A model generated the notes under the pieces. That model searched no databases, was not told where the DNA came from, and saw only the letters and a program-made list of their open reading frames with translations. The position numbers and the translations under genes were made by a program. Positions 1-64,000 of a stretch of 64,000 nucleotides of DNA are shown piece after piece (position 1 is the first letter of the stretch; every line of letters begins with the position of its first letter). Source of the DNA: Candidatus Zixiibacteriota bacterium (GTDB lineage: Bacteria > Zixibacteria > MSB-5A5 > GN15 > FEB-12); the NCBI GenBank assembly GCA_029860345.1, contig JAOUBJ010000005.1:1-64000 (forward strand), read 5' to 3'.

Positions 1-139
1 CTGATTGACTCATTTAGAGATGAAAAAAGCTGTGAAAGAATAATCTTTACTCAAGTCAAGGAACTTAACCGAAAACTCAAACCAAACCCTAATTCACAAT
101 TTACACAATAATCCTTGCACTACCCTGATCTCTCAAGTC

Positions 140-168
140 TTGACAAAATGGAATGGTTTTAGTATTCT
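140..168 (+). promoter_or_regulatory. sigma70-type promoter for the beta-propeller/dockerin gene
   Basis: TTGACA at 140-145 and TATTCT at 163-168 are separated by 17 nt. Transcription would start near 175, about 30 nt before the start codon at 207. The rest of 1-206 is AT-rich and shows no other recognisable feature. Confidence 0.6.
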
Positions 169-206
169 TTCCTCAGGTCTAATGTCTCAACGGAACGCTT
201 ACTCCT

Positions 207-3200
207 ATGCGATACTCAATTGCCCTGGTGAGTAGTGCTGTCCTTGTAGCAGGACTCACTTTCACAGTACTTAATGATTCCGATCCGATTCAAGAGCCAT
301 TGGTTGAAGGCAGACTCTCGTATGCGAAAACGGATACGGTTTACGCTCAGTTGAAAAGGGACGGTGCGTTGATCAGGCGAAAACAGTTGCCTAACGATTA
401 CTTCTTCGTACAACGAGGCTACCCCAACGGTTCAATTCCTAACGAAACAGTTCGTCAGGCCTATGAGCAAGCAGCCCAAGAAAGAGCAACCAAAGATCGC
501 CAATCCCCTTTTGCAGCTTCTGTCTGGGAATCGATCGGACCGACCAACGTGCCGGGACGCATATCCTCGCTGACCGGCCTTACCGACGACGCACCGAACA
601 TTATTATCGCCGGAAGCGCCACCGGCGGCGTGTACAAGTCGATAGACACCGGTCATACATGGGAGAGAATCTTTGGCTATCCGTATACAATCGGCGCCCT
701 CGATATGGTTGTCTCGGGCAGCGACACGATTGTTTACGTCGGCACGGGGGAAGCCAATAACGATGGCGGTGCTTATCCCGGTGACGGCGTTTACAAGAGC
801 ACGGATTTTGGTCAGACTTGGACATGGAAGGGCTTGGACTTCAGCCGTCACATCAGCCGGATCATTATCGACCCGTTGAGACCGGATACCGTGTTTGTAG
901 CTGCAATGGGTGACGTATACGAGACTGGACTTGAGCGCGGTGTTTATCGAAGCAGTAATGGCGGGGATAGCTGGACGGAAGTGCTGTGGGTGAGCGATTC
1001 GACCGGCTGCACTGACCTGACCTTTGATCCCGACGAGGGTGTCCTTCTCGCCGCCATGATGGAACGGCTTAGGAGAGTGGACGGCCATCGGTTGGGAGGA
1101 CCGACTTCCGGGGTTTATCGTTCCAATGATTACGGCCTGACCTGGAATCTGCTGGGAGCGTTCGAGGGTCTCCCGGCACCGGCCGATTCGATAGGTAGAA
1201 TCGGCCTCACTTACAACACATTCTGGGATCGAGCCTATGCCATTTATGCTGATTCATCCGGAAAGTTTATGGCCCTGTACATGAGTAGTGATTGGGGTAT
1301 CAGCTGGAATCAAACTGTCGATACTATCCTGACTGACTTGTACGGTGGGGCTGATTACAACTTCGGTTGGTACTTCGGACAGATAGCCTGTGAATCTCTA
1401 ATCGAAGATTACGTTTTCGTGGGCGGGTTGAACCTGTACCGAGGCGACCTCGTCGGCATCCTCGACGACAACTGGGAATATATGGGCGCCTCTATGCATG
1501 TCGATTTACATGCGTTTCATTACGGCACCAGCGTCAGCGATTTGAAATTCTACGTGGGCACCGATGGCGGCGTGTATTATTCGGACGAAGACGGCGATGC
1601 GTACACCTATCATAACCGCGACGGCATGGCCAACACACAGTTCTACACAGTGACTATCGACCCGCATTCTCCGGATCGTGTCTACGGCGGGACTCAGGAC
1701 AACGGCACACTAGTGACCGAGAGCGGCCTCCCCGATGACTGGCGCAATGTCCTCCAGGGTGATGGTTTTGTGGTGCAGGTTGATCCGGTCGACCCGGACG
1801 TCGTCTATGCCGAATACCAATTCGGACATATCTATAAATCGAATTCTCAAGGGTACAGCTTCGTTACGGCACAAAACGGAATCGACTTTGAAACTGATCG
1901 CCACGGTTGGAAAACACCATACGTGATAGACCCCAACGACCATCTCACTCTTTACTACGGCACTCAGAGACTGTACAAGTCTATCGACGGTGCCGAAAAC
2001 TGGTCACCTATTACCGGCGATCTGACCAATGGTCCTCATTCCGGGACACTGTCCTATGGCACGATCACTGCGATTGCTGTCGCTCCCTCTAACTCGAACA
2101 CCATCTATGTTGGCACCGACGATGCCAACGTCTGGGTATCAACAAACGGCGGTGCCGGCTTTGACCCGATCCATACGTCCCTGCCTGATCGCTGGGTCAC
2201 GAGTTTAGCCGTTGATCCCTCTGATGATGCCGTCGCGTATGTTACGTTTTCGGGCTTCTTTGAGGGAGTTGAGGAAGGCCACGTGTATCGGACAGACGAC
2301 TTCGGCTCCAATTGGACGCTGATCTATCCGGGATTTCTGCCTGTAAATGATCTTATCGTCGACCCCGATCTCGACTCCACGTTGTATCTTGCGAATGATC
2401 TTGCTGTTTGGGTCACGCACAATCTCGGTATGACCTGGGTCCAACTCGGCACCGGTTTACCGCTAATTCCTATTCTGGACATAGACCTTCATTCGCCGAC
2501 ACGCAAACTGGTGGCAGCCTCTTATGGTATGTCGATGTTTGCAACCTATCTTGACTGCCCTGAAATCACCGACACCGACGGCGACTGTGTGGCCGACGGT
2601 ACCGACAACTGTCCTACTCTCTTCAACCCTCTCCAAACCGACAGTGATTTCGATGGGGTCGGCGATGCCTGCGATTTTTGCGCCTTTGGTCCTGCGTCAC
2701 CACCGACGACACCACCGGATACGTTCTGGACCAAGACCTTCGACAGTGATGACTCCATCGAAGTGTCGTTTAAGGAGATTCTCGAAACACGGGATGGCGG
2801 GTACTTTCTGGCCGGAGACAAGGCGTTCGGTGGCATCCGTACCAACTACGTTGCTAAACTCGATGCTGCCGGTAATCTGGAGTGGGATGCAACTGGTACA
2901 CTCTCGGGAAACCCCTGGCGAGAAGGCGGGGGAGCCGTGGAACTACCGAATGGGACTATTCACACCAGTTTCTCGTCAAAAGTCTCACCATCCGGCAACG
3001 TGGATATTGTAAGTAGAAGGTACTATACAGATGGCACTAGTTATCCGGTTGGACCGGTGATTGGCGAAGACAGCATTTCCGAATTCTGCACCTCCGTAAT
3101 ACAAGCCGGAACCGGGTTCATGCTAGGGGGCTATAGCTCTGAAGGTTCAAAGCACGGACCGTTACTGGTGAAACTTGACGCACAGGCTCGCTTCCGATGG

Positions 3201-4397
3201 ATGCGCCATTACAGTATCGGCATCACTGCATTCGGCGCCGATGTAACCCAGACGTCCGACGGTGGATATGCGCTAACCGGACCTGCTGAATTCGACAGTG
3301 GCAACTTCGATGTGTTCATTCTGAAGACAACCCCCGAAGGAGACAGCGCCTGGATGACCTCCTATGGTGGCTCCGGTAATGAACAGGCCAGCGCTATAGT
3401 TGGGACACCCGATGGCGGCTTTGTAGTCGCAGGATATACAACATCCTTTGGAGCCGGATCACTCGACATGTATTTTGTACGAACCGACTCCGTTGGCGCC
3501 GTTATCTGGCAGCAGACCTATGGTGGAACCGGCGGGGACGTCGCTTACGATCTGCGCATCGCAAACGACGGGGATTTCCTCGTGACAGGCCTCACTATCG
3601 ATGGGACAGGCGATTTGCAGGGAATCATTCTGAAGCTCAACTGCGATGGTGATACCGTCTGGACGAAGAAAGTCGGAGCGGCGCAAGACCAGTGGTTGAC
3701 GCTCGGGATGCAAACATCAAACGGTCGATATCTCACGGCAGGATCAATCGGACCCTTTCCAAGCGGTCCAGCTGACATGTTCGTGGTAGCTTTCGGTCCC
3801 AACACTCTATCCGGAACAGATGTAGAAGTGAGCCTGGGCTTTGGAATTCAAACCACATTCTCAACGGTTTCCGGTGATGGCAACACCGAAGTCGATACAT
3901 CGTCAACCGGCCCACCCCCGTCGGGTAGTTATCAATTCCTGCCGAGCACTTCGCCCATTTATTATGACATCACGACGGATGCCACTTATTCAGGCGATGT
4001 TGAGGTTTGTTTTGAGTATGATCCGAGTATCGTTTCCGATGAATCCAGCCTCGCCGTCTTGCATTATACGGGGAGCGTGTGGACGGATATTACAACTTCA
4101 CTTGACACCGTCGCAAACATAATCTGCGGGACAACTTCTGCCCTCTCCCCATTCGTGCTCGCCGCCTCGGAGGGTTGTTGTGTTGGTGAACGAGGCAACG
4201 TCGACTTTGATATTAATGACGTAATAGACATTTCAGACCTGGTCTACCTGGTGGACTACATGTTTGCCGGTGGCCCGGCGCCTGAGTGCACGGAGGAAGC
4301 AGACACCGACGGTTCCGGAGGAATCGACATCTCCGACCTTGTCTATCTCGTCGACTACATGTTCACCGGTGGTCCGCAGCCGCCGCTGTGTCCGTGA
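207..4397 (+). CDS. Secreted sortilin-like beta-propeller protein with C-terminal dockerin
   Basis: A 1396-residue exported protein. Residues 1-25 form a signal peptide-like hydrophobic start. Residues about 60-780 carry repeated BNR/sortilin-type blades with YKSxDxGxTW motifs (VYKSTDFGQTW, IYKSNSQGYSF), as in VPS10/BNR propellers. A thrombospondin type-3 calcium segment follows at about 784-825 (DTDGDCVADGTDNCP), then a second set of repeats at about 840-1190 with the pattern DGGFVVAGYT. The C-terminus (about 1322-1396) has two dockerin-type EF loops (IDISDLVYLVDYMF twice) and ends in GGPQPPLCP. The protein is probably surface-bound or secreted; its ligand or enzymatic role cannot be read from sequence. 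The start follows promoter 140-168, but the Shine-Dalgarno site is weak. No operon partner is seen. Confidence 0.9.
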   Translation: MRYSIALVSSAVLVAGLTFTVLNDSDPIQEPLVEGRLSYAKTDTVYAQLKRDGALIRRKQLPNDYFFVQRGYPNGSIPNETVRQAYEQAAQERATKDRQSPFAASVWESIGPTNVPGRISSLTGLTDDAPNIIIAGSATGGVYKSIDTGHTWERIFGYPYTIGALDMVVSGSDTIVYVGTGEANNDGGAYPGDGVYKSTDFGQTWTWKGLDFSRHISRIIIDPLRPDTVFVAAMGDVYETGLERGVYRSSNGGDSWTEVLWVSDSTGCTDLTFDPDEGVLLAAMMERLRRVDGHRLGGPTSGVYRSNDYGLTWNLLGAFEGLPAPADSIGRIGLTYNTFWDRAYAIYADSSGKFMALYMSSDWGISWNQTVDTILTDLYGGADYNFGWYFGQIACESLIEDYVFVGGLNLYRGDLVGILDDNWEYMGASMHVDLHAFHYGTSVSDLKFYVGTDGGVYYSDEDGDAYTYHNRDGMANTQFYTVTIDPHSPDRVYGGTQDNGTLVTESGLPDDWRNVLQGDGFVVQVDPVDPDVVYAEYQFGHIYKSNSQGYSFVTAQNGIDFETDRHGWKTPYVIDPNDHLTLYYGTQRLYKSIDGAENWSPITGDLTNGPHSGTLSYGTITAIAVAPSNSNTIYVGTDDANVWVSTNGGAGFDPIHTSLPDRWVTSLAVDPSDDAVAYVTFSGFFEGVEEGHVYRTDDFGSNWTLIYPGFLPVNDLIVDPDLDSTLYLANDLAVWVTHNLGMTWVQLGTGLPLIPILDIDLHSPTRKLVAASYGMSMFATYLDCPEITDTDGDCVADGTDNCPTLFNPLQTDSDFDGVGDACDFCAFGPASPPTTPPDTFWTKTFDSDDSIEVSFKEILETRDGGYFLAGDKAFGGIRTNYVAKLDAAGNLEWDATGTLSGNPWREGGGAVELPNGTIHTSFSSKVSPSGNVDIVSRRYYTDGTSYPVGPVIGEDSISEFCTSVIQAGTGFMLGGYSSEGSKHGPLLVKLDAQARFRWMRHYSIGITAFGADVTQTSDGGYALTGPAEFDSGNFDVFILKTTPEGDSAWMTSYGGSGNEQASAIVGTPDGGFVVAGYTTSFGAGSLDMYFVRTDSVGAVIWQQTYGGTGGDVAYDLRIANDGDFLVTGLTIDGTGDLQGIILKLNCDGDTVWTKKVGAAQDQWLTLGMQTSNGRYLTAGSIGPFPSGPADMFVVAFGPNTLSGTDVEVSLGFGIQTTFSTVSGDGNTEVDTSSTGPPPSGSYQFLPSTSPIYYDITTDATYSGDVEVCFEYDPSIVSDESSLAVLHYTGSVWTDITTSLDTVANIICGTTSALSPFVLAASEGCCVGERGNVDFDINDVIDISDLVYLVDYMFAGGPAPECTEEADTDGSGGIDISDLVYLVDYMFTGGPQPPLCP

Positions 4398-4417
4398 TTC
4401 TCATTGCAGGTTTGTAG

Positions 4418-4440
4418 GTCAGGTCCCTTGCCGACCTGAC
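4418..4440. repeat. Inverted repeat/hairpin downstream of the dockerin gene
   Basis: Perfect 8-bp arms GTCAGGTC (4418-4425) and GACCTGAC (4433-4440) enclose a 7-nt loop. No T-tract follows, so it is not a classical terminator. The arm sequence recurs in the repeat islands near 47440 and 47960. Confidence 0.6.
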
Positions 4441-4632
4441 GGCATCACTTGTGCCCGCTTGATCGTCAGATCGCGCGAACAGGCACCGCCGGATTTATAT
4501 AGAGGCTGATTCTCAAGACCCAACCATTACAAGAACGAGATTGCCGCGGCACGTCCGCCGCGGCGGACGCCTCGCAATGACGAAGCACCGCGGGAAACAC
4601 ATGATACTCATTTACAGGTGGCTTGCCCGTGT

Positions 4633-4719
4633 CACTCTGAGCGCCCCCAACGTCACCCTGAGCGCCCCCAACCTCACCCTGAGCGCCCCCAACGTCACCC
4701 TGAGCGGAGTCGAAGGGTG
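4633..4719. repeat. 21-bp tandem array capped by a dispersed palindromic repeat
   Basis: Three 21-bp units (4633-4653, 4654-4674, 4675-4695) begin CACCCTGAGCGCCCCC, with one change in unit 1. They run directly into an intact 24-bp dispersed element at 4696-4719 (CACCCTGAGCGGAGTC, then GAAGGGTG). The array units share the first 11 bases of that element. Confidence 0.8.
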
Positions 4720-4725
4720 GGCGTG

Positions 4726-7700
4726 CTAACTCGTCAGCCGGGCCAATCGCTCACGAGTGTCGATGATTTCATCAAGCTCGACGTCAGGATCAGACCAATA
4801 TTTCAGAACCTCGCGGTAAGCTTCCACAGCGGCATCCGGGTCGCCCAAAGCCTCCTCGGCGATACCCATGTAATACAAACTCGGTAGATAGTTCCACGAG
4901 TTGGTGGTTTCGTGTTGGCCCGAAAGAACCTCGGACAAAACCGTCTTGCCCTCATCGTAGCGGTGGGTCAAGACCAACAACGCACCCCACTGGGCGCGAA
5001 CGCCCGACCCACCTTGATTCGCATCTTCGATAAGGGAGCGCAGTGCGTCTATCAACAAGGCGGTGTCGGCGTTGCATCGGGCGTCGAACATGTTCTGAAG
5101 TAGATCAGCGAGGTTCCACATCTCTTGGGGCAGTCGGGAACGGAAGTCGTTCAGGCCTGTTTCGATCAGCGGCCGGACGGTCGGCTCGGACGATGGGTCC
5201 CATTGGACCTCACTGACGTACAGGTCGAGCTTCTGGAATATCGTAGCCCACTTCAGTGCTTCATGATTGTAGTGTAGAGACGAGTCTTTCATATCAAGGG
5301 TTTCATACCGATTCGAAATCCTGATATAGGCTTGAGTGATCCTGGAACTGTCGTTCATTCCTTTGGCCACTTCCAGACCGTTGAAGAGTTCATCCATGCC
5401 ACTGTGGAATCTCCCTTTCCAGAACTCCTGGTTGCACCTGAAATAATGGTAGTTCAACATTTTGAAAGGATCATCGCCGTGCTTCTCTCGAATCTTCTCG
5501 GTATAGAAAGCGGCGCTGTCGAAATTCCGTTTTATAATGTACGAAGATAGCAGTGTGGTCAGAGCCTGGTCATCATCCGGGAACTTCTGCAACAGTTCTT
5601 GGGCCGTCGCAATAGCTTCGTCGTGAAGGTCCAACTGGTGATAGGCGGTCATGAGGATTTGATACGATTCAGGAGATTCCGGATAGTAGCTTTTCATCAG
5701 AATTCCGTACTCGATGACCTTGTCGTAGTCCTGGAGCCCCCCGTATATCTGGGTGTACCAAGACAGGGCAAGCATGAATCGACTATCGAGAGCCATAACA
5801 GTGTCGAGGTGGGCCAGCGCCGACTCGCTGTCCTTCCCTAGTTGATGCAGGAGAATGGCGTAGAAAGAACGTGCCTCCTTGTCGTTGGGATAGTTGGCCA
5901 CGAAGGCCTTGCATTTGACCATGCCGTCGTCGTACTGCTGGTTGAACCAGATATCGTTGTAGATATCCAGTAGGGACCTTTCCTTGATCGGCAGGCGATC
6001 CTCGAACCGTTGGGCCGCCGCGAAATACGGTATGGCTTCCTGAGCCCGGTTTCTGAGAGAGTACCCCATCCCGATCCGCATGTACGGTAGGGCGAAGTTT
6101 GAATCAATCGCGATCGCCTTCTCAAAATGCTCGTTGGCCTCGTCGTACTCCGAAAGACCGAACTTGTCCATACCGAGGATATACTCGCGATAGGCTTCGG
6201 GTGATGACGATGTGATGTCGGCTACTTCACGATCGGCCGATTTGGGCCCCTTGACATTCATCGACCGCGCGATCTTCTGGGTGAGACTGTCGACCAGCAC
6301 GAAGGGATCATCGCCGACAACTTTCTCAGCCAGCAGTATCTGTCCCGATTTGATATCCTCCAGCCGGGCATCGATGCGAATCTTGTCACCCATTTTGTAG
6401 AAGGCTCCCGACAACACGGTAGCCGCACCGAGAGACCGGGCAGCCGTTACACATTCCTGGTGTGAAGCCAGGTCGGTAGTGCTTTTCACTTTGTCTGAAA
6501 GACAGTCCAGCACGCGGCTGCGTCCGATGATATTCATGGCGCCGCTCTGAGCCAAGTCGGTCAGCAGAATCTCAGGCAATCCGGCCTGCAACCAGTCGAG
6601 TTCTGTGTTGCCGGTCTTATTGTCGAAACCCAGAATGGCCAGAGCGTTGGCCTGGACTGGTAACTTGGGCAGCCCCGAAACACGAATGGACCCGTCCTCG
6701 TCCAATAGTCCCTGGTCAGCTAAAGCCCGAGTGATGTTCTCTCCGAGGTTTTCGAGATTGGCCAGCCCACTTACCGGAGTATCATCCGAATGACTCACAA
6801 ATACCACCGGCACCACAACCATGATCAGGATCGCCAATAGCGTCACAAGAGCCGCTATCGCCAAGACGACTTTCTTCCAACTCAAGTTGAACATAACGGT
6901 CTTTTTGAACTTAGGCGCATTGGTCATGACTGAAGAACTATCGGAGATGGTGCTGTCATGCTGACGTCTCAGACTGCGCAGATCAACCACCAAATCGCGC
7001 GTGTCCTGGTAGCGATCGTTGGGGTCTTTTTGCAAACACTTGTCGATGATTCGTTCAAGCTCGGCCGGGATGCTCTCGTTCTTCAGCCTCAACGGCTCCT
7101 GGCGACCCTCCAGAATCTTGGCCAGCACAGAGACTTTGTCCGGTCCTTCGAATGGCGACACGCCTGAAAACATCCGGTAGAGCAGAATGCCGAACGAAAA
7201 AATGTCCGAGCGGGTGTCGATTGGTCCACCGCGCGCTTGTTCCGGTGACATGTAGGTCACGGTCCCCAGGATTTTGCCTTCCTGAGTCAGCTCATTGGAG
7301 GCGGTGTCGGTCATGTCGGCCTCTTTTGAGCCGAGCACTATGTCCAGTGGTTTGGCCAGACCGAAGTCAAGAATCTTGACCTCGCCGGTGTCGTCGACTT
7401 TGATGTTGTCGGACTTGATGTCACGATGGACGATCTTGAGCTGGTGTGCAGCCGACAATCCGGCGGCGATTCGTTCGGACAGCCTGAGCAGTTCGGCGTT
7501 GGAAGGAGTCCGACTTACCAGGTATTCAGAGAGTGTCTGGCCGCTGACATTTTCCATTACGATGTAGGAGATATCTCTATCCGATGACTCATCGCGGGCG
7601 CGATCCAGATCGTAGATAGCCATAACGTTGGCGTGCGATATTTTTGCAGCCGTCTTGGCTTCACGGGTAAAGCGCTGCAGCCGGTCAGGATCGTCGAAAA

Positions 7701-7839
7701 ACTCCGACTGCAAAATCTTGAGAGCGACATTGCGACCCAGTTTCAGGTCCTCGGCCAGATATACTTCGCCCATGCCGCCCTCGCCGAGTTTGCGGATAAC
7801 TTTGAAATGCGCGAATTGTCGACCTTCATCAAATATCAC
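4726..7839 (-). CDS. Membrane Ser/Thr protein kinase with FlgO-like domain and TPR repeats
   Basis: A 1037-residue Hanks-type kinase. The glycine loop is LGEGGMGEVYLAE (18-30), the catalytic lysine is in VALKIL (K41), the catalytic loop is HRDIKSDN (D140), the metal site is DFG (158-160) and the P+1 loop has MSPEQARG. A single transmembrane segment lies near 320-350. Beyond it is a FlgO/TolB-like domain (about 390-510; ALAILGFDNKTGN), then TPR-type helical repeats to the C-terminus. The kinase domain should be cytosolic and the TPR part extracytoplasmic. The start overlaps the end of the FHA-GAF-PP2C gene by 4 nt (7836-7839), so the two are translationally coupled as a kinase/phosphatase pair. 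Substrates are unknown; the FHA partner and the divergent envelope operon are plausible targets. All key catalytic residues are present. Confidence 0.93.
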   Translation of the reverse strand: MIFDEGRQFAHFKVIRKLGEGGMGEVYLAEDLKLGRNVALKILQSEFFDDPDRLQRFTREAKTAAKISHANVMAIYDLDRARDESSDRDISYIVMENVSGQTLSEYLVSRTPSNAELLRLSERIAAGLSAAHQLKIVHRDIKSDNIKVDDTGEVKILDFGLAKPLDIVLGSKEADMTDTASNELTQEGKILGTVTYMSPEQARGGPIDTRSDIFSFGILLYRMFSGVSPFEGPDKVSVLAKILEGRQEPLRLKNESIPAELERIIDKCLQKDPNDRYQDTRDLVVDLRSLRRQHDSTISDSSSVMTNAPKFKKTVMFNLSWKKVVLAIAALVTLLAILIMVVVPVVFVSHSDDTPVSGLANLENLGENITRALADQGLLDEDGSIRVSGLPKLPVQANALAILGFDNKTGNTELDWLQAGLPEILLTDLAQSGAMNIIGRSRVLDCLSDKVKSTTDLASHQECVTAARSLGAATVLSGAFYKMGDKIRIDARLEDIKSGQILLAEKVVGDDPFVLVDSLTQKIARSMNVKGPKSADREVADITSSSPEAYREYILGMDKFGLSEYDEANEHFEKAIAIDSNFALPYMRIGMGYSLRNRAQEAIPYFAAAQRFEDRLPIKERSLLDIYNDIWFNQQYDDGMVKCKAFVANYPNDKEARSFYAILLHQLGKDSESALAHLDTVMALDSRFMLALSWYTQIYGGLQDYDKVIEYGILMKSYYPESPESYQILMTAYHQLDLHDEAIATAQELLQKFPDDDQALTTLLSSYIIKRNFDSAAFYTEKIREKHGDDPFKMLNYHYFRCNQEFWKGRFHSGMDELFNGLEVAKGMNDSSRITQAYIRISNRYETLDMKDSSLHYNHEALKWATIFQKLDLYVSEVQWDPSSEPTVRPLIETGLNDFRSRLPQEMWNLADLLQNMFDARCNADTALLIDALRSLIEDANQGGSGVRAQWGALLVLTHRYDEGKTVLSEVLSGQHETTNSWNYLPSLYYMGIAEEALGDPDAAVEAYREVLKYWSDPDVELDEIIDTRERLARLTS

Positions 7840-9488
7840 TGTATTGCCCTCTTGACTGTCAGGATAGTTATGTCATCCGACCGTGGCGCTTCCCCCATGA
7901 ATTCGTTTATCGATCCCATCAGTTTGTCCACGATCTGTTGGCTGCCCTCGCTTCGAACCGCGGTGACCAGTTGCTCGGTTCGTTTTTCGCCAAACTGCTC
8001 ACCGCCGCGGTCGGCTTCGGTGACACCATCGGAGAAAACAAAGATCAGATCGCCCGGCTCAAGCTTGGCCGTTTGCTCCGGCCACTCGAAAGCCCCGAAA
8101 GCTCCTATCATAATACCGGAAGGCTCAAGGTGCTCGTGAGACCCGTCGGCCCGCACCAGCAACGGCGGGTTGTGACCCGAATTGATGTAGCGGACGGTTG
8201 AATCGCCGGGGTCAATGAGACCCACGAACAAAGTGGCGAAGTCCTCGGGATCACTGTTCTCGAAAAGCTGCTGGGACACCCGCTGAACGGCCAGAGCCAG
8301 GTCAAAACGGCGTGATTCGTACAGAATGCGAAAAGAAGCGAGAATGTTGGCCATCAACAGAGCCGCGCCCATACCTTTTCCGGAAACATCGGCCACCATG
8401 AAGAGTAAGCGATCATCGGCCAGTTTCCGAAAATCGTAAAGGTCGCCCCCGACCGATTGGCACTGTTCCTGAAAGGCGCAGATGTCCCATCCGGGTAGTT
8501 CGGGCGGCGTTTCAACCAGGAGTTTTTTCTGAATGGCCGAGGCCCGCTTGAGTTCGGCATCCAACACATGTTTTTCCTGCCGCTCGGTCATCAGTGCGTA
8601 GTTCAAAAGACGGGATGCGACCAGGTTGCCGAACGTGGCCAGCACGCGAAGTTGTTCATCGTCGTAATGATGTCGAGGATCAGCCGTGTCGGCATACAGG
8701 ATACCCAAGACCTTTCCTTCATCGAACAACGGTACGGCCACGGCCGAGGACAACTGCGACATTATTATCGACTGTTGGGAGGCAAATCGCGGATCATCCA
8801 GAGGATTTGAGATCAGAATCGCGTTCTTGTTGGTAATAATCTCGCTGACGATAGTGCGTGAGAGACTAAAAGCGCCTGGATCGCGCCCGCCGGGCAAGAG
8901 GCAGGCGGCGGTGAGGACCTCACTCTGATCTTCGGAAACGAAAAGCACGGCCAGCCGTTCGGCCTTGATCACACGAGAGATCATCTCAAGCGAACGGTTC
9001 AGCATAACATCCTGCGGTTCATGCCCACCGAGCATCTTGGCCATCTCAAACAGCGTGCTGAGCAACTCCGGCTGGTCGCCGACCTTCTGCGGCAGCGGTT
9101 TAAGAGCTTCATTTATGGACAGAAAGACGGAATTCTGAGGATCATGCTCGGAAAGCCGTGCCGTGGTCCGTTCCACCGAACCGGCTGTGGCTTCTTCGGC
9201 CGAAGCGATTCTGAATTCGGTGGAGCCAAAGGTGATGTTGTCCTGAATCTTGATCGGGATGCGTTCGGTAACAGCCATGCCGTTGAGTTGCGTACCGTTG
9301 TGACTGCCGAGGTCCTTCAGGAAGCAGTCGGCCTTATCCGATGACACTTCGATCTCAGCGTGACTTCGGGATACTGTCTTGTCCGGTATGTAGCATTGGC
9401 AATCCGGGCTGCGGCCAATCGTATGTCGTCCCGGGGACAGCGCCCAGGAGTAGAATCGTCTGCCGTCGGTTCCAACCAGTTTTAGCAT
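7836..9488 (-). CDS. FHA-GAF-PP2C (SpoIIE/RsbU-type) serine phosphatase
   Basis: A 550-residue cytosolic signalling protein. An FHA phosphothreonine-binding domain (about 1-95) shows GRSPDC, VSRSHAEI and GSHNGTQLNG. A GAF domain (about 145-300) has FVSEDQSEVLTAA and AVPLFDEGKVLGILYAD. A short coiled linker leads to a PP2C/SpoIIE phosphatase (about 320-550) with the metal-binding motifs GGDLYD, VADVSGKGMGAALLM, FSDGVTEA and DDITILTV. It is first in a two-gene minus-strand unit with the Ser/Thr kinase; the FHA domain could dock on the autophosphorylated kinase and the PP2C domain reverse its work. In other bacteria RsbU-type proteins dephosphorylate anti-sigma antagonists, but no such gene lies next to it. 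ATG start; Shine-Dalgarno site weak. Confidence 0.93.
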   Translation of the reverse strand: MLKLVGTDGRRFYSWALSPGRHTIGRSPDCQCYIPDKTVSRSHAEIEVSSDKADCFLKDLGSHNGTQLNGMAVTERIPIKIQDNITFGSTEFRIASAEEATAGSVERTTARLSEHDPQNSVFLSINEALKPLPQKVGDQPELLSTLFEMAKMLGGHEPQDVMLNRSLEMISRVIKAERLAVLFVSEDQSEVLTAACLLPGGRDPGAFSLSRTIVSEIITNKNAILISNPLDDPRFASQQSIIMSQLSSAVAVPLFDEGKVLGILYADTADPRHHYDDEQLRVLATFGNLVASRLLNYALMTERQEKHVLDAELKRASAIQKKLLVETPPELPGWDICAFQEQCQSVGGDLYDFRKLADDRLLFMVADVSGKGMGAALLMANILASFRILYESRRFDLALAVQRVSQQLFENSDPEDFATLFVGLIDPGDSTVRYINSGHNPPLLVRADGSHEHLEPSGIMIGAFGAFEWPEQTAKLEPGDLIFVFSDGVTEADRGGEQFGEKRTEQLVTAVRSEGSQQIVDKLMGSINEFMGEAPRSDDITILTVKRAIQ

Positions 9489-9724
9489 AAGTATACAACC
9501 TAATCTTACAAATATAACGCCATAAAGGCCGGGGAGTTCTGAATATCGGCGTCAAAGTAAGGTAGTATACAATCGAGGGCAAGTGGATTTCTGGGTGTAG
9601 CCGGGAGGAAAGCATCGGTCCGGCAGTCTCTGTTGGCACCTTTTGAGTTTCAGCGCACATGACGGAGTGTTTTTCGGCGCCTGCAAAAGATTTTTACTTG
9701 ATTTACTCCCGTGTGATTTGGATG
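9489..9724. other. Divergent intergenic region
   Basis: This region lies between the minus-strand phosphatase/kinase unit and the plus-strand envelope operon. Only the plus-strand promoter (9725-9754) is convincing. TATAC-rich stretches near 9491-9515 and 9565-9572 could serve the minus-strand unit, but no matching -35 box was found. Confidence 0.4.
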
Positions 9725-9754
9725 TTGACATGATGGTAAGAGAGATACTATACT
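9725..9754 (+). promoter_or_regulatory. Strong sigma70-type promoter of the ExbB/ExbD envelope operon
   Basis: A perfect -35 box TTGACA (9725-9730) is followed after 18 nt by TATACT (9749-9754). Transcription would start near 9761, leaving about 200 nt before the GTG start at 9960. That leader contains a 58-codon ORF (9783-9959). Confidence 0.7.
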
Positions 9755-9782
9755 ATCGATTGTTACTACCGGCAGAGTTGTT

Positions 9783-9959
9783 ATGATGGCTAATGTACTA
9801 TTTCCTGCATGCGGTGCTGTGCGCGGCATAAGTCGACTATTCGGTGACTTGCAGCCGGTGGCGTACCGCGCCGTTTGGATCGGTCAGCATGCGCCGCACC
9901 GACTCCACGAATGTCGGTTGGGATCACAATTGGGTGTCTTCGACCAGGGAGGTATTTGA
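9783..9959 (+). CDS. Possible 58-residue leader peptide ORF
   Basis: This short ORF begins with two ATG codons (9783, 9786) about 20 nt after the predicted transcription start and ends with TGA at 9957-9959, directly abutting the GTG start of the next gene at 9960. The Shine-Dalgarno site of that gene (GGAGG, 9949-9953) lies inside the last codons of the short ORF, an arrangement typical of translational coupling or leader peptides. The predicted product starts MMANVLFPACGAV, has no signal peptide and resembles nothing I recognise. Its own ribosome site is weak (GGCAGAG), so it may be untranslated leader. Confidence 0.3.
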   Translation: MMANVLFPACGAVRGISRLFGDLQPVAYRAVWIGQHAPHRLHECRLGSQLGVFDQGGI

Positions 9960-10700
9960 GTGTTCAGCAACAGACATATTCTGCGAAGGTACCAGATAGC
10001 GTCGCTGTTGGTTGTGTCGATCATCGTTGGCGGTTTTCAACCGGCTTTCGCTCAGCCAGGTGTCACCAACGTCATTTATCCTGACCCGTCGTTTTCCACC
10101 GGTATGTTCAAAAGTGTCATCATCAATTCGAGCGCCATTCCAGGCGCCGATGTCTATGAAGTTTGTTTTTTCGACTCGGCTGATACCGAAAATACCACCT
10201 GTGCCGTGCTAACTCCGGCTGGACGTGATGCACTCGCGGCGGACCTTGAGGACGTGGTTGAGGGTCGCATCTACGGCTGTTTTATCCGGGCTCACTTTGA
10301 CCAGAACGGTAAGACGGCCTGCAGTGACACTCTGTTTCTGACCGGGGAAGCCACGACACATTGCCGAGTAATCGCCAACAACGCACGGAAGAGTTTGGGC
10401 GCATACGATGCGGCAGGCGCCCAGAGCGTCACCCGCGCCCACAATTATCCCAATCCGTTCAATCCCAAAGAGGAAGATACCAGGATCGTCTTCGAGTCGG
10501 GCGGCGGCGGTAGTGTCACCATACTGATTTATGACCTCTTCGGGAACTTGGTGTACGAAGAGAACGATGTCGATACCGACGATTTGAGATGGGAAGGGCG
10601 CAATGGTCGGGGCGAACTTGTCGGCAGCGGCGGCTATATCTGCCTGCTGAAAGTCGGAGATTCAATTGTCTCCAAGCATAAGATAGCGGTGATTAAATGA
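9960..10700 (+). CDS. Secreted protein with FlgD/Por-type C-terminal Ig-like domain
   Basis: A 246-residue exported protein starting at GTG 9960, chosen because GGAGG lies 6 nt upstream. A signal peptide ends near residue 31 (QPAFA before QPG). Residues about 35-135 are a beta-rich domain of unknown function resembling a fibronectin-type fold. The C-terminal about 85 residues begin with NYPNPFNP and continue as a FlgD Ig-like domain (VTILIYDLFGNLVYEE, ending SKHKIAVIK), the module that follows secreted FCB-group proteins and overlaps the type IX sorting family. It is the first clear gene of the envelope operon and overlaps the PorV-like gene by 4 nt (10697-10700). In type IX systems a PorV-like protein handles such tails, so this may be a partner or cargo of the next gene; that is inference. 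Confidence 0.8.
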   Translation: MFSNRHILRRYQIASLLVVSIIVGGFQPAFAQPGVTNVIYPDPSFSTGMFKSVIINSSAIPGADVYEVCFFDSADTENTTCAVLTPAGRDALAADLEDVVEGRIYGCFIRAHFDQNGKTACSDTLFLTGEATTHCRVIANNARKSLGAYDAAGAQSVTRAHNYPNPFNPKEEDTRIVFESGGGGSVTILIYDLFGNLVYEENDVDTDDLRWEGRNGRGELVGSGGYICLLKVGDSIVSKHKIAVIK

Positions 10701-12874
10701 GTGCGGGGAACCTAAGGTGGCTAACTCAGTCGCCGGTTTTATGGGTCATTGCGCTGGGCATTACCATGCTGACGGCATCCCCGGCAGCGACTATGGCCGC
10801 AGGCGGCGAGGCAGGTGAGGCCGATGAGTTCTTACGCTATGGTTCAAATGTACGCTCCCTGGGTATGGGACGAGCCTACGTGGCTCTGGCCGACGATGCT
10901 TCTGCCCTCTATCATAACCCGGCCGGGCTGATACGTCTGACTCGCGGCTACTCCGTTTACGGCATGCATTTCAGACCGTTTTACGAAAGCAACTACAACT
11001 TCGTCTCTCTGGCTATCAGCCGCCCCGATCCCACCGCCACCGGGTTAAAAAATATCTTCCTGGGTCCCAGTGCGGCCTGGGGCTTCGCTATTGTTCACCT
11101 GGGTTCCGATGGGTACGAGCAGCGAGATGATAACGACAATCTGGTCGATGAGGATTTCGGACTCTACCAACAAGCCTTTATGCTCGCCTTTGCTCGGGAA
11201 GCCGCTGGTTCGGCCGGGATTCTGAACTATGGAGCCACCTTCAAGGTGGTCCGACACGGTGTCTCCGACGCCACTTCAGAATACAACAATTCGGAAAGCA
11301 GCGTTGGTCTCGACCTTGGAGCACAGTTGCAGATGATTAATCCGCCGCTGGTGAAGGAACTCACCAGGGTACCTCTGATCGGCACCTTTTTCCAGCTCAA
11401 GCACCTAATGCCGTTACGCCTCGGTGTCAACATTCGCAACGTGATATCTCCAAAACTGGGATATGGTGGCAAGGCCGACAAATACCCTACCGCCTTGAGA
11501 GTCGGCGCCAGTTACCGCCTGCCAAGTGATTGGCTGTTACAAAACTCCGGCGTGCTGCTGGTCAGCGATTACGAGTGGCTTTTCGACGACATGGACAGGC
11601 TCATTCGTCTGAGCCGCCGCGTATCGTTTTCCAAAATTGCGCCGGGAGCCGGACAGTATTTCGGCACCGAGTTTCAGTACCAGACAGAGAAACTGAAACT
11701 GTCGCCACGCTTCGGGTTGAGCCATGTCTATAATGATTGGAAATTCTCGACCGGTTTTGGCGTGGCGTTCGAGGCGTCGGGCATGGATTTCCAGTTCGAC
11801 TTTGCTCACGGCTACCACGAAAACCTGGCTGACGATCAGCGGATTTCGTTGACCATTAGATTCGGCGGCAAGCGTGATGCCGATTATTTTGTCGACCCAT
11901 GGCAGATCCGCCCTATCGTGTCACCTGACACGATGTGGTCAATAGATCCCTGTGAGCCGCCAGTCGAACCGCTGGCAGACGAATCCGATGAGTCTGCCGA
12001 CACCGTGACCTCCCCAGGCACCAATTTGTCGCGCCGGAGTACAGCTTTGCGGGTGGTATCAGGTTTTCCGGACCTGTGGGAGGAGGCGTTACCAGCCGCC
12101 GTCACACTGGCCCGGGAACTGGACACGGCTAATGCTGACAGGTACCTGGAACTTGTCGGTGGACCCTTGTTGGCGGTGAACCTCGCCGAAAGAGCTATTG
12201 GTACTTTCCAAATCGATAGACGTGGTGAGGCAAGTCGTGTTGCCCTGGAGGCTATCGCTCGGTTTGAAGAACTGGTCGCCGAATCTCCGGACATAATGGG
12301 CGACTACTTCAATGTGTTGCTCGGCCAATGTGAGATGATCAACGCCGCTACCGTCGAAGGCGCCGCTGCCAATGGCGCCTGGTCACGCGCCGCCGATCTC
12401 TTGTACCGTGCCCTGGACAATGTCCAGTGCCTGAAACTGCATTTCCTGATCGGAACCTGCCACCAGAAAGAGAAAGACTTCACCAGGGCAGCCGAGCAGT
12501 TCCAAAAAGGTCTGGAGACATCGGATGCAGATTCACAAAGCATGCGCACGCTGTCTCGACTGTTGCTGGGCGAGGCTCTGTTGAACAGCAACCACGCCGA
12601 CTCGGCCATAGCGGTCTTGTCGAAATTGACTCAAAGCCAGACGCTGCCGATGGCTTCGCTGAGCGCGGACTATCCGCGTTACTGGACGTTTGATGACATG
12701 CGCGTTCCCGACGATGCCCAGTATTTTATCGCTCGGTGCTATCTGAGTTTGAACGACGACAGCCGGGCAGCAGCCGAGTTTGTCAAAATCTGTCGCTTTT
12801 ATCCCGGCTCCGACAAGTGTGAAGAGGCGGCAGTTGAAACCAATCAGGCCGTACAGAAACTGTTGAATAGGTAA
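10697..12874 (+). CDS. PorV/UPF0164-like outer-membrane barrel with C-terminal TPR region
   Basis: A 725-residue outer-membrane protein. The signal peptide covers about residues 1-34. The diagnostic PorV/UPF0164 stretch follows: LGMGRAYVALADDASALYHN and PAGL at about 55-78. Residues to about 400 show alternating beta-strand pattern (FGLSHVYNDWKFSTGFGVAF). A variable linker (about 410-440) leads to a helical TPR-type region (about 500-715; FLIGTCHQKEKDFTRAAEQF). PorV proteins are normally 350-400 residues, so the TPR half is an extra. The ATG at 10697 overlaps the previous stop by 4 nt. As second gene of the operon it probably forms the outer-membrane part of the ExbB/ExbD-energised assembly and exposes a TPR scaffold for partner binding. 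Confidence 0.8.
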   Translation: MSAGNLRWLTQSPVLWVIALGITMLTASPAATMAAGGEAGEADEFLRYGSNVRSLGMGRAYVALADDASALYHNPAGLIRLTRGYSVYGMHFRPFYESNYNFVSLAISRPDPTATGLKNIFLGPSAAWGFAIVHLGSDGYEQRDDNDNLVDEDFGLYQQAFMLAFAREAAGSAGILNYGATFKVVRHGVSDATSEYNNSESSVGLDLGAQLQMINPPLVKELTRVPLIGTFFQLKHLMPLRLGVNIRNVISPKLGYGGKADKYPTALRVGASYRLPSDWLLQNSGVLLVSDYEWLFDDMDRLIRLSRRVSFSKIAPGAGQYFGTEFQYQTEKLKLSPRFGLSHVYNDWKFSTGFGVAFEASGMDFQFDFAHGYHENLADDQRISLTIRFGGKRDADYFVDPWQIRPIVSPDTMWSIDPCEPPVEPLADESDESADTVTSPGTNLSRRSTALRVVSGFPDLWEEALPAAVTLARELDTANADRYLELVGGPLLAVNLAERAIGTFQIDRRGEASRVALEAIARFEELVAESPDIMGDYFNVLLGQCEMINAATVEGAAANGAWSRAADLLYRALDNVQCLKLHFLIGTCHQKEKDFTRAAEQFQKGLETSDADSQSMRTLSRLLLGEALLNSNHADSAIAVLSKLTQSQTLPMASLSADYPRYWTFDDMRVPDDAQYFIARCYLSLNDDSRAAAEFVKICRFYPGSDKCEEAAVETNQAVQKLLNR

Positions 12875-12894
12875 GAGTAGAGATAGGAGAGCAG

Positions 12895-14205
12895 ATGTTG
12901 TTGACACAGATAATCAGAATAAAAAGCCGTGGTGTCTTCTGGATCGCCCTGGCAGGGTTAGTGATCGGGGGCACCAGCCTGGGCTGGGCACAATCGGTAG
13001 ATACTACGATTTGCATCAAAAAGCCTGTCGCGATCAGGAGCGATACGGCCCAGGGTACCGATGTGGACATTCGTGTCAGATGGCAGGTGGAGTGCGACAC
13101 CCTTCGATTACCGCCGCAGACATTTGATGAGTTCCGAGTATGGTGTTCCGAAGACGCGCTCTTCGATGGTGTCACCGTCCAGTCGCAAAGGATCACCGAT
13201 GACTCTGTCATTGTATTCTATGGCAAAGATTCTACCGCCAGCTATTACTTCAAAGTAGTGGGGTACAGAGGCGGCGAGGAGATTACCACATCGGAGATAA
13301 TGCCTTTCTCCCTGGTGCGAGCAGGAGAGGGCGTTTATTATCGAACACTGGGCTACTGGTTTCTGTGGCTTCTGGATCACATCGGGCTGATTGATGAGGA
13401 TGGTCGTAAGAAAGCGTGGGTAAAGTCCTCACCAACCGGCTGGGCTGCGTTCGAGTTGATTGCCATATTCTTTGTCATAGGCAGCATTGTTTGGATAAGC
13501 AGAACCTGGTTGGCGCTCAGGTCGACCAAAGTCTTCCTGGTTAATAAGCGGATTGGAGGACGCAACGAGGTCGATGTGGTCCTCCGTGAGCAGGAGGTAG
13601 AGTCTCTTAGGCCGGATCAGAAGAACACTCTCGCTCAGTTGATAAAGGACCGATTGACCCGCGGGTCCTTCAAGGGACTGTGGGGCCGACTTATCAGTGT
13701 CGCGTTGTGGGAATTCACGGTAAGACGCCGGGTCACACAAAAACGCTTTCGCTGTGTTCCCACGGTGAGGATTCTGCTATCATCGGCAACCGCCCTGCGT
13801 ACCAGCAAAGAGATCGAGGACGCCATAGAGGTTCGCGTCCAGGCGGAGGAAGAGGAACTGCGCAAACGGAGTTTCATTGATATCCTCTGGGCCTTGGGTG
13901 TAACGGCGCCCCTGGTGGGGTTGTTCGGAACCGTAACCGGTATTAGCGAGTCGTTCAAGATCATCGGCAAGAGAGAAGTTCAAGAAAGTGGATTCATGGA
14001 GGCTCTCGCCAGCGGCATCAACGAAGCGCTGTACACTACTATCTGTGGATTGATAGTCGGGATCGCCTTCATGTTGGCCTATTACTGGTACAATTACAAA
14101 CTGGAGCGAATTCATGCCATGTGGGTGATATTTGCTTCGGAGTTTATTGACCAGCTCAAACACCAGGTGGGTAATAGCAAAGCCGATAAAAACGAACCGG
14201 CATGA
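12895..14205 (+). CDS. MotA/TolQ/ExbB-family proton channel with extra extracytoplasmic domain
   Basis: A 436-residue inner-membrane protein. A signal-like hydrophobic segment (14-32, ending GWAQS) is followed by a beta-rich extracytoplasmic domain of about 120 residues that resembles fibronectin type III. A transmembrane helix lies at about 185-205. After a cytoplasmic stretch come the family-defining helices at about 328-350 (LGVTAPLVGLFGTVTGI) and 378-398 (YTTICGLIVGIAFMLAYYW), matching the pore-forming helices of ExbB/TolQ. Usual ExbB/TolQ is about 230-250 residues, so the N-terminal 160 are additional. Shine-Dalgarno AGGAGA lies 4 nt before the ATG. Two ExbD/TolR genes follow at 18 and 13 nt. 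The product should conduct protons and drive the ExbD pair. Confidence 0.9.
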   Translation: MLLTQIIRIKSRGVFWIALAGLVIGGTSLGWAQSVDTTICIKKPVAIRSDTAQGTDVDIRVRWQVECDTLRLPPQTFDEFRVWCSEDALFDGVTVQSQRITDDSVIVFYGKDSTASYYFKVVGYRGGEEITTSEIMPFSLVRAGEGVYYRTLGYWFLWLLDHIGLIDEDGRKKAWVKSSPTGWAAFELIAIFFVIGSIVWISRTWLALRSTKVFLVNKRIGGRNEVDVVLREQEVESLRPDQKNTLAQLIKDRLTRGSFKGLWGRLISVALWEFTVRRRVTQKRFRCVPTVRILLSSATALRTSKEIEDAIEVRVQAEEEELRKRSFIDILWALGVTAPLVGLFGTVTGISESFKIIGKREVQESGFMEALASGINEALYTTICGLIVGIAFMLAYYWYNYKLERIHAMWVIFASEFIDQLKHQVGNSKADKNEPA

Positions 14206-14223
14206 TTGCGGATGTGAAGTGCA

Positions 14224-14742
14224 ATGAAGTTTCGAAAGATCAAAGCAGCCAAGGAACTTGAGATTGTCAGCCTCATCGACGTTGTCTTCCTGCTGATAAT
14301 CTTCGGCCTGGTCATGAAGGTCTATGAGATATCGGCGGAGGATCCCGGCGAAGAACTGGCCAAGACGCTCAAGATAGAAATCTGGCGGCAGTCCGAAACC
14401 GACGAGCAGGGAACGTTGCGCTCCTGGTCGGCCGTCAGATTCCTCGATACCGACGGCGCTTTGATCAGCGATACCGGCCTCTTCCCCCCCGATGCCGGTC
14501 TTGAACGAAGCAGCTTGAGTGATGGGCAGTTCGAACAATTGGATGCCTGCAAGCTCATTCGCCGCCAGCTTGAGGATTACATGCTGACGTTCGAGGCGGA
14601 GGATGTGGCTGATCCAACCCATAAGATCCACTTGGTGGTGGCCTCAGATACCAGGGTCAGGATTGTCAATTTCATCGCCAACGAGTGCATACCTTACCGT
14701 GATAAAGTACGATGGTTGAGACTGGAAAACGAAGTCAGGTGA
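14224..14742 (+). CDS. ExbD/TolR-family protein, first copy
   Basis: A 172-residue single-pass protein. The short cytoplasmic N-terminus is followed by a transmembrane helix (about 12-33) with the conserved proton-accepting aspartate D19 (LIDVVFLLIIF). The periplasmic part (about 35-172) is longer and more divergent than in standard ExbD (about 140 residues in total) and holds an insertion around residues 55-115. The near C-terminal IHLVVASDTRVRIVNFI resembles the usual ExbD strand pattern. It follows the ExbB-type gene by 18 nt and precedes a second ExbD by 13 nt. With D19 intact it should work as the proton-coupled rotor or stator partner of the ExbB channel. Confidence 0.88.
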   Translation: MKFRKIKAAKELEIVSLIDVVFLLIIFGLVMKVYEISAEDPGEELAKTLKIEIWRQSETDEQGTLRSWSAVRFLDTDGALISDTGLFPPDAGLERSSLSDGQFEQLDACKLIRRQLEDYMLTFEAEDVADPTHKIHLVVASDTRVRIVNFIANECIPYRDKVRWLRLENEVR

Positions 14743-14755
14743 ATGGGAATCATGT

Positions 14756-15304
14756 ATGCCTTATAGGGTAAGTAGAGTTGGAAGACGGAAGCTCATGCTG
14801 TTTCCTTTGATGGACATGTTCTTCATTCTTCTGCTGTTCTTTTTGATCACGTCGGGTTTTTCGACAAAACCACCATCGGAAACGGTCGTGAACTCTGCAG
14901 TCCCGAGGCCGGATATCGGCGAAGCCCAGTTTCTGCTCCAGATGGTCAGCCAGAAAAGTGTCGTCTGGTTGGACATGCTTTCATTCCAGGGGCAATGGGC
15001 CGGCGACTTCCCAAAGTCGCACACCATCGGTATTTCAAAACTGGAGTTAAAAGAGCGGCTGGGGAGATTCCTCGCCAAATACGGTGATTGCCTGCAAACC
15101 GATGTTGTTGCCGTCATCAGGTGTCCCGACAGCCTGACCTTCGGAGATATGGTGACCGTTCAGGAAAACCTCAAGACTGTTTTCGAAGAAAGTCTGCCGG
15201 ATCACATACTTAAGATGAGCATGGTTGGATGCGTGGGATTTGATTTCTCAGTCGAAGATGTTGCCATCCCGGAAGGCGGCGGGAGAGTGAAACTCAGATG
15301 GTAG
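14756..15304 (+). CDS. ExbD/TolR-family protein, second copy
   Basis: A 182-residue single-pass protein. A basic N-terminus (VSRVGRRKL) precedes a transmembrane helix (about 14-34) with the conserved aspartate D20 (FPLMDMFFILLLFFLI). The periplasmic domain contains VVAVIRCPDSLTFGDMVTVQ, a good match to the ExbD pattern in which a residue-level proton site is followed by a peptidoglycan- or partner-binding fold. It differs strongly from the first copy, so the two ExbD-type proteins probably form a heteromeric pair inside one ExbB pentamer, as in gliding GldL/GldM-like or paired ExbD systems; this is inference. The gene ends 7 nt inside the next gene (15298-15304). Confidence 0.88.
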   Translation: MPYRVSRVGRRKLMLFPLMDMFFILLLFFLITSGFSTKPPSETVVNSAVPRPDIGEAQFLLQMVSQKSVVWLDMLSFQGQWAGDFPKSHTIGISKLELKERLGRFLAKYGDCLQTDVVAVIRCPDSLTFGDMVTVQENLKTVFEESLPDHILKMSMVGCVGFDFSVEDVAIPEGGGRVKLRW

Positions 15305-15900
15305 ATTCCTACAAAATGAGAAACTGGCTGAAACTGATCGGCGCTCTCGCATGTGGCGGCTGGTTGGTGGCCGCGCAACCCGGCTGCGACGGCAGACAAC
15401 CGATCGATTCGATGGAAGCTCCACCCGGTTGTGTCGAAGCCCCGTCCGATACCGTTACAACACCAACGGTCGGCCTGAGGGGTCTGGACCTCACTCCCGG
15501 AACCGTCTGCACATTTCAAATCAATTTGAGAGAAGGTCGCTCGTTGTTCTGGGATGACTTTGTCAGACAGTTCCCCAACGCTACCATCATGGTATCGCTG
15601 GAGATTGATCGGGCGGGCGGGGTGGCTCGATGGATTGACGAGGACGACGGTCAACAACCGGCTGCACTGACAAAAGTCAAAAAGGCCATTAACACCTGGC
15701 GATGGGAAGGCGGATGCCTGTATGGCGTGATCTGCTTTGTCTTCAACACGGCCGAATCCCGTGTATACATCGATGACTCCCGTTTGATTGAAATGCCCGG
15801 TTGCGGTGAGGGTGAAATAATCAGAAACCGTTTGCATCGTGTCTATAGAAAGAAACAGATGTACTATTTCTGGGAGAGCAGAAGTGAGATTTGTTACTAG
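15298..15900 (+). CDS. TonB C-terminal-domain-like envelope protein
   Basis: A 200-residue protein. The ATG at 15298 overlaps the previous gene by 7 nt; the ATG at 15316 (MRNWLKLIGAL) is an alternative that gives a better signal peptide. A hydrophobic start ends in AAQPGCDG, with a cysteine not in a canonical lipobox. Residues about 90-165 match the TonB C-terminal pattern: VSLEIDRAGGVARWI, then ALTKVKKAINTWRW (the usual AVRxWRF position) and GVICFVFN. TonB normally has an anchored N-terminus and a long Pro-rich spacer; here the spacer is short, so this is not a standard TonB. Position directly after ExbB and two ExbD genes supports a TonB-like job, perhaps passing force to the PorV-like or TPR partners. 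Several paired cysteines suggest disulfides. Confidence 0.65.
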   Translation: MVDSYKMRNWLKLIGALACGGWLVAAQPGCDGRQPIDSMEAPPGCVEAPSDTVTTPTVGLRGLDLTPGTVCTFQINLREGRSLFWDDFVRQFPNATIMVSLEIDRAGGVARWIDEDDGQQPAALTKVKKAINTWRWEGGCLYGVICFVFNTAESRVYIDDSRLIEMPGCGEGEIIRNRLHRVYRKKQMYYFWESRSEICY

Positions 15901-15951
15901 CCGGATGAGTCAGGCTCAGGCGGCTTCACGAAATGGTTTAGAGTTTGACCA

Positions 15952-18900
15952 ATGACCAACCTTAAGGACTCCATACTCAGGCTTACGATCCTGATGGCTG
16001 CCCTGCTGGTTATGCCGCGTCCCGGCGCGGCCCAGGAAGACGGCTACCCCGCGCTGGACCTCATGGTCGAGGCCGGCCAAACCTATCGTGACGGCTTGGC
16101 CGAATGTGATGCTTCGACAATTGGACGGGCAGGGGATGCATACTTGACTGTGCGTCAAACCTTGTTGGCCGATCCGGCGGGCCTGGCGCGGCAGTATCAG
16201 AAACTGATCCCCAAATCCGCATATATGATCGGCTGGTGCCGCTTGAGGCAGGCGGAGATACTCGGTGATTCGGATTTGAGAGAGACTGCTCTCTCTTACT
16301 TCGATTCGGTATCAAGCGATGCACCGGGTTTTCTGGGCGGCTACGCCAGGGTAATGACCGGAGAGATTCGGTTGCTGCAAGCTGTAGAACAAAAGTACCG
16401 TCTGTTGTGCCAAGGCAACCTGGATTCAGCGCATGTCGAACAACTGACGCGAGCCATCAATGCCGCTCGTAGCGACTTCGCCGAGGCCGACGGGTTGCTT
16501 GAAGATGGGGCCGATCAGCAGGCCTTGGTACACATTAAAACTGAAGATGTTTTCTATGAACTGGCCAGGCTGCACTCATCGGTTGGCGATTCGGCCAAGG
16601 CTTTAGCCTACCTTGACAGCATAAACTACTCCCCACAGAGTCAGTCAGCCGGCCCGAGCCTGGCCGCTTATAGCCGCTACTGCGATGCCGTCACTGTTCT
16701 GGACAGATACCTACTGGCTTTGGATGACCCATCGGCAAAACAGACGGTGTCAGCCCAGATCAACCGGTTCGGTCAAGTCGATCGGCCATTTCGTCTGGCT
16801 ACTATTGCGCGCCTTAATGGTGACTATAATGCACCGATTGAGGACTACGAAACCGCCGCCGGCCTCACGTATCAGCGAAGCAACCTATCCATCCCCGAGG
16901 CGCATTATTTCCGAGGCTTTGCTCACCTGGGACTGGCCACCAACGAGGACAGCTTACGCGGTATAAACAGCGCACCGGCGCAAGTGCTCGGTTTGGCCAA
17001 AGAAGATTTTGACAACTACGTCGAATCGGTCGGAAATCTCAGACTGGACAATGACGAACGTTTGAGATACCTGGTGGCCCGAGCCGGACACAAGTCACTC
17101 GTGCTTGGGTCTGCGTTGGGTGAGACTCTTTCCGATGAAGAACTGGTGTCGCTCTCGGTCGACGATGTCAAGTTCCTGATAAGGATAGCCGCATCCACTC
17201 ATACCCTGGCCCGTCGACGTTGTATCGATGCTTTGCACAGGTTCTTTGATGCCTATTTACCGCGCTTGCAGTCAGGTACGCTGGATGATACGCGGACTGC
17301 CGATTTTGAAGAATGCTCAACAGCCCTGGCCACCCGTTTCACACGGGATCAGGCCCTTTTCTACAAGGGTATCCTGCAGTCGCTGGAAGCTGAAGGACAG
17401 ATAGGTCCGCAGGCAGCCAGAACATTTGAGATGGCGGCCGCGACAATGGCTCAGGTCACAGGGGACTTTGAGGCCGAAGCGGAATATGTGCGGGCACGAT
17501 GCCTGTGTAAGGCGAGAAAGTATGATGAAGCCGAGCCGTTGTTGCGCCAATTGGTTCAGGACTATGGCTCGGTGCGAGCGCTCTATTTCTACGCCATGGC
17601 TTTCCGCGGCTTGAACCCCTTGAGAGAGGCGGCGGACACCACCGCCATCAAGGACGAACTCCACGGATTAATGTTGGCCGTTCGCGAGGCTATCCGCATC
17701 GCAGGCGACCGACCGGAGTATGACAATTTCCGCATAAACGCCCACAACATGCTTACAGAGAGTCTGTCGGGCCATTTTCGCCACCCCGACAGCCTCCTCA
17801 TCGGCGGACTCGACCAACTCAATTGCCCAGAGACTTTGTCGGTCGACATCAGTGGTTGGACTCCCGAACTGGTCATGTACGAAACGCTTTCAGAGAAAGC
17901 GGCGATTGGTGAGCAGTTTGAACAAGAGAGCCGCAAAGACCTCATCGGCTACGGCCTGCCAAAACTGTGGCTGGCACCCGGCCAGGTATATTGCGGCAGG
18001 AGCGCGATTCCAATAATTGCAAACAGTTTTGCGGCCATTCCCGACTCGGTGCATGTTGATTACATTTGGCGGGGTCGGATACAGTTTGCAGATAATGATG
18101 ACAACACTCTCAGCCTCGATCAATGTCACTCCGAACTGGTCAAGGACGGGTCGTTGATCGACTGTGTCGATTCAACATCGAGCCACGGCGCCTATTTCTT
18201 TGACGCCGACATAGACATGCACGATTCAGTATTGGTTCGGGCTACCAAAGAAGGGTTCTATCTTACCACCCTGAAACGCACCTCAAGTCAACCGGGCGAT
18301 GCCTTCTTCAAGGAGACCCTGGCGCGAAAAGTGCGCTATGGAGCATCAGATCGGACCGGTTCCGGACCGTTTGAAGTGACCGAGAACAACCAGGACGCCT
18401 ACAGTTTCAACCTGGCGGCTCATCGAAACTCACACCAGCCGCCGGCAGAATTGGTGGAGCGTTTTGCAGCCGATCGATACCTTCGCGATTATGCTTATGA
18501 TCAAAGCCACAATCGATACCTGGCCGTAAGCAGTCAACTCAACCACGGACTGATTGTCTACTCCGCTGAAGGCACCGCCGATACCCTGAGGCTGAAGGCA
18601 TCGACAAACCTGGACAACGCCGAAGGCATCACCGTTGATTCGGATGGTAATATCTACATCGCCGATTGGGGGAATCATCGCGTACTGGTGCTGGATTCGT
18701 TCGGACACGAACGTTTCTCTTTTAGCGCCCTGGGGCAGAACCAAACAGCCAATTCAAACCAGGCCGCTCGACTGGTGTTCCCCAACCGGATAGTTGCCGA
18801 AGAAGACTTGGCGAGATTGGACCATCGGCGCCAAAGACACTTGTTGGTCTCCGACTGGTTCGGTGTCCACAAGTTTGATGCTCAGGGTAGATATCTCGAC

Positions 18901-19041
18901 AGTCCCGTTCGCGCCGACCAGACCGACCTGGAGGAAGGTTCCATCTATGAGATTACACTGGACGGTTACGGCCCGGGTTCTACATTGAGACTGCACAATC
19001 TCGTGACCGACCAACCAAGTCCGTTCACCGCGGAAGAATAA
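15952..19041 (+). CDS. Secreted TPR/NHL-repeat protein closing the ExbB/ExbD operon
   Basis: A 1029-residue exported protein. The signal peptide ends near residue 27 (PRPGAAQED). Residues about 30-580 are helical and TPR-like, with repeated A-x-x-Y-x-x-A patterns (AKALAYLDSINYSP, ARCLCKARKYDEAEPLLRQL). A beta-rich stretch follows at about 650-820. The C-terminal part has NHL-type blades, the clearest being AEGITVDSDGNIYIADWGNH at about 886-905. NHL propellers bind proteins or sugars. It starts 52 nt after the previous gene and is probably the last gene of the operon; no promoter is seen in the gap. It likely acts in the periplasm or at the cell surface as a scaffold. The start is not well supported by a Shine-Dalgarno site. 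Confidence 0.85.
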   Translation: MTNLKDSILRLTILMAALLVMPRPGAAQEDGYPALDLMVEAGQTYRDGLAECDASTIGRAGDAYLTVRQTLLADPAGLARQYQKLIPKSAYMIGWCRLRQAEILGDSDLRETALSYFDSVSSDAPGFLGGYARVMTGEIRLLQAVEQKYRLLCQGNLDSAHVEQLTRAINAARSDFAEADGLLEDGADQQALVHIKTEDVFYELARLHSSVGDSAKALAYLDSINYSPQSQSAGPSLAAYSRYCDAVTVLDRYLLALDDPSAKQTVSAQINRFGQVDRPFRLATIARLNGDYNAPIEDYETAAGLTYQRSNLSIPEAHYFRGFAHLGLATNEDSLRGINSAPAQVLGLAKEDFDNYVESVGNLRLDNDERLRYLVARAGHKSLVLGSALGETLSDEELVSLSVDDVKFLIRIAASTHTLARRRCIDALHRFFDAYLPRLQSGTLDDTRTADFEECSTALATRFTRDQALFYKGILQSLEAEGQIGPQAARTFEMAAATMAQVTGDFEAEAEYVRARCLCKARKYDEAEPLLRQLVQDYGSVRALYFYAMAFRGLNPLREAADTTAIKDELHGLMLAVREAIRIAGDRPEYDNFRINAHNMLTESLSGHFRHPDSLLIGGLDQLNCPETLSVDISGWTPELVMYETLSEKAAIGEQFEQESRKDLIGYGLPKLWLAPGQVYCGRSAIPIIANSFAAIPDSVHVDYIWRGRIQFADNDDNTLSLDQCHSELVKDGSLIDCVDSTSSHGAYFFDADIDMHDSVLVRATKEGFYLTTLKRTSSQPGDAFFKETLARKVRYGASDRTGSGPFEVTENNQDAYSFNLAAHRNSHQPPAELVERFAADRYLRDYAYDQSHNRYLAVSSQLNHGLIVYSAEGTADTLRLKASTNLDNAEGITVDSDGNIYIADWGNHRVLVLDSFGHERFSFSALGQNQTANSNQAARLVFPNRIVAEEDLARLDHRRQRHLLVSDWFGVHKFDAQGRYLDSPVRADQTDLEEGSIYEITLDGYGPGSTLRLHNLVTDQPSPFTAEE

Positions 19042-19272
19042 TTGTGTCGTCGGTCATACTGTTGACCTTATCCTTAGTCTCAGTCATCAATCTCCGGGAA
19101 ACCACAGAGGCGGTTAACCGGCCTGCATACAGGTTTGGTAATCCGTCCATATCGTCTGATTTTCACTTGTGTGTCAATCGCCCGGAACGCTTATTGAGTC
19201 CGTCCTTGACTCTGATAGGTATTAGGGCAATGGGATGTTGTTATCCGGATTGCTTCCAAGGAGAATTACTCT

Positions 19273-21684
19273 ATGCTTATGATCCGTGCTCTTTCGATCA
19301 TTCTGCTCCCGCTATTAGCTATCGCCCCGGCCCAGGATAATACCTCCTCCGACCTGCCGGTGGTCAACATCGCAATGGTAATGGACGGGCCTGCCGCCGA
19401 GAGCGACTCCTTCGTTGGCATGTTTCGGCTTGAACTTACCGAACTGCTCAAAAACGAATTCGATATCAGATTTCCCGCCGACAAACTGGTCGTTTCCGAC
19501 TGGACCAACGACGGAATTACCAGCAGTATCGAACGCCTCCTTTCAGACGAAGGCGTCGACATACTGTTAACGTTGGGTGCTTATAGCACCGAGTACGTTT
19601 GTCACAAGAGTGACCTACCCAAGCCGGTGGTGGCACCGTTTGTAATCAATATCGATCTGCAGAAGATCCCTTTTGACGGGCATTCCAGCAAGGTGCCGAA
19701 TCTCAGTTACATTGTAGCCTCGCCCCACTTGAAACGCACTCTGGAGGCGCTTCTTGACCTGGTATCAATCCAGAAGATCAGTTTTGTCCTGCCCCGACGA
19801 ATCATCGCTCTCAACCCCAAGCTGGCCGACAACCTGCAGAATATCGCCGGGAGTCTCGGTTTGTCCTCCCACGTGGTCGCAGCCGGGTCGTCCGCGGCCG
19901 AAGTGCTTGCGGCCATCCCTGCTGATGCTGAGGCAGTGTGGGTGGGGCTGATGCTCGAAATGACTCCCGAGGACTTTCAACAACTGGCCAATGGCTTGAT
20001 CGAACGACGCTTGCCTTCATACGCCTTTTCCGGTCGAACCGATGTGAAGCGCGGACTCATGATCGGCCTGGGTGAAGGCGTCGATTTCCCGCGTATCGCC
20101 AGGCGGGCTGCCTTGAACGTGCAACGAATTCTCCTCGGTGAAGAGGCTGGCGACATTGCCGTACAGTTGTCCAAAAGCGACCGACTCACCGTTAACATGT
20201 CCACGGCCCGAGCCGTGGGTGTCTACCCGGATTGGAGCGTCCTTACCGAAGCGGAGCTGGTTTCGGAACCACGCACCGAGGCGCAGCAGACATGGACCTT
20301 TCAGGCCGCCGTTGAAGAAGCTGTGCGCGTCAATCTCGATCTTTTGGCCGCCGACCGGGAAGTGTTGGCCGGACGACAGTCGGTCCGTATCGCCTTGTCG
20401 CGACTTTTGCCACAGATTGATCTGGCCGCCGGCGGTCTGCTGATCGATGACGACCGAGCCGCTGCCTCTTTCGGGTCTCAGGCCGAACAGACGCTCACCG
20501 GATCGGTAACCATGACCCAGTTACTCTTTTCTGACCCTGCATTCACAGCCCACGCCATCGAAAAGCAGGCGCAGGCGACCAGGGTAGCCGAGCGCCTGAG
20601 AGTTCGGCTGGACCTGAGGCTTGAAACGGCCGTCGCTTATCTCAATATTCTCAGGGCTCAGACGTTCGAAAGTGTTCAAAGAGATAACCTGCAACTGACC
20701 CGATCCAACCTGGAACTGACCCGTACACGACAAGCAATAGGGGTGGCCGGACCGGGCGAAGTGTATCGTTGGGAGAGTCAGTTGGCTTCCAACCGCCAAT
20801 CAGTCGTTGATGCCCAGGCGGCGCGCAACACAGCTGAGATTGCCTTCAACCGATTGCTTAATCGCCCGGCCGAAGAGCATTTCATGCTTGCCGAGGAGGG
20901 ACCCGACGGTTACCTGGGCATCGTCGAGAACGATCGTCTGCAAAAGTATATGGGGAACAAGTGGTCCTTCCGGCACTTTCGTGACTTTGCAGTAGGTGTG
21001 GCGGTGGCCAATGCGCCTGAGTTGCTGGCTCTTGATGCCGCCATCGCCGCCGGGCGGCGCGCCTTGAGTTCCCGACAGCGAGCTTTTTGGCTGCCCCGTC
21101 TGGCCTTGAGCGGCCAACTGTCGAGCAGGCTGGTCGAACGAGGAGCGGGCGCCGGTGACAGCCGTTCATCGCTTTTGCCACCATCGATGGCCGACGCCTT
21201 CCCCGAAAGTGACGACCTCGAATGGAACCTCGGCTTGAGCATCTCACTGCCGCTCTATTTGGGTGGATCTCGGTTCGCCCAACAAAGTAAGGCCGGCCAT
21301 GCATTGACCGGGCTGGAACACCAACGCCAGGCCATGGCCGAACGGATCGAACAACGGATACGTTCGACCTTGCATACCGCCGGCGCCTCGCGGGCTGCTA
21401 TTCAGTTCTCCCGGAGCGCTGCCGAAGCGGCCGGTAAAAACCTCGATTTGGTCGCCGATGCATACTCGCGTGGGGTGGTGTCGATTCTGGATCTGTTGGA
21501 TGCACAAAACCATTCGCTGGTAGCTGAGCTGGCCGCCGCCGACGCCGTATTCAGGTTTTTGATAGACTTCATGAAAGTCCAGAGAGCTGCTGGGAAGTTC
21601 TTTTCACTGTCAACCCAGCAGGAGATTGATGATATTTTCCAGCGCCTGGAGGTTTACTTCGAAGCCATTCCCGCTTCAAAATAG
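19273..21684 (+). CDS. TolC-family outer-membrane efflux protein fused to a periplasmic-binding domain
   Basis: An 803-residue exported protein with Shine-Dalgarno AAGGAG 9 nt before the ATG. The signal peptide covers about 1-20. Residues about 25-320 resemble ABC-type substrate-binding proteins of the PF04392 kind: VNIAMVMDGP, GVDILLTLGAYSTEYV, LEMTPEDFQQLANGLIERRL and a late GVYPDWSVLTEAEL. Residues about 345-790 are a TolC/OEP domain with two long helical repeats (TFQAAVEEAVRVNLDLLAADREVLAG; LVADAYSRGVVSILDLLDAQN), the latter a hallmark of TolC. TolC is normally about 430-490 residues, so the binding domain is an extra. It is the first gene of an operon with a membrane-fusion protein and an RND pump and should form the outer-membrane exit duct. 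Confidence 0.88.
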   Translation: MLMIRALSIILLPLLAIAPAQDNTSSDLPVVNIAMVMDGPAAESDSFVGMFRLELTELLKNEFDIRFPADKLVVSDWTNDGITSSIERLLSDEGVDILLTLGAYSTEYVCHKSDLPKPVVAPFVINIDLQKIPFDGHSSKVPNLSYIVASPHLKRTLEALLDLVSIQKISFVLPRRIIALNPKLADNLQNIAGSLGLSSHVVAAGSSAAEVLAAIPADAEAVWVGLMLEMTPEDFQQLANGLIERRLPSYAFSGRTDVKRGLMIGLGEGVDFPRIARRAALNVQRILLGEEAGDIAVQLSKSDRLTVNMSTARAVGVYPDWSVLTEAELVSEPRTEAQQTWTFQAAVEEAVRVNLDLLAADREVLAGRQSVRIALSRLLPQIDLAAGGLLIDDDRAAASFGSQAEQTLTGSVTMTQLLFSDPAFTAHAIEKQAQATRVAERLRVRLDLRLETAVAYLNILRAQTFESVQRDNLQLTRSNLELTRTRQAIGVAGPGEVYRWESQLASNRQSVVDAQAARNTAEIAFNRLLNRPAEEHFMLAEEGPDGYLGIVENDRLQKYMGNKWSFRHFRDFAVGVAVANAPELLALDAAIAAGRRALSSRQRAFWLPRLALSGQLSSRLVERGAGAGDSRSSLLPPSMADAFPESDDLEWNLGLSISLPLYLGGSRFAQQSKAGHALTGLEHQRQAMAERIEQRIRSTLHTAGASRAAIQFSRSAAEAAGKNLDLVADAYSRGVVSILDLLDAQNHSLVAELAAADAVFRFLIDFMKVQRAAGKFFSLSTQQEIDDIFQRLEVYFEAIPASK

Positions 21685-21745
21685 CAAGGAGAAACGCCAG
21701 GCGATGAAATCGTTTCGTGCGCTGTTGCATGAACCAGGAGGATCA

Positions 21746-22861
21746 ATGTCCATATCAAGACTGCTTGCACTTTTTGTATTATCCGTCGCCATCTGCGTCG
21801 GGTCCTCAGGTTGTGGAGGCGAAGATGAATCGGGACCACCCCTTATTCGGCCGGTGCGATATGAACAAGTTTTTGCGACCGGCGGTACTCGTGTGCGCGA
21901 GTTTTCGGGGGCTTCCCGGGCCGGTGTTGAATCCAGACTGAGTTTCAAAGTTGCCGGAACAATCCGTGAGCTATCCGTCAGAGTTGGTGAAGAGGTCAAA
22001 GCCGGCAGTCTGATTGCACGTCTGGATTCTGAAGACTATCAATTGCAGGTGCAGAGCGCCGATGCTTCCCTGAGTCAGGCCAAGGCCCAGGCGAGAAAGG
22101 CAGCGGCCAATCATGACCGCGTGCGGGCGGGGTATGAGAATCGCAGTTCCTCGCTCAACGACTTCGATGCGGCCCGGGCGGCCAATGAGTCAGCCCGGGC
22201 AGCCGTGCTGGCAGCCCAAAAAAACCTGGAACTGGCCCAACGACGGATGGAATACACGCGTCTCACCGCACCCGTGGCCGGCGCCATTGCCGCCGTTGAG
22301 TGTGAGGTGAATGAAAACGTCAAGGTCGGCCAGGTGGTGGCTTTGCTCACCTCCGGATCGGACCTGGAAGTTGAGGTGGCGGTGCCTGAGATACTCATCT
22401 CGCAGGTGCGGGAGGGCCAGCAGGCAACAGTGACGTTCGATGCTCTGGCCGATCGACCGTGCCGATCCATTGTCACGGAAGTAGGTGTTGCATCGACCGG
22501 CATGGTTACCACCTTTCCGGTGATCGTGGTCCTCGAAGAAATTCCAGCGGAAGTACGCCCCGGCATGGCGGCCCAGGTGGCCCTGACTTTCGAGTCTCGC
22601 GACCAACGGGAAAGGTACGTCGTCCCGTCGGTGGCGGTCGGCGAGGATGGTAAGGGACGATTCGTGTACGTGGTCGCGGCATCGGACCCGGGATTCGGCC
22701 TTGTAAGAAGGCGCCCGGTGACAGTGGGCGAGTTGACAGCCGACGGCATAGAACTGTTTGAGGGTCTTGCCGATGGCGATCTGGTGGTAACGGCCGGCGT
22801 GAGCAAACTCGTCGACGGTATGACCGTCCGGCTGGCCGCCCCCGAAGGGAACCCTTTGTGA
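21746..22861 (+). CDS. RND efflux periplasmic adaptor (membrane-fusion) lipoprotein
   Basis: A 371-residue HlyD/AcrA-type adaptor. The start at 21746 was chosen over upstream ATGs because GGAGG lies 4 nt before it and it gives a clean lipoprotein signal (ALFVLSVAICVGSSGC, Cys about 23). The lipoyl half-motifs are at about 60-85 (ESRLSFKVAGTIRELSVRVG) and 180-205 (RLTAPVAGAIAAVECEVNEN), with an alpha-hairpin between them (SQAKAQARKAAANHDRV). Beta-barrel and membrane-proximal domains follow, the latter with VYVVAASDPGFGLVRRRPV. It should link the TolC duct to the RND pump. Its stop overlaps the GTG start of the pump gene by 4 nt (22858-22861). Confidence 0.93.
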   Translation: MSISRLLALFVLSVAICVGSSGCGGEDESGPPLIRPVRYEQVFATGGTRVREFSGASRAGVESRLSFKVAGTIRELSVRVGEEVKAGSLIARLDSEDYQLQVQSADASLSQAKAQARKAAANHDRVRAGYENRSSSLNDFDAARAANESARAAVLAAQKNLELAQRRMEYTRLTAPVAGAIAAVECEVNENVKVGQVVALLTSGSDLEVEVAVPEILISQVREGQQATVTFDALADRPCRSIVTEVGVASTGMVTTFPVIVVLEEIPAEVRPGMAAQVALTFESRDQRERYVVPSVAVGEDGKGRFVYVVAASDPGFGLVRRRPVTVGELTADGIELFEGLADGDLVVTAGVSKLVDGMTVRLAAPEGNPL

Positions 22862-25800
22862 GTATCACGCGCCTGGCCATCGACAGAAACCGAGTCACCG
22901 CTGTGGCCCTGGTTGTCATCATGCTGGCCGGACTGTATGCCTACCGCGGTCTGCCACGCGATGAAACCCCGCCCTTCATCATTCGAACTGCCCTGGTGCA
23001 GACACTCTTCCCCGGCGCTTCCCCGGAACGGGTGGAGCAACTGGTCACCGACAAGTTGGAAAAGGCGATTCAGGAGATGCCTGAGATTGATTTCATTTCC
23101 AGCCGGTCCAAGACCGGCGCCTCGGTGATCTATGTCAACATCAAAGAAGAGCATCGCAACATGCGGCCTATCTGGGACAATCTGCGTCGCAAGGTGGACA
23201 AAGCGGGAAGCGAACTGCCGGAAGGCATTATCGGTCCAATTGTCAATGACGAATTCGGGGATGTCTTCGGGATTGTCTTCGCCATCACCGGAGAGGGATT
23301 CACCTACGCCGAGTTGAAAGAGGTGGCCGACGTTTGTCGCAACGAACTCCTCCTGATCAATGAAGCCGCCAAAGTCGACATCTACGGCGCCCAGGAAGAA
23401 CGTGTTTTTGTCGAGTACAACAACGCACGGCTGGCCGAGCTAAGGCTCTCACCATTGCAACTGAAAAACATCCTGGAGACGCGCAACATTATCATTCCGG
23501 GTGGACAGATTTTTACCGACCGCGAACAACTCGTTTTGGAACCGACCGGCAATTTCGAATCGGTGGAGGACCTGCGCCGGACGGTGATCAAGCTGCCCGG
23601 TCGTTCCGAGCTCGTCTACCTGGGTGATCTGGCCAGGGTCTATCGAGGCTATATCGATCCGCCGAATTCCACACTGCACTACATGGGTCGGCCATGTCTC
23701 GCTCTCGGGGTTAATCTTCGCCAGGGAGGGAATCTCCTCGAACTGGGTGAACAGGTCAAAGAGCAGGTGGCGCGATTCCAGACGGTTTATCCTATCGGAG
23801 TTGATTTCGAGTTTGTCGCCTTTCAACCTTTCTTCGTCGAAAAGAAGGTTAACGACTTTGTCGACAGTCTGCTGATGGCCGTTGCCATCGTTCTATTGGT
23901 GATGCTGGTGTCCTTGGGTCTTCGCACCGGCCTGGTGGTGGCCAGTTTGATCCCGGCCGCGATGATCATGGCTTTATTCTTAATGTCGCTTCTGGACATC
24001 GGGCTTGACCAAATGTCCCTGGCTTCTCTGATAATCGCCCTGGGCATGCTTGTAGACAATGCAATCGTCATGTCCGAATCGATCATGGTGCAGATGCGTA
24101 ACGGCAAAACGGCGAAAGCTGCCGCCATAAATGCAGCCTCGGAGTTGCGTATCCCCCTGCTGACATCATCACTGACAACGGCCGCAGCCTTCCTTACAAT
24201 CTTCCTGGCCGAGTCCACTACCGGTGAGTACACGGCGCCGTTGTTCAAGGTGGTGACGATCACGCTGATATCATCATGGATACTATCTCTCACCATGACA
24301 CCGCTTTTGTGTGTCCGTTTCATGAGAGTGAAAGTTGTCGCGTCCGATGCGATACCTTTCAACAGTCGGTTCTATCACAAATATCGGGCTTTTCTGCTGA
24401 TGGTATTGAAACGTCGGTTGCTGTCGTTGGCCGGGGTGGTAGCTGTCTTCATGTTGGCCATGTTTGCATTCGGCTGGGTCCCAAAGATCTTCTTCCCACC
24501 GGGGGACAAGCCGATTGTCTATGCCGAATTAAAGCTGCCCATCGGTACCCCTCTGAAACGCACCGAGAAGGTGGTCGAATCCATCGAGGGATTCATGGCT
24601 TCTGAATTGGTTGCAGATTCGACCCGTTCGGAAGGCATCGTTAATTGGGCGTCGTTTATCGGCAAAGGTGCACCGAGGTATGTACTCGGCGTTGCCCCCG
24701 AACCGCCCAGCCCCCATTACGCCTACATCCTCATCAATACTACCACCAACGACGCCGCGCTTAACAGAGTCATACCACACCTGGAAGTTTACTGTCAGGA
24801 GCAGTTTCCCGATCTCGACGCGACCATCTCCGATCTCACTCTGGGACCACCGGTCAAGCACCCCGTGGAGGTCCGGGTGTCCGGAGCCGACCTTGACAAA
24901 GTTTTTGATTTGGCCGACCGCGTCAAAGAACGCATGCTGACCCATGAGAGCCTGCGCAATGTCACCAACGACTGGGGACCGCGCACCAAAAAACTAATGG
25001 TAAACATCAACGAAGCACGGGCACGACGAGCCGGACTGACCAATCGTGACATCGCGTTCTCGCTTCAGACGGTACTCTCAGGCATCAAGACCACCAACTA
25101 CTACGAGGACGATAAACTGATCCCGGTCACTCTGCGCTCGATTGCAGCCGAGCGTGATGATATCGGGAAACTGCAAAGCCACAACGTCTTTTCGCCACTG
25201 ACCGGTCGTTCGGTGCCGTTGATGCAGGTGGCCGACGTCGAAGTTGTATGGCAGCCGGCGGAAATCCATAGACGCGATCGCCTTAAGACCGTGATCGTCT
25301 CGGCCAATGTCGCACCCGGTGTTAATGCCATCGCCGCAGCGCAGGAATTGGACAAGTGGCTCAAAAGCGAGGCCTCCGGTTGGGAGATCGGTTACAAATA
25401 TGAACTCGGTGGTGAACTGGAATCGTCGGGTGAAGCCAACGAATCAATCGCCGCCAAATTCCCTATCGCTATGTTGATCATCGTCATGCTCCTGGTGGGA
25501 CAGTTCAACTCGGTAAGACGACCGGTAATCATCCTGCTGACTATTCCCCTGGGGTTGATCGGCGTGGTGATCGGTCTATTGGTGGCTCGCTCCTATTTCG
25601 GCTTCATGACCTTACTGGGTGTTATTTCGCTGGCCGGAATTGTCATCAACAACGGCATCGTGCTGCTTGAAAGAATCAAGCTGGAAATCGAGGACAACGG
25701 TCTCAGGCCGCAACGTGCCATTATCGAAGCGGCTCAACACCGGTTGCGACCGATCCTGTTGACAACGGCCACAACTGTCGGTGGACTGTTGCCGCTGTGG

Positions 25801-25950
25801 TATTCAGGCGAACCAATGTTCAAGCCGATGGCCATAGCCATCATTTTCGGTTTGCTTTTTGCAACCATACTGACTCTTGGGGTGGTGCCGCTGCTCTACT
25901 CCCTTTTCTTCCGAGTCAGTTTCAAGGATTTCACGTACAACAAAAGTTGA
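22858..25950 (+). CDS. RND-family (AcrB/MexB-like) efflux pump
   Basis: A 1030-residue inner-membrane transporter of normal RND length. It starts at GTG 22858, overlapping the adaptor stop by 4 nt. The N-terminal helix is followed by RGLPRDETPPFIIRTALVQT, near the usual RND start motif. Two sets of transmembrane helices flank porter and docking domains (FFVEKKVNDFVDSLLMAVAIVLL; FPIAMLIIVMLLVGQFNSVR). TM4 reads GMLVDNAIVMSESI: the first proton-relay aspartate is kept and the second position is Asn, a variant also common in non-AcrB RND subfamilies. The substrate is not predictable. It is third in an operon with TolC-fusion and adaptor, giving a complete tripartite system. Confidence 0.94.
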   Translation: MSITRLAIDRNRVTAVALVVIMLAGLYAYRGLPRDETPPFIIRTALVQTLFPGASPERVEQLVTDKLEKAIQEMPEIDFISSRSKTGASVIYVNIKEEHRNMRPIWDNLRRKVDKAGSELPEGIIGPIVNDEFGDVFGIVFAITGEGFTYAELKEVADVCRNELLLINEAAKVDIYGAQEERVFVEYNNARLAELRLSPLQLKNILETRNIIIPGGQIFTDREQLVLEPTGNFESVEDLRRTVIKLPGRSELVYLGDLARVYRGYIDPPNSTLHYMGRPCLALGVNLRQGGNLLELGEQVKEQVARFQTVYPIGVDFEFVAFQPFFVEKKVNDFVDSLLMAVAIVLLVMLVSLGLRTGLVVASLIPAAMIMALFLMSLLDIGLDQMSLASLIIALGMLVDNAIVMSESIMVQMRNGKTAKAAAINAASELRIPLLTSSLTTAAAFLTIFLAESTTGEYTAPLFKVVTITLISSWILSLTMTPLLCVRFMRVKVVASDAIPFNSRFYHKYRAFLLMVLKRRLLSLAGVVAVFMLAMFAFGWVPKIFFPPGDKPIVYAELKLPIGTPLKRTEKVVESIEGFMASELVADSTRSEGIVNWASFIGKGAPRYVLGVAPEPPSPHYAYILINTTTNDAALNRVIPHLEVYCQEQFPDLDATISDLTLGPPVKHPVEVRVSGADLDKVFDLADRVKERMLTHESLRNVTNDWGPRTKKLMVNINEARARRAGLTNRDIAFSLQTVLSGIKTTNYYEDDKLIPVTLRSIAAERDDIGKLQSHNVFSPLTGRSVPLMQVADVEVVWQPAEIHRRDRLKTVIVSANVAPGVNAIAAAQELDKWLKSEASGWEIGYKYELGGELESSGEANESIAAKFPIAMLIIVMLLVGQFNSVRRPVIILLTIPLGLIGVVIGLLVARSYFGFMTLLGVISLAGIVINNGIVLLERIKLEIEDNGLRPQRAIIEAAQHRLRPILLTTATTVGGLLPLWYSGEPMFKPMAIAIIFGLLFATILTLGVVPLLYSLFFRVSFKDFTYNKS

Positions 25951-26318
25951 GGAAGGAGACTTCACGCTGCCGGGCATGTTGATAAACACTTGTTCCGTTG
26001 TGTCGGGTCCTGACCACACCGGTGGCATCCTTGTGCCGAAGGTCCGCCCTAGGAGGGATACCGCCGAGATCGGCAGGATCACAGTCCGCCGCGACTCTTG
26101 CCGGTGCTGTCAGTCGACTCGCCTGACAGCCAGTTGGCTGGCGGTATCACCCAACACCACCCACGAACGAGATGTTCTTCAACGACGCCCGTTCGGTAGG
26201 GCGCGCGCCTGACTCGAACGGTCGAGTTAAATGCCTCAGGATGAAGAGAAAGTCCTTGGAAACAGTGGAGCAATGGCGTTAATAGCAGCTAACGAGTCTT
26301 AGGTCTGGACGAGTCTGT
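25951..26318. other. Intergenic region with a dispersed-repeat fragment
   Basis: A 368-bp gap between the RND operon and the transporter/signalling module. A stretch near 25996-26012 (GTTGTGTCGGGTCCTGA) recurs at 49570-49586. No convincing promoter or gene was found, although the next gene must have one here. Confidence 0.5.
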
Positions 26319-29081
26319 ATGAAAAAGATATTTGGAAATCTCGTGGACATTCGCAAAGGTGAGATCGGCCTCACGCTGCTCATGTTCTCCAATTACTATC
26401 TGCTCTTAGTTACCTATTATTTTCTGAAGCCGGCGCGGGACTCGCTGTTCCTGGTAAAAGTCAGTTCCGAGATGCTACCGCTGGCGTTTATTATAACAGC
26501 ACTCGTTGCGGCGCCGCTTACCATACTCTACTCGCGGGCCAGTCGCTCGCTTAAGTTGAATCAATTGGTCAATGTGACCATTGCGGTCATCATCATCAAC
26601 TTAGTCATCCTGCGCTATCTGGTTCAGATCAATCAACCTTGGGTGTACTATCTGTTCTATACGTGGGTAAGCATCTACGGCGCCTTGACCACTTCGCAGT
26701 TCTGGCTTTTGGCCAACACCGTCTATGATGCATCTCAGGCCAAACGAGTGTTTGCTCTGCTGGGTCTGGGTGGTATCCTGGGCGCCTTCACCGGCGGCGA
26801 GGTCACGGCTTTCTGTATCGAACGCCTTGGCGTGTCAACTGAGAACCTATTGTTCTTCTGCATGGGTTTTCTTTTCATCAGCGCAGTGTTAAGCAGCGCC
26901 GCCTGGAAAAAAAGTTCCGGTCAATTGAGTCTCAGTAAGAAGCCTCGCAGCCGAGGCAAACCGCGAGCGGAAAAAATGGGACACTCGGTCAAGGCCATCT
27001 TTGGATCGAAGCATCTGAAACTAACCGTTGGAATCATCGCCCTAACCATGATGGTGGCGACCTTTGTCGACTACCAGTTCAAGTCGGAAGCAGTCAACGC
27101 ATTTCCCACCAAACCGGAACTGACTTCGTTTCTGGGACAATTCTATGGTCGTCTCAGTTTGGTGTCGCTCGGTCTGCAACTTTTGTTTGCCTACCGCTTC
27201 ATTCGTTGGTTGGGTGTCGGTGGCATCATAATGTTTCTCCCCATGGGATTGGTCCTTGGCTCGGCGGGCATGTTTATGTTTCCGGGTTTGCTGGCCGCCG
27301 TCCTCCTGCGTGGCGCCGATGGCAGCCTCAAATACTCGCTGGACAAGACCGGTCGGGAGTTGCTATTCCTGCCCATCCCATCGCAGCTAAAGGCTCGCAC
27401 GAAGATATTTATCGATGTGTTCGTCGACCGCTGGTTTCGCGGATTGGCCGGCGGCCTGTTGCTAATGTTCACCGCTGTCTGGAGTTTGTCGGTGCGTGAG
27501 ATTAGTCTGGTGGTGCTCGGCTTGCTCGCCGTATGGCTGGTACTGGTCCTGATGATGCGCAAGGAGTATGTCAACTCGTTCAGGACGGCGCTGGAAAAAC
27601 GACATATCGACGCTGACGACATTCGGATGAATATCAACGACACCGCGACGGTCAACGCCTTGATTGCCGGTCTCGGGTCAACCAATGATCGTCAAGTAGT
27701 GTACTCGCTTCGGATGGTCAAATCGGTGACCGATGTCGAACTCGTCTGGCCGGTCTTGCCGCTTCTCAGACACCGATCGGCCGAAGTAAGGCGGACAGCT
27801 CTTGAAGCCCTTCAAATCCACGGCGGCACCCAGCAAGTCGAGGAAGTGAAACGACTGCTCACAGACTCAGACATAAGTGTCCGCTGTGAGGCTATTCACT
27901 TTCTGAGTCAGCAAGAATCGCCCGACGGGATCGATACTATCAGACAGTACCTGGGCAGCACCGAGATTGGCATTCAACACGGCGCCTTGGCCTGCATGGC
28001 CACCTACGGAACGAGCGAGACGGAGAGACTCTTAACCGACCGGGTGATCAGCGGCATCATGCAGGAAACCTCGCCGGGCGCGGTCGAAGGCCGAGCGCAG
28101 TTGGCGCGTGCTCTGGGAACTATGCAATCGACAAAGACCGCCGAGGTCCTGGAACAACTTCTTGACGACCCATCGACAACCGTCATTAAGCATGCCATCG
28201 CCGGTGTCGGACGCAGGCAGATACGCAGCCGCGTGCCGTGGCTTCTGGAGCATCTGGCCGACCGGGAACTCAGGTCCGACTCAAGAGCCGCCCTGGCTGC
28301 TTTTGGTCGCAGTATCCTGGGAACGCTGCATGACTACCTCATGGATACCGGCATCCCGTTGAACATTCGCCGAAACATCCCCCGCGTGATGCGGCAGATC
28401 CCCATCCAGCAAACGGTAGAGATACTCACAACGGTTCTGGGTAAAGTAGAACCCACTATCAACGGCGCGGTAATCAAAGCCCTGAACAGTTTGCGAACGC
28501 GACACTCCGATCTGGCCTTCAACTCCGATGAACTCGGCGAATCGCTGGTCGGCCAGACTAAGAGCTACTACCAGGTCGCCCGGGTGCTGCACCTTCATCA
28601 GCAGTCCTTGGACAGTCCGGCCGGGAACCTCTTGCAAAGAGCCCTTCAAGAAAAACAACAGCAGAATCTGGAGAGGATATTCAGACTCCTGGGACTGGTG
28701 TATCCGCCCCGAGACATTTATTACGCCTACCTGGGCATCGTGAGTGGCCGCAAGATGCTCCACGCCAACGCCATCGAGTTCCTGGACAATCTGCTGCGTA
28801 CAGACATCAAGAGATATATTCTGCCCATTTTGGACGATGTTTCACCCGGCTTGATACTGCAAAAAGGAAGTGAACTGTTTGAGGTTGGCTACGCAGATCG
28901 CGAAGATGCTCTGACCTATCTCATGGAAGGGCCCGATTCGTGGTTGCGAGCCTGCGCCGTTTTCACTATCCGACCGGACGACTCGCATCGCTTGCAGGAA
29001 CTCGTCGAGAAGTCGCTGGACGATCCGGATCCGGTTGTCCGCGAAACGGCCAGATTAATGAAGGCGAACAAAGGGCCATGA
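26319..29081 (+). CDS. ATP/ADP-translocase-like (Npt/Tlc family) membrane protein with C-terminal HEAT repeats
   Basis: A 920-residue inner-membrane protein. Residues about 1-420 have about 12 transmembrane helices and the nucleotide-transporter start pattern (FSNYYLLLVTYYFLKPARDS), as in the Npt1/Tlc ATP-ADP exchanger family and its MFS relatives. LLGLGGILGAFTGGE at about 148-162 matches the family's second conserved loop. Residues about 430-920 are cytosolic HEAT-type helical repeats (RRTALEALQIHGGTQQVEEV; ALAAFGRSILGTLHDYL). In obligate intracellular bacteria Tlc proteins import ATP; free-living relatives with HEAT repeats have no settled function. It is followed at 88 nt by a cyclic-nucleotide-binding-fold gene and then by a histidine kinase, suggesting sensing rather than parasitic energy uptake. 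Confidence 0.85.
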   Translation: MKKIFGNLVDIRKGEIGLTLLMFSNYYLLLVTYYFLKPARDSLFLVKVSSEMLPLAFIITALVAAPLTILYSRASRSLKLNQLVNVTIAVIIINLVILRYLVQINQPWVYYLFYTWVSIYGALTTSQFWLLANTVYDASQAKRVFALLGLGGILGAFTGGEVTAFCIERLGVSTENLLFFCMGFLFISAVLSSAAWKKSSGQLSLSKKPRSRGKPRAEKMGHSVKAIFGSKHLKLTVGIIALTMMVATFVDYQFKSEAVNAFPTKPELTSFLGQFYGRLSLVSLGLQLLFAYRFIRWLGVGGIIMFLPMGLVLGSAGMFMFPGLLAAVLLRGADGSLKYSLDKTGRELLFLPIPSQLKARTKIFIDVFVDRWFRGLAGGLLLMFTAVWSLSVREISLVVLGLLAVWLVLVLMMRKEYVNSFRTALEKRHIDADDIRMNINDTATVNALIAGLGSTNDRQVVYSLRMVKSVTDVELVWPVLPLLRHRSAEVRRTALEALQIHGGTQQVEEVKRLLTDSDISVRCEAIHFLSQQESPDGIDTIRQYLGSTEIGIQHGALACMATYGTSETERLLTDRVISGIMQETSPGAVEGRAQLARALGTMQSTKTAEVLEQLLDDPSTTVIKHAIAGVGRRQIRSRVPWLLEHLADRELRSDSRAALAAFGRSILGTLHDYLMDTGIPLNIRRNIPRVMRQIPIQQTVEILTTVLGKVEPTINGAVIKALNSLRTRHSDLAFNSDELGESLVGQTKSYYQVARVLHLHQQSLDSPAGNLLQRALQEKQQQNLERIFRLLGLVYPPRDIYYAYLGIVSGRKMLHANAIEFLDNLLRTDIKRYILPILDDVSPGLILQKGSELFEVGYADREDALTYLMEGPDSWLRACAVFTIRPDDSHRLQELVEKSLDDPDPVVRETARLMKANKGP

Positions 29082-29169
29082 TGACTGACCGAACCGATCA
29101 AGACGGGAGGTGTTACATAGATTATGCGGCTATCACAACCAAGCAGCCGAAGACGAAAGGAGCAACCAG

Positions 29170-29592
29170 ATGCTCACAACTATTGAGAAAGTGATCTTTC
29201 TGCAAAATATCGATGTGTTCGCCGAAGTGCCCACCGAGCAACTGGGCTTGCTGGCCACCATTGCCGAAGAAGTGGACTTCGTGGCGGGCGAGGTCATCTA
29301 TAGTGAGGATGAACCGTCGGACGCACTCTACCTGGTGCTTGATGGAACCGTCAGGCTGCATCGCGGCGAGCAGGAGATAGCGCAGGCGACCAACAAAGAT
29401 GCTTTTGGCACCTGGGCGCTGTTCGATGAGGAACCACGGGTGGTGACGGCAACCGTTGTGGATGATGCCCTCTTGCTGCGCGTCGACCGGGAAGATTTCG
29501 TGGACCTTCTGGCCGACAATGTGCAAATCGCCCAGGGCGTAATGAAGACGGTCGTCAAGCGGCTGCGCAGTCTGGTGGAACGTGTGGCCTGA
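29170..29592 (+). CDS. Cyclic-nucleotide-binding-fold (Crp-like N-domain) protein
   Basis: A 140-residue protein made of one cNMP-binding domain without a DNA-binding or enzyme domain. The start at 29170 was chosen because AAAGGAG lies 7 nt before it; an in-frame ATG 60 nt upstream lacks this. The beta-roll core is visible (DFVAGEVIYSEDEPSDALYL, DGTVRLHRG). The phosphate-binding cassette reads FGTWALFDEEPRVVTATV: the usual FGExxLL glutamate is replaced, while the arginine in EPR is kept. Ligand binding may therefore be altered or lost. It lies between the HEAT transporter and a histidine kinase, 88 and 15 nt away. HEAT-type transporters in other bacteria are sometimes fused to cNMP domains, so it may act with the transporter. 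Confidence 0.85.
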   Translation: MLTTIEKVIFLQNIDVFAEVPTEQLGLLATIAEEVDFVAGEVIYSEDEPSDALYLVLDGTVRLHRGEQEIAQATNKDAFGTWALFDEEPRVVTATVVDDALLLRVDREDFVDLLADNVQIAQGVMKTVVKRLRSLVERVA

Positions 29593-29607
29593 TCGGTTCT
29601 AATAACT

Positions 29608-31182
29608 ATGTCGAATGCCAACAATGCAGACCTGGATCGGCTTCGTGAATCGGAAGCGAAGTATCGTCGGATGATCGAAATGGCCAACGATGCCATTTTT
29701 ACCATCGATGCTTCAGATAGTTCTATTTTGGAAATGAACCCCAAAGCCGAGCAAATGACCGGCTATAGCCGAGAGAAACTGGTCGGGCGCAAAGTGTGGG
29801 AACTCCATCCACAAGATGAAATGGCGTCGGCGCAGGAGTTGTTTGCCGAAGTCGTGAAAACCGGTCGGGGTGCGCGGCATGAAATGCATCTCAAACGAAA
29901 AGATGGCGACCTTCTGCACATTGAAGTGAGCGCGTCGGTCATTACCTATGGCGACAAGAAAGTCATTCAGCGTATTTGTCGCGATGTCACCGAGACCTGG
30001 AATCTGCATCAGCGCAATGAGTACATGAAACAGTATTTCCGATCTATTCTCGATATGATGCCGATCGGCCTCGGTGTTCGCAAGAATATCGATAAGACGC
30101 CGGAAGTGGAGTTCGAGAACAGGAACCTTATAGACATGTTCAAACGTGTGCAGGAGCAGGGTTGCGACTGCGCCTGGCACGAAGGTGATAACTCAGGCAG
30201 AGTCGATGTTACGCCGGCCGTGAATCAAAACGGTGTCTACGCCGAAGAGCGCGTCTTTCCCAATGATAAGGTCTTTCAGTTCACCGCCAACTACTTTCGT
30301 GACTTTGAAAACAACTGGCGCGAACTGCAAATCGTTCAGGACGTCACCGAGCGACACCGCCTTCAACAACAACTACAAGCGGCCAACGAGGAACTGGAGC
30401 ACAAGGTACTCGAGCGAACGCGCGAGTTGGAAGAAAAGCACGCTCAACTTCTGCAGGCTGAGAAGATGGCCCTTCTCGGCAACCTGGTCGCAGGCGTTGC
30501 GCACGAAATCAACACCCCGCTGGGCGCGCTCAAGAGTAACTACGACTTATTTGTCAGGTCCATGGAAAAACTGCATTCAATCGCCCAACCGGCGCCGGAT
30601 GCATCCGACGAAGACAAAAAACAGGCTGCCAAGTTGTTTGAGAGTATCCGAAAACTCAACAGTATTAACGAAACTGCGACCGAGCGGATCGTAAACATTG
30701 TCAACTCGCTCAGGACATTTGCCCGCCTCGATCAGGCGGAGATGGACAGTTTCGACCTCCATGAAGGCATAGAGAACACGCTCGTACTCGTGGCGCACGA
30801 ATTGAAAAACCGCATTGAAGTGGTCAAAGACTATGGATCTCTTCCGATGATCGAGTGTTTTCCCAATCAACTGAATCAGGTCTTCATGAACATACTGGTC
30901 AACGCGGCCCAGGCCATCGAAGGTGATGGCACGATCGGTGTAACCACCCGCGCTGAAGACGGCTGGGTGTCGGTAGTGATCTCCGATTCCGGCAAGGGCA
31001 TTCCCCGAGAGGACCAATGGCGGATTTTTGATCCCGGTTTTACCACCAAAAGCGCCGGCGTCGGCACCGGGTTGGGACTCTCAATCGTGCACCAGATTGT
31101 CGGTGAGCACGGCGGAACCATCGAGGTTGAAAGCCGGCCGGGCGAGGGCGCAGTTTTCACAATCAAGCTACCCATTAAGTGA
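29608..31182 (+). CDS. PAS-domain sensor histidine kinase
   Basis: A 524-residue soluble kinase without transmembrane helices. PAS1 spans about 15-130 (MANDAIFTIDASDSSILEMN), PAS2 about 140-250 (QEQGCDCAWHE is an unusual Cys-rich loop). A coiled coil (about 250-285) leads to the dimerisation domain with phospho-acceptor H299 (VAGVAHEINTPLGALKSNYD). The catalytic HATPase domain has the N-box NAAQAIEGDG, G1 SDSGKGIPREDQ, F-box IFDPGFTTK and G2 GTGLGLSIVHQIVGEHGG. It starts 15 nt after the cNMP gene and ends 7 nt before the REC-PP2C gene. The likely path is phosphotransfer to one or both neighbouring REC proteins. Lack of membrane anchoring suggests a cytosolic signal, perhaps redox or the transporter state. 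Confidence 0.94.
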   Translation: MSNANNADLDRLRESEAKYRRMIEMANDAIFTIDASDSSILEMNPKAEQMTGYSREKLVGRKVWELHPQDEMASAQELFAEVVKTGRGARHEMHLKRKDGDLLHIEVSASVITYGDKKVIQRICRDVTETWNLHQRNEYMKQYFRSILDMMPIGLGVRKNIDKTPEVEFENRNLIDMFKRVQEQGCDCAWHEGDNSGRVDVTPAVNQNGVYAEERVFPNDKVFQFTANYFRDFENNWRELQIVQDVTERHRLQQQLQAANEELEHKVLERTRELEEKHAQLLQAEKMALLGNLVAGVAHEINTPLGALKSNYDLFVRSMEKLHSIAQPAPDASDEDKKQAAKLFESIRKLNSINETATERIVNIVNSLRTFARLDQAEMDSFDLHEGIENTLVLVAHELKNRIEVVKDYGSLPMIECFPNQLNQVFMNILVNAAQAIEGDGTIGVTTRAEDGWVSVVISDSGKGIPREDQWRIFDPGFTTKSAGVGTGLGLSIVHQIVGEHGGTIEVESRPGEGAVFTIKLPIK

Positions 31183-31189
31183 GGCGTGG

Positions 31190-32404
31190 ATGAACGCTAT
31201 AGCGGGACCAACCGAAGCCACAACCACTGTGATGATTGTCGACGATGAAGAGATCGTCACGCAGAGTCTGGGGTCGTTCCTGGAGTTTGAGACCGACTAC
31301 GAAATCGCCACCTTCCAGACCCCAAGAGAAGCCCTCCAGATGCTGAAGAAACGCCCTGTCGATCTGGTGATTTCGGATTTTCTGATGCCGGAGATGAACG
31401 GCCTGCAGTTTCTGGCCGAGGTGCGTCGCATGTATCCACAGGTTCCGCGGGTTATTCTTACCGGTTATGCTGACAAGGAGAACGCCATCCGAGCCATCAA
31501 CGAGATCGGACTCTACCAGTATCTCGAAAAACCCTGGGACAACGATCAGCTCAAACTCGTGGTCCGAAACGCCGTGACCAGCAAAAGCCGCCAAGAGCAG
31601 CTTGCCGCCAAGATCAAAGAGCTGGACGGAGTCCTCAGACAGCGCGACAGACTGTTCGAACGCGACGACTTGATGCGACGGGAGTTAGAAATGGCGCGCT
31701 GCGTTCAGGAAAAACTGTTGCCGAACGCGCTGCCCGGGTTGGATGGGTTCTGCTTTGAGGCGCTGTATCGTCCGGCCATGGAACTGGGCGGAGATTTCTA
31801 CGATATGATTGAACTGTCCAATGGTCGCTGGGCGTTGCTCGTTGCCGACATCACCGGTCACGGCATCCAGGCAGCGCTGTGCATGGCGTTGTTAAAATTC
31901 GCTTTTGGATCGTTCGCCGGTTCCGACTGCACGACGACACAGATAATCTCCGGCATGAATCCGATTCTGCATCGTGGCTTGCCGGAAGCGATGTTCGTGG
32001 CTGCCTTGATAACCATCATCGACCCGGTCGGCCGTAAGTGCACGGTTACCAATGCCGGATTACCCTTTCCCATGTTTGTCAACCGCCGCCTCGGCCAGGC
32101 CGAGTGCGTACCGAACGCCGGATTGCTGCTGGGCGTGATCGACCAAGAAGAGTATCAGCCCGGTGAAGAAACCGTCCTACAACTTGACAACGGCGACCGT
32201 TTGATAATATTCACTGATGGCCTGACCGAAATAAAAAACGATTCGGGTGAAATGGTTAACAACGATGCCGTGTGTGATCGTCTGGTGCAAAGCTGCGACT
32301 CGTCACTGGCGGAGGCCCTCAAGCTCTTGGCCGACGATGCTGCGAAGTACACCGATGTCGACAGTCGGGACGACGTCACCCTGTTTGGAATTGAAGCAAA
32401 GTAA
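31190..32404 (+). CDS. Response regulator with PP2C/SpoIIE-type phosphatase output (REC-PP2C, RsbU-like)
   Basis: A 404-residue protein. The start at 31190 was chosen because it lies 7 nt after the kinase stop and gives a proper REC N-terminus (MNAIAGPTEATTTVMIVDDE). The receiver domain has acidic pocket D18/D19/E20, phospho-acceptor D63 (LVISDFLMPEMNG), T91 and K114 (YLEKPW). A coiled linker (about 135-175) leads to a PP2C domain with GGDFYDMIELS, VADITGHGIQAALCM, FTDGLTEI and DDVTLFGIE. Such REC-PP2C proteins (RsbU, SypE, HsbR type) dephosphorylate anti-sigma antagonists or effectors on phosphorylation of the receiver. A cognate STAS or anti-sigma gene is not present nearby. Confidence 0.94.
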   Translation: MNAIAGPTEATTTVMIVDDEEIVTQSLGSFLEFETDYEIATFQTPREALQMLKKRPVDLVISDFLMPEMNGLQFLAEVRRMYPQVPRVILTGYADKENAIRAINEIGLYQYLEKPWDNDQLKLVVRNAVTSKSRQEQLAAKIKELDGVLRQRDRLFERDDLMRRELEMARCVQEKLLPNALPGLDGFCFEALYRPAMELGGDFYDMIELSNGRWALLVADITGHGIQAALCMALLKFAFGSFAGSDCTTTQIISGMNPILHRGLPEAMFVAALITIIDPVGRKCTVTNAGLPFPMFVNRRLGQAECVPNAGLLLGVIDQEEYQPGEETVLQLDNGDRLIIFTDGLTEIKNDSGEMVNNDAVCDRLVQSCDSSLAEALKLLADDAAKYTDVDSRDDVTLFGIEAK

Positions 32405-32419
32405 AGTACGGAGAATACT

Positions 32420-32902
32420 ATGGAAGATAATTCTGCTATCAGCACAGTTGTAATTGTCGACGACGAGGAAATGGTCCTGACCAGCCTGGCCTCGTTTTTG
32501 AATCTGGAAACCAAGTATACGGTCAAAACTTTTGTCTCCGCCGGAAAGGCCCTGGAGTTCATTAAGACCAATGACATCGACCTGGTGATTTCGGATTACC
32601 TGATGCCGGAGATGGACGGGATTAGTTTTCTGGCTCGTGTTCGTGAGCACAAACCGCAGGTGCCGCGCATCATTCTGACCGGCTATGCCGACAAAGAAAA
32701 CGCCATCAAGGCGATCAACGACGTCGGTTTGTTTCAGTATATCGAGAAACCATGGGACAACGAGGACCTTCTGATAATTCTGCGCAACGGTTTGGAACGT
32801 CAGATGCTGATGAAACAGCTTGACGACAAGATCAGTCAGATCAATAGTGCCTATGAAGAGTTGCAGGGATTACAGAAGGAAATTGTCAAGACCTTTGTCT
32901 GA
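32420..32902 (+). CDS. Single-domain response regulator (REC)
   Basis: A 160-residue protein of one receiver domain plus a short coiled C-terminal helix. Acidic pocket DDEE and phospho-acceptor D59 (LVISDYLMPEMDG), T-switch and lysine (FQYIEKPWDN) are all present. It is nearly identical in motif order to the receiver of the preceding REC-PP2C gene (YADKENAIKAIND vs YADKENAIRAINE), so the two arose by duplication. It lies 15 nt downstream in the same operon. It may work as a phosphate sink or shuttle between the histidine kinase and another target. The operon ends here; the next gene is convergent, only 15 nt away. Confidence 0.93.
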   Translation: MEDNSAISTVVIVDDEEMVLTSLASFLNLETKYTVKTFVSAGKALEFIKTNDIDLVISDYLMPEMDGISFLARVREHKPQVPRIILTGYADKENAIKAINDVGLFQYIEKPWDNEDLLIILRNGLERQMLMKQLDDKISQINSAYEELQGLQKEIVKTFV

Positions 32903-32917
32903 GCCGAAGCGATCGGA

Positions 32918-33796
32918 TCAGAACGTCCAGCGATAACTCACGACCATCGGCGCCCCGCCGCTTACGTTGTCGGTGACATCGGGGTCATCGGCAAATTGGT
33001 AGAACAACTCGGCCATCAGCACGCCCACCGCTGCACCCACCATAACATCACTGACAAAGTGCTTGTAGGCATGAATACGGCTCCAGCCAACAAACGACGC
33101 CCACGAGAACAACACTGTCGGGGGCAGCCAGCGATAGTCTCGATACTCCCCGGCATGAAGTTCTCTTCGCATGATTGCCCGTAGACGCAGATTGAGATAG
33201 GCACAGGCAAAAAACGCGCTGGAGGTATGCCCCGATGGGAACGACTGACGGTCATAGTAATTGTCAATCTTCTTTCGCTGACCTGCTAATTCCGGCTCCA
33301 AACATAACAACGGTCGCGGTCGGGCCACGATGGTTTTCAAAAGGCTGGTAGCACCCTGGGTGGCCAATACTCCCGATGTGAACAGAAACAAATCCTGGCC
33401 GAGCTCCTTTCCTTTCTCATACCGTGGCCAAGCCAGATCGGCTGAGACCAATAGGAGCGCTGCCGTGATTGCGGTATAACTGGAACCCCTCTTATTGTCC
33501 AGGAAGTTCGTCTGCCCCAGGCTGCATCGACCGCCCAACCAACGTTGCAACGACGCTTCCAGAGGAAGCGGTCCGCCTATCAACGGATTCCGCGTTGAGT
33601 CTGCATTGCCCACCAGGTGAGCCAGTCCAAAAACAGCTGCCGCCCCTCCACCGATAGTCGCTACCTCCCCGGTCGACAGGTACTCTTGCCCTTGCAGCGT
33701 CGGCGTGGCCAGGAGGACCAACGCAATAAACAACGCCATGAATCCGGTCGGCAGGCGAACAATAACTCGACTTGTCTCTTTAGTCGGTGTAACCAT
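32918..33796 (-). CDS. Exported PAP2-family phosphatase
   Basis: A 292-residue membrane or periplasmic phosphatase. The start at 33796 was chosen because TAGGAG lies just upstream, in preference to a TTG 21 nt earlier. A hydrophobic N-terminus (GFMALFIALVLLATPT) acts as signal or anchor. The three PAP2 motifs are present: KTIVARPRP (KxxxxxxRP), SFPSGHTSSAFF (PSGH) and SRIHAYKHFVSD (SRxxxxxHxxxD). The PAP2 superfamily includes lipid phosphatases such as undecaprenyl-diphosphate and phosphatidate phosphatases. Other helices around the motifs are fewer than in PgpB, so it resembles the soluble/secreted PAP2 group. It is a single gene, convergent with the response regulator. Confidence 0.92.
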   Translation of the reverse strand: MVTPTKETSRVIVRLPTGFMALFIALVLLATPTLQGQEYLSTGEVATIGGGAAAVFGLAHLVGNADSTRNPLIGGPLPLEASLQRWLGGRCSLGQTNFLDNKRGSSYTAITAALLLVSADLAWPRYEKGKELGQDLFLFTSGVLATQGATSLLKTIVARPRPLLCLEPELAGQRKKIDNYYDRQSFPSGHTSSAFFACAYLNLRLRAIMRRELHAGEYRDYRWLPPTVLFSWASFVGWSRIHAYKHFVSDVMVGAAVGVLMAELFYQFADDPDVTDNVSGGAPMVVSYRWTF

Positions 33797-33881
33797 ATTG
33801 GCTCCTACAATAGTCAATTCACCGTTTTGGTTCCACTAAATTAAATCCGCCCGGCCATACCCAGACAGAGCCATGCTACCG

Positions 33882-33915
33882 AAAAAAAGCCGTCCCTGTC
33901 GACAGAGACGGCTTT
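33882..33915 (-). terminator. Intrinsic terminator of the subtilisin-like gene
   Basis: Arms AAAGCCGTC (33886-33894) and GACGGCTTT (33907-33915) enclose an internally palindromic loop (CTGTCGACAG). On the minus strand the hairpin is followed by seven T residues. It lies 22 nt downstream of the protease stop at 33938. Confidence 0.85.
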
Positions 33916-33937
33916 GGATGTATCGGTAGATACCTGC

Positions 33938-35419
33938 TTACGGTATGCAGTAACTGTCGGTCGTTTCGTGGTTGGAACCGGAATTGTAAGTTGTTCCGGA
34001 TTTGGTAACACCTGTCACAGTGGCATCAAAACACAACCCGGAGGAAATACCGCGCAGGGTGAACTTGATCACGCCGGAGCTGCTGGTAGTGCCGCCGAAG
34101 TTGTAATCACTGCCGCCAATGTGGTGCAGCGTCATGGTGACGTTGGCACCAGACACCGGGGTGGAATGATCCTCGGAGTGAATGGTCACGAAAACGTTCA
34201 GGTTCTTCTTGTTGTTGGCCCACGTGATCGACTCCACGTGCATTGTGTCGGCGCCGCCCGGAGGATCGCCGCCACCGAGGTCGTCACCGTTAGTGGTGTT
34301 GATAGTAGCCTTCTCAGCATCAAGCAGTCCCGAACCCTGATCGTCTGACGGCAAGCCGATGTCTTCGGCCGATGACTTCAAAAGGTTGCGAATCTGCTGG
34401 TTGGAGTATCCCGGATGAGCCGACCAGGCCAGCGCCGCACCACCGCAAACCATCGGGGTCGACATTGAAGTACCGCCCATGTAAGCATAGCCGCCACCCT
34501 TGTAGGTGGAGAGAATGTTGTCACCCGGGGCGATAACTTCCACCTCGGGTCCATGGCTGGAGAAACCGGCCAGGCCGTCCGAAGCGTTTGACGCGGAGAT
34601 CGCCATCACACTGCTCAGTGCAGCCGGATACTCAACGTCGGCGCCGTAGCCGTTACCGGCAGCCGCCACGATAAGCAGTCCGGCGTTCCAGGCTGCCTGA
34701 CAGGCATCATCTTCAGACTGAGCATAGCCGCCGCCATAGCTCATGTTCATGATGTCCATGCCGTTGTTGACACACCAGTCGATGCCGTCAAGAATGTCCG
34801 ACAGGTAGAAGCTGCCCGAACGAGAAATCTTCACAGCCCACAGATCGCATCCCGGCGCAACACCGACAACACCTTCGCTGTTGTCAGCCGCCCCGATGAT
34901 TCCTGCAACGTGAGTACCGTGACCAGACTTGTCATCCCAGTTGCGCCCGACGAAAGTTACGCCACCGGCCCAGGGTAGGTCGGGATGATCCATGTCACCA
35001 CCGGAATCGAGGATAGCAACTTTGATCCCGGCGCCGGTGTAACTGGAATTGGCCCAGACATACTCGGCATCAACGCGGTCAACACCCCAATCCAGAGTCT
35101 GGGCCGACGGGTAGCGAAGAATGTCTTCTTCCACATAGCGGACGTTCGGATCGTTTTTCAACGCTTCGATGCCTTCAGCCGTAAGGCTGGCATAGATGAC
35201 CGCGAAGTTCTGGTACTCGCGTTTGACGACACCATTGGATGCCGACAGCGCGGTGCGCACAGCGTTCTTGCCGGTGTAACCGATAAGGACATCGATCGGT
35301 CCATTGTCGGTCGCTACCGTTTCGCTTGATGACGAAGTCGGTGCCTGCTCCTTCGAACAGCCCGACACCAGGAGCACTACCATTGCGAGGGCAAGGATGA
35401 GGATTAGTGCATGTTTCAT
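33938..35419 (-). CDS. Subtilisin-like (S8) serine protease lipoprotein
   Basis: A 493-residue exported protease. The lipoprotein signal ends in VLLVSGC (C21). An inhibitor I9-type propeptide (about 42-103; DVLIGYTGKNAVRTALS) precedes the S8 catalytic domain. Triad and oxyanion residues are D138 (VAILDSGG), H167 (KSGHGTHVAG), N256 (AAAGNG) and S318 (GGTSMSTPM). A C-terminal beta-rich domain (about 390-493; FNFGGTTSSSGVIKF-like) is separated by a Gly/Pro linker (DDLGGGDPPGGAD) and may bind substrate or the envelope. The protein should be anchored in the outer membrane with the protease domain outward or periplasmic. A clear intrinsic terminator follows (33882-33915); the gene is monocistronic. 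Confidence 0.95.
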   Translation of the reverse strand: MKHALILILALAMVVLLVSGCSKEQAPTSSSSETVATDNGPIDVLIGYTGKNAVRTALSASNGVVKREYQNFAVIYASLTAEGIEALKNDPNVRYVEEDILRYPSAQTLDWGVDRVDAEYVWANSSYTGAGIKVAILDSGGDMDHPDLPWAGGVTFVGRNWDDKSGHGTHVAGIIGAADNSEGVVGVAPGCDLWAVKISRSGSFYLSDILDGIDWCVNNGMDIMNMSYGGGYAQSEDDACQAAWNAGLLIVAAAGNGYGADVEYPAALSSVMAISASNASDGLAGFSSHGPEVEVIAPGDNILSTYKGGGYAYMGGTSMSTPMVCGGAALAWSAHPGYSNQQIRNLLKSSAEDIGLPSDDQGSGLLDAEKATINTTNGDDLGGGDPPGGADTMHVESITWANNKKNLNVFVTIHSEDHSTPVSGANVTMTLHHIGGSDYNFGGTTSSSGVIKFTLRGISSGLCFDATVTGVTKSGTTYNSGSNHETTDSYCIP

Positions 35420-35649
35420 ACTGCGTCCTTCAACTTTTGGGGTTTGGGTTTATGACAGAAAAGAACACAGCAGTCCATTTAGGATTGAGTACCCTCGGTC
35501 GCCTGACTATGATTCGATCCTCTGTCAATTTCTTATGCCTGCGTTTGGCGCTGGCGTTGGCTGCCGGCTCAGCAACTATAATGCAGAAAAGTGAGAATCA
35601 CCGCAAGTCAAAAATGAAGATACTGTCGGTCCGAATTCGCCGAAGACAG

Positions 35650-36930
35650 TCAGAGCTTACTGATGAGGATACCTTCGTACTCAATCCCCAATCGGTCCAG
35701 GGCAATGAAAAAATGCCCGAGCGTCAGCAGGTAATGATCGGAACGAGTGGCAATATCGTCACGAATGGTCTCTGCGATATTGCTGTAAAAGTAGTGCCCC
35801 GACTGCGCGTTGACTTTGACCAGTTTCTGCTCGGCTCGTTCATCGATGAAGAAAGCGCCGGCAGTCAGGAGAGGTTCGCCCGGGAACAAAAAGGCGTGAT
35901 TGGCGCGCGGCACTTTACGGCCGGTCTCTTTCTCGATACGATCAACCTCCTCGCGCAATAGCTCACGACCAAACCGGATTGTGCCGTTGAGGCCGACGGC
36001 GAAAAAGTACTCGCCCGATTGCAATCCATCGAATCCAGCCCTGGTCAGCGTCTGCAATACTCCTGGGTCCCCCCCGCGTCTGAAGAACTTGCTGTACTCC
36101 TCTTGCAACTTGGCTGCTTCTTTGTTGGGAAATGCCTCACGCGGCGCATTCTCTTTCATCCACTCCAGCGTCCTGACCGTAGGTACAAACGCCGTGATGC
36201 CACTGGCAAACTCGGTCGTAAGTTCGGCGTGTGCGTGCAGGAAATCTTTGTAGTTTTGGTATCCCTGGATGACATAGTCGGGCGGCTCGGCGTACAGATC
36301 GAAGAGCGCGGGTAGATCAAATTCGGTCGCCACCGGCGGCCTGTGTACCGAGTCGGCGTCCAGGCTCATCAGATATTGATAGACTGCGGCCTCGTATTTC
36401 GTGCGATAGGACTTGTTTTCCAAGAACCAGCCATCACTCGCCACCCGGTGCAGCCAGATCAAGTACCGGTTTTGTTGCACAGTGCAGAGTTGGATATCTG
36501 CATTCCATGGTGCGGTTTGGCCGTCCGACTTTTCCCCATTGAGTACGTTGCTATAAAAACGAAAAGAACTTGGCATGTATAACGGAACCACGAACGCCGT
36601 CCCCACGCTAACAGGTGAGTTGTTATGATACTGGTGGTTTGAAAGCGCCTCTGCTGCCCGCATGACTGCCGCCCGATCGACACAGATCAGCCGGGTTGTT
36701 CGGAACCAGGCGTAAAAAGTGGTATCACTATCGAACCATGGATCAAGCGGCCCGCAGGCGTAGCAGCCTTCAGCGCGCAGCAAGCTACCCAACTCTTGCT
36801 GCAACATCGTATCCTGGGCCGCCATCAGCGATCCAAATGCGTCTCCAATGATCGGCTCAGCCAGGCCACCGGAAACGGCAAAGACAGTTACCAAGACGAG
36901 AACAAATATGGGAATAATGCGAAGATGCAT
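35650..36930 (-). CDS. Secreted protein of unknown function, third gene of an outer-membrane module
   Basis: A 426-residue exported protein that I do not recognise. The start at 36930 (MHLRIIPIF) was preferred to GTG 36939 because AGGTGA lies just before it. A signal peptide ends near residue 25 (VSGGLAEP). The body is mixed alpha/beta with a Cys pair near residue 55 (GCYACGPLDP), a helix-rich middle (ALFDLYAEPPDYVIQGYQNY) and a C-terminal part with HAFLFPGEPLLTAG. No transmembrane helix or known enzymatic motif is visible. It starts 12 nt after the kinase-like lipoprotein gene and shares an operon with it and an Omp85 barrel, so it is probably their envelope partner. Confidence 0.75.
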   Translation of the reverse strand: MHLRIIPIFVLVLVTVFAVSGGLAEPIIGDAFGSLMAAQDTMLQQELGSLLRAEGCYACGPLDPWFDSDTTFYAWFRTTRLICVDRAAVMRAAEALSNHQYHNNSPVSVGTAFVVPLYMPSSFRFYSNVLNGEKSDGQTAPWNADIQLCTVQQNRYLIWLHRVASDGWFLENKSYRTKYEAAVYQYLMSLDADSVHRPPVATEFDLPALFDLYAEPPDYVIQGYQNYKDFLHAHAELTTEFASGITAFVPTVRTLEWMKENAPREAFPNKEAAKLQEEYSKFFRRGGDPGVLQTLTRAGFDGLQSGEYFFAVGLNGTIRFGRELLREEVDRIEKETGRKVPRANHAFLFPGEPLLTAGAFFIDERAEQKLVKVNAQSGHYFYSNIAETIRDDIATRSDHYLLTLGHFFIALDRLGIEYEGILISKL

Positions 36931-36942
36931 ACCGGTCACCTA

Positions 36943-38688
36943 TTAATCCATGTGCTCTATGCTCACCAGGCGAAACCGTTCGGACAGATCATCGAACCAG
37001 AGCAGCAGTCGGGTCGGTTTGGAAAGGCCGGTCTGCTGACGCTTGGTTTGAAGAATGATCTCATACAGATGGTCCTCCTGCTCATCGCTGCCCTCCTCGT
37101 GCGGAAACTGTGCCATCATAGTGCGCTGATCCTTCAATGACAAGGCGAATGATGTAACACGGAACTCGCGGGGACCGATGACATTTTCTCCACGGTATCG
37201 AACGGTCATGAAGTAGGTGGCGTTGTCCGGATAGAGTCCGTACTTGACGGCCAGATCCTCGAACCTGAATTGCAGATCACGACGGAAATACCCGACCTCG
37301 AAATAGTCGAGCGGGTTGATTTTGTTAAACCAGTGCCGTCCGATCTTGTCGCGCCGTTCGAGAAGCGTTCTTAGCAGATAGGCTTCCGCCTCCGGGTCGG
37401 AGTATTGTCCGGTGGAGACGAGCGCTTTGAGGTCCTCATCGGTGAAAGCCATCACAATCTTGGCGCCCCAGTAGGCGTCACGATCGGTCATGTTCTCAAA
37501 GGCCGGGTTGGGATAGATGGGATCGAACTTGTCAGGTTCGAACAACTTCGACTCAAAGTAACCAATCGACGGATACTGGTACGGTTTGGCGTACTCCCAG
37601 GGCCAGGTCTTAAGACCGAGTGTGACCAGCGAGACGAAATTGTCCCTAAGATCGAAAAAGTTCGCATACCCTTTTATCGGCGGCTTGGCGCCATGACCGT
37701 CGGCGCCCAGCGTGGAACCGAAATCCAAAAGGTAATGTCTGAGGAATCCCCGCCCGTTTTCTTCTTCAAACACATCAAGGCTGTTGTGGTCTTTGAGATC
37801 ATAATGGTTGACCAGCGATCCGATCACATACAGCCCGCGCAATTCCCGTCGATCCTCGTGTCGGCACCAGTCGTTGGGATCATCTTTGCGCCGACCCGAG
37901 TAGCTGAAAGGTCCCTTGACATTACCGAGCGACAACGAAGCCAACGACCGGATGCGTCCGTCCGGTTCATGATGAACCTCGGCCAGTATCTCATCGAGGT
38001 CCTCTTGCAGGAAGGGGCGCTTTTTGCCCGCCGCGTTTTTGATGGTAGCACCTTCTTTGATGCGCAACATTTCCGGCCGCCAATAAACAATCGTCTCCTG
38101 GGCCACATTGTAACCGCAGGCATGAAAATAACGCGACACTACAGCAGCGGCGCCGGTCCCCAATTGGGGGAACCCATGCGGGTCAAACTTAATAATGTAC
38201 TGGTCGCCGCGTGCATCCTCGATCCAGAATCCGGGCGTTTGACCACCCACTTTGGGCCGGAACACCGTCCACACGCCGGTCGTGTCGGGCCCCGCCGTTC
38301 GCGCCGGTCCGGTGCGGATTTGCTCGGTAGACATTCGTTCAAAACCATGACGATTGGTAAACCAGCTACTGTTCGGCACTTCATCGAAGCTGTTAATATT
38401 GACCGCCCGTTTTCTGTGTCCGGTCAAAATTCGGGCAGAACGCTCGAGGTCGAGAAGCTCAAGACCCGGATCGAAAACTGTGCGGTCAATGGTCGTCCAG
38501 GACAAGTCCGGTTCACGGAACTCTGGTTCGTCGATATTCCGTCGGTCGTCATCGACCCAGAACGGTCCCTCGGGGTCAATCCTGGGATGCGACCCGCACG
38601 ATGCCAACAGGATGATCGCACTTAGGGCCGGAACAATACCGCCCAAAATCGTGCTCTTGTTCACAATCCTGTGATCCTGCCTATTCAT
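36943..38688 (-). CDS. Lipoprotein with kinase-fold-like motifs
   Basis: A 581-residue lipoprotein. The start at 38688 (MNRQDHRIV) was chosen because GGAGG lies 6 nt before it; a GTG 15 nt earlier overlaps the upstream stop. The lipobox is LLASC (C31). I do not recognise the family. Some stretches look like a protein- or lipid-kinase core: YIIKFDPHG (K167, beta-3-like), LVNHYDLKDHN (D297, D300, N302, catalytic-loop-like) and LLDFGSTLG (DFG at 322-324). They occur in the right order and spacing for the PI3K/HipA-like group. The C-terminal about 200 residues are beta-rich. It lies 11 nt downstream of an Omp85 barrel gene and 12 nt upstream of a secreted unknown. A kinase role is inference from three short motifs. 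Confidence 0.7.
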   Translation of the reverse strand: MNRQDHRIVNKSTILGGIVPALSAIILLASCGSHPRIDPEGPFWVDDDRRNIDEPEFREPDLSWTTIDRTVFDPGLELLDLERSARILTGHRKRAVNINSFDEVPNSSWFTNRHGFERMSTEQIRTGPARTAGPDTTGVWTVFRPKVGGQTPGFWIEDARGDQYIIKFDPHGFPQLGTGAAAVVSRYFHACGYNVAQETIVYWRPEMLRIKEGATIKNAAGKKRPFLQEDLDEILAEVHHEPDGRIRSLASLSLGNVKGPFSYSGRRKDDPNDWCRHEDRRELRGLYVIGSLVNHYDLKDHNSLDVFEEENGRGFLRHYLLDFGSTLGADGHGAKPPIKGYANFFDLRDNFVSLVTLGLKTWPWEYAKPYQYPSIGYFESKLFEPDKFDPIYPNPAFENMTDRDAYWGAKIVMAFTDEDLKALVSTGQYSDPEAEAYLLRTLLERRDKIGRHWFNKINPLDYFEVGYFRRDLQFRFEDLAVKYGLYPDNATYFMTVRYRGENVIGPREFRVTSFALSLKDQRTMMAQFPHEEGSDEQEDHLYEIILQTKRQQTGLSKPTRLLLWFDDLSERFRLVSIEHMD

Positions 38689-38699
38689 CCGACGCCTCC

Positions 38700-39995
38700 T
38701 CACAACCTCTCCGAAAGTTGCAGATAGAAACGCATGCCTTCATCGCTGAAGGCGACCTGTGTGCTCAGTATCAGACCATTGTCGTTCCAGACGCGCAGCC
38801 CGCCCCCGGCCGAGTAGCGCCAGCCGGACATGTCGAAGTCATCGGTGATTGACTCAGCCACACGGGCTTCGTCGAGAAACATAAATGCATCCAGCGTCAA
38901 CCAGACAGGCCATCGGTATTCCACCGAGACCAAAGCCAGGTCGTTGTCCACGAATCTCCTCCGCCGGTAGCCGCGCAGATCATCCTCCCCGCCGAGATAC
39001 CTGCGCAGATAGAAAGGAACATTCGGCGAATCACCCACCGGATCGATTGATTCCACCAGCAGGCGCAGGGCGAGTATCCGTTTTTTGAAGATGTTCAGGT
39101 AGTGCCTGAGATTCAGGCGCGTGACCGTATATCCGAGATCGTCGGAACGGCCGACGCCATGATGGTAGGTCACACCGATTTCTTCGTAACCGCCGCGCGA
39201 TGGCTGCCCTTCGCTGTCGCGCCAATCGTGCGAGAGCGAGGCGCCGAACGCCATTAGGCGTACCGCAGCCAGGTCCTCAGCCGCCAGACCCAGATTACTT
39301 CCAATGCTGTCTATGTCTCCTTCGAGATTGGGATCTTCGCCGTCGTATATGTTCTGGGCATGGAAGGCGCCGTCGATGTTCAGCCGAATCTGTGGTTGCA
39401 GAAGATGGTGCCAACCTATACCCACATAGCTTTTCTCAAGACCAAAGGTGACTTCATCGGTTTCACGCGCGTCGTTACCGAGTCCGTAGAAACTCTCCCA
39501 GGGACGGTTTCTGTATCCGGCCGCAAAGTAGGGCCTTTTGAAGGCGCCGAATTTGTTGGGAGCACTGTATATGAGAGTGTAGCGCTGATAGTCGTTGGTC
39601 GAATAGGTAGCTTTGATTTTGAGCCGCTCACCTTTGGTGAAGACCTCCTTGGAGGTGAAGGCAAAACCTCCCTTGAACCCGGAGTTGGAACCATAGCCTA
39701 CCACCGGGTAGAAACCCCAGACGCGATCGACTTTGGCAAACAGGGAACGGAATCGAGCCACCGGCTTGGTCAGGATAACATCGTTGACAACGAGTCCGAC
39801 TACACCTTCGACCGTGTGAAGCGGCAGCTTGATTATCGTCTGCGGAAGCCGCAGAACCTTCTGCCCCAATGACCGCTTGTGCTTTAGCTGCCTGCGGACA
39901 CGCGTCGTATCTATCTCGTAGGCATCAACGGTTACCGCCTGCATCAGAGGGGCAATTATCAATAAGGAGACCAGGATATAACGCCGAAGCATCAT
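38700..39995 (-). CDS. Omp85/BamA-superfamily outer-membrane barrel without POTRA domains
   Basis: A 431-residue outer-membrane protein. The start at 39995 gives the best signal peptide (RRYILVSLLIIAPLMQAVTV); a TTG start 33 nt upstream is possible. After a basic linker (about 25-90) the protein is a beta-barrel of about 340 residues with aromatic-rich strands. The Omp85 lid-lock signature is seen as YLGGEDDLRGYRRRRF (the xRGY motif). No POTRA repeat precedes the barrel; full BamA/TamA have several. It therefore resembles the patatin-D15/surface-antigen subgroup. It is the first gene of a three-gene minus-strand operon with the kinase-like lipoprotein and the secreted unknown, so it could export or anchor them. 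Confidence 0.88.
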   Translation of the reverse strand: MMLRRYILVSLLIIAPLMQAVTVDAYEIDTTRVRRQLKHKRSLGQKVLRLPQTIIKLPLHTVEGVVGLVVNDVILTKPVARFRSLFAKVDRVWGFYPVVGYGSNSGFKGGFAFTSKEVFTKGERLKIKATYSTNDYQRYTLIYSAPNKFGAFKRPYFAAGYRNRPWESFYGLGNDARETDEVTFGLEKSYVGIGWHHLLQPQIRLNIDGAFHAQNIYDGEDPNLEGDIDSIGSNLGLAAEDLAAVRLMAFGASLSHDWRDSEGQPSRGGYEEIGVTYHHGVGRSDDLGYTVTRLNLRHYLNIFKKRILALRLLVESIDPVGDSPNVPFYLRRYLGGEDDLRGYRRRRFVDNDLALVSVEYRWPVWLTLDAFMFLDEARVAESITDDFDMSGWRYSAGGGLRVWNDNGLILSTQVAFSDEGMRFYLQLSERL

Positions 39996-40138
39996 AGCAC
40001 ATACTTTCGTCCAAAAGTGTTTCAGCAAATCGTAAATCGTATTGGCAAAGGTTACTTAAAACTGGTAACAAGTCCAACCAGAAACTGTTCCATGTCGATC
40101 TGTCTTACAATTCGGCTGAGCCGATCACTGGGCCGGCT

Positions 40139-41308
40139 TCACTCCTGCAAGTATACTTCGCCCGCTCGGGCCAGGGCCATTCTGGTCAGGAACGGTCCCA
40201 CCCCTTCGTAAATGATCACCGACGATAGAACTACCGCACCCATGATTTGTCCCAACTCAGGGTTCGATTCCATCACTGTCAGCACCATGCCGATGGCCAC
40301 ACCGGCCTGTGGGATCAACGTAAGACCAAGGTTTCCGCTCACTATCGGATCGACATCGGTCGCCTTGGCGGCAACCCAGGTTCCAAGGAACTTGCCGACA
40401 GGTCGCATGACCAGGTAAACGATACCAAGAAGACCAAGGGTGGCCAACGATTCAAGGTGCAAACTGGCCCCGGAGAGGACGAAAAAAGCAATGTAAAAAG
40501 GCATCTCCGTCTGGCGCAACTCGGCATACACCAGTCTGTGCATCATCGACAAGTTGTTGGTCACGGCGCCCACGATAAGGCACACCATCAAGTATGAAAT
40601 GCCGATGGTTTTAGCCGCACCGATGCCGAGAAGGAGTCCGCCGACGATCACCAACAGCAGCTCCGACAGGTCGTCGATCTTCTGTTCCCAATAGGTGATC
40701 AGGGCTGCGATTACCGCGCCGATAAACACCGACCCGATCAACTCTTTGCCAATGGCCAAGAGCACACCGGCTATCGGCTCACCATCCAACAGCGCGCTTG
40801 AGGCATAGAAAACACGGAATATAATCAGGCAGATAATATTGTTGATCGCCACGACCGCCAGAAGCGTATCGGTCAGCGGTCCTCGCGCTCGGTACTCGCG
40901 GATAACCAAAAGAGTCACGCCCGGTGCCGTGGCCATACTGACCGCCCCAAGAAGGATCGACAATCTCAAGTCCGAGGTAATGGCCAGCGTTGCGACAAAC
41001 ACCAGTATGAAAGCGCCGAAGCTCTCGGCCAACGCAATATTAATCACGCCGCGACCAAGGGATTTCAAGTGACGTAGTTCAACTTCGCCACCGATGGCAA
41101 ACAGGATTAGTCCCAGAGCGACATCATTAATGATATGAATATCAGCCAGTGTCTCATACGAGATCCAGCCCATCACCGAGGGTCCGAAGACCAGCCCGAC
41201 CAGCATATAACCGGTGACCCGGGGGATTTTGATCCGATGCGATAGTTTACCGCCCAGCAAGCCAAGCAGTATCACCATGCCGACGCTTAGTAGCTCATAG
41301 ACCTGCAC
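40139..41308 (-). CDS. Kef-type (CPA2) cation:proton antiporter membrane subunit
   Basis: A 389-residue protein with about 12 transmembrane helices and no cytosolic TrkA domain. The CPA2 pattern is clear: GGKLSHRIKIPRVTGYMLVG at the start, LALGLILFAIGGE-like helix (FAIGGEVELRHLKSLG), and AMATAPGVTLLV-like TM (SMATAPGVTLLVIREYRARG). It starts at GTG 41308; the Shine-Dalgarno site is weak. It should exchange K+ or Na+ for H+ across the inner membrane. The KefB/KefC C-terminal RCK domain is missing, so regulation by ligands is not seen. It is separated by 143 nt from the barrel operon and by the repeat gap from the helicase; probably monocistronic. Confidence 0.92.
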   Translation of the reverse strand: MQVYELLSVGMVILLGLLGGKLSHRIKIPRVTGYMLVGLVFGPSVMGWISYETLADIHIINDVALGLILFAIGGEVELRHLKSLGRGVINIALAESFGAFILVFVATLAITSDLRLSILLGAVSMATAPGVTLLVIREYRARGPLTDTLLAVVAINNIICLIIFRVFYASSALLDGEPIAGVLLAIGKELIGSVFIGAVIAALITYWEQKIDDLSELLLVIVGGLLLGIGAAKTIGISYLMVCLIVGAVTNNLSMMHRLVYAELRQTEMPFYIAFFVLSGASLHLESLATLGLLGIVYLVMRPVGKFLGTWVAAKATDVDPIVSGNLGLTLIPQAGVAIGMVLTVMESNPELGQIMGAVVLSSVIIYEGVGPFLTRMALARAGEVYLQE

Positions 41309-41557
41309 CTGTTCTCACTCCAATGCTCGCGCTCATTTGTCGAAGATGATAAGCGGCGCGCTGTCATGTGTCAACCAAACTTCATGGACGCAGGTTTGTC
41401 ATCAAACCTACCGACCGTGTAGGGCATCCGCCGAGGCGGGTTTCCAGGAGTTTCGGGCGACCCAGACCGCACTATGCTGTAGGACAAGTCTTTCTTCAGA
41501 CCTGCCAAAGAAGGCGGGTCCGAAGACGGACCCACCCTACTAATGAGCTCTCAACCT

Positions 41558-41641
41558 CACCCTGAACTCCCCAACCTCACCCTGAGCTCCCCAACCTCAC
41601 ACTGAGCTCCCCAACCTCATCCTGAGCGGAGTCGAAGGGTG
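41558..41641. repeat. 20-bp tandem array capped by a dispersed palindromic repeat
   Basis: Three 20-bp units (41558-41577, 41578-41597, 41598-41617), consensus CACCCTGAGCTCCCCAACCT with one or two changes each, run into a 24-bp dispersed element (41618-41641) that begins CATCCTGAGCGGAGTC and ends GAAGGGTG. The architecture repeats that at 4633-4719 with a different spacer. Confidence 0.8.
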
Positions 41642-41692
41642 AACCAAGTCCAGTAGGTCGGAACCCCTTAGTGGTGCCGACATGAATGAACG

Positions 41693-41714
41693 GCAGAACC
41701 AGAAGCGGTTCTGC
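41693..41714. repeat. Perfect hairpin near the helicase 3' end
   Basis: Arms GCAGAACC (41693-41700) and GGTTCTGC (41707-41714) enclose a 6-nt loop. No T-tract follows on either strand. It lies 60 nt beyond the helicase stop and could act as a transcript-stabilising structure. Confidence 0.6.
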
Positions 41715-41773
41715 ACTACGTCATCTTGAGGCGGTCTTCGGGCGACCGTCTCTGAACATATTCGAGGCGAATA

Positions 41774-43297
41774 TCAACGGCGTTTGGAAGAACGACTGCG
41801 CGTTTTCTTGCGGGGGCGGTCTTTCTTGGGAGACTTTTCAGGCGGAGCAGGTGGCGCGGGTGAAGGCTGTTCCGGCGGCGCGTGCAAAGTCTCCTGGTAG
41901 TAATCATCCAGCAGCATGGCAATCACCGAGGCTTCATCTTCGCTCTGACCCAGTTCAATAGCCAGCGGGACGAATCGCTGCATCCGTTCTACCTGCAACT
42001 TATCGCGCGCACGCAACCGGGCTTCCAGCAAGGCCGTCACGCGCTGGGCGGCAATGGCGGCAACGTCGTCATCGGTCGGCAATGGTCGTTCAATCATTTC
42101 GATACTGAACCGCTTGGCGATGCGTTGCAGCTCGGCTTTTTCCAGCACATTGGCCAGGGTGATCGCTTCGCCCGACGCTCCCGCCCGTCCGGTGCGTCCG
42201 GCTCGATGAACATACAGTTCGGGGTCCTCGGGTGGTTCATACTGAATGATATGCGACAATTCCGGTATGTCGATCCCTCGCGCAGCCAGATCGGTAGCGA
42301 CCAGAAATCGAAGTTTGTGTTCACGCACGCGGGTCATGATCTTTTCGCGAGCCCGCTGGGTCAGATCGGCCGTGAGTTCATCGGCGTCATAACCAAACCG
42401 TTTGAGCACAGTCGTAACAAAACCGACCGTTGCCTTGGTATTACAGAAGACAATCGCGCCGGTCGGGTTTTCGATCTCAATAACGCGCACCAGGCAACGT
42501 TCTTTTTCCATGCCCGGCACCACGTAAAAAACATGCTCGGTTTCGGCCACATGCACGTTGTCCCGACTCAGACTCAGAAAATCCGGCTGCCTGAGGAATT
42601 CTCCGGCCAGACGGATGACGTGACTGGGAAAAGTGGCCGAGAACATGTAGGCGTTGATCCGCCGACGCGGCAGGTAGCGCTGGATCTGCTTCATGTCAGG
42701 ATAGAAGCCCATCGACATCATTCGGTCAGCCTCATCAAAAACCAGTATTTCCAAACCATCCAGACTCAACGTCCTTTTGAGCAGATGATCAAGGATTCTT
42801 CCGGGAGTGCCCACCACAATCTGCGCACCGGAGCGGAAAGCCTCGATTTGCGGACCATACCCGACACCGCCATAAACAGCGACGCACCTGATACCGGTAT
42901 TACCGGCTAAAAGTGAAATCTCATCGCCCACTTGTTTGGCCAGTTCGCGGGTGGGAACCAAAATCAACGCCTGTCCGGTCGGTCCCGGATTCTTGATTCG
43001 TTCCATTATCGGCAGCACAAAAGCGCCTGTCTTACCGCTGCCGGTACGTGACTGACAGATCAGATCACGCCGGGCCAGCATGTAAGGAATGGTCCGTGCC
43101 TGAACCGTGGTCAACTCCGTCCAACCGGCGCGCGCTGCAGCCTGGCGCAATTGTGGCGGCAAGTCGACCATCGAGGTGCTCGGAAGTGAGTCGGCCGGTT
43201 CGACCAGATGTTCGGCGCCGGCACTCAGTGATCGGGCTAGTTTGCTCTCGAGGGCATCCGGCGAGGCGTCTTCGTAATTCGTGTCTTCTGTTGTCAT
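41774..43297 (-). CDS. DEAD-box ATP-dependent RNA helicase
   Basis: A 507-residue helicase. Motifs in order: Q-motif region (LTTVQARTIPYML), Walker A SRTGSGKT (83-90), PTRELAKQ, TPGRILDHL, VFDEADRMM, SATFPSH, then VATDLAARGIDIPEL and HRAGRTGRAG of the C-terminal RecA domain. A basic tail (KSPKKDRPRKKTRSRSSKRR) follows, as in RNA-binding RhlE/CsdA types. Bacterial DEAD-box helicases act in ribosome assembly, mRNA decay and cold adaptation; which of these applies is not shown. It is divergent from the YidD-fusion gene, with 294 bp between them that carry that gene's promoter. Confidence 0.96.
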   Translation of the reverse strand: MTTEDTNYEDASPDALESKLARSLSAGAEHLVEPADSLPSTSMVDLPPQLRQAAARAGWTELTTVQARTIPYMLARRDLICQSRTGSGKTGAFVLPIMERIKNPGPTGQALILVPTRELAKQVGDEISLLAGNTGIRCVAVYGGVGYGPQIEAFRSGAQIVVGTPGRILDHLLKRTLSLDGLEILVFDEADRMMSMGFYPDMKQIQRYLPRRRINAYMFSATFPSHVIRLAGEFLRQPDFLSLSRDNVHVAETEHVFYVVPGMEKERCLVRVIEIENPTGAIVFCNTKATVGFVTTVLKRFGYDADELTADLTQRAREKIMTRVREHKLRFLVATDLAARGIDIPELSHIIQYEPPEDPELYVHRAGRTGRAGASGEAITLANVLEKAELQRIAKRFSIEMIERPLPTDDDVAAIAAQRVTALLEARLRARDKLQVERMQRFVPLAIELGQSEDEASVIAMLLDDYYQETLHAPPEQPSPAPPAPPEKSPKKDRPRKKTRSRSSKRR

Positions 43298-43526
43298 GTT
43301 CCAGCTATAAGTTCGTTCAACCCTTCGCTATTGTACCGGGTTTTCCAAGTCGGTTCCTAAGATACAGATTATAGATCAATGTGTACAGGAGTATCTCGGG
43401 TTTTCCACAGTGACATACCTACTCCGGTTTTTGCGCTAAGGCGACGGGGCTTGACCGCGCCAAAGGCAGGATCATGACCCGACCCATAACGTACATACGA
43501 GACAAGAGCGGTCGCCCTCTTGGGGG

Positions 43527-43556
43527 TTGACATGGCGGTTGGTCGGAACATATAAT
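43527..43556 (+). promoter_or_regulatory. Consensus sigma70-type promoter of the YidD-fusion gene
   Basis: A perfect TTGACA (43527-43532) and a perfect TATAAT (43551-43556) are 18 nt apart. Transcription would start near 43563, about 29 nt before the ATG at 43592. The remaining divergent gap (43298-43526) shows nothing else convincing. Confidence 0.8.
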
Positions 43557-43591
43557 GACTGTTCTGAACATCCAGCTAAAGGCCTGACAGA

Positions 43592-44932
43592 ATGAAGCCA
43601 GTCGGTAGTACTACCAGAGTATCCGGATTCCACGTGATCAGAGCAATAACGGTCTTAGGAATAATTGCGACCCTCGGGGCTGTTGTCGCAAAAACTGAAG
43701 CGGCCCCGCAAAACTCCCAGCCCACTGACAAAAAGTCCATTGCCGTGCATACGCCGAGTTCGTCTGAACCTGCGGGAATCGACGCTTACCCCTTCCATCG
43801 ACCGGTCACCTCAGGGGCTATCATACTCTATCAAAAACTGATCAGCCCGGCCCGCGGCACGTCGTGTCCGATGCATCCACACTGCTCCGAATATGGCCGC
43901 GAGGCGTTTGCCAACCACAGTCCAATTCGGGCATATATCATGACAGCCGACCGGCTTCTTCGCTGCGGCCACGATCTCAATCAGTACCGACCAACCAGCG
44001 TTGATGGTCGCAGGCGTTACTTTGATCCCATTGACCTCGACCAGGCGTTCGGTGGCCGGATGATCGCCCTCGCCGCTGCCGGTGAGAGCGAATCCGCAGA
44101 TGACACCAACATCAATCCGCGATCATCGGCCAACAGCACAACCTCGACCAATGGCGATTCGGACAGTTTGCTGTTTCGGTTCGCTCGCCAGCTACAACAA
44201 GAGGGCGACAATCAACGCGCGGTTACCGAGTACCTCCGCCTGGTGTCATACTATCCGGACTCTCCATTTGGGGGACGGGCAAAGTTGGCGGCCGTGCAGT
44301 GCTATCATGCCGCCGGTTTGTTCTCGCAGGCAGTTGTCTACGGTGAATCCGTTCTGTCGGAACAGCCGGAGGCAACCATCGCCGATCCGATCAGATTTCG
44401 TGTCGCTGCTTCCAAATTCAAATCCGGTGACCTGGACTTGGCCCTGGCCGACTTTACGGGCTTGTCTCGAGGCGAGGGAAGTTTTCGCCAGCAGAGCATT
44501 ATGGCGCAGGGTTTAACGCATGCGCATTTGCATGATTGGACGGCTGCTGCCATCTCGTTCGATGCCATCGACGACTCTTCGCAGCATTCAATGAAAGCGC
44601 GCTACTGTGCTCGGTTAGCCCGTGAAGCGTCTGACCTGGATTACAAGAATCCCAAATTGGCCGGGCTTCTGGCGGTCGTACCGGGGCTCGGTTACCTGTA
44701 CGACGGCTATTATGGAACCGCCCTATCGGCGTTGATGGTGAACGGGCTGTTTATGTGGTCCACATACGAAGCTTTCCGCCAGGATCACAACGGCCTGGGG
44801 GTAACTCTGACAATTTTCGGCATGGGTTGGTATGCCGGTAACATATACGGCTCGGCCTACAGCGCTGTACGGCAGAACGAGCGGCGACGGCATGATCACC
44901 TGCTGAAGTTTGATCTTGGTTTCAAATTCTGA
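43592..44932 (+). CDS. YidD-domain/TPR/membrane fusion protein
   Basis: A 446-residue protein with a signal-like hydrophobic N-terminus (about 10-34). Residues about 75-138 are a YidD (membrane insertion efficiency factor) domain: LYQKLISPARGTSCPMHPHC, SEYGREAFANHSPIRA and the final RLLRCGHDL. Standalone YidD is about 70-90 residues. A TPR-like helical region follows (about 190-340; FARQLQQEGDNQRAVTEYLR). The C-terminus has two to three hydrophobic helices (about 350-430; LAGLLAVVPGLGYLYDGYYG) like the DUF5683/TM2-type small membrane domains. YidD assists YidC-mediated insertion in E. coli by means not fully known. Here it is fused rather than adjacent to yidC/rnpA, and is monocistronic behind a consensus promoter. 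Confidence 0.88.
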   Translation: MKPVGSTTRVSGFHVIRAITVLGIIATLGAVVAKTEAAPQNSQPTDKKSIAVHTPSSSEPAGIDAYPFHRPVTSGAIILYQKLISPARGTSCPMHPHCSEYGREAFANHSPIRAYIMTADRLLRCGHDLNQYRPTSVDGRRRYFDPIDLDQAFGGRMIALAAAGESESADDTNINPRSSANSTTSTNGDSDSLLFRFARQLQQEGDNQRAVTEYLRLVSYYPDSPFGGRAKLAAVQCYHAAGLFSQAVVYGESVLSEQPEATIADPIRFRVAASKFKSGDLDLALADFTGLSRGEGSFRQQSIMAQGLTHAHLHDWTAAAISFDAIDDSSQHSMKARYCARLAREASDLDYKNPKLAGLLAVVPGLGYLYDGYYGTALSALMVNGLFMWSTYEAFRQDHNGLGVTLTIFGMGWYAGNIYGSAYSAVRQNERRRHDHLLKFDLGFKF

Positions 44933-44994
44933 ATGGGTAATACAGACTATTCGATGACAACAAGCCGTTAGTGAGACCGGCATGGAGACAGAGG

Positions 44995-45822
44995 ATGTGT
45001 AGATTATTCGACAAGACAAATTACAGCGGCTCGCAACCGGTTCACCCGGTCAGCCCATTGCTGTTGGTGGCGCTGATGATCGGCCTGATCACCGGATGCG
45101 GCGGCGCGAAGGTAGTCCATCTGGTGGAGGATCCATCGTTCGACTACTCTCAGGCCTCCTCGGCGGAAATCGGCATGGCTGGATTCGTGTCGATAGTCGG
45201 CGATGACAAACAACGCGCTACCATTCGGCGACAACTGCCGCCGTTATTGGCTCAGAGTATCAGTGAGAAACGGCCCGATCTGACTATCATTTCACCCGAA
45301 AGAATCCAACAAGCATTGGGTGAGGAAAACCACAAAGCAGTGCTGGATCAGTATGTCAGGGGTGGCGACCTGGATCAGGGTAGCATGATTCAACTGTTCA
45401 GCGCCACCCGTGGGCTGGTGCGCTACGTGATTCTGGGACGGGTTGAGAAAGACCATGTTCTCCGTTTTGAAGAACACGAAGTAGACTCCACGTCTTCAGG
45501 AACCAGGTACAAGGTGCGTCGCGAAATGGCCGTCTTTTTGCAGGTGTATGATCTGGAAGCGGGGCGGTCTGTCTATGGCGGTTTGATTACCAACGACCAA
45601 ACCAATCAGCGCTTTGAGCCCGATGTCACCTCCGGCGATGCCGACTCCTTCGGTGAGGCTGGCACTAATCTGTTCGTATCCTGTATGATGAATCTGGTTT
45701 GCAGTATGTTTCAGAAAGAGTCGGAGGAAGGTGGCTACCCCGCACCACCCACCAACGAGGAAATCACCCGGGACATTTTTGAGAAGTTCGCCGAGTCGCT
45801 GCCGGCACCGGAAGGAAGTTAA
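44995..45822 (+). CDS. Envelope lipoprotein, paralog 1 of a tandem pair
   Basis: A 275-residue lipoprotein I do not recognise. The start at 44995 was chosen for GGAG 7 nt before it; a GTG at 44971 is possible. The lipobox is GLITGC. The mature part shares several blocks with the next gene: KRPDLTIISPERIQQALGEE, GGDLDQGSMIQLFSATRGLV, RYVILGRVEKD. The pattern (strand-helix with a nucleotide-independent GVV-type core) loosely recalls CsgG-like or TolB-N lipoproteins that report an ancestral curli/secretion fold, but I cannot confirm this. It sits 62 nt after the YidD fusion and 6 nt before its paralog. Confidence 0.75.
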   Translation: MCRLFDKTNYSGSQPVHPVSPLLLVALMIGLITGCGGAKVVHLVEDPSFDYSQASSAEIGMAGFVSIVGDDKQRATIRRQLPPLLAQSISEKRPDLTIISPERIQQALGEENHKAVLDQYVRGGDLDQGSMIQLFSATRGLVRYVILGRVEKDHVLRFEEHEVDSTSSGTRYKVRREMAVFLQVYDLEAGRSVYGGLITNDQTNQRFEPDVTSGDADSFGEAGTNLFVSCMMNLVCSMFQKESEEGGYPAPPTNEEITRDIFEKFAESLPAPEGS

Positions 45823-45828
45823 TGGAAT

Positions 45829-46620
45829 ATGAGAAGTGACAATGGAACCACCATGAACAAGGGGTTAACCTTCGGGTTGATATGTCTGGTCACACTTCTT
45901 TTTGCAGCCTGGTTTGGCGGCTGTGGTGAGGCCAAAGTTGTCCATGTCAGAACCGATCCAAATTTCACTTATGAGGCGGCATCTTCCTCCACCATCTCGA
46001 TAGCCGGTGTCGTCACAGCGATCGGGGATGAGGATTATCAAAAAGAAGTTGGCAACAAACTGCCGCTCCTCCTGGCTACGCGAATCGCAAAGAAGCGGCC
46101 GGACCTATCCATCACAGACCCACAGCGAATCGAGAAGGCTCTGGGCAAAGAACGACTCCGGGAACTGCTGGATCGTTACGGTCAAAGCGGTCGGTTGGAT
46201 ACGGCCAGTGTGATAGCGCTCTTCGAGGCCAGCCGCGGATTGGCCCGCTATGTAATCTTGGCCAGAATATATATGGACTCAACAGCGCGGGTCATAAACG
46301 AGGATGAGTTTTCCATCGATCACAAGACGGAGCGGATGATCAAGATCGTTTTCAACGTCTACGATATCTCGACGGCTACACTGGTATTCGACGAAAGCAT
46401 CTCGCATGAGGATTTCAACCTGCAACTGGACGCCAAGCATGAGGCTCCCGACGATGATTGTAGCTCGGCTCTTTCTTTCGTCGCCTGCATACTTGATATT
46501 TTCAGCTTCCTGGAAGACAAGGACGATGAAGGATTTCCACCGCCGCCTGAGCTTGAAGACATGGCCAAAGTGATTTTCGACCAATTCGCCGCGACCTTAC
46601 CGGCAGCCTCATCCGGATAG
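45829..46620 (+). CDS. Envelope lipoprotein, paralog 2 of a tandem pair
   Basis: A 263-residue lipoprotein. Start at ATG 45829; an internal ATG at 45853 gives a better signal peptide (MNKGLTFGLICLVTLLF) and either is possible. The lipobox is around AWFGGC. It aligns with the previous protein over most of its length: KRPDLSITDPQRIEKALGKE, SGRLDTASVIALFEASRGLA, RYVILARIYMD. The gap between the two genes is 6 nt, so they arose by tandem duplication and are cotranscribed. Function is unknown. A role in the same envelope complex as its paralog is likely, possibly as a heteromer. Confidence 0.75.
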   Translation: MRSDNGTTMNKGLTFGLICLVTLLFAAWFGGCGEAKVVHVRTDPNFTYEAASSSTISIAGVVTAIGDEDYQKEVGNKLPLLLATRIAKKRPDLSITDPQRIEKALGKERLRELLDRYGQSGRLDTASVIALFEASRGLARYVILARIYMDSTARVINEDEFSIDHKTERMIKIVFNVYDISTATLVFDESISHEDFNLQLDAKHEAPDDDCSSALSFVACILDIFSFLEDKDDEGFPPPPELEDMAKVIFDQFAATLPAASSG

Positions 46621-46684
46621 GTTAACCGGCTGGCCCGCTTCTCGTGGGCAGCAGACTCGAACGTACACCGCTCACAAGACCGGT

Positions 46685-47293
46685 CTAGAACCAGTCCAAC
46701 GCGGCTAACTCGGGGATTGCATCCCTCAGGTCATCGGTGAGGTAGTCCAAATCGTCGACCATGTCTTCGATCTCTTCGGCTTTTTCCTCAAGCTCTTCGG
46801 CGCGTTCCTCAATCTTTTCAGTAGCCAGCTCGACTTCGTCCTCTAAGTCGTCCTCACTATAGTCACTGAAGATCATTTTTAAGACGCCCAGTCCGGCCAC
46901 CAGCCCGATCTTGGCCCCTTCCGCGCCGATGCGAGCTCCTTCCCAGCCGATCTCTTTCGCCCGGTCATGGATTTCGCCGAGCTGCTGGTGATATTGCTTG
47001 AGGAGTTTGGTTTGGTCATCATCGGTCTTGACTAGCTCATCATCGATGTATAGTTCGTAATCTCTGGTGATCTCGACCCTGGAAGTTTCCCGTCGGCCAC
47101 GGTGCTTAATCATCACCGAGCCGTGCTTCATATCGATACTGGTGCGGTCAGCGTGCCCATGTTGCCATGATATATGATCCCAATCACGATCACGATGGCG
47201 GCTGCGGCTACGATTCCTGCTTCCGGCGAAAGCGCTGCCGACCAGCAGAAGAGCCAGCCCGATTGTCAAAATGCGAGTTACAGATGATCCCAT
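46685..47293 (-). CDS. Secreted coiled-coil protein of unknown function
   Basis: A 202-residue exported protein. The start at 47293 was chosen because GGAGG lies 7 nt before it; ATG 47299 is too close to the site. The signal peptide ends near VGSAFAG. Residues about 23-45 are Arg/His/Ser-rich (SRNRSRSRHRDRDWDH). Residues about 60-100 contain a beta-rich stretch (RVEITRDYELYIDDELVKTD). The C-terminal half is a long acidic coiled coil (EKIEERAEELEEKAEEIEDM). The N-terminal layout resembles the DUF2884/YggN-type periplasmic proteins, but similarity is too weak to name it. It is convergent with the paralog pair and bounded by the repeat island. Confidence 0.7.
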   Translation of the reverse strand: MGSSVTRILTIGLALLLVGSAFAGSRNRSRSRHRDRDWDHISWQHGHADRTSIDMKHGSVMIKHRGRRETSRVEITRDYELYIDDELVKTDDDQTKLLKQYHQQLGEIHDRAKEIGWEGARIGAEGAKIGLVAGLGVLKMIFSDYSEDDLEDEVELATEKIEERAEELEEKAEEIEDMVDDLDYLTDDLRDAIPELAALDWF

Positions 47294-47375
47294 TATCATT
47301 CCTCCAGTGTCTCATTCTCTCTTTGATTTTACCTACGAGCAGCAGCCGGTCATGTTTCAAGCCATTGCTTGAAAC

Positions 47376-47449
47376 CGCGTAGCGGCGGGGCTTGTCTCCG
47401 CCGACCTGAAATCTTGCAGGGCAGGTCTCTTTTCTCCCTGGGACCTGCC
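47376..47449. repeat. 74-bp dispersed repeat, copy 1
   Basis: Begins CGCGTAGCGGCGGGGCTTG and ends with a GCAGGTCTC...GGGACCTGC hairpin. It matches 47899-47972 at 71 of 74 bases. A second hairpin, GGCGG/CCGCC, sits in the first half. Shorter relatives are at 58364-58393 and 58405-58435. Confidence 0.8.
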
Positions 47450-47481
47450 GGTGGCGGGTTCACGCCGTGGCGCGTAGTCTG

Positions 47482-47510
47482 CTGTCATGCCGGACCTTGA
47501 TCCGGCATCC
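47482..47510. repeat. REP-like palindrome
   Basis: Arms ATGCCGGA and TCCGGCAT enclose a short loop (CCTTGA). The same layout recurs at 54839-54869. Confidence 0.65.
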
Positions 47511-47898
47511 ATCTTTTCTTCTAACTGACGTGCGTGGTGTACGTCCCCCTGCGCCACGTTGAAATGGGTTCGTTTTGCGGAAAAAACACTTTCCCAGCCC
47601 TCCACTTCCCGCGGGCGACAGACAACTCGACCTAAGATCAACGGGGACACAACCATGTCATGCCGAGCGCAGTCGAGGCATAAGCGCATTGAAATGGGTT
47701 TGAGTGTCGTGAATTCATGTTATTGTAACAGAATCTATGGTGATGACGAGACTGGCGTGCTATAGCTGTTGTTCGGACGATCAAAGTGTTCATGGCATTC
47801 GTCTTTTTACCTACCGGTGTGCAGATGTTGTTTGGTAAGGGTTGGTACGGTTTTTGTGGGAGGGACATCCCCGTGCACCACGAGCGTAGAGGTCTTAT

Positions 47899-47972
47899 CG
47901 CGTAGCGGCGGGGCTTGTCTCCGCCGACCTGATATCTTGCAGGGCAGGTCTCTCTTCTCCCTGAGACCTGCC
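47899..47972. repeat. 74-bp dispersed repeat, copy 2
   Basis: Matches 47376-47449 at 71 of 74 bases; differences are single substitutions, so both hairpins are preserved. Confidence 0.8.
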
Positions 47973-47978
47973 AACGAT

Positions 47979-48005
47979 GTCGAAACCGCAGGGGTTTCGA
48001 CCTAC
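47979..48005. repeat. 27-bp hairpin repeat, copy 1
   Basis: Arms GTCGAAACC and GGTTTCGAC enclose GCAGG, followed by CTAC. It is identical to 48135-48161. Confidence 0.75.
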
Positions 48006-48015
48006 GATTGAAGAA

Positions 48016-48045
48016 CTGGATTCCGGGTCAAAGCCCGGAATGACA
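48016..48045. repeat. REP-like palindrome, copy 1
   Basis: Arms ATTCCGGG and CCCGGAAT enclose a short loop. The 30-bp element is identical to 48269-48298, and its inverse occurs at 58577-58606. Confidence 0.75.
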
Positions 48046-48134
48046 TGCTGCAGGACCGCAGGGAACCCTGACCTACAGACGCCGTCGCGCGGGGTCGCAC
48101 GACAGCACCTGAAGAATCACGCGAAGCGCGTGAT

Positions 48135-48161
48135 GTCGAAACCGCAGGGGTTTCGACCTAC
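48135..48161. repeat. 27-bp hairpin repeat, copy 2
   Basis: Identical to 47979-48005 over 27 bp. Confidence 0.75.
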
Positions 48162-48268
48162 TGTTACTTGCAATGACGGCAAACTGGTGTCGGGCGGGGT
48201 CGCCGCGACACCACAGGCAATTGCGTCAGGTCTCCAAGAAAAGAGAGACCTGACCTACAAGAGAAGAA

Positions 48269-48298
48269 CTGGATTCCGGGTCAAAGCCCGGAATGACA
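48269..48298. repeat. REP-like palindrome, copy 2
   Basis: Identical 30-bp copy of the ATTCCGGG/CCCGGAAT element at 48016-48045. Confidence 0.75.
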
Positions 48299-48400
48299 CA
48301 CTGCAGGCCCGCAGGGAACCCCGACCTACGGTTGAAGGCTCGTACACCAGGCACAAGAATCTTTTGAAACCCGGACGAACGTCCGGGCCACCCGCGGCAC

Positions 48401-48437
48401 CATCGTGGCGCACGAGGACGTACACCACGCACGGAAA
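48401..48437. repeat. 37-bp dispersed block, copy 1
   Basis: Begins CATCGTGGCGCACGAGGACG and is identical over 37 bp to 58224-58260, almost 10 kb away. Confidence 0.8.
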
Positions 48438-48639
48438 CCAGGATGAACGTCCCGGGTCACCCTGCCGGAACTCACAACACCGCGTAGCGGGCGGCCTTGT
48501 GTCGCCCGATAGATGCTTGGCCGGAGACAAGCCCCGGCCCTGCGCTATGAAATCCCCTCTTTCCATTAATCGTTTTCCCTGTCAGATGGTCTAAGATTAT
48601 GAGTGATTGAAGCACACGTTTTGGAAAGGTCCGCAAAGT

Positions 48640-49524
48640 ATGAACGACAACCCATATAGAGAGGCGCGAATGGCTGGTCTGCAATCGACCGGGAACAGAA
48701 CCCGCTCCCCTATCGGCTTGGCCCTGATCGGCATGGTGGCCGGCCTGGTCTTGACAACATCCTGCAAGAAAATCGAACTCAACAGCAGTTGGGCAACGGC
48801 GCCCATGCTCATCGACGGTCAAACTCCGGACTGGAAGGGTGTCACCAGCCACTTCCTCGAGGAGAGCGAAGCTTCGGTGGCTTTTGCCAATGATAGCTCG
48901 CGACTCAATATACTATTGCGAACTCGTGACCCCCGGCTGGCTTCGGTGATTCGCCGTAGCGGCTTGACCTTCTGGGTAAACGCTCAAGGCAACCAGGAGA
49001 GGGATTTCGTGATTCGGTATCGCGGTGGTCCCACACGCGAGGAAATGAGTTCCATGACCGGTAGAATGCAACACCGCGAATTCGACCGCGAGCCGGAATT
49101 CATGACACCCGACACGGGTGGGGCGAGTCTCACCTGTTTCGTGAGAGACAGGATTGTCGAGATGGAGATTCCACTTGACGGGTCCACCGGTCCGGCCGCC
49201 GCTTACAGTTTGGACGAAGGCTTTTTCACCTACGAATTCAGCCTGCCCTTGCACGAAAGTGCGATGCGATCCTACGGACTGGCCGCCGTGCCGGGACAAA
49301 CAATCAGAATCGGCGCTGCCTGGGGAGGCGAAGGACGGGGTCTGAACCCGGACCTGCCAGGCCCAGCCGGTCTCAAACGGAGTCCACCGACCGGCGGTGG
49401 ATTTGGCGGGCGCGGCGGCCGAGGTGGCGGCCGGCGTGGCGACTCTCAACAGAAACGGCCTCAACCTATGACCTCACAGGATATTCAAATGCGCCTTAAA
49501 CTGGCTGAATCGAGGGGAACATGA
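48640..49524 (+). CDS. Lipoprotein with CBM9-like beta-sandwich pattern
   Basis: A 294-residue lipoprotein of unknown function. The start at 48640 (MNDNPYREA) is favoured over a TTG at 48607; the ATG at 48670 is also possible. The lipobox is VLTTSC. The mature part opens with APMLIDGQTPDWKGV, resembling the start of family-9 carbohydrate-binding domains, then shows RLNILLRTRDP and FVIRYRGGPTREEM. The C-terminal tail is Gly/Arg-rich (GGRGGRGGGRRG) and basic. It is likely to be an outer-membrane-anchored binding protein. It lies between the repeat island and MurA; no operon partner is evident. Confidence 0.7.
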   Translation: MNDNPYREARMAGLQSTGNRTRSPIGLALIGMVAGLVLTTSCKKIELNSSWATAPMLIDGQTPDWKGVTSHFLEESEASVAFANDSSRLNILLRTRDPRLASVIRRSGLTFWVNAQGNQERDFVIRYRGGPTREEMSSMTGRMQHREFDREPEFMTPDTGGASLTCFVRDRIVEMEIPLDGSTGPAAAYSLDEGFFTYEFSLPLHESAMRSYGLAAVPGQTIRIGAAWGGEGRGLNPDLPGPAGLKRSPPTGGGFGGRGGRGGGRRGDSQQKRPQPMTSQDIQMRLKLAESRGT

Positions 49525-49870
49525 AAGATGTGTGCGTCTCACATTGCCTTGTTGATAGGTCCAGCTTACGTTGTGTCGGGTCCTGAACCCCGCGATAGCG
49601 GGGGTTGTGACCCGGCGCTTGACCCTATGTTGGACAGCGGCGGCGGGTCACACGGATTCGCTTGCGTCCGCCGCGGCGGACAGGACCCACCTCAACAGGC
49701 TACCGGTTGTGGCATGAAGGATGTGTGTGAGTGAGCTATATAACCCACCGAGCTAACGAGAGTTAAAACTTTGATTTGGAAGACCAAAACTGCAGATTCC
49801 ACTATGCACGAAATGATGTTCGCCGACTCAAATGGTCGGCCCGGATTCAAACAACTCAGAAAGTGACGGC
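49525..49870. other. Intergenic region with a repeat fragment
   Basis: A 346-bp gap. A stretch at 49570-49586 recurs at 25996-26012, and CCCCGC/GCGGGG arms form a hairpin at 49588-49605. No promoter for murA was identified with confidence. Confidence 0.5.
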
Positions 49871-51130
49871 ATGGACAAGTTTGTAATCAACGGCGCCAAA
49901 CGCCTCAAAGGGGAACTCAAAGTCGAAGGATCCAAAAACGCAGCTTTGCCCATTATCGTGGGATCACTCTTGATCGAAAAGGGAGAGTCCGTAATCCGCA
50001 ACGTACCCCCGCTGAGAGATATCGGGTCGGTCATAACAGTGATGGAATACCTCGGGGCGAAGATCAGTTACAATGCCAAAGCTCATGTGATGACCATCAA
50101 CGCAGAAAACTGCGATCAAAACACAGCGCCATACGAACTGATGCGTCAAATGCGAGCATCTTTTTTGGTGTTGGGTCCCTTACTGGCCAGACTGGGCGAA
50201 GCACGCGTGTCGCTGCCGGGTGGCTGCGTGTTAGGTGCGCGCCCGGTCGATTTTCACATCAAAGCGTTCAAAAAGATGGGCGCCCGCGTTACCGAAAAAG
50301 GCGGTTACATCACGGCCAAAGGCAAGCCGCTGGCCGGTGGCTCGATCTACTTCGATAGGCCGTCGCACACCGGTACCGAAAACGTCATGTTCGCGGCCAT
50401 GTTCGCCAAAGACAGGACCACCATCGCCAACGCCGCTTGTGACCCGGAGATTGTTGATGTGGCCCGGTTCTTGAACAAAGCCGGGGCCAAAATAAGAGGC
50501 GCCGGGACGCCTACAATTGTAATTGAACCGGTGCGTCGCCTCAAAGCAGTCGACCACAAGGTCTCCGGCGACCGGCTGGTGGCCGGCACATACATGATCG
50601 CAGCAGCCATCACCGGCGGCCGGGTGAAAGTTGCCGGTATCGATTCCGATCATCTCACTATGGTCACTCACAAACTATTGGAAATGGGGTGCAAAATCGA
50701 AACCGGACGCAATTTCCTGAAAGTGGCCGGTCCCCGAAAACTCAAACCGGTCTCGGTCACTACCTTTCCCTACCCCGGTTTTCCAACCGATTTACAGGCG
50801 GCCTTGATGGCGGCAACTTGCGTGGCCGACGGTACCTCGCAGGTCAGGGAGACGGTATTTCCCGATCGGTTCACGCACACCATGGAGATGCGCAGGCTCG
50901 GCGCGGAAATCACGGTATCCGGCGATGAAGCCATTATCCACGGCGTACCCGGCCTGACCGGAGCAGAGGTAATGGCTTCAGATATCAGAGCCGGAGCAGG
51001 CATCGTACTGGCCGCCCTGGCCGCAAAAGGCAAGTCCGAAGTGCTCAGAGTGTATCATGTTGACCGCGGTTACTTTGCCATAGAGGAAAAGCTTTCGGCT
51101 ATTGGCGCCGATATTAAGAGAATGAGTTAG
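49871..51130 (+). CDS. murA: UDP-N-acetylglucosamine 1-carboxyvinyltransferase MurA
   Basis: A 419-residue cytosolic enzyme that transfers enolpyruvate from PEP to UDP-GlcNAc, the first committed step of peptidoglycan synthesis. The start at 49871 (MDKFVINGAKRL) matches the family N-terminus; an upstream ATG at 49832 would add 13 residues. The catalytic loop LPGGCVLGARPVDFH has the PEP-reactive cysteine at C119 (E. coli C115), so the fosfomycin-target residue is present; bacteria with Asp here are resistant. The N-terminal SKNAALPI binds UDP-GlcNAc. The C-terminal RAGAGIVLAALAAKGKSEV and YFAIEEKLSAIGADIKR are typical. Length is normal for MurA. It is not in a cell-wall cluster; neighbours are an envelope lipoprotein and a peptidase fusion. 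Confidence 0.97.
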   Translation: MDKFVINGAKRLKGELKVEGSKNAALPIIVGSLLIEKGESVIRNVPPLRDIGSVITVMEYLGAKISYNAKAHVMTINAENCDQNTAPYELMRQMRASFLVLGPLLARLGEARVSLPGGCVLGARPVDFHIKAFKKMGARVTEKGGYITAKGKPLAGGSIYFDRPSHTGTENVMFAAMFAKDRTTIANAACDPEIVDVARFLNKAGAKIRGAGTPTIVIEPVRRLKAVDHKVSGDRLVAGTYMIAAAITGGRVKVAGIDSDHLTMVTHKLLEMGCKIETGRNFLKVAGPRKLKPVSVTTFPYPGFPTDLQAALMAATCVADGTSQVRETVFPDRFTHTMEMRRLGAEITVSGDEAIIHGVPGLTGAEVMASDIRAGAGIVLAALAAKGKSEVLRVYHVDRGYFAIEEKLSAIGADIKRMS

Positions 51131-51255
51131 TTTGAAGGGCCGGTGCGTACTCAGTCCTGATGGTTTTGCCGTCACAGTATTGAACCGAAAGGCCTTCTTA
51201 CTCGTTATAATAGTGTGATGACTGAGGAGCTCGGCCAATAGCCACGGGTGACATA

Positions 51256-54200
51256 ATGAAAAGATACAGAATAGCAGCGTTGTTTATCATCGGCCTGGCC
51301 TATGTTGGGGTCAATGCCCAGGAGACTTATTTCGGCAAAAACAAAGTCAGGTACAAGGACTTCGAGTGGAGCTACATTCAAACGCGCCATTTTGATATCC
51401 ACTTCTATGAAGAAGCCTACCCGACGGCCAAGTTTGCCGCAACCGTGCTTGAGTCATCATACGTTGAGGTCAGCAAGGAGCTTAACTACAAGATTCAGCG
51501 CCGGGTACCGGTCTTTCTCTACAACTCACACAACGATTTCCAGCAAACCAATATCCTGCCATCGCTCATCGGCGAGGGAACGGGCGGCTTTACGGAGGTC
51601 TTCAAGAACCGCGTGGTGACACCGTTCAACGGTTCATACGAAGATTTTCGTCATGTTCTGCATCATGAACTGACGCACGCCATGACATTCGACCTGCTTT
51701 ACGGCAACGCCTTCTCAGCCCTGGTGTCACGCCGTCGCCTCTTCCAAATGCCGTTGTGGCTGGCCGAAGGATTTGCCGAGTATTCCTCACGCCACGGCTG
51801 GGATGCCGCTTCTGACATGTGGGTGCGCGATGCCACCATCAACGGCTACCTTTTGCCGCCCATGTATCTCAATGGCTACAATGCCTACCGCGAAGGTCAG
51901 GCCCTGGTGAAGTACATCGCCGACAAGTACGGCGAGAAAAAACTGGCCGATATTTTCCGCAAAGGAAAAATCTACCTATCCATTAACAAAGCCCTCAAAA
52001 AGTCAATCGGTATAGATCAGGAAAAACTCTGGGAGGAGTTCTCGCGAGAGATGAAACGGCGCTATTGGCCCGAGATAGCCTTGCGCCAGGAAGCCGAGGA
52101 GATCGGTACCAAATTGACCAAGGCGCGCAAGGACGGTTCTTATTTCAACGAAAAACCGGTCTTCTCCCCGGAGGGGGATAAGATCGCCATGTTCACCGAC
52201 GGTTCAGACTTTACCGAGATCGTCCTGATCTCGGCCGATGACGGCAAGATTCTTGATCGGTTGGTCAAGAGTTCCCGCAACGGCGATCTGGAGTCGCTGC
52301 ATGCATACGTCTCCGGTATTTCGTTTTCGCCGGACGGTACCAAACTGGTGTTCGTTGCCAAGTCGCATGGCAAAGAGTCTCTGTTCTTTTATGATCTGCT
52401 CAGAAACCGGGTCTACAAGAAAAAACGGTTCGACTTTTACAACCTCCTTTCGCCGGCCTGGTCACCCGATGGTGAGAAAATCGCCTTCTCAGCCCTCAAG
52501 GAGAATGAGCGCGACATATTCGTGTATTACCCTCAGACCGATCAACTCGACAGACTGATGAATGACCGCTATGACGACGTCGATCCGAGTTGGTACCCCG
52601 AATCGGACAGGATTCTCTTTACGTCCGATCGACCTCACCCGCAAAGCGAGGTCGTCACCGGTGAGGAACATGAATACGTAACAGCCGGTGCTTTTATGCC
52701 GGGTGATTTTGTCTATGGATGGTACAATCTCAATGAGATCGATCTATCCAACCGAGAGGTCACGGCCGTTGATGTCGGTGCGGGTCCCAACACGGTTCCC
52801 ACGGTATCACCTGACGGCAGCAAGATTGCGTTTATTTCGGGCCGCAGTGGGATAGACAATATCTATGTCGCATACACCGATTCCGACCGCGTCTATCCAG
52901 TCACCAACATCCTTTCGGGGATCGATTACGTCTCATGGTCGCCCGATGGTAAGAAACTGGCCTTTGAAGCATTCAACCAGGGCGCCTTTGACGTTTTCAT
53001 TCTGGACGAAATAGTCCCGGTCGGCGACAACGGCACACTGACGCCGACAGCCTTTGCACAGGGTGACAATAGTCTGTTCACTTTCGACCAATCGGAAGAA
53101 TCGGTCGATTCCGCGTTGGCGGACGTTGAAGACGAGCCGGGCGAACAACCCATGCTGGCTTCTCTGGACCCGGACGAAAACCTCTCGGATGATCAAGCCG
53201 CCGCCTCAGGCGACCAGCAACCGTTCGATTCCACCATGGCAACTCCCGTAAGTACGGAAGCCGACAGTTCGCAGACCGCCGACGGCAAGGAGGACGATGA
53301 AGTCATCACCGAATCCGGTATCTACGACGAGGAATACGTTCATGTCTCAGACGGCCGGTCCGGTGATCCGCTTGATCCGTTTATGTTTGATGTTGAGGGT
53401 GATAGCTCAGATGTTCGCAAGACCGTGGTGGTGGAGGAACCACCTTCTTTCGATTCAATCGCACCGCCTTCATCATCGGGCGACTATAACATCCAGCAGT
53501 ACAAAGTTAAATTCACGCCCGACTATGTCGGTGGCGGATTCGGGTACGATACGTTCTTCGGCTTGCGTGGCCAGACAGTGTTTCTGTTTTCAGATTATCT
53601 GGGTAATCACCAGATTCTGGTTGCCACCGACCTGGTCAACACTATCGATCAGTCAAACGTGCTCGGCTACTATGTGAACAGCAAGAGGCGCATCAATTAT
53701 GGCGTGGGTCTGTTTCACAGTAAGAATTTCTATCTGGACCCGGCGGATAATCTTTTCTCCGACCGCTTCTATGGCTTCCAGGTGTTCACCAGTCGGCCTT
53801 TTTCGATCTTCGATCGACTGGAATTGACAGCCTCGCAGTTTTTCATCGACCGAGAGCATCACGAGGCTGACGATACTCTATCCAATCGCAGCAGCAAGGT
53901 TACAACGGCCGAGTTCTCCTATGTCACCGACAACATAATCTGGGGTCTGACCGGTCCCTTGAACGGACGTCGCGCCAAGGTCACTATCGGCAGCGGCCTC
54001 AACCTCTTCGATTCGCGAGATGTCGAGTTCTACTCGGCGGAGTTCGATTTTCGCCAGTATTGGCATTTCGGCGGCCTCTATTCCCTGGCCTTCCGGGCTT
54101 CCGGTGGCGCCTCAAACGGCCGCACCCCCAAGTTGTACTTTCTGGGAGGAACTACCAACTGGATCGGCAACACTACTCTTGATGCCAAAGTCTACGAAGT

Positions 54201-54627
54201 GGAAAACCTGTACTTTGCGGATGTCGTTACGCCATTGCGAGGCATTGACTATTATAGTCTTGCCGGTGACCGCTATGGCCTGATAAACATCGAATTCAGA
54301 TATCCCATGATCGATTACTTTGCCATGCGCTTTCCGCTGGCTCTCACCATCAGTCGGGTCGGCGGCGCCATCTTCCTGGACATGGGGTCCGCATGGGAAG
54401 GCAGTAACTTCAAGGCGGGAACAACTCATGGCGGCCTCCCTGCCGACAGCACCTTGGGGGGCAGGGGGAGCGAGAAGCGCCTGCTTGACCTCAAGACAGG
54501 TTTCGGCTTCGGGATGCGTGCCAACCTGGGTTTCATACTGCTGCGTTACGATATTGCCTGGTCAACGGATTTCTACTCCGTGTCGGACAAACCGACCTTT
54601 TACTTCTCGATGGGTGCCGATTTCTGA
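51256..54627 (+). CDS. Peptidase-MA-like/PD40-propeller/Omp85-barrel fusion protein
   Basis: A 1123-residue exported protein with three regions. The signal peptide ends near VGVNAQ. Residues about 20-280 are a gluzincin-type peptidase MA-like domain: HExxH is H137-E138-L139-T140-H141 (HHELTHAM) and the third ligand is likely E171 in WLAEGFAEY. Residues about 285-600 have TolB/PD40 propeller repeats (FSPDGTKLVFVAKSHGK, WSPDGEKIAF, SPDGSKIAFISGRSG). An acidic linker (about 600-745) leads to an Omp85-type beta-barrel (about 750-1123; FDFRQYWHFGGLYSLAFR, GAIFLDMGSAW). A TATAAT at 51206-51211 may be its -10 box, though the -35 match is weak. It probably acts as a surface or periplasmic zinc protease anchored by its own barrel. 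Confidence 0.85.
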   Translation: MKRYRIAALFIIGLAYVGVNAQETYFGKNKVRYKDFEWSYIQTRHFDIHFYEEAYPTAKFAATVLESSYVEVSKELNYKIQRRVPVFLYNSHNDFQQTNILPSLIGEGTGGFTEVFKNRVVTPFNGSYEDFRHVLHHELTHAMTFDLLYGNAFSALVSRRRLFQMPLWLAEGFAEYSSRHGWDAASDMWVRDATINGYLLPPMYLNGYNAYREGQALVKYIADKYGEKKLADIFRKGKIYLSINKALKKSIGIDQEKLWEEFSREMKRRYWPEIALRQEAEEIGTKLTKARKDGSYFNEKPVFSPEGDKIAMFTDGSDFTEIVLISADDGKILDRLVKSSRNGDLESLHAYVSGISFSPDGTKLVFVAKSHGKESLFFYDLLRNRVYKKKRFDFYNLLSPAWSPDGEKIAFSALKENERDIFVYYPQTDQLDRLMNDRYDDVDPSWYPESDRILFTSDRPHPQSEVVTGEEHEYVTAGAFMPGDFVYGWYNLNEIDLSNREVTAVDVGAGPNTVPTVSPDGSKIAFISGRSGIDNIYVAYTDSDRVYPVTNILSGIDYVSWSPDGKKLAFEAFNQGAFDVFILDEIVPVGDNGTLTPTAFAQGDNSLFTFDQSEESVDSALADVEDEPGEQPMLASLDPDENLSDDQAAASGDQQPFDSTMATPVSTEADSSQTADGKEDDEVITESGIYDEEYVHVSDGRSGDPLDPFMFDVEGDSSDVRKTVVVEEPPSFDSIAPPSSSGDYNIQQYKVKFTPDYVGGGFGYDTFFGLRGQTVFLFSDYLGNHQILVATDLVNTIDQSNVLGYYVNSKRRINYGVGLFHSKNFYLDPADNLFSDRFYGFQVFTSRPFSIFDRLELTASQFFIDREHHEADDTLSNRSSKVTTAEFSYVTDNIIWGLTGPLNGRRAKVTIGSGLNLFDSRDVEFYSAEFDFRQYWHFGGLYSLAFRASGGASNGRTPKLYFLGGTTNWIGNTTLDAKVYEVENLYFADVVTPLRGIDYYSLAGDRYGLINIEFRYPMIDYFAMRFPLALTISRVGGAIFLDMGSAWEGSNFKAGTTHGGLPADSTLGGRGSEKRLLDLKTGFGFGMRANLGFILLRYDIAWSTDFYSVSDKPTFYFSMGADF

Positions 54628-54838
54628 TCTGACGGATGCTGCCTGAGAGCGACGAACGTCTGCGTCCGCACATGATCCACATACAGTAAGTTCCGGCATT
54701 TCCTGCGTTCGCCGAAGGAGAGACTGTGCACGCCCATCGCGCGCAACGCGAAACACAGGCTTGCCTGCGTCAGCACGTTCACCACACACCGCCGATCGGG
54801 TAATACTGTTATAGGCCGGTATCCAGTCTTCGAATACA

Positions 54839-54869
54839 GAACTGGATGCCGGATCGAATCCGGCATGAC
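54839..54869. repeat. REP-like palindrome
   Basis: Arms ATGCCGGA and TCCGGCAT enclose TCGAA, flanked by ACTGG and GACG. It is a relative of 47482-47510. Confidence 0.65.
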
Positions 54870-54897
54870 GAACAAAACCACTTTCTGCTTCTCAAAG

Positions 54898-54930
54898 AAA
54901 AACGCGACTCCGATATGGAGCCGCGTTTTT
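54898..54930 (-). terminator. Bidirectional-type intrinsic terminator
   Basis: Arms AAAAACGCGACTCC (54898-54911) and GGAGCCGCGTTTTT (54917-54930) pair with one mismatch around GATAT. A/T tracts on both sides allow termination in both directions. It serves the histone-like gene, whose stop is 20 nt away. Confidence 0.85.
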
Positions 54931-54949
54931 CGGAAGCTGACGCAACCTA

Positions 54950-55207
54950 TTACCGTTTATGCACGGAGCACATTTTGGCTTTGCCGTTAGTGAAGCGTTT
55001 GCACTTCTTGCCGGCTTTGGTCTTGCCTGCACAGCGGACCTTCTTGGTCGCTGCCTTCTTCTTCTTCGGAGCCGCCTTCTTCTTAGCTACCTTCCTCTTC
55101 GGAGCGGCTTTCTTCTTTGCCACTTTCCGCTTCGGTGCAGCTTTCTTTTTGGCGGGCTTTCTCTTTGGCGCAGCCTTCTTTTTGGTTGCTTTCTTAGCTT
55201 TGCGCAT
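54950..55207 (-). CDS. Histone-H1-like lysine/alanine-rich basic protein with C-terminal Cys motif
   Basis: An 85-residue strongly basic protein. GGAGGAG lies 5 nt before the ATG. Residues 1-55 are made of KKKAAPKRK-type repeats, like bacterial Hc1/H1-type DNA-compacting proteins and the tails of some HU proteins. The C-terminal 30 residues differ: VRCAGKTKAGKKCKRFTNG then MCSVHKR, a Cx9C..Cx2H pattern that may bind zinc. It probably binds DNA or RNA. It is monocistronic, with a terminator at 54898-54930. Palindromic TGCACGA-type sequences upstream (55286-55316) could be operator sites. The repetitive lysine-rich DNA could be slippage-prone and change copy number between strains. Confidence 0.85.
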   Translation of the reverse strand: MRKAKKATKKKAAPKRKPAKKKAAPKRKVAKKKAAPKRKVAKKKAAPKKKKAATKKVRCAGKTKAGKKCKRFTNGKAKMCSVHKR

Positions 55208-55459
55208 AGAAACTCCTCCAAGGTTTGGGTTTCGTTATACACAAAAGTTTTTTTTTGAATATATGTCAAGGAAAAAAGTTGCATGTCGTGCATCTTTTAT
55301 TACGCATCATGCACGAGTCGTTCACGGTGCATGCATGATTGCACGCAGCTTCTGTTGACAAGGTACCAGTACGATCCGGCCGGGCTCGGCCAAAGATGCA
55401 TCCCATCTAACCTATCATCTCATGGTGCAACACACTATTCGGATGGCTTATGTGAGTTG
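55208..55459. promoter_or_regulatory. Upstream region of the histone-like gene with inverted repeats
   Basis: TCGTGCAT (55286-55293) and ATGCACGA (55309-55316) form an inverted repeat with 15 nt between them. A further GTGCATGCATGATTGCAC palindrome-like cluster lies at 55327-55344. A minus-strand TTGACA (55269-55264) precedes the gene, but the nearest TATAAC is 24 nt away, too far for a normal promoter. Confidence 0.4.
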
Positions 55460-57985
55460 TTATGGGCGACGACGTTTCTTTCGCGATGACGATTCAGTCT
55501 TGGTGGTTCGCCGGGTTTTCTCCGCTTTAGCTGTGTCGTTGTTTGAAACACGTCCGAAGTTCTGCAGAGCAAGGGCCATGTCGTACAGCTTCTCGTCAAC
55601 GGTTGCCATGACGGATCCTTTTGTGAACCTCCCGCTGGCCAGACGGCGACCGGCCGCCGTATCGGTGAGAATCTCGATCCCCTGCGCAATGGTCTTAATG
55701 GGATAGATGTGGAACTTCCCTTTGGCAACGGCCGCCAGTACGTCGGAACGAAGCAGCAGGTCGCTTGCGTTCTGATGAGGTATTACGCAACCCTGCGTTC
55801 CGGTGAGCCCGCGGCTTGAGCACACATCGTAGAATCCTTCCACCTTTTCGTTTATGCCGCCGATCGGTTGAATCTCCCCTTTCTGGTTCACCGAACCGGT
55901 GACGGCCAGGTCCTGACGGATAGGGATGCCGGACAATGACGACAGAATAGCGTAAATCTCAGTCGACGATGCCGAGTCGCCGTCGACCCCGGAGTATGAT
56001 TGTTCGAACGAAATTGAGGCCGACATTACCAGCGGCTTGTCCTGAGCAAAGGTCTCCCTGAGATAGCCACCCAGAACCAGCACACCTTTGTTGTGAATAG
56101 GTCCCGACAAGTCCGCCTCGCGTTCTATGTTGATCACACCGGATTTGCCCATTGAAGTGCTCACCGTGATGCGAGTTGGGCGCCCGAAAGCGTAATCTCC
56201 GATGTTGTAGACCGAAAGTCCGTTGATCTGTCCCACAACTTTACCGGTGGTGGAAACCATCAGGGAATTGGTGTCTATCATTTCCTGGATTTTGTCTTCG
56301 ACCAGATTAACGCGCGTGCGGCGTTCCTTGACGGCATTCTCGACATCATCGCGTGAAGCTTTGGACGCCTTACGCTGACTGGCCAGGAACGACGCTTCCC
56401 GAACGATGTCTGAGATTGTTGCGAAACGGGTTGTCAGTTTATCTCGTCGACCGGCGACACGGCGTCCATACTCGGCCACCGCCTGCATCCCCGAGATGTC
56501 GAACGGCATCAGTTGCTCATTCTCGACCAATCTTCTGGTGAATCGGTAGTACTCGTGGGTGTTTCGCTTGTTGAACGGCATGACGCTGTCGAATTCGGCC
56601 TTGATCTTGAAGACTTTCTTGAAGTCATCATCGGCCCGCCACAACAGATGGTATATATTCGGTTCGCCGATCAACACTACCTTGACATCGAGCGGTATCG
56701 GCTCCGGTTTGATTCCCGATCCGGCCATGTTAAAAAACGGGTCATATCCGGTGATCTCGATGTTGTTATTGCGAATGGCTCGTTTCAGATGAACCCACAC
56801 ACCCGGCTCGGTGAGTACATCCATGGCGTTCATCACCAGGAAGCCGCCTGATGCCTGCAAAATCGAACCTGAGAAAATCCTCGTAAAGTCGGTGCGCCAG
56901 TACCCGAACCGATCAACTACGCGCTCAAGTGAGCCAAACAGGTTTTTATAAGACGGCGACATCTCAATGACAATCGGCACCGTTTCGGCCTCCGAGTTGT
57001 CCAGCACGACATTGATCGAGAACTCTTCAAACGGTTCACGTTTGCGATACGGCGGCGCTTCTTCTTCACCACGGCGAGGTCGCGCCTCACGGAAACGATC
57101 CAGATCGGACAACAGCGCCTCCTGCACCTCATCCAGGTAAGCGACTACCTTATCAGAAGGGAAACGCTTCTTGAGCAAGTTGACTTTGTCGGTCACCAAC
57201 GGTGAAATGGCTCCGGAGTCCAGCTTCTCCAGCGCCACCTCCAACTTGTTGGTCAGTTTCTTGGATTCTGTCGAGGTTACGTCGAACTCTCGGCGTAACC
57301 GATCCCACAGCCTGCGTAGTTCATCAAGCCGCGGCAGGGGGAATTTTCCCTCACGCGAAAGCTGTTCCAGTTTATCCAGTGAGGAAGGTTCATCATCTAT
57401 CAACGGCTGAATCTCGTTACGGACGCCGATACCGGATTGGACCTGTACCATCACGAATCCGGCCTGAGTCAGTTTATCCTCGAAACCACGGATCAAGTCC
57501 TTTTGCCGGTTTTCGAACTCACGAGTAATCCGCGAGTGCTTGTCTTTGTAGTCATCGGCAAGGAATATCTGCGGCACCGCCTTGCGCACCGAGCTGATCA
57601 GGTACGACATATCTTTCTTGAATCGTCGACCGTCACCGGCATTCATTATCAAGACCCGAGGACAATCTTCATTCTTGAAATTGTTGGCGTAGCATACATC
57701 CTGAAGGCCCGGTCGATCATGATCAAGTTGTTCCAAGAGACGTTTGATCGTCGTCGTTCGGCCGGTGCCGGTCAGGCCGGTGACAAAGATGTTATAACCT
57801 TCACTTTTTACATTCAGGCCGGTCCGTATGGCGTCAACGGCCCGTTGCTGGCCGATAATACCACAGCAGGGGTCGACATCATCGGAAGTCTTGACGCCGG
57901 TCGGCTTCCAACTGATCCTGTAATCCAGATCTTTGGTTTTTAGTTCGCGTATTGTCTTCGCTTTTGTCTTAGTCGCTTTGGGCAT
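55460..57985 (-). CDS. Lon-type AAA+ serine protease (LonB/LonC-like)
   Basis: An 841-residue ATP-dependent protease. The N-terminal basic stretch (PKATKTKAKTIREL) is followed by an AAA+ domain beginning with GIIGQQRAVDAIRTGL and Walker A GLTGTGRT (70-77). A long helical insertion (about 170-330) separates it from the rest of the ATPase; FLVMNAMDVLTEPGVWVHLK and GYDPFFNMAGSG are typical of the S16 Lon-related group. The C-terminal protease domain has the catalytic dyad S671 (GDSASSTEIYA) and K714 (GGINEKVEGF), 43 residues apart as in E. coli Lon. It lacks the classical Lon N-domain. It should degrade damaged or regulatory proteins. The start has GGAGG before the ATG. The C-terminus is Lys/Arg-rich (SSRKKRRRP). 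Confidence 0.94.
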   Translation of the reverse strand: MPKATKTKAKTIRELKTKDLDYRISWKPTGVKTSDDVDPCCGIIGQQRAVDAIRTGLNVKSEGYNIFVTGLTGTGRTTTIKRLLEQLDHDRPGLQDVCYANNFKNEDCPRVLIMNAGDGRRFKKDMSYLISSVRKAVPQIFLADDYKDKHSRITREFENRQKDLIRGFEDKLTQAGFVMVQVQSGIGVRNEIQPLIDDEPSSLDKLEQLSREGKFPLPRLDELRRLWDRLRREFDVTSTESKKLTNKLEVALEKLDSGAISPLVTDKVNLLKKRFPSDKVVAYLDEVQEALLSDLDRFREARPRRGEEEAPPYRKREPFEEFSINVVLDNSEAETVPIVIEMSPSYKNLFGSLERVVDRFGYWRTDFTRIFSGSILQASGGFLVMNAMDVLTEPGVWVHLKRAIRNNNIEITGYDPFFNMAGSGIKPEPIPLDVKVVLIGEPNIYHLLWRADDDFKKVFKIKAEFDSVMPFNKRNTHEYYRFTRRLVENEQLMPFDISGMQAVAEYGRRVAGRRDKLTTRFATISDIVREASFLASQRKASKASRDDVENAVKERRTRVNLVEDKIQEMIDTNSLMVSTTGKVVGQINGLSVYNIGDYAFGRPTRITVSTSMGKSGVINIEREADLSGPIHNKGVLVLGGYLRETFAQDKPLVMSASISFEQSYSGVDGDSASSTEIYAILSSLSGIPIRQDLAVTGSVNQKGEIQPIGGINEKVEGFYDVCSSRGLTGTQGCVIPHQNASDLLLRSDVLAAVAKGKFHIYPIKTIAQGIEILTDTAAGRRLASGRFTKGSVMATVDEKLYDMALALQNFGRVSNNDTAKAEKTRRTTKTESSSRKKRRRP

Positions 57986-58223
57986 ATAACCTCCGTTACC
58001 GCGTTTCTACAAAGGTACAATAAACAGCACTACGGCCTCTGAGAGTACAAAAAAAAGCTCACTCCGCGTCATCGGAAAGCGAGTTGTCACCAATGTATAC
58101 GTCAAATACCGGCACGTAGCATCCTGAAAGCAAAGAACGGCGCCGTCATTTTCATTATTAATGTGAAGGATCGATGGTACGCCGGACTTAGGTGTGCGGC
58201 AGACATCCTCGTCTGCCCCCTGA

Positions 58224-58260
58224 CATCGTGGCGCACGAGGACGTACACCACGCACGGAAA
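58224..58260. repeat. 37-bp dispersed block, copy 2
   Basis: Identical to 48401-48437 over 37 bp. Confidence 0.8.
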
Positions 58261-58303
58261 TGGTTCATCACTGCGCGCGCGAAGCGCGAGAAACAGGCTT
58301 GCC

Positions 58304-58356
58304 TGTGTCACCCACGGCTTGACCGTGTCACCCCGAGCGGAGTCGAGGGGTGCTCC
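58304..58356. repeat. 53-bp dispersed repeat, copy 1
   Basis: Begins TGTGTCACCCACGG and holds a GAGTC-type 24-bp palindrome (58329-58352). It matches 58495-58547 with one mismatch. Confidence 0.8.
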
Positions 58357-58494
58357 AGCTTATCGCGTAGCGGCAGGGCTTGTCTTCCCCCGGTCACCGC
58401 TTATCGCGTAGTGGCGGGGCTTGCCTCCGCCGACCACTGTCTTTGGTAGGGCGGGTCCGGCTTCGCCTGCGCGCCGCGGCGTGAACCCGCCAAA

Positions 58495-58547
58495 TGTGTC
58501 ACCCACGGCTTGACCGTGTCACCCCGAGCGGAGTCGAGGGGCGCTCC
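58495..58547. repeat. 53-bp dispersed repeat, copy 2
   Basis: Matches 58304-58356 at 52 of 53 bases, 139 bp further on. Confidence 0.8.
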
Positions 58548-58576
58548 CGTTTGAGCGACGCGGCAATCTCATCCCT

Positions 58577-58606
58577 CGTCATTCCGGGCTTTGACCCGGA
58601 ATCCAG
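58577..58606. repeat. REP-like palindrome, inverted copy
   Basis: The inverse of the ATTCCGGG/CCCGGAAT element of 48016-48045. Confidence 0.75.
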
Positions 58607-58835
58607 GCGATAAATCGCTTTCTTGCGCTACGCGCATCTTTGTACCCCTGCCAATCCCGCGAAATCAGGAATCCCGTCTTGCGTGAAAAGGCTGGATTCT
58701 GGCCTGCACCAGAATGACACACTTGGCTCAGTCTGGATTCCCTAAACTCACAAACGAAGTGCAACACCTGTATAGGCAGTTGTTAGAGTGGTGTTGGGCG
58801 ACCTCGCCCGACACAATTCTCGACCTAAAAAGCGG

Positions 58836-58920
58836 TTTATCACAGCGTGGTTTATCACAACGTGATTCATCACAACGTGATTTATCACAACGTGATTTAT
58901 CACAACGTGATTTATCACCG
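58836..58920. repeat. 15-bp tandem palindromic array
   Basis: Five full 15-bp units (58836-58850, 58851-58865, 58866-58880, 58881-58895, 58896-58910) plus ten bases of a sixth, consensus TTTATCACAACGTGA. Three units are exact; two carry one to two changes. Each unit has ATCAC-AAC-GTGAT as an inverted repeat across its boundary. The period equals about 1.4 helix turns, and 15 is a multiple of 3. Confidence 0.9.
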
Positions 58921-59129
58921 CGAAGGGTAAAATACCCATTTATGAGTGTTTTTCAGGTGGCCAAGGCCAAACCTGCCATAATGGCTGTCGGCCTGCCATG
59001 TCGCCGCTCGAAATAATCTCAAAAAAGTGAAATTAGCGCGAGATTTGTGACAATTATCAAATCGTTGAGCGGCCACAACTTGCGATAGCGCCAACCGTAA
59101 CTTGTTGTGGTGTAACGAGGTTATCTTAC

Positions 59130-59157
59130 TTGACTTGGCCTGTAAAGCTGATATATT
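59130..59157 (+). promoter_or_regulatory. sigma70-type promoter of tRNA-Glu
   Basis: TTGACT (59130-59135) and TATATT (59152-59157) are 16 nt apart. Transcription would start near 59164, 25 nt before the tRNA. Confidence 0.65.
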
Positions 59158-59188
59158 GCTTCGTTGCTTTTTTAGCTTTGCGCATGTT

Positions 59189-59260
59189 GGCGGTATCGTC
59201 TAGTGGTTAGGACGGGTGGTTCTCAGCCACCAAGCCGGGGTTCGATTCCCCGTACCGCTA
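59189..59260 (+). tRNA. tRNA-Glu (anticodon CTC)
   Basis: A 72-nt cloverleaf. Acceptor arms GGCGGTA and TACCGCT pair (first pair G-U), the discriminator is A59260, the D-stem is GTC/GAC, the anticodon stem is GGTGG/CCACC with loop TTCTCAG giving anticodon CTC, and the T arm is CGGGG/CCCCG with TTCGATT. CTC reads GAG (Glu). No CCA is encoded. A promoter (59130-59157) and a strong intrinsic terminator (59291-59332) flank it, so it is a single-gene transcript. Confidence 0.96.
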
Positions 59261-59290
59261 AAAGCCAGCATGGTCGCGCTAAGCGAACCA

Positions 59291-59332
59291 GGTGGCAGGA
59301 CTGAGGTGGTTGGTCCTGCCACCGCTTTTTTT
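59291..59332 (+). terminator. Intrinsic terminator after tRNA-Glu
   Basis: A perfect 11-bp stem GGTGGCAGGAC (59291-59301) / GTCCTGCCACC (59313-59323) with an 11-nt loop is followed by GC and seven T residues. Confidence 0.93.
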
Positions 59333-59399
59333 GTTTGGAGTTCCACTTGCATCAGCTGGGGTCGCTCAGTGTGGTATCCGTCCATCACTAAAGATGAAC

Positions 59400-60854
59400 T
59401 CACCTTGTCCACACAATGCGTCTGTATTTGTGATCTCTTGCGGTTCTCAGAGATTCCATCCAATCGGGTTCGTCTCCAATTGAAGAGTAACTACCGACTA
59501 AACGGATTTCCTCCCCGTTTGACAGAAAGTAGTAGAACTTCTGATTCTCTGGGAGTCCATGGGGTGGAATCGATCCTACGTGAAAGTAGTACTTCAGAGA
59601 AATTGGATTTTGTTCAACATAGATGTCATTGCCGGCTTGACGCACGTTGATGGACTCCATACTTGTGATGCCCGGAAGCTGTGAAAAGGCGTCCATCAGC
59701 CGAGCTGGGTGGAAATGGCCGTGCCTGGTTCCCTTGCGGACAAAAATCCATCCGGTTGTTGCTGAACTGCTAAAACCACCGAAGTGCTCTGATATACACC
59801 TGAAAGGCCAATAGGCGGGACTGTTTCTGGAACTTAGCATTGTAATATCGGCTGGCGCCAACTTGAATCCAGATCCGTACCATGGCCATCGGTACTCTAC
59901 ACTGTCAATTGATGCCAGCGAGTCGGGCCAGTTCTCTCTGATCCATTGCAGATCAGCGGCGATCCGGTCATGCAGGTCCTTTGGAGCTATGAGGCTACCA
60001 GATAAGAGCAGCGCAGCACCTCTGGCCTCTTCACTCCCTTCGTAAATCTCGAATTCCGGAAAATCCAAACTTATTGTATCGCAAGCATACACCGGCGGGG
60101 TAGTGTCCGCAATCCACGTCCGAAACACTCCATACTGTTCTCCTGCAGCCACCAGAAACTCATGCCAGTAATCGTGTGTAGACGTGTCATTATGGTGGTC
60201 TTCACCCAGATAGACCGCTGAGTCACCTTCGATTCGGAAACCGAGTCTGGCCGGACTACACGAGTTCGAAACAAAAAAGTACCTTGCGTCATTGTCTTCG
60301 TGAATCAGGATGTGGATGCTGGGATACAGGTCCAGGTGCGCGTGGCCGTTGGGCTGAATCCACCGTACATCCGGAATGGAATCCAGACCGTAAGTATCTA
60401 CCAAGAGATTTGAGTTAAGAAGGGCCGAATCAGCGGTGTTGAAGTGCGCCAAGAACCAGCCCCCGGAGTATGGGCTGTCATATACTGAATCTACCTCAAT
60501 CGTAATACCGTTCCATTCGTAGGACCTCATCTCCACGGGATGATCGATTCCCATTATCAGCATGCTTGGCTTCCATGGGAGATGAAACCGTGTGTTGACA
60601 CAAGGTATCGAATCACCGAATCGCGATCTAAGCAATTCGAAATCCTTGGTTAGCGAATCATACAAGCCCTGTCGTGCAAGCAATTCACCACCGAGCCACA
60701 GGGCTGCTTCGTGAGCTTCACTGTTTGCAGCACCAGACGTAATGTATGCAACAGGCTTCTCCGTCGTTATCAATGTCACATCCCCCGAACACCCTGTATA
60801 CCAAGACAAACACACACCCACTAATGACACTGATAGTAAAGTACGTTTCACCAC
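59400..60854 (-). CDS. Lipoprotein made of two tandem homologous domains
   Basis: A 484-residue lipoprotein of unknown function. It starts at GTG 60854 (a second GTG at 60851 is better spaced from AAGAGG). The lipobox is LSWYTGC. The mature part consists of two halves of about 190-200 residues that align with each other: SEAHEAALWLGGELLARQGL with SEEARGAALLLSGSLIAPKD, FHLPWKP with YRWPWYG, GGWFLAHFNTADSALLNSNL with TGWIFVRKGTRHGHFHPARL, and LDSIPDVRWIQ with LPGITSMESIN. Helix-strand alternation in each half recalls DUF4837-type lipoproteins, but I cannot confirm the family. It is monocistronic and divergent from the dockerin gene. Confidence 0.8.
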   Translation of the reverse strand: MVKRTLLSVSLVGVCLSWYTGCSGDVTLITTEKPVAYITSGAANSEAHEAALWLGGELLARQGLYDSLTKDFELLRSRFGDSIPCVNTRFHLPWKPSMLIMGIDHPVEMRSYEWNGITIEVDSVYDSPYSGGWFLAHFNTADSALLNSNLLVDTYGLDSIPDVRWIQPNGHAHLDLYPSIHILIHEDNDARYFFVSNSCSPARLGFRIEGDSAVYLGEDHHNDTSTHDYWHEFLVAAGEQYGVFRTWIADTTPPVYACDTISLDFPEFEIYEGSEEARGAALLLSGSLIAPKDLHDRIAADLQWIRENWPDSLASIDSVEYRWPWYGSGFKLAPADITMLSSRNSPAYWPFRCISEHFGGFSSSATTGWIFVRKGTRHGHFHPARLMDAFSQLPGITSMESINVRQAGNDIYVEQNPISLKYYFHVGSIPPHGLPENQKFYYFLSNGEEIRLVGSYSSIGDEPDWMESLRTARDHKYRRIVWTR

Positions 60855-61229
60855 AACCTCTTAACTTGCGGCCTCCAACCAAACTGACTGTCAAAGATGC
60901 AATTCCTGCTATCCACAAGTAAGGACGGCGATAGCCTTGGAATGTGCAAGGCTATTTATCGCACCCTTCCCCCTAGACCAGTGCTTGGTGCGTGTAGATA
61001 TTACCGAATTTGGTTCTAGCGCAATCAGCCAGCGGCCAGAACAAACTCTTCGCCTCCCCCCCATACCCCCAAAAATAAACACCAACAGAACGCAAACTGG
61101 ATACGTTTGGCCTACGATAGATACTGTTTCTTTTGTGAGCCGGGCAGTAACGATTCAGGCAGTACACATCATGCCGCGCCGGCCAACAGTTTGACAGAGC
61201 TACGACAAACAAAACGTCAGGGATATTAA
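60855..61229. other. Divergent intergenic region
   Basis: A 375-bp gap between a minus-strand lipoprotein and the dockerin gene. It has TTGACA at 61191-61196 (plus) and on the minus strand at 60894-60889, but neither has a matching -10 box. A C-rich run lies near 61057-61070. Nothing else is recognisable. Confidence 0.4.
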
Positions 61230-61709
61230 ATGAGAAGAAACTTAATTGCTTTGGCCGCAGCGCTTGTACTATTGCCCCTGGCCGGTGCGATTGACAGCGT
61301 TGTGGCGGACACGAATAACGAAGAGATCAACTGGCAGGTAACGCCCGGCGGCGGCACGGTAAGCAGTTCGGCCGATTACTTCCTTCGCGGCACAGCCGGT
61401 CAAACCGCGGCCGGAAACATCTCCGGCGAAGGCATCAGCTTGAGACAGGGATACTGGCAGGATTTCGAGACGGCCAGTTGCTGTATTGGCGCCATTCGCG
61501 GCAATGTGGATTATGATCCGGGAGATAATATCGACATCTCGGATGTAATCTACATGGTGGACTTCATGTTCACCGGTGGACCCACGCCGATCTGTTTCGA
61601 AGAAGCCGACACCGATGGCGACTTCGTGACCGAACTCAATGTCGCCGACCTGGTCTATCTGGTCGACTTTATCTTTCTGGGTGGACCGGCACCGCCGCCG
61701 TGTCCATAG
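61230..61709 (+). CDS. Secreted dockerin-type protein
   Basis: A 159-residue exported protein. The signal peptide spans about 1-26. Residues 27-88 are a short beta-rich head (NWQVTPGGGTVSSSADYFL, then SGEGISLRQGYWQDFE), similar to heads found on many FCB proteins of unknown role. Residues about 90-159 are a dockerin-like pair of EF loops (GNVDYDPGDNIDISDVIYMV and EADTDGDFVTELNVADLVYL), ending GGPAPPPCP. The tail closely matches that of the protein at 207-4397. Dockerins normally dock to cohesins; no cohesin is seen in the window. It is followed after 152 bp by the YadA-head-like gene. Confidence 0.9.
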   Translation: MRRNLIALAAALVLLPLAGAIDSVVADTNNEEINWQVTPGGGTVSSSADYFLRGTAGQTAAGNISGEGISLRQGYWQDFETASCCIGAIRGNVDYDPGDNIDISDVIYMVDFMFTGGPTPICFEEADTDGDFVTELNVADLVYLVDFIFLGGPAPPPCP

Positions 61710-61861
61710 AGTGTGCAGTAAGTAGTCGCATAAACGCGGCCTTTCTTTTGACGTAAATATGGAGTATATTGAGCCAAAATATCCGTATCTGGACCCGCAA
61801 ACAACGCGATACAATTGTGCTCATAGAATAGAGTCTTGTCAAACATATTGGAGACATTCAA

Positions 61862-63673
61862 ATGCGTTTCACTAAAGCCATACTATTAACAATCGTGACA
61901 ATCTTCGCCCTCGGCAGCACCATTCAGGCCGAGGCTCCGAAACTATTGAGCTATCAGGGTCGGTTGGAAGACGGCGCCGGTGCCTCGGTTGCCGATGGAA
62001 CTTACGAAATCGCCTTCGAGATATACCCGATTGCCACCGGCGGCGCTGCCGTGTGGAGTGAAACGCAATCGAGCGTCTATGTAGCCGATGGTTTCTTCAA
62101 CGTCCTGCTCGGCTCGGTTGAACCGCTGGTAGACAGCGTCTTCAAAGGTGAAGAGCGTTACCTTGAGATCACTGTCGGCACGCAGGTGCTGTCACCTCGG
62201 ACCCAGCTTGCCTCGGTCGCCTATGCTCACCGAATTTCCACGGTCGATGGCGCCAAGAGCGGCAGCCTGACCGGTGAGTTGACGATATACTCCGACGAGA
62301 CGATTGCCTTTGGTCCTCCTTCGCCGGCTGGTCCGAACGCCACGCCCAATTATATCAAACTCTCGTTCGACGACGGCGCATCGATGGCCATTTACGAGCC
62401 GGCTGACTCCAAAAACGGCGACTTTACCTCTACCAAAAAAGTCGAGATGCGAGCCGGCGGCGTAACACTGTTTGGGCTTAACGAACTGGATACCACATTG
62501 CAGGTGCTACCCAACGGCGACATTGTCGGTGTCGGTCAGATTACGATGGGCGAGAACAGTTCATCGGGCGAAGAGACCACCGTGTTGGGGTTTGAGAACA
62601 CAGCCGACGGCGATTCATCCACGATTGGCGGTGGCTCGGCCAACGTCACCACCGGCACCAGTTCGGTTATCGCCGGTGGCTACAACAACTCAGTCAGCGG
62701 CGAAGGCGGCACCATCTCCGGCGGCAGCACCAACGATGTCAGCGGCGCCTACTCGGTAATCCCGGGTGGTCAGTTCAACGAGGCAGCCGGTGACTACTCT
62801 TTCGCTGCCGGATACCGTGCCAAAGCGCTGCACAATGGGTCCTTTGTCTGGGCCGACTGGACCGAGGAAGATTTCTTCACGACCGCCGACGATCAGTTTA
62901 TCATCAGAGCCGGCGGCGGTGTGGGCATCGGAACCTCCTCGCCGTTGGGTCTGCTCGAAGTGGCCGGGGCCACCGGGGACGGCTCGGTCAATCTACCGGA
63001 GTCGTCTATTGCATCGCCTGAGATTCTCGACGAACCCGGTCTGGCCTCGTCACGATACGCCGATGAAGTTGTTCTCGCCCAATATAAAGCCAATACTGAC
63101 GGCATAGTGACGATCTCAATCAGCACACCGTCATCCGGCTACATCATTATTCGCGGCGGCACCACGCTGAAGACTTCGGGGACGGCCGGACCCAATCGCG
63201 CCTACCTTCAGATATCGGAAAGTCCGGGCGGGACATTGGACCTGCCGTATTCGGCGCTGGCCGGCGCGGGACACTATGATGGACCCAACAAGGTCGCATA
63301 CAGGTCCATGACGGTGGAGCGGGTATTCTTCAAACCGGCCGGAACATACGATTTCGAGCTTGAAGGTCTCGCCCATCCTGACAACGATCTCGACGCGATT
63401 ACGTCTATGGCCAACTCATACCTGACCGCGTCGTACCTGCCGACTTCGTATGGTTCGGTTAATGCCATCGTATCCAATGAGGATCTGAACGAATTCGACA
63501 TGGCTTCACCGGTGCAAAGTGAAGGCTCGACTGCGCACTATCAAGTTGACTTGCGCGAACTGGAACTTCGTGCGGCCAAAGCGCGCGCTGATGCTATAGA
63601 AGCTGAAAGGATGTTGCTGGAGGCTCAGTTGAAGTCTTCTGGTGGGTCGACAATGGCCAAGGGTGGTGAATAG
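61862..63673 (+). CDS. Secreted YadA-head-like/fibre protein with coiled-coil tail
   Basis: A 603-residue exported protein. The signal peptide covers about 1-22 (STIQAE). Residues about 25-115 are a domain with GAGASVADGTYEIAFEIYP and SPRTQLASVAYA, found in many bacterial surface proteins of unknown function. Residues about 230-325 have left-handed beta-roll repeats of the YadA-head kind: ADGDSSTIGGGSANVTTGTS, GGYNNSVSGEGGTISGGSTN and AAGDYSFAAGYRAKAL. A beta-rich region follows, and the last 40 residues form a coiled coil (LELRAAKARADAIEAERML). No trimeric-autotransporter anchor is present; it may be held by the coiled coil or released. A hairpin (63696-63734) follows the stop. Confidence 0.85.
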   Translation: MRFTKAILLTIVTIFALGSTIQAEAPKLLSYQGRLEDGAGASVADGTYEIAFEIYPIATGGAAVWSETQSSVYVADGFFNVLLGSVEPLVDSVFKGEERYLEITVGTQVLSPRTQLASVAYAHRISTVDGAKSGSLTGELTIYSDETIAFGPPSPAGPNATPNYIKLSFDDGASMAIYEPADSKNGDFTSTKKVEMRAGGVTLFGLNELDTTLQVLPNGDIVGVGQITMGENSSSGEETTVLGFENTADGDSSTIGGGSANVTTGTSSVIAGGYNNSVSGEGGTISGGSTNDVSGAYSVIPGGQFNEAAGDYSFAAGYRAKALHNGSFVWADWTEEDFFTTADDQFIIRAGGGVGIGTSSPLGLLEVAGATGDGSVNLPESSIASPEILDEPGLASSRYADEVVLAQYKANTDGIVTISISTPSSGYIIIRGGTTLKTSGTAGPNRAYLQISESPGGTLDLPYSALAGAGHYDGPNKVAYRSMTVERVFFKPAGTYDFELEGLAHPDNDLDAITSMANSYLTASYLPTSYGSVNAIVSNEDLNEFDMASPVQSEGSTAHYQVDLRELELRAAKARADAIEAERMLLEAQLKSSGGSTMAKGGE

Positions 63674-63695
63674 AGGCTCAACCCCGTCTGTTTCG

Positions 63696-63734
63696 CAGGG
63701 TCTCGACTTTGCCGAAGGCTGAGTTGAGACCCTG
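63696..63734 (+). terminator. Hairpin after the YadA-head-like gene
   Basis: Arms CAGGGTCTCGACT (63696-63708) and AGTTGAGACCCTG (63722-63734) pair with one G-T pair around a 13-nt loop, 22 nt after the stop codon. No T-tract follows, so it may stabilise the transcript end or act with another factor rather than terminate alone. Confidence 0.5.
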
Positions 63735-63879
63735 TGAATTCCCCAGATTAATGTAATATATAGTGGTGGTCGAGTCTTCTGACTCGGCCACAAGACCCAC
63801 GGGATCTGAAGATCACGCGGGCACAGGCGTGCGCCGCCTATACGTGCGCGGCGTATGTCCTCATGCGCCGCATAAATGT

Positions 63880-63903
63880 CGCCCCTCGACTCCGCTCGGG
63901 GTG
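63880..63903 (-). repeat. GAGTC-type dispersed 24-bp element
   Basis: The inverse of the element at 58329-58352 (begins CGCCCCTCGACTCCGCTC on the plus strand). Other members are at 4696-4719, 41618-41641, 58520-58543 and, degenerate, 47658-47682. Confidence 0.75.
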
Positions 63904-63936
63904 ACAGGGTGGGCGCGCGGAGCGCGAAGGACCCAT

Positions 63937-63971
63937 TTATGGGTGTCATTCCCGCGAAAGCGGGAATCCAC
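63937..63971. repeat. REP-like palindrome
   Basis: Arms ATTCCCGC and GCGGGAAT enclose GAAA (63948-63967), flanked by repeat-family bases. Same layout as 48016-48045 with other arm bases. Confidence 0.65.
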
Positions 63972-64000
63972 TCCGTCGAAAGATGGACCCCCGCCTTCGC

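Follow-up and report, generated by a model that had tools for sequence, protein, structure and literature searches.

How could a bacterium use a kinase-like protein that is predicted to be exported from the cytoplasm, if the periplasm is regarded as ATP-free and ATP-driven chemistry is thought not to occur there? This question is raised by a locus from a Candidatus Zixiibacteriota bacterium, where a putative lipoprotein with a kinase-like domain is encoded next to an outer-membrane barrel. The window, i.e., the whole stretch of DNA that was analysed, comprises the first 64,000 nucleotides of contig JAOUBJ010000005.1. The features referred to below are the following:

26319-29081, plus strand: NTT-HEAT, a TLC/NTT-type ATP/ADP carrier domain with fused HEAT repeats (PF03219 E 3e-17, HEAT_2 E 4e-23)
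29110-29592, plus strand: cyclic-nucleotide-binding-domain (cNBD) protein, directly after the carrier (PF00027 E 1e-17)
29608-31182, plus strand: PAS-histidine kinase (PF02518, PF13426)
31211-32404, plus strand: response regulator fused to a SpoIIE-type phosphatase (PF00072, PF07228)
32420-32902, plus strand: response regulator receiver protein (PF00072)
32918-33817, minus strand: PAP2-superfamily phosphatase (PF01569 E 4e-23), a recurrent neighbour
33938-35419, minus strand: subtilase lipoprotein, flanked by gene 3 and PAP2 (Peptidase_S8 E 7e-55)
35650-36930, minus strand: gene 3, a secreted protein of unassigned family, its N-terminal half faintly RelA/SpoT-like
36943-38688, minus strand: lipoprotein with a kinase-like domain and a C-terminal FnIII-like domain (lipobox, predicted fold)
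36946-37320, minus strand: FnIII / cytokine-receptor-like beta domain of the lipoprotein (mature residues ~427-551, VIA-align Z 8-8.5)
37321-38331, minus strand: kinase-like domain of the lipoprotein (mature residues ~90-426)
37717-37725, minus strand: motif position D327-F-G of the kinase-like domain
37783-37800, minus strand: motif position D302-x-K304-x-x-N307 of the kinase-like domain
38188-38190, minus strand: motif position K172 of the kinase-like domain
38700-39995, minus strand: Omp85-superfamily outer-membrane barrel without POTRA (noNterm type), with an L6-type RG[YF] motif, 431 aa

The barrel, the lipoprotein and gene 3 follow each other in this order on the minus strand from 39995 to 35650, and the gaps of 11 and 12 nt between them, reported in a preliminary description of this DNA, were confirmed from the coordinates. 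The lipoprotein gene starts with the ATG at 38686-38688, immediately 5' of which lies AGGAGG, and stops at 36943; gene 3 runs from the ATG at 36928-36930 to a stop at 35650 and has a signal-peptide-like N-terminus. The residue numbers K172, D302, N307 and D327 used here count from a GTG start, and the ATG numbering is 5 lower (D302 is then D297). The lipobox of the lipoprotein reads LLASC, with its cysteine encoded at 38596-38598. This Cys36 stands after the signal sequence and is kept in 59 of 61 homologues, which meets the criterion for a bacterial lipoprotein. Elsewhere in the window (43592-44929) one protein combines a YidD domain with a TPR-like region behind it, and a DEAD-box helicase gene lies alongside.

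Sequence comparison alone does not assign the lipoprotein to a family. The window protein has no Pfam, NCBIfam or PDB sequence-family match, and searches against PDB sequences with one protein, with 13 rows and with 31 rows of its family found none either. Membership in HipA (Pfam HipA_C / HipA_2) is not met, as the window protein is not matched; each of the two models weakly matches 3 of 31 homologues (best E 0.02), and the homologue from L163 reaches 14.5 bits against HipA, under the curated cut-off of 30.5. The Pfam models of Fam20C and CotH match nothing among 13 or 31 family members, so membership in these families is not met as well. The AlphaFold2 model of the lipoprotein (mean pLDDT 70, pTM 0.75) is of modest confidence between residues 231 and 370, a stretch that surrounds the catalytic and activation segments (pLDDT 41-73). 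Foldseek placed Fam20C-type (E 6e-4) and RIO kinases at the top for this model, with SidJ also among the matches, and VIA-align yielded CtkA (Z 14.2), PI4KIIa (12.9), Fam20 (12.8), CotH (12.3), actin-fragmin kinase (11.7) and HipA (10.6). The kinase matches of VIA-align span residues ~90-430, with Z up to 14.2 over 237 residues, and FnIII-type receptor domains match residues 426-540 with Z ~8-8.5. Kinase-like structures thus lead in both aligners and the matches to curated families stay under their cut-offs; therefore, the claim of a kinase-like fold is supported, while membership in a curated kinase family is not met. The preliminary description had proposed such a fold, and structure prediction with fold comparison indeed places the lipoprotein among kinase-like structures.

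The arrangement of the putative catalytic residues agrees with this placement. In the model the lysine lies in the third strand of the N-lobe, the D-x-K-x-x-N loop comes after a long helix and DFG after the next strand pair, which is the order of these elements in kinases; the motifs YIIKFD, DLKDHN and LLDFGS, recognized earlier, are all present in the sequence in that order. Of 61 homologues that share 26-63% identity with the window protein, 60 retain K172, 58 D302, 60 N307 and 58 D327. Both tests for the PKL superfamily are met: a two-lobe kinase-like fold is seen in the predicted model, and the beta3 Lys, the catalytic Asp and Asn and the metal-binding Asp occur in order. Four key residues had been named in the ATG numbering, and three of these, K167 (K172), N302 (N307) and D322 (D327), are conserved, but D300 is not: it is the second Asp of DLKDHN (D305 in the numbering used here), which varies (D in 31 and A in 18 of 61). 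It is the first Asp of this motif, D302 (D297 in the ATG numbering; 58/61), that is the conserved one of the catalytic loop. The catalytic-loop Lys K304 and the Gly of DFG vary among the homologues too. In the window protein the probable counterpart of the alpha-C Glu is a Gln (Q180), which could be taken for a sign of a pseudokinase; it is not decisive, since the residue differs from one family member to another (44 E, 6 Q, 6 G, 2 D and 2 A of 61). Our data, as far as a predicted structure can carry them, support the assignment of residues ~90-426 of the mature lipoprotein to the HipA/CtkA/PI4K/Fam20/CotH kinase-like superfamily, with catalytic activity inferred. Both this activity and the extracytoplasmic location of the lipoprotein are predictions.

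The partner of the lipoprotein belongs to a known superfamily. The Pfam Omp85 domain of the barrel protein (E 4e-19, 69.7 bits versus a cut-off of 24) and its L6 RG[YF] motif, kept across most of 51 barrel homologues, meet the criterion for Omp85. The lack of POTRA domains, mentioned in the preliminary description, holds: POTRA gave no match in the barrel protein, only ~100 residues precede the barrel domain, and the criterion for the BamA/TamA type is not met. A larger second Omp85-domain protein is encoded in the same window (53758-54624, plus strand, in an open frame of 1133 aa).

Relatives of the lipoprotein were found in 36 of 132 Zixibacteria genomes, in 15 of 82 genomes of a second phylum and in one genome of a third phylum; searches of plasmid and viral contigs found no relatives. 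These genomes give 56 distinct kinase loci, three of which can not be judged because of contig ends. A barrel gene of the same family lies directly upstream of the kinase, on the same strand, in 51 of the 53 evaluable loci from three phyla, and the junction is mostly overlapping or at most 12 nt long; the pairing is thus no chance arrangement. Several second-phylum genomes hold two or more kinase copies, and the barrel-kinase pair is duplicated in tandem at L190 and L198. An AsmA/YhdP-family protein is encoded between two barrel-kinase pairs at L189 (3516-6389, in a second-phylum genome), hinting at a lipid-transport context. The three genes had been described as one module, and they do adjoin here; however, the conserved unit is barrel plus kinase, not three genes, and gene 3 is lineage-specific, its slot being taken elsewhere by a metallophosphoesterase.

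Gene 3 was found in 27 Zixibacteria genomes, 20 of which are kinase-positive. Its structure model is too poor for a fold search (pLDDT 54), and its profile weakly matches YwaC (E 0.01) and, for one member, Pfam RelA_SpoT (E 0.007); these matches are co-linear with the GYRS and IQIRT motifs. We rejected the identification of gene 3 as a RelA/SpoT synthetase: the matches and the profile comparison are weak, and the alignments show no conservation at the positions of the catalytic Asp and Glu. The RelA/SpoT link is only a lead. Several lineages that lack gene 3 encode in its place, behind the kinase, a secreted calcineurin-like metallophosphoesterase; this is not a remote homologue of gene 3, as hmmsearch gave E above 1 and the protein matches Pfam Metallophos. 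Of 48 kinase loci, 20 have a PAP2 gene at a distance of no more than 11 kb. The subtilase lipoprotein that precedes PAP2 in the window (33938-35419) carries an I9-type propeptide and is absent from the recurrent genes of related loci.

Another recurrent neighbour, 8 kb from the kinase operon and missed by the preliminary description, is the ATP/ADP carrier. In the window the carrier set (carrier, cNBD protein, histidine kinase and response regulators) is convergent with the kinase operon. The carrier meets the TLC/NTT criterion (PF03219, 63.1 bits versus a cut-off of 21), and a profile of 14 of its relatives matches the solved ADP,ATP carrier 9j3n with an E of 1e-31. Upstream of it, at 22858-25950, a large multi-pass protein resembling an RND-type efflux transporter is encoded after a membrane-fusion-like gene. 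Of the Zixibacteria genomes (132 in all), kinase and carrier occur together in 30, the kinase alone in 6, the carrier alone in 3 and neither in 93 (Fisher 2e-20). The carrier occurs in 14 of the 15 kinase genomes of the second phylum (82 genomes; Fisher 2e-9) and in the single one of the third. Relatedness of genomes inflates such p values, and two controls were therefore run: counted by genus within the Zixibacteria family f1 the association gave p 1.5e-6, and permutation within families of the second phylum gave p 0.005. The association was first noticed in the window and then tested in the phylum of the window itself, which makes the second phylum the cleaner test; it is an independent replication of the association. 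All 14 control genomes lack the carrier. It should be kept in mind that genomes beyond two phyla are thinly sampled and that incompleteness of MAGs adds noise.

The two genes are also physically close. They share a contig, at a distance of less than 20 kb, in 19 of 30 Zixibacteria, 12 of 14 second-phylum and 1 of 1 third-phylum genomes, and the gene order in the second phylum is often barrel, kinase, NTT, NTT-HEAT, cNBD. The opposite dependence is not seen: NTT genes are present without the kinase in sampled genomes of other phyla, and the NTT neighbourhoods in five such genomes contained no related kinase or barrel. Thus the dependence appears one-way, the kinase seeming to need the carrier and not the reverse, and the carrier must have other roles. 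Six sibling genomes of the genus of the window (G042-G047; 2.3-3.4 Mb versus 4.76 Mb) are without kinase, gene 3 and carrier, which suggests that the three were gained or lost as a block.

Overall, the carrier is present in 45 of 52 kinase-positive genomes. The exceptions are G058 (a fragment), G069, G091, G094, G095, G097 and G239. Two of these, G069 and G091, have the kinase and no detected carrier, which counts against the notion that the carrier supplies the kinase. In G095, G097 and G239, all without the carrier, the sole kinase copy has lost catalytic residues. The losses observed are K172Q, D302E and D327G at L102, D302L and D327G at L101, and D327E at L202. These three loci and L103 form a divergent subclade, which has DFDD or a variant where others read DFGS and some members of which are catalytically depleted. 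The contrast between lost catalytic residues and carrier absence gives a Fisher p of 0.001, yet it reflects only about two evolutionary events; it is supportive but does not decide the matter.

A kinase outside the cytoplasm needs a nucleotide, and the recurring carrier could supply ATP in the way the ATP/ADP exchanger AXER/SLC35B1 does for the ER (PMC6113206); we therefore propose an extracytoplasmic phosphorylation module. The TLC/NTT carrier of the inner membrane would swap cytoplasmic ATP for periplasmic ADP, where ATP as the carried nucleotide and the outward direction are inferred. The outer-membrane lipoprotein with its HipA/PI4K/Fam20/CotH-like domain would spend this ATP on phosphorylation of a periplasmic substrate; catalysis, the periplasmic side and the identity of the substrate (a client of the barrel, a lipid or a protein) are inferences as well. 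The substrate may be held or presented by the POTRA-less Omp85 barrel together with the FnIII-like domain, and extracytoplasmic phosphatases encoded nearby (PAP2, or in other lineages the calcineurin-like metallophosphoesterase) may undo this phosphorylation or finish the reaction. The observations beneath this scheme are the gene order, the lipobox, the predicted kinase-like fold, the conserved catalytic residues and the linkage of barrel and carrier to the kinase in separate phyla. Against it stand the absence of biochemical evidence for any step, the undetermined side of the lipoprotein (periplasm or surface) and the fact that the window carrier is not in the same operon as the kinase. It also counts against the scheme that the NTT family includes carriers of NAD or other nucleotides and that its characterised members serve import (Major, Embley and Williams, 2017; PMC5381601). 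On balance we regard phosphorylation fed by a dedicated inner-membrane ATP carrier as the best explanation and as somewhat probable, no more than that.

One would argue that a protein with a kinase fold does not have to be a phosphotransferase, and that the lipoprotein AMPylates, glutamylates or otherwise uses the carried nucleotide, like SelO or SidJ. SidJ is indeed found by Foldseek, the variable K304 and DFG Gly and the existence of the DFDD subclade point the same way, and NTT carriers can move nucleotides other than ATP (PMC5381601). However, K, D-x-K-x-x-N and DFG, the canonical residues that one expects of a phosphoryl-transferring enzyme, are retained in the main clade, and we consider this possibility unlikely, without dismissing it. 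A different thought is that the lipoprotein is a pseudokinase or a nucleotide-gated structural partner, and that the real work, insertion of outer-membrane proteins or lipids, is done by the Omp85 barrel. The near-constant pairing with the barrel would be natural then, the copies at L101 and L102 keep the barrel despite their lost residues, the AsmA/YhdP-family gene at L189 would fit, and a role in membrane protein biogenesis was suggested for noNterm Omp85 proteins (Heinz and Lithgow, 2014; PMC4104836). Such a partner would hardly retain catalytic residues in the great majority of homologues down to 30-40% identity, nor would the carrier be expected to be absent where these residues are lost, and this idea seems to us quite improbable.

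It could also be that the carrier has nothing to do with the kinase: it would serve nucleotide salvage or energy exchange under the cNBD and two-component genes, as a mere genomic neighbour of an independent barrel-kinase pair. The convergent orientation of the two gene sets in the window and the NTT genes of other phyla without the kinase are compatible with this, and NTT-HEAT with an adjacent cNBD gene is widespread in free-living bacteria, its function being left open in the study that described it (PMC5381601). But the one-way co-occurrence is strong in two phyla, and at L186, L187, L195, L197 and L198 the kinase is followed directly by NTT in operon order at a distance of 10-96 nt; coincidental neighbourhood is accordingly the explanation to which we give very little credit.

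If phosphorylation fed by the carrier is what these genes perform, the consequences reach beyond the locus. For these bacteria the view of an ATP-free periplasm would change, given a kinase lipoprotein whose occurrence follows that of an ATP/ADP carrier in more than one phylum: our data suggest that the kinase-positive ones deliver ATP to this normally ATP-free compartment to run chemistry there. It would also provide a testable role for NTT-HEAT carriers and a partner for POTRA-less Omp85 barrels. All the parts are members of known superfamilies; for the assembled system of kinase, barrel and carrier we found no bacterial precedent and know of none, and a search of the literature available to us for a described periplasmic kinase with an ATP carrier returned nothing.

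Compared with known systems, the window barrel resembles the noNterm Omp85 proteins in having neither POTRA nor another N-terminal domain, and the word kinase does not appear in the main text of the article on them (PMC4104836). The window carrier has the NTT-HEAT architecture and gene order described previously; no kinase linked to NTT-HEAT is reported in the part of that article at hand (PMC5381601), and the linkage is reported here. The lipoprotein shares its predicted fold with the HipA, CtkA and HipT kinases (VIA Z 10-14), and no other kinase family gives so much as a weak sequence match. In contrast to them, it stays below the curated cut-off, has a signal sequence and a lipoprotein anchor site, carries an FnIII-like domain and is paired with an Omp85 barrel instead of an antitoxin. 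The secretory-pathway kinases Fam20C / Fam20 and CotH belong by their kinase-like fold to this superfamily as well (Z 12-13), but the lipoprotein is bacterial and unmatched by their Pfam models, and the carrier linked to it is of NTT type, a family other than that of AXER/SLC35B1. Fam20C acts outside the cytosol and relies on ATP imported into its compartment. Whether several bacterial phyla run a counterpart of these eukaryotic kinases and ATP importers, i.e., extracytoplasmic ATP-dependent phosphorylation fed by a dedicated NTT carrier, which would give NTT-HEAT a role, is a generalization that we hold to be evenly balanced between true and false.
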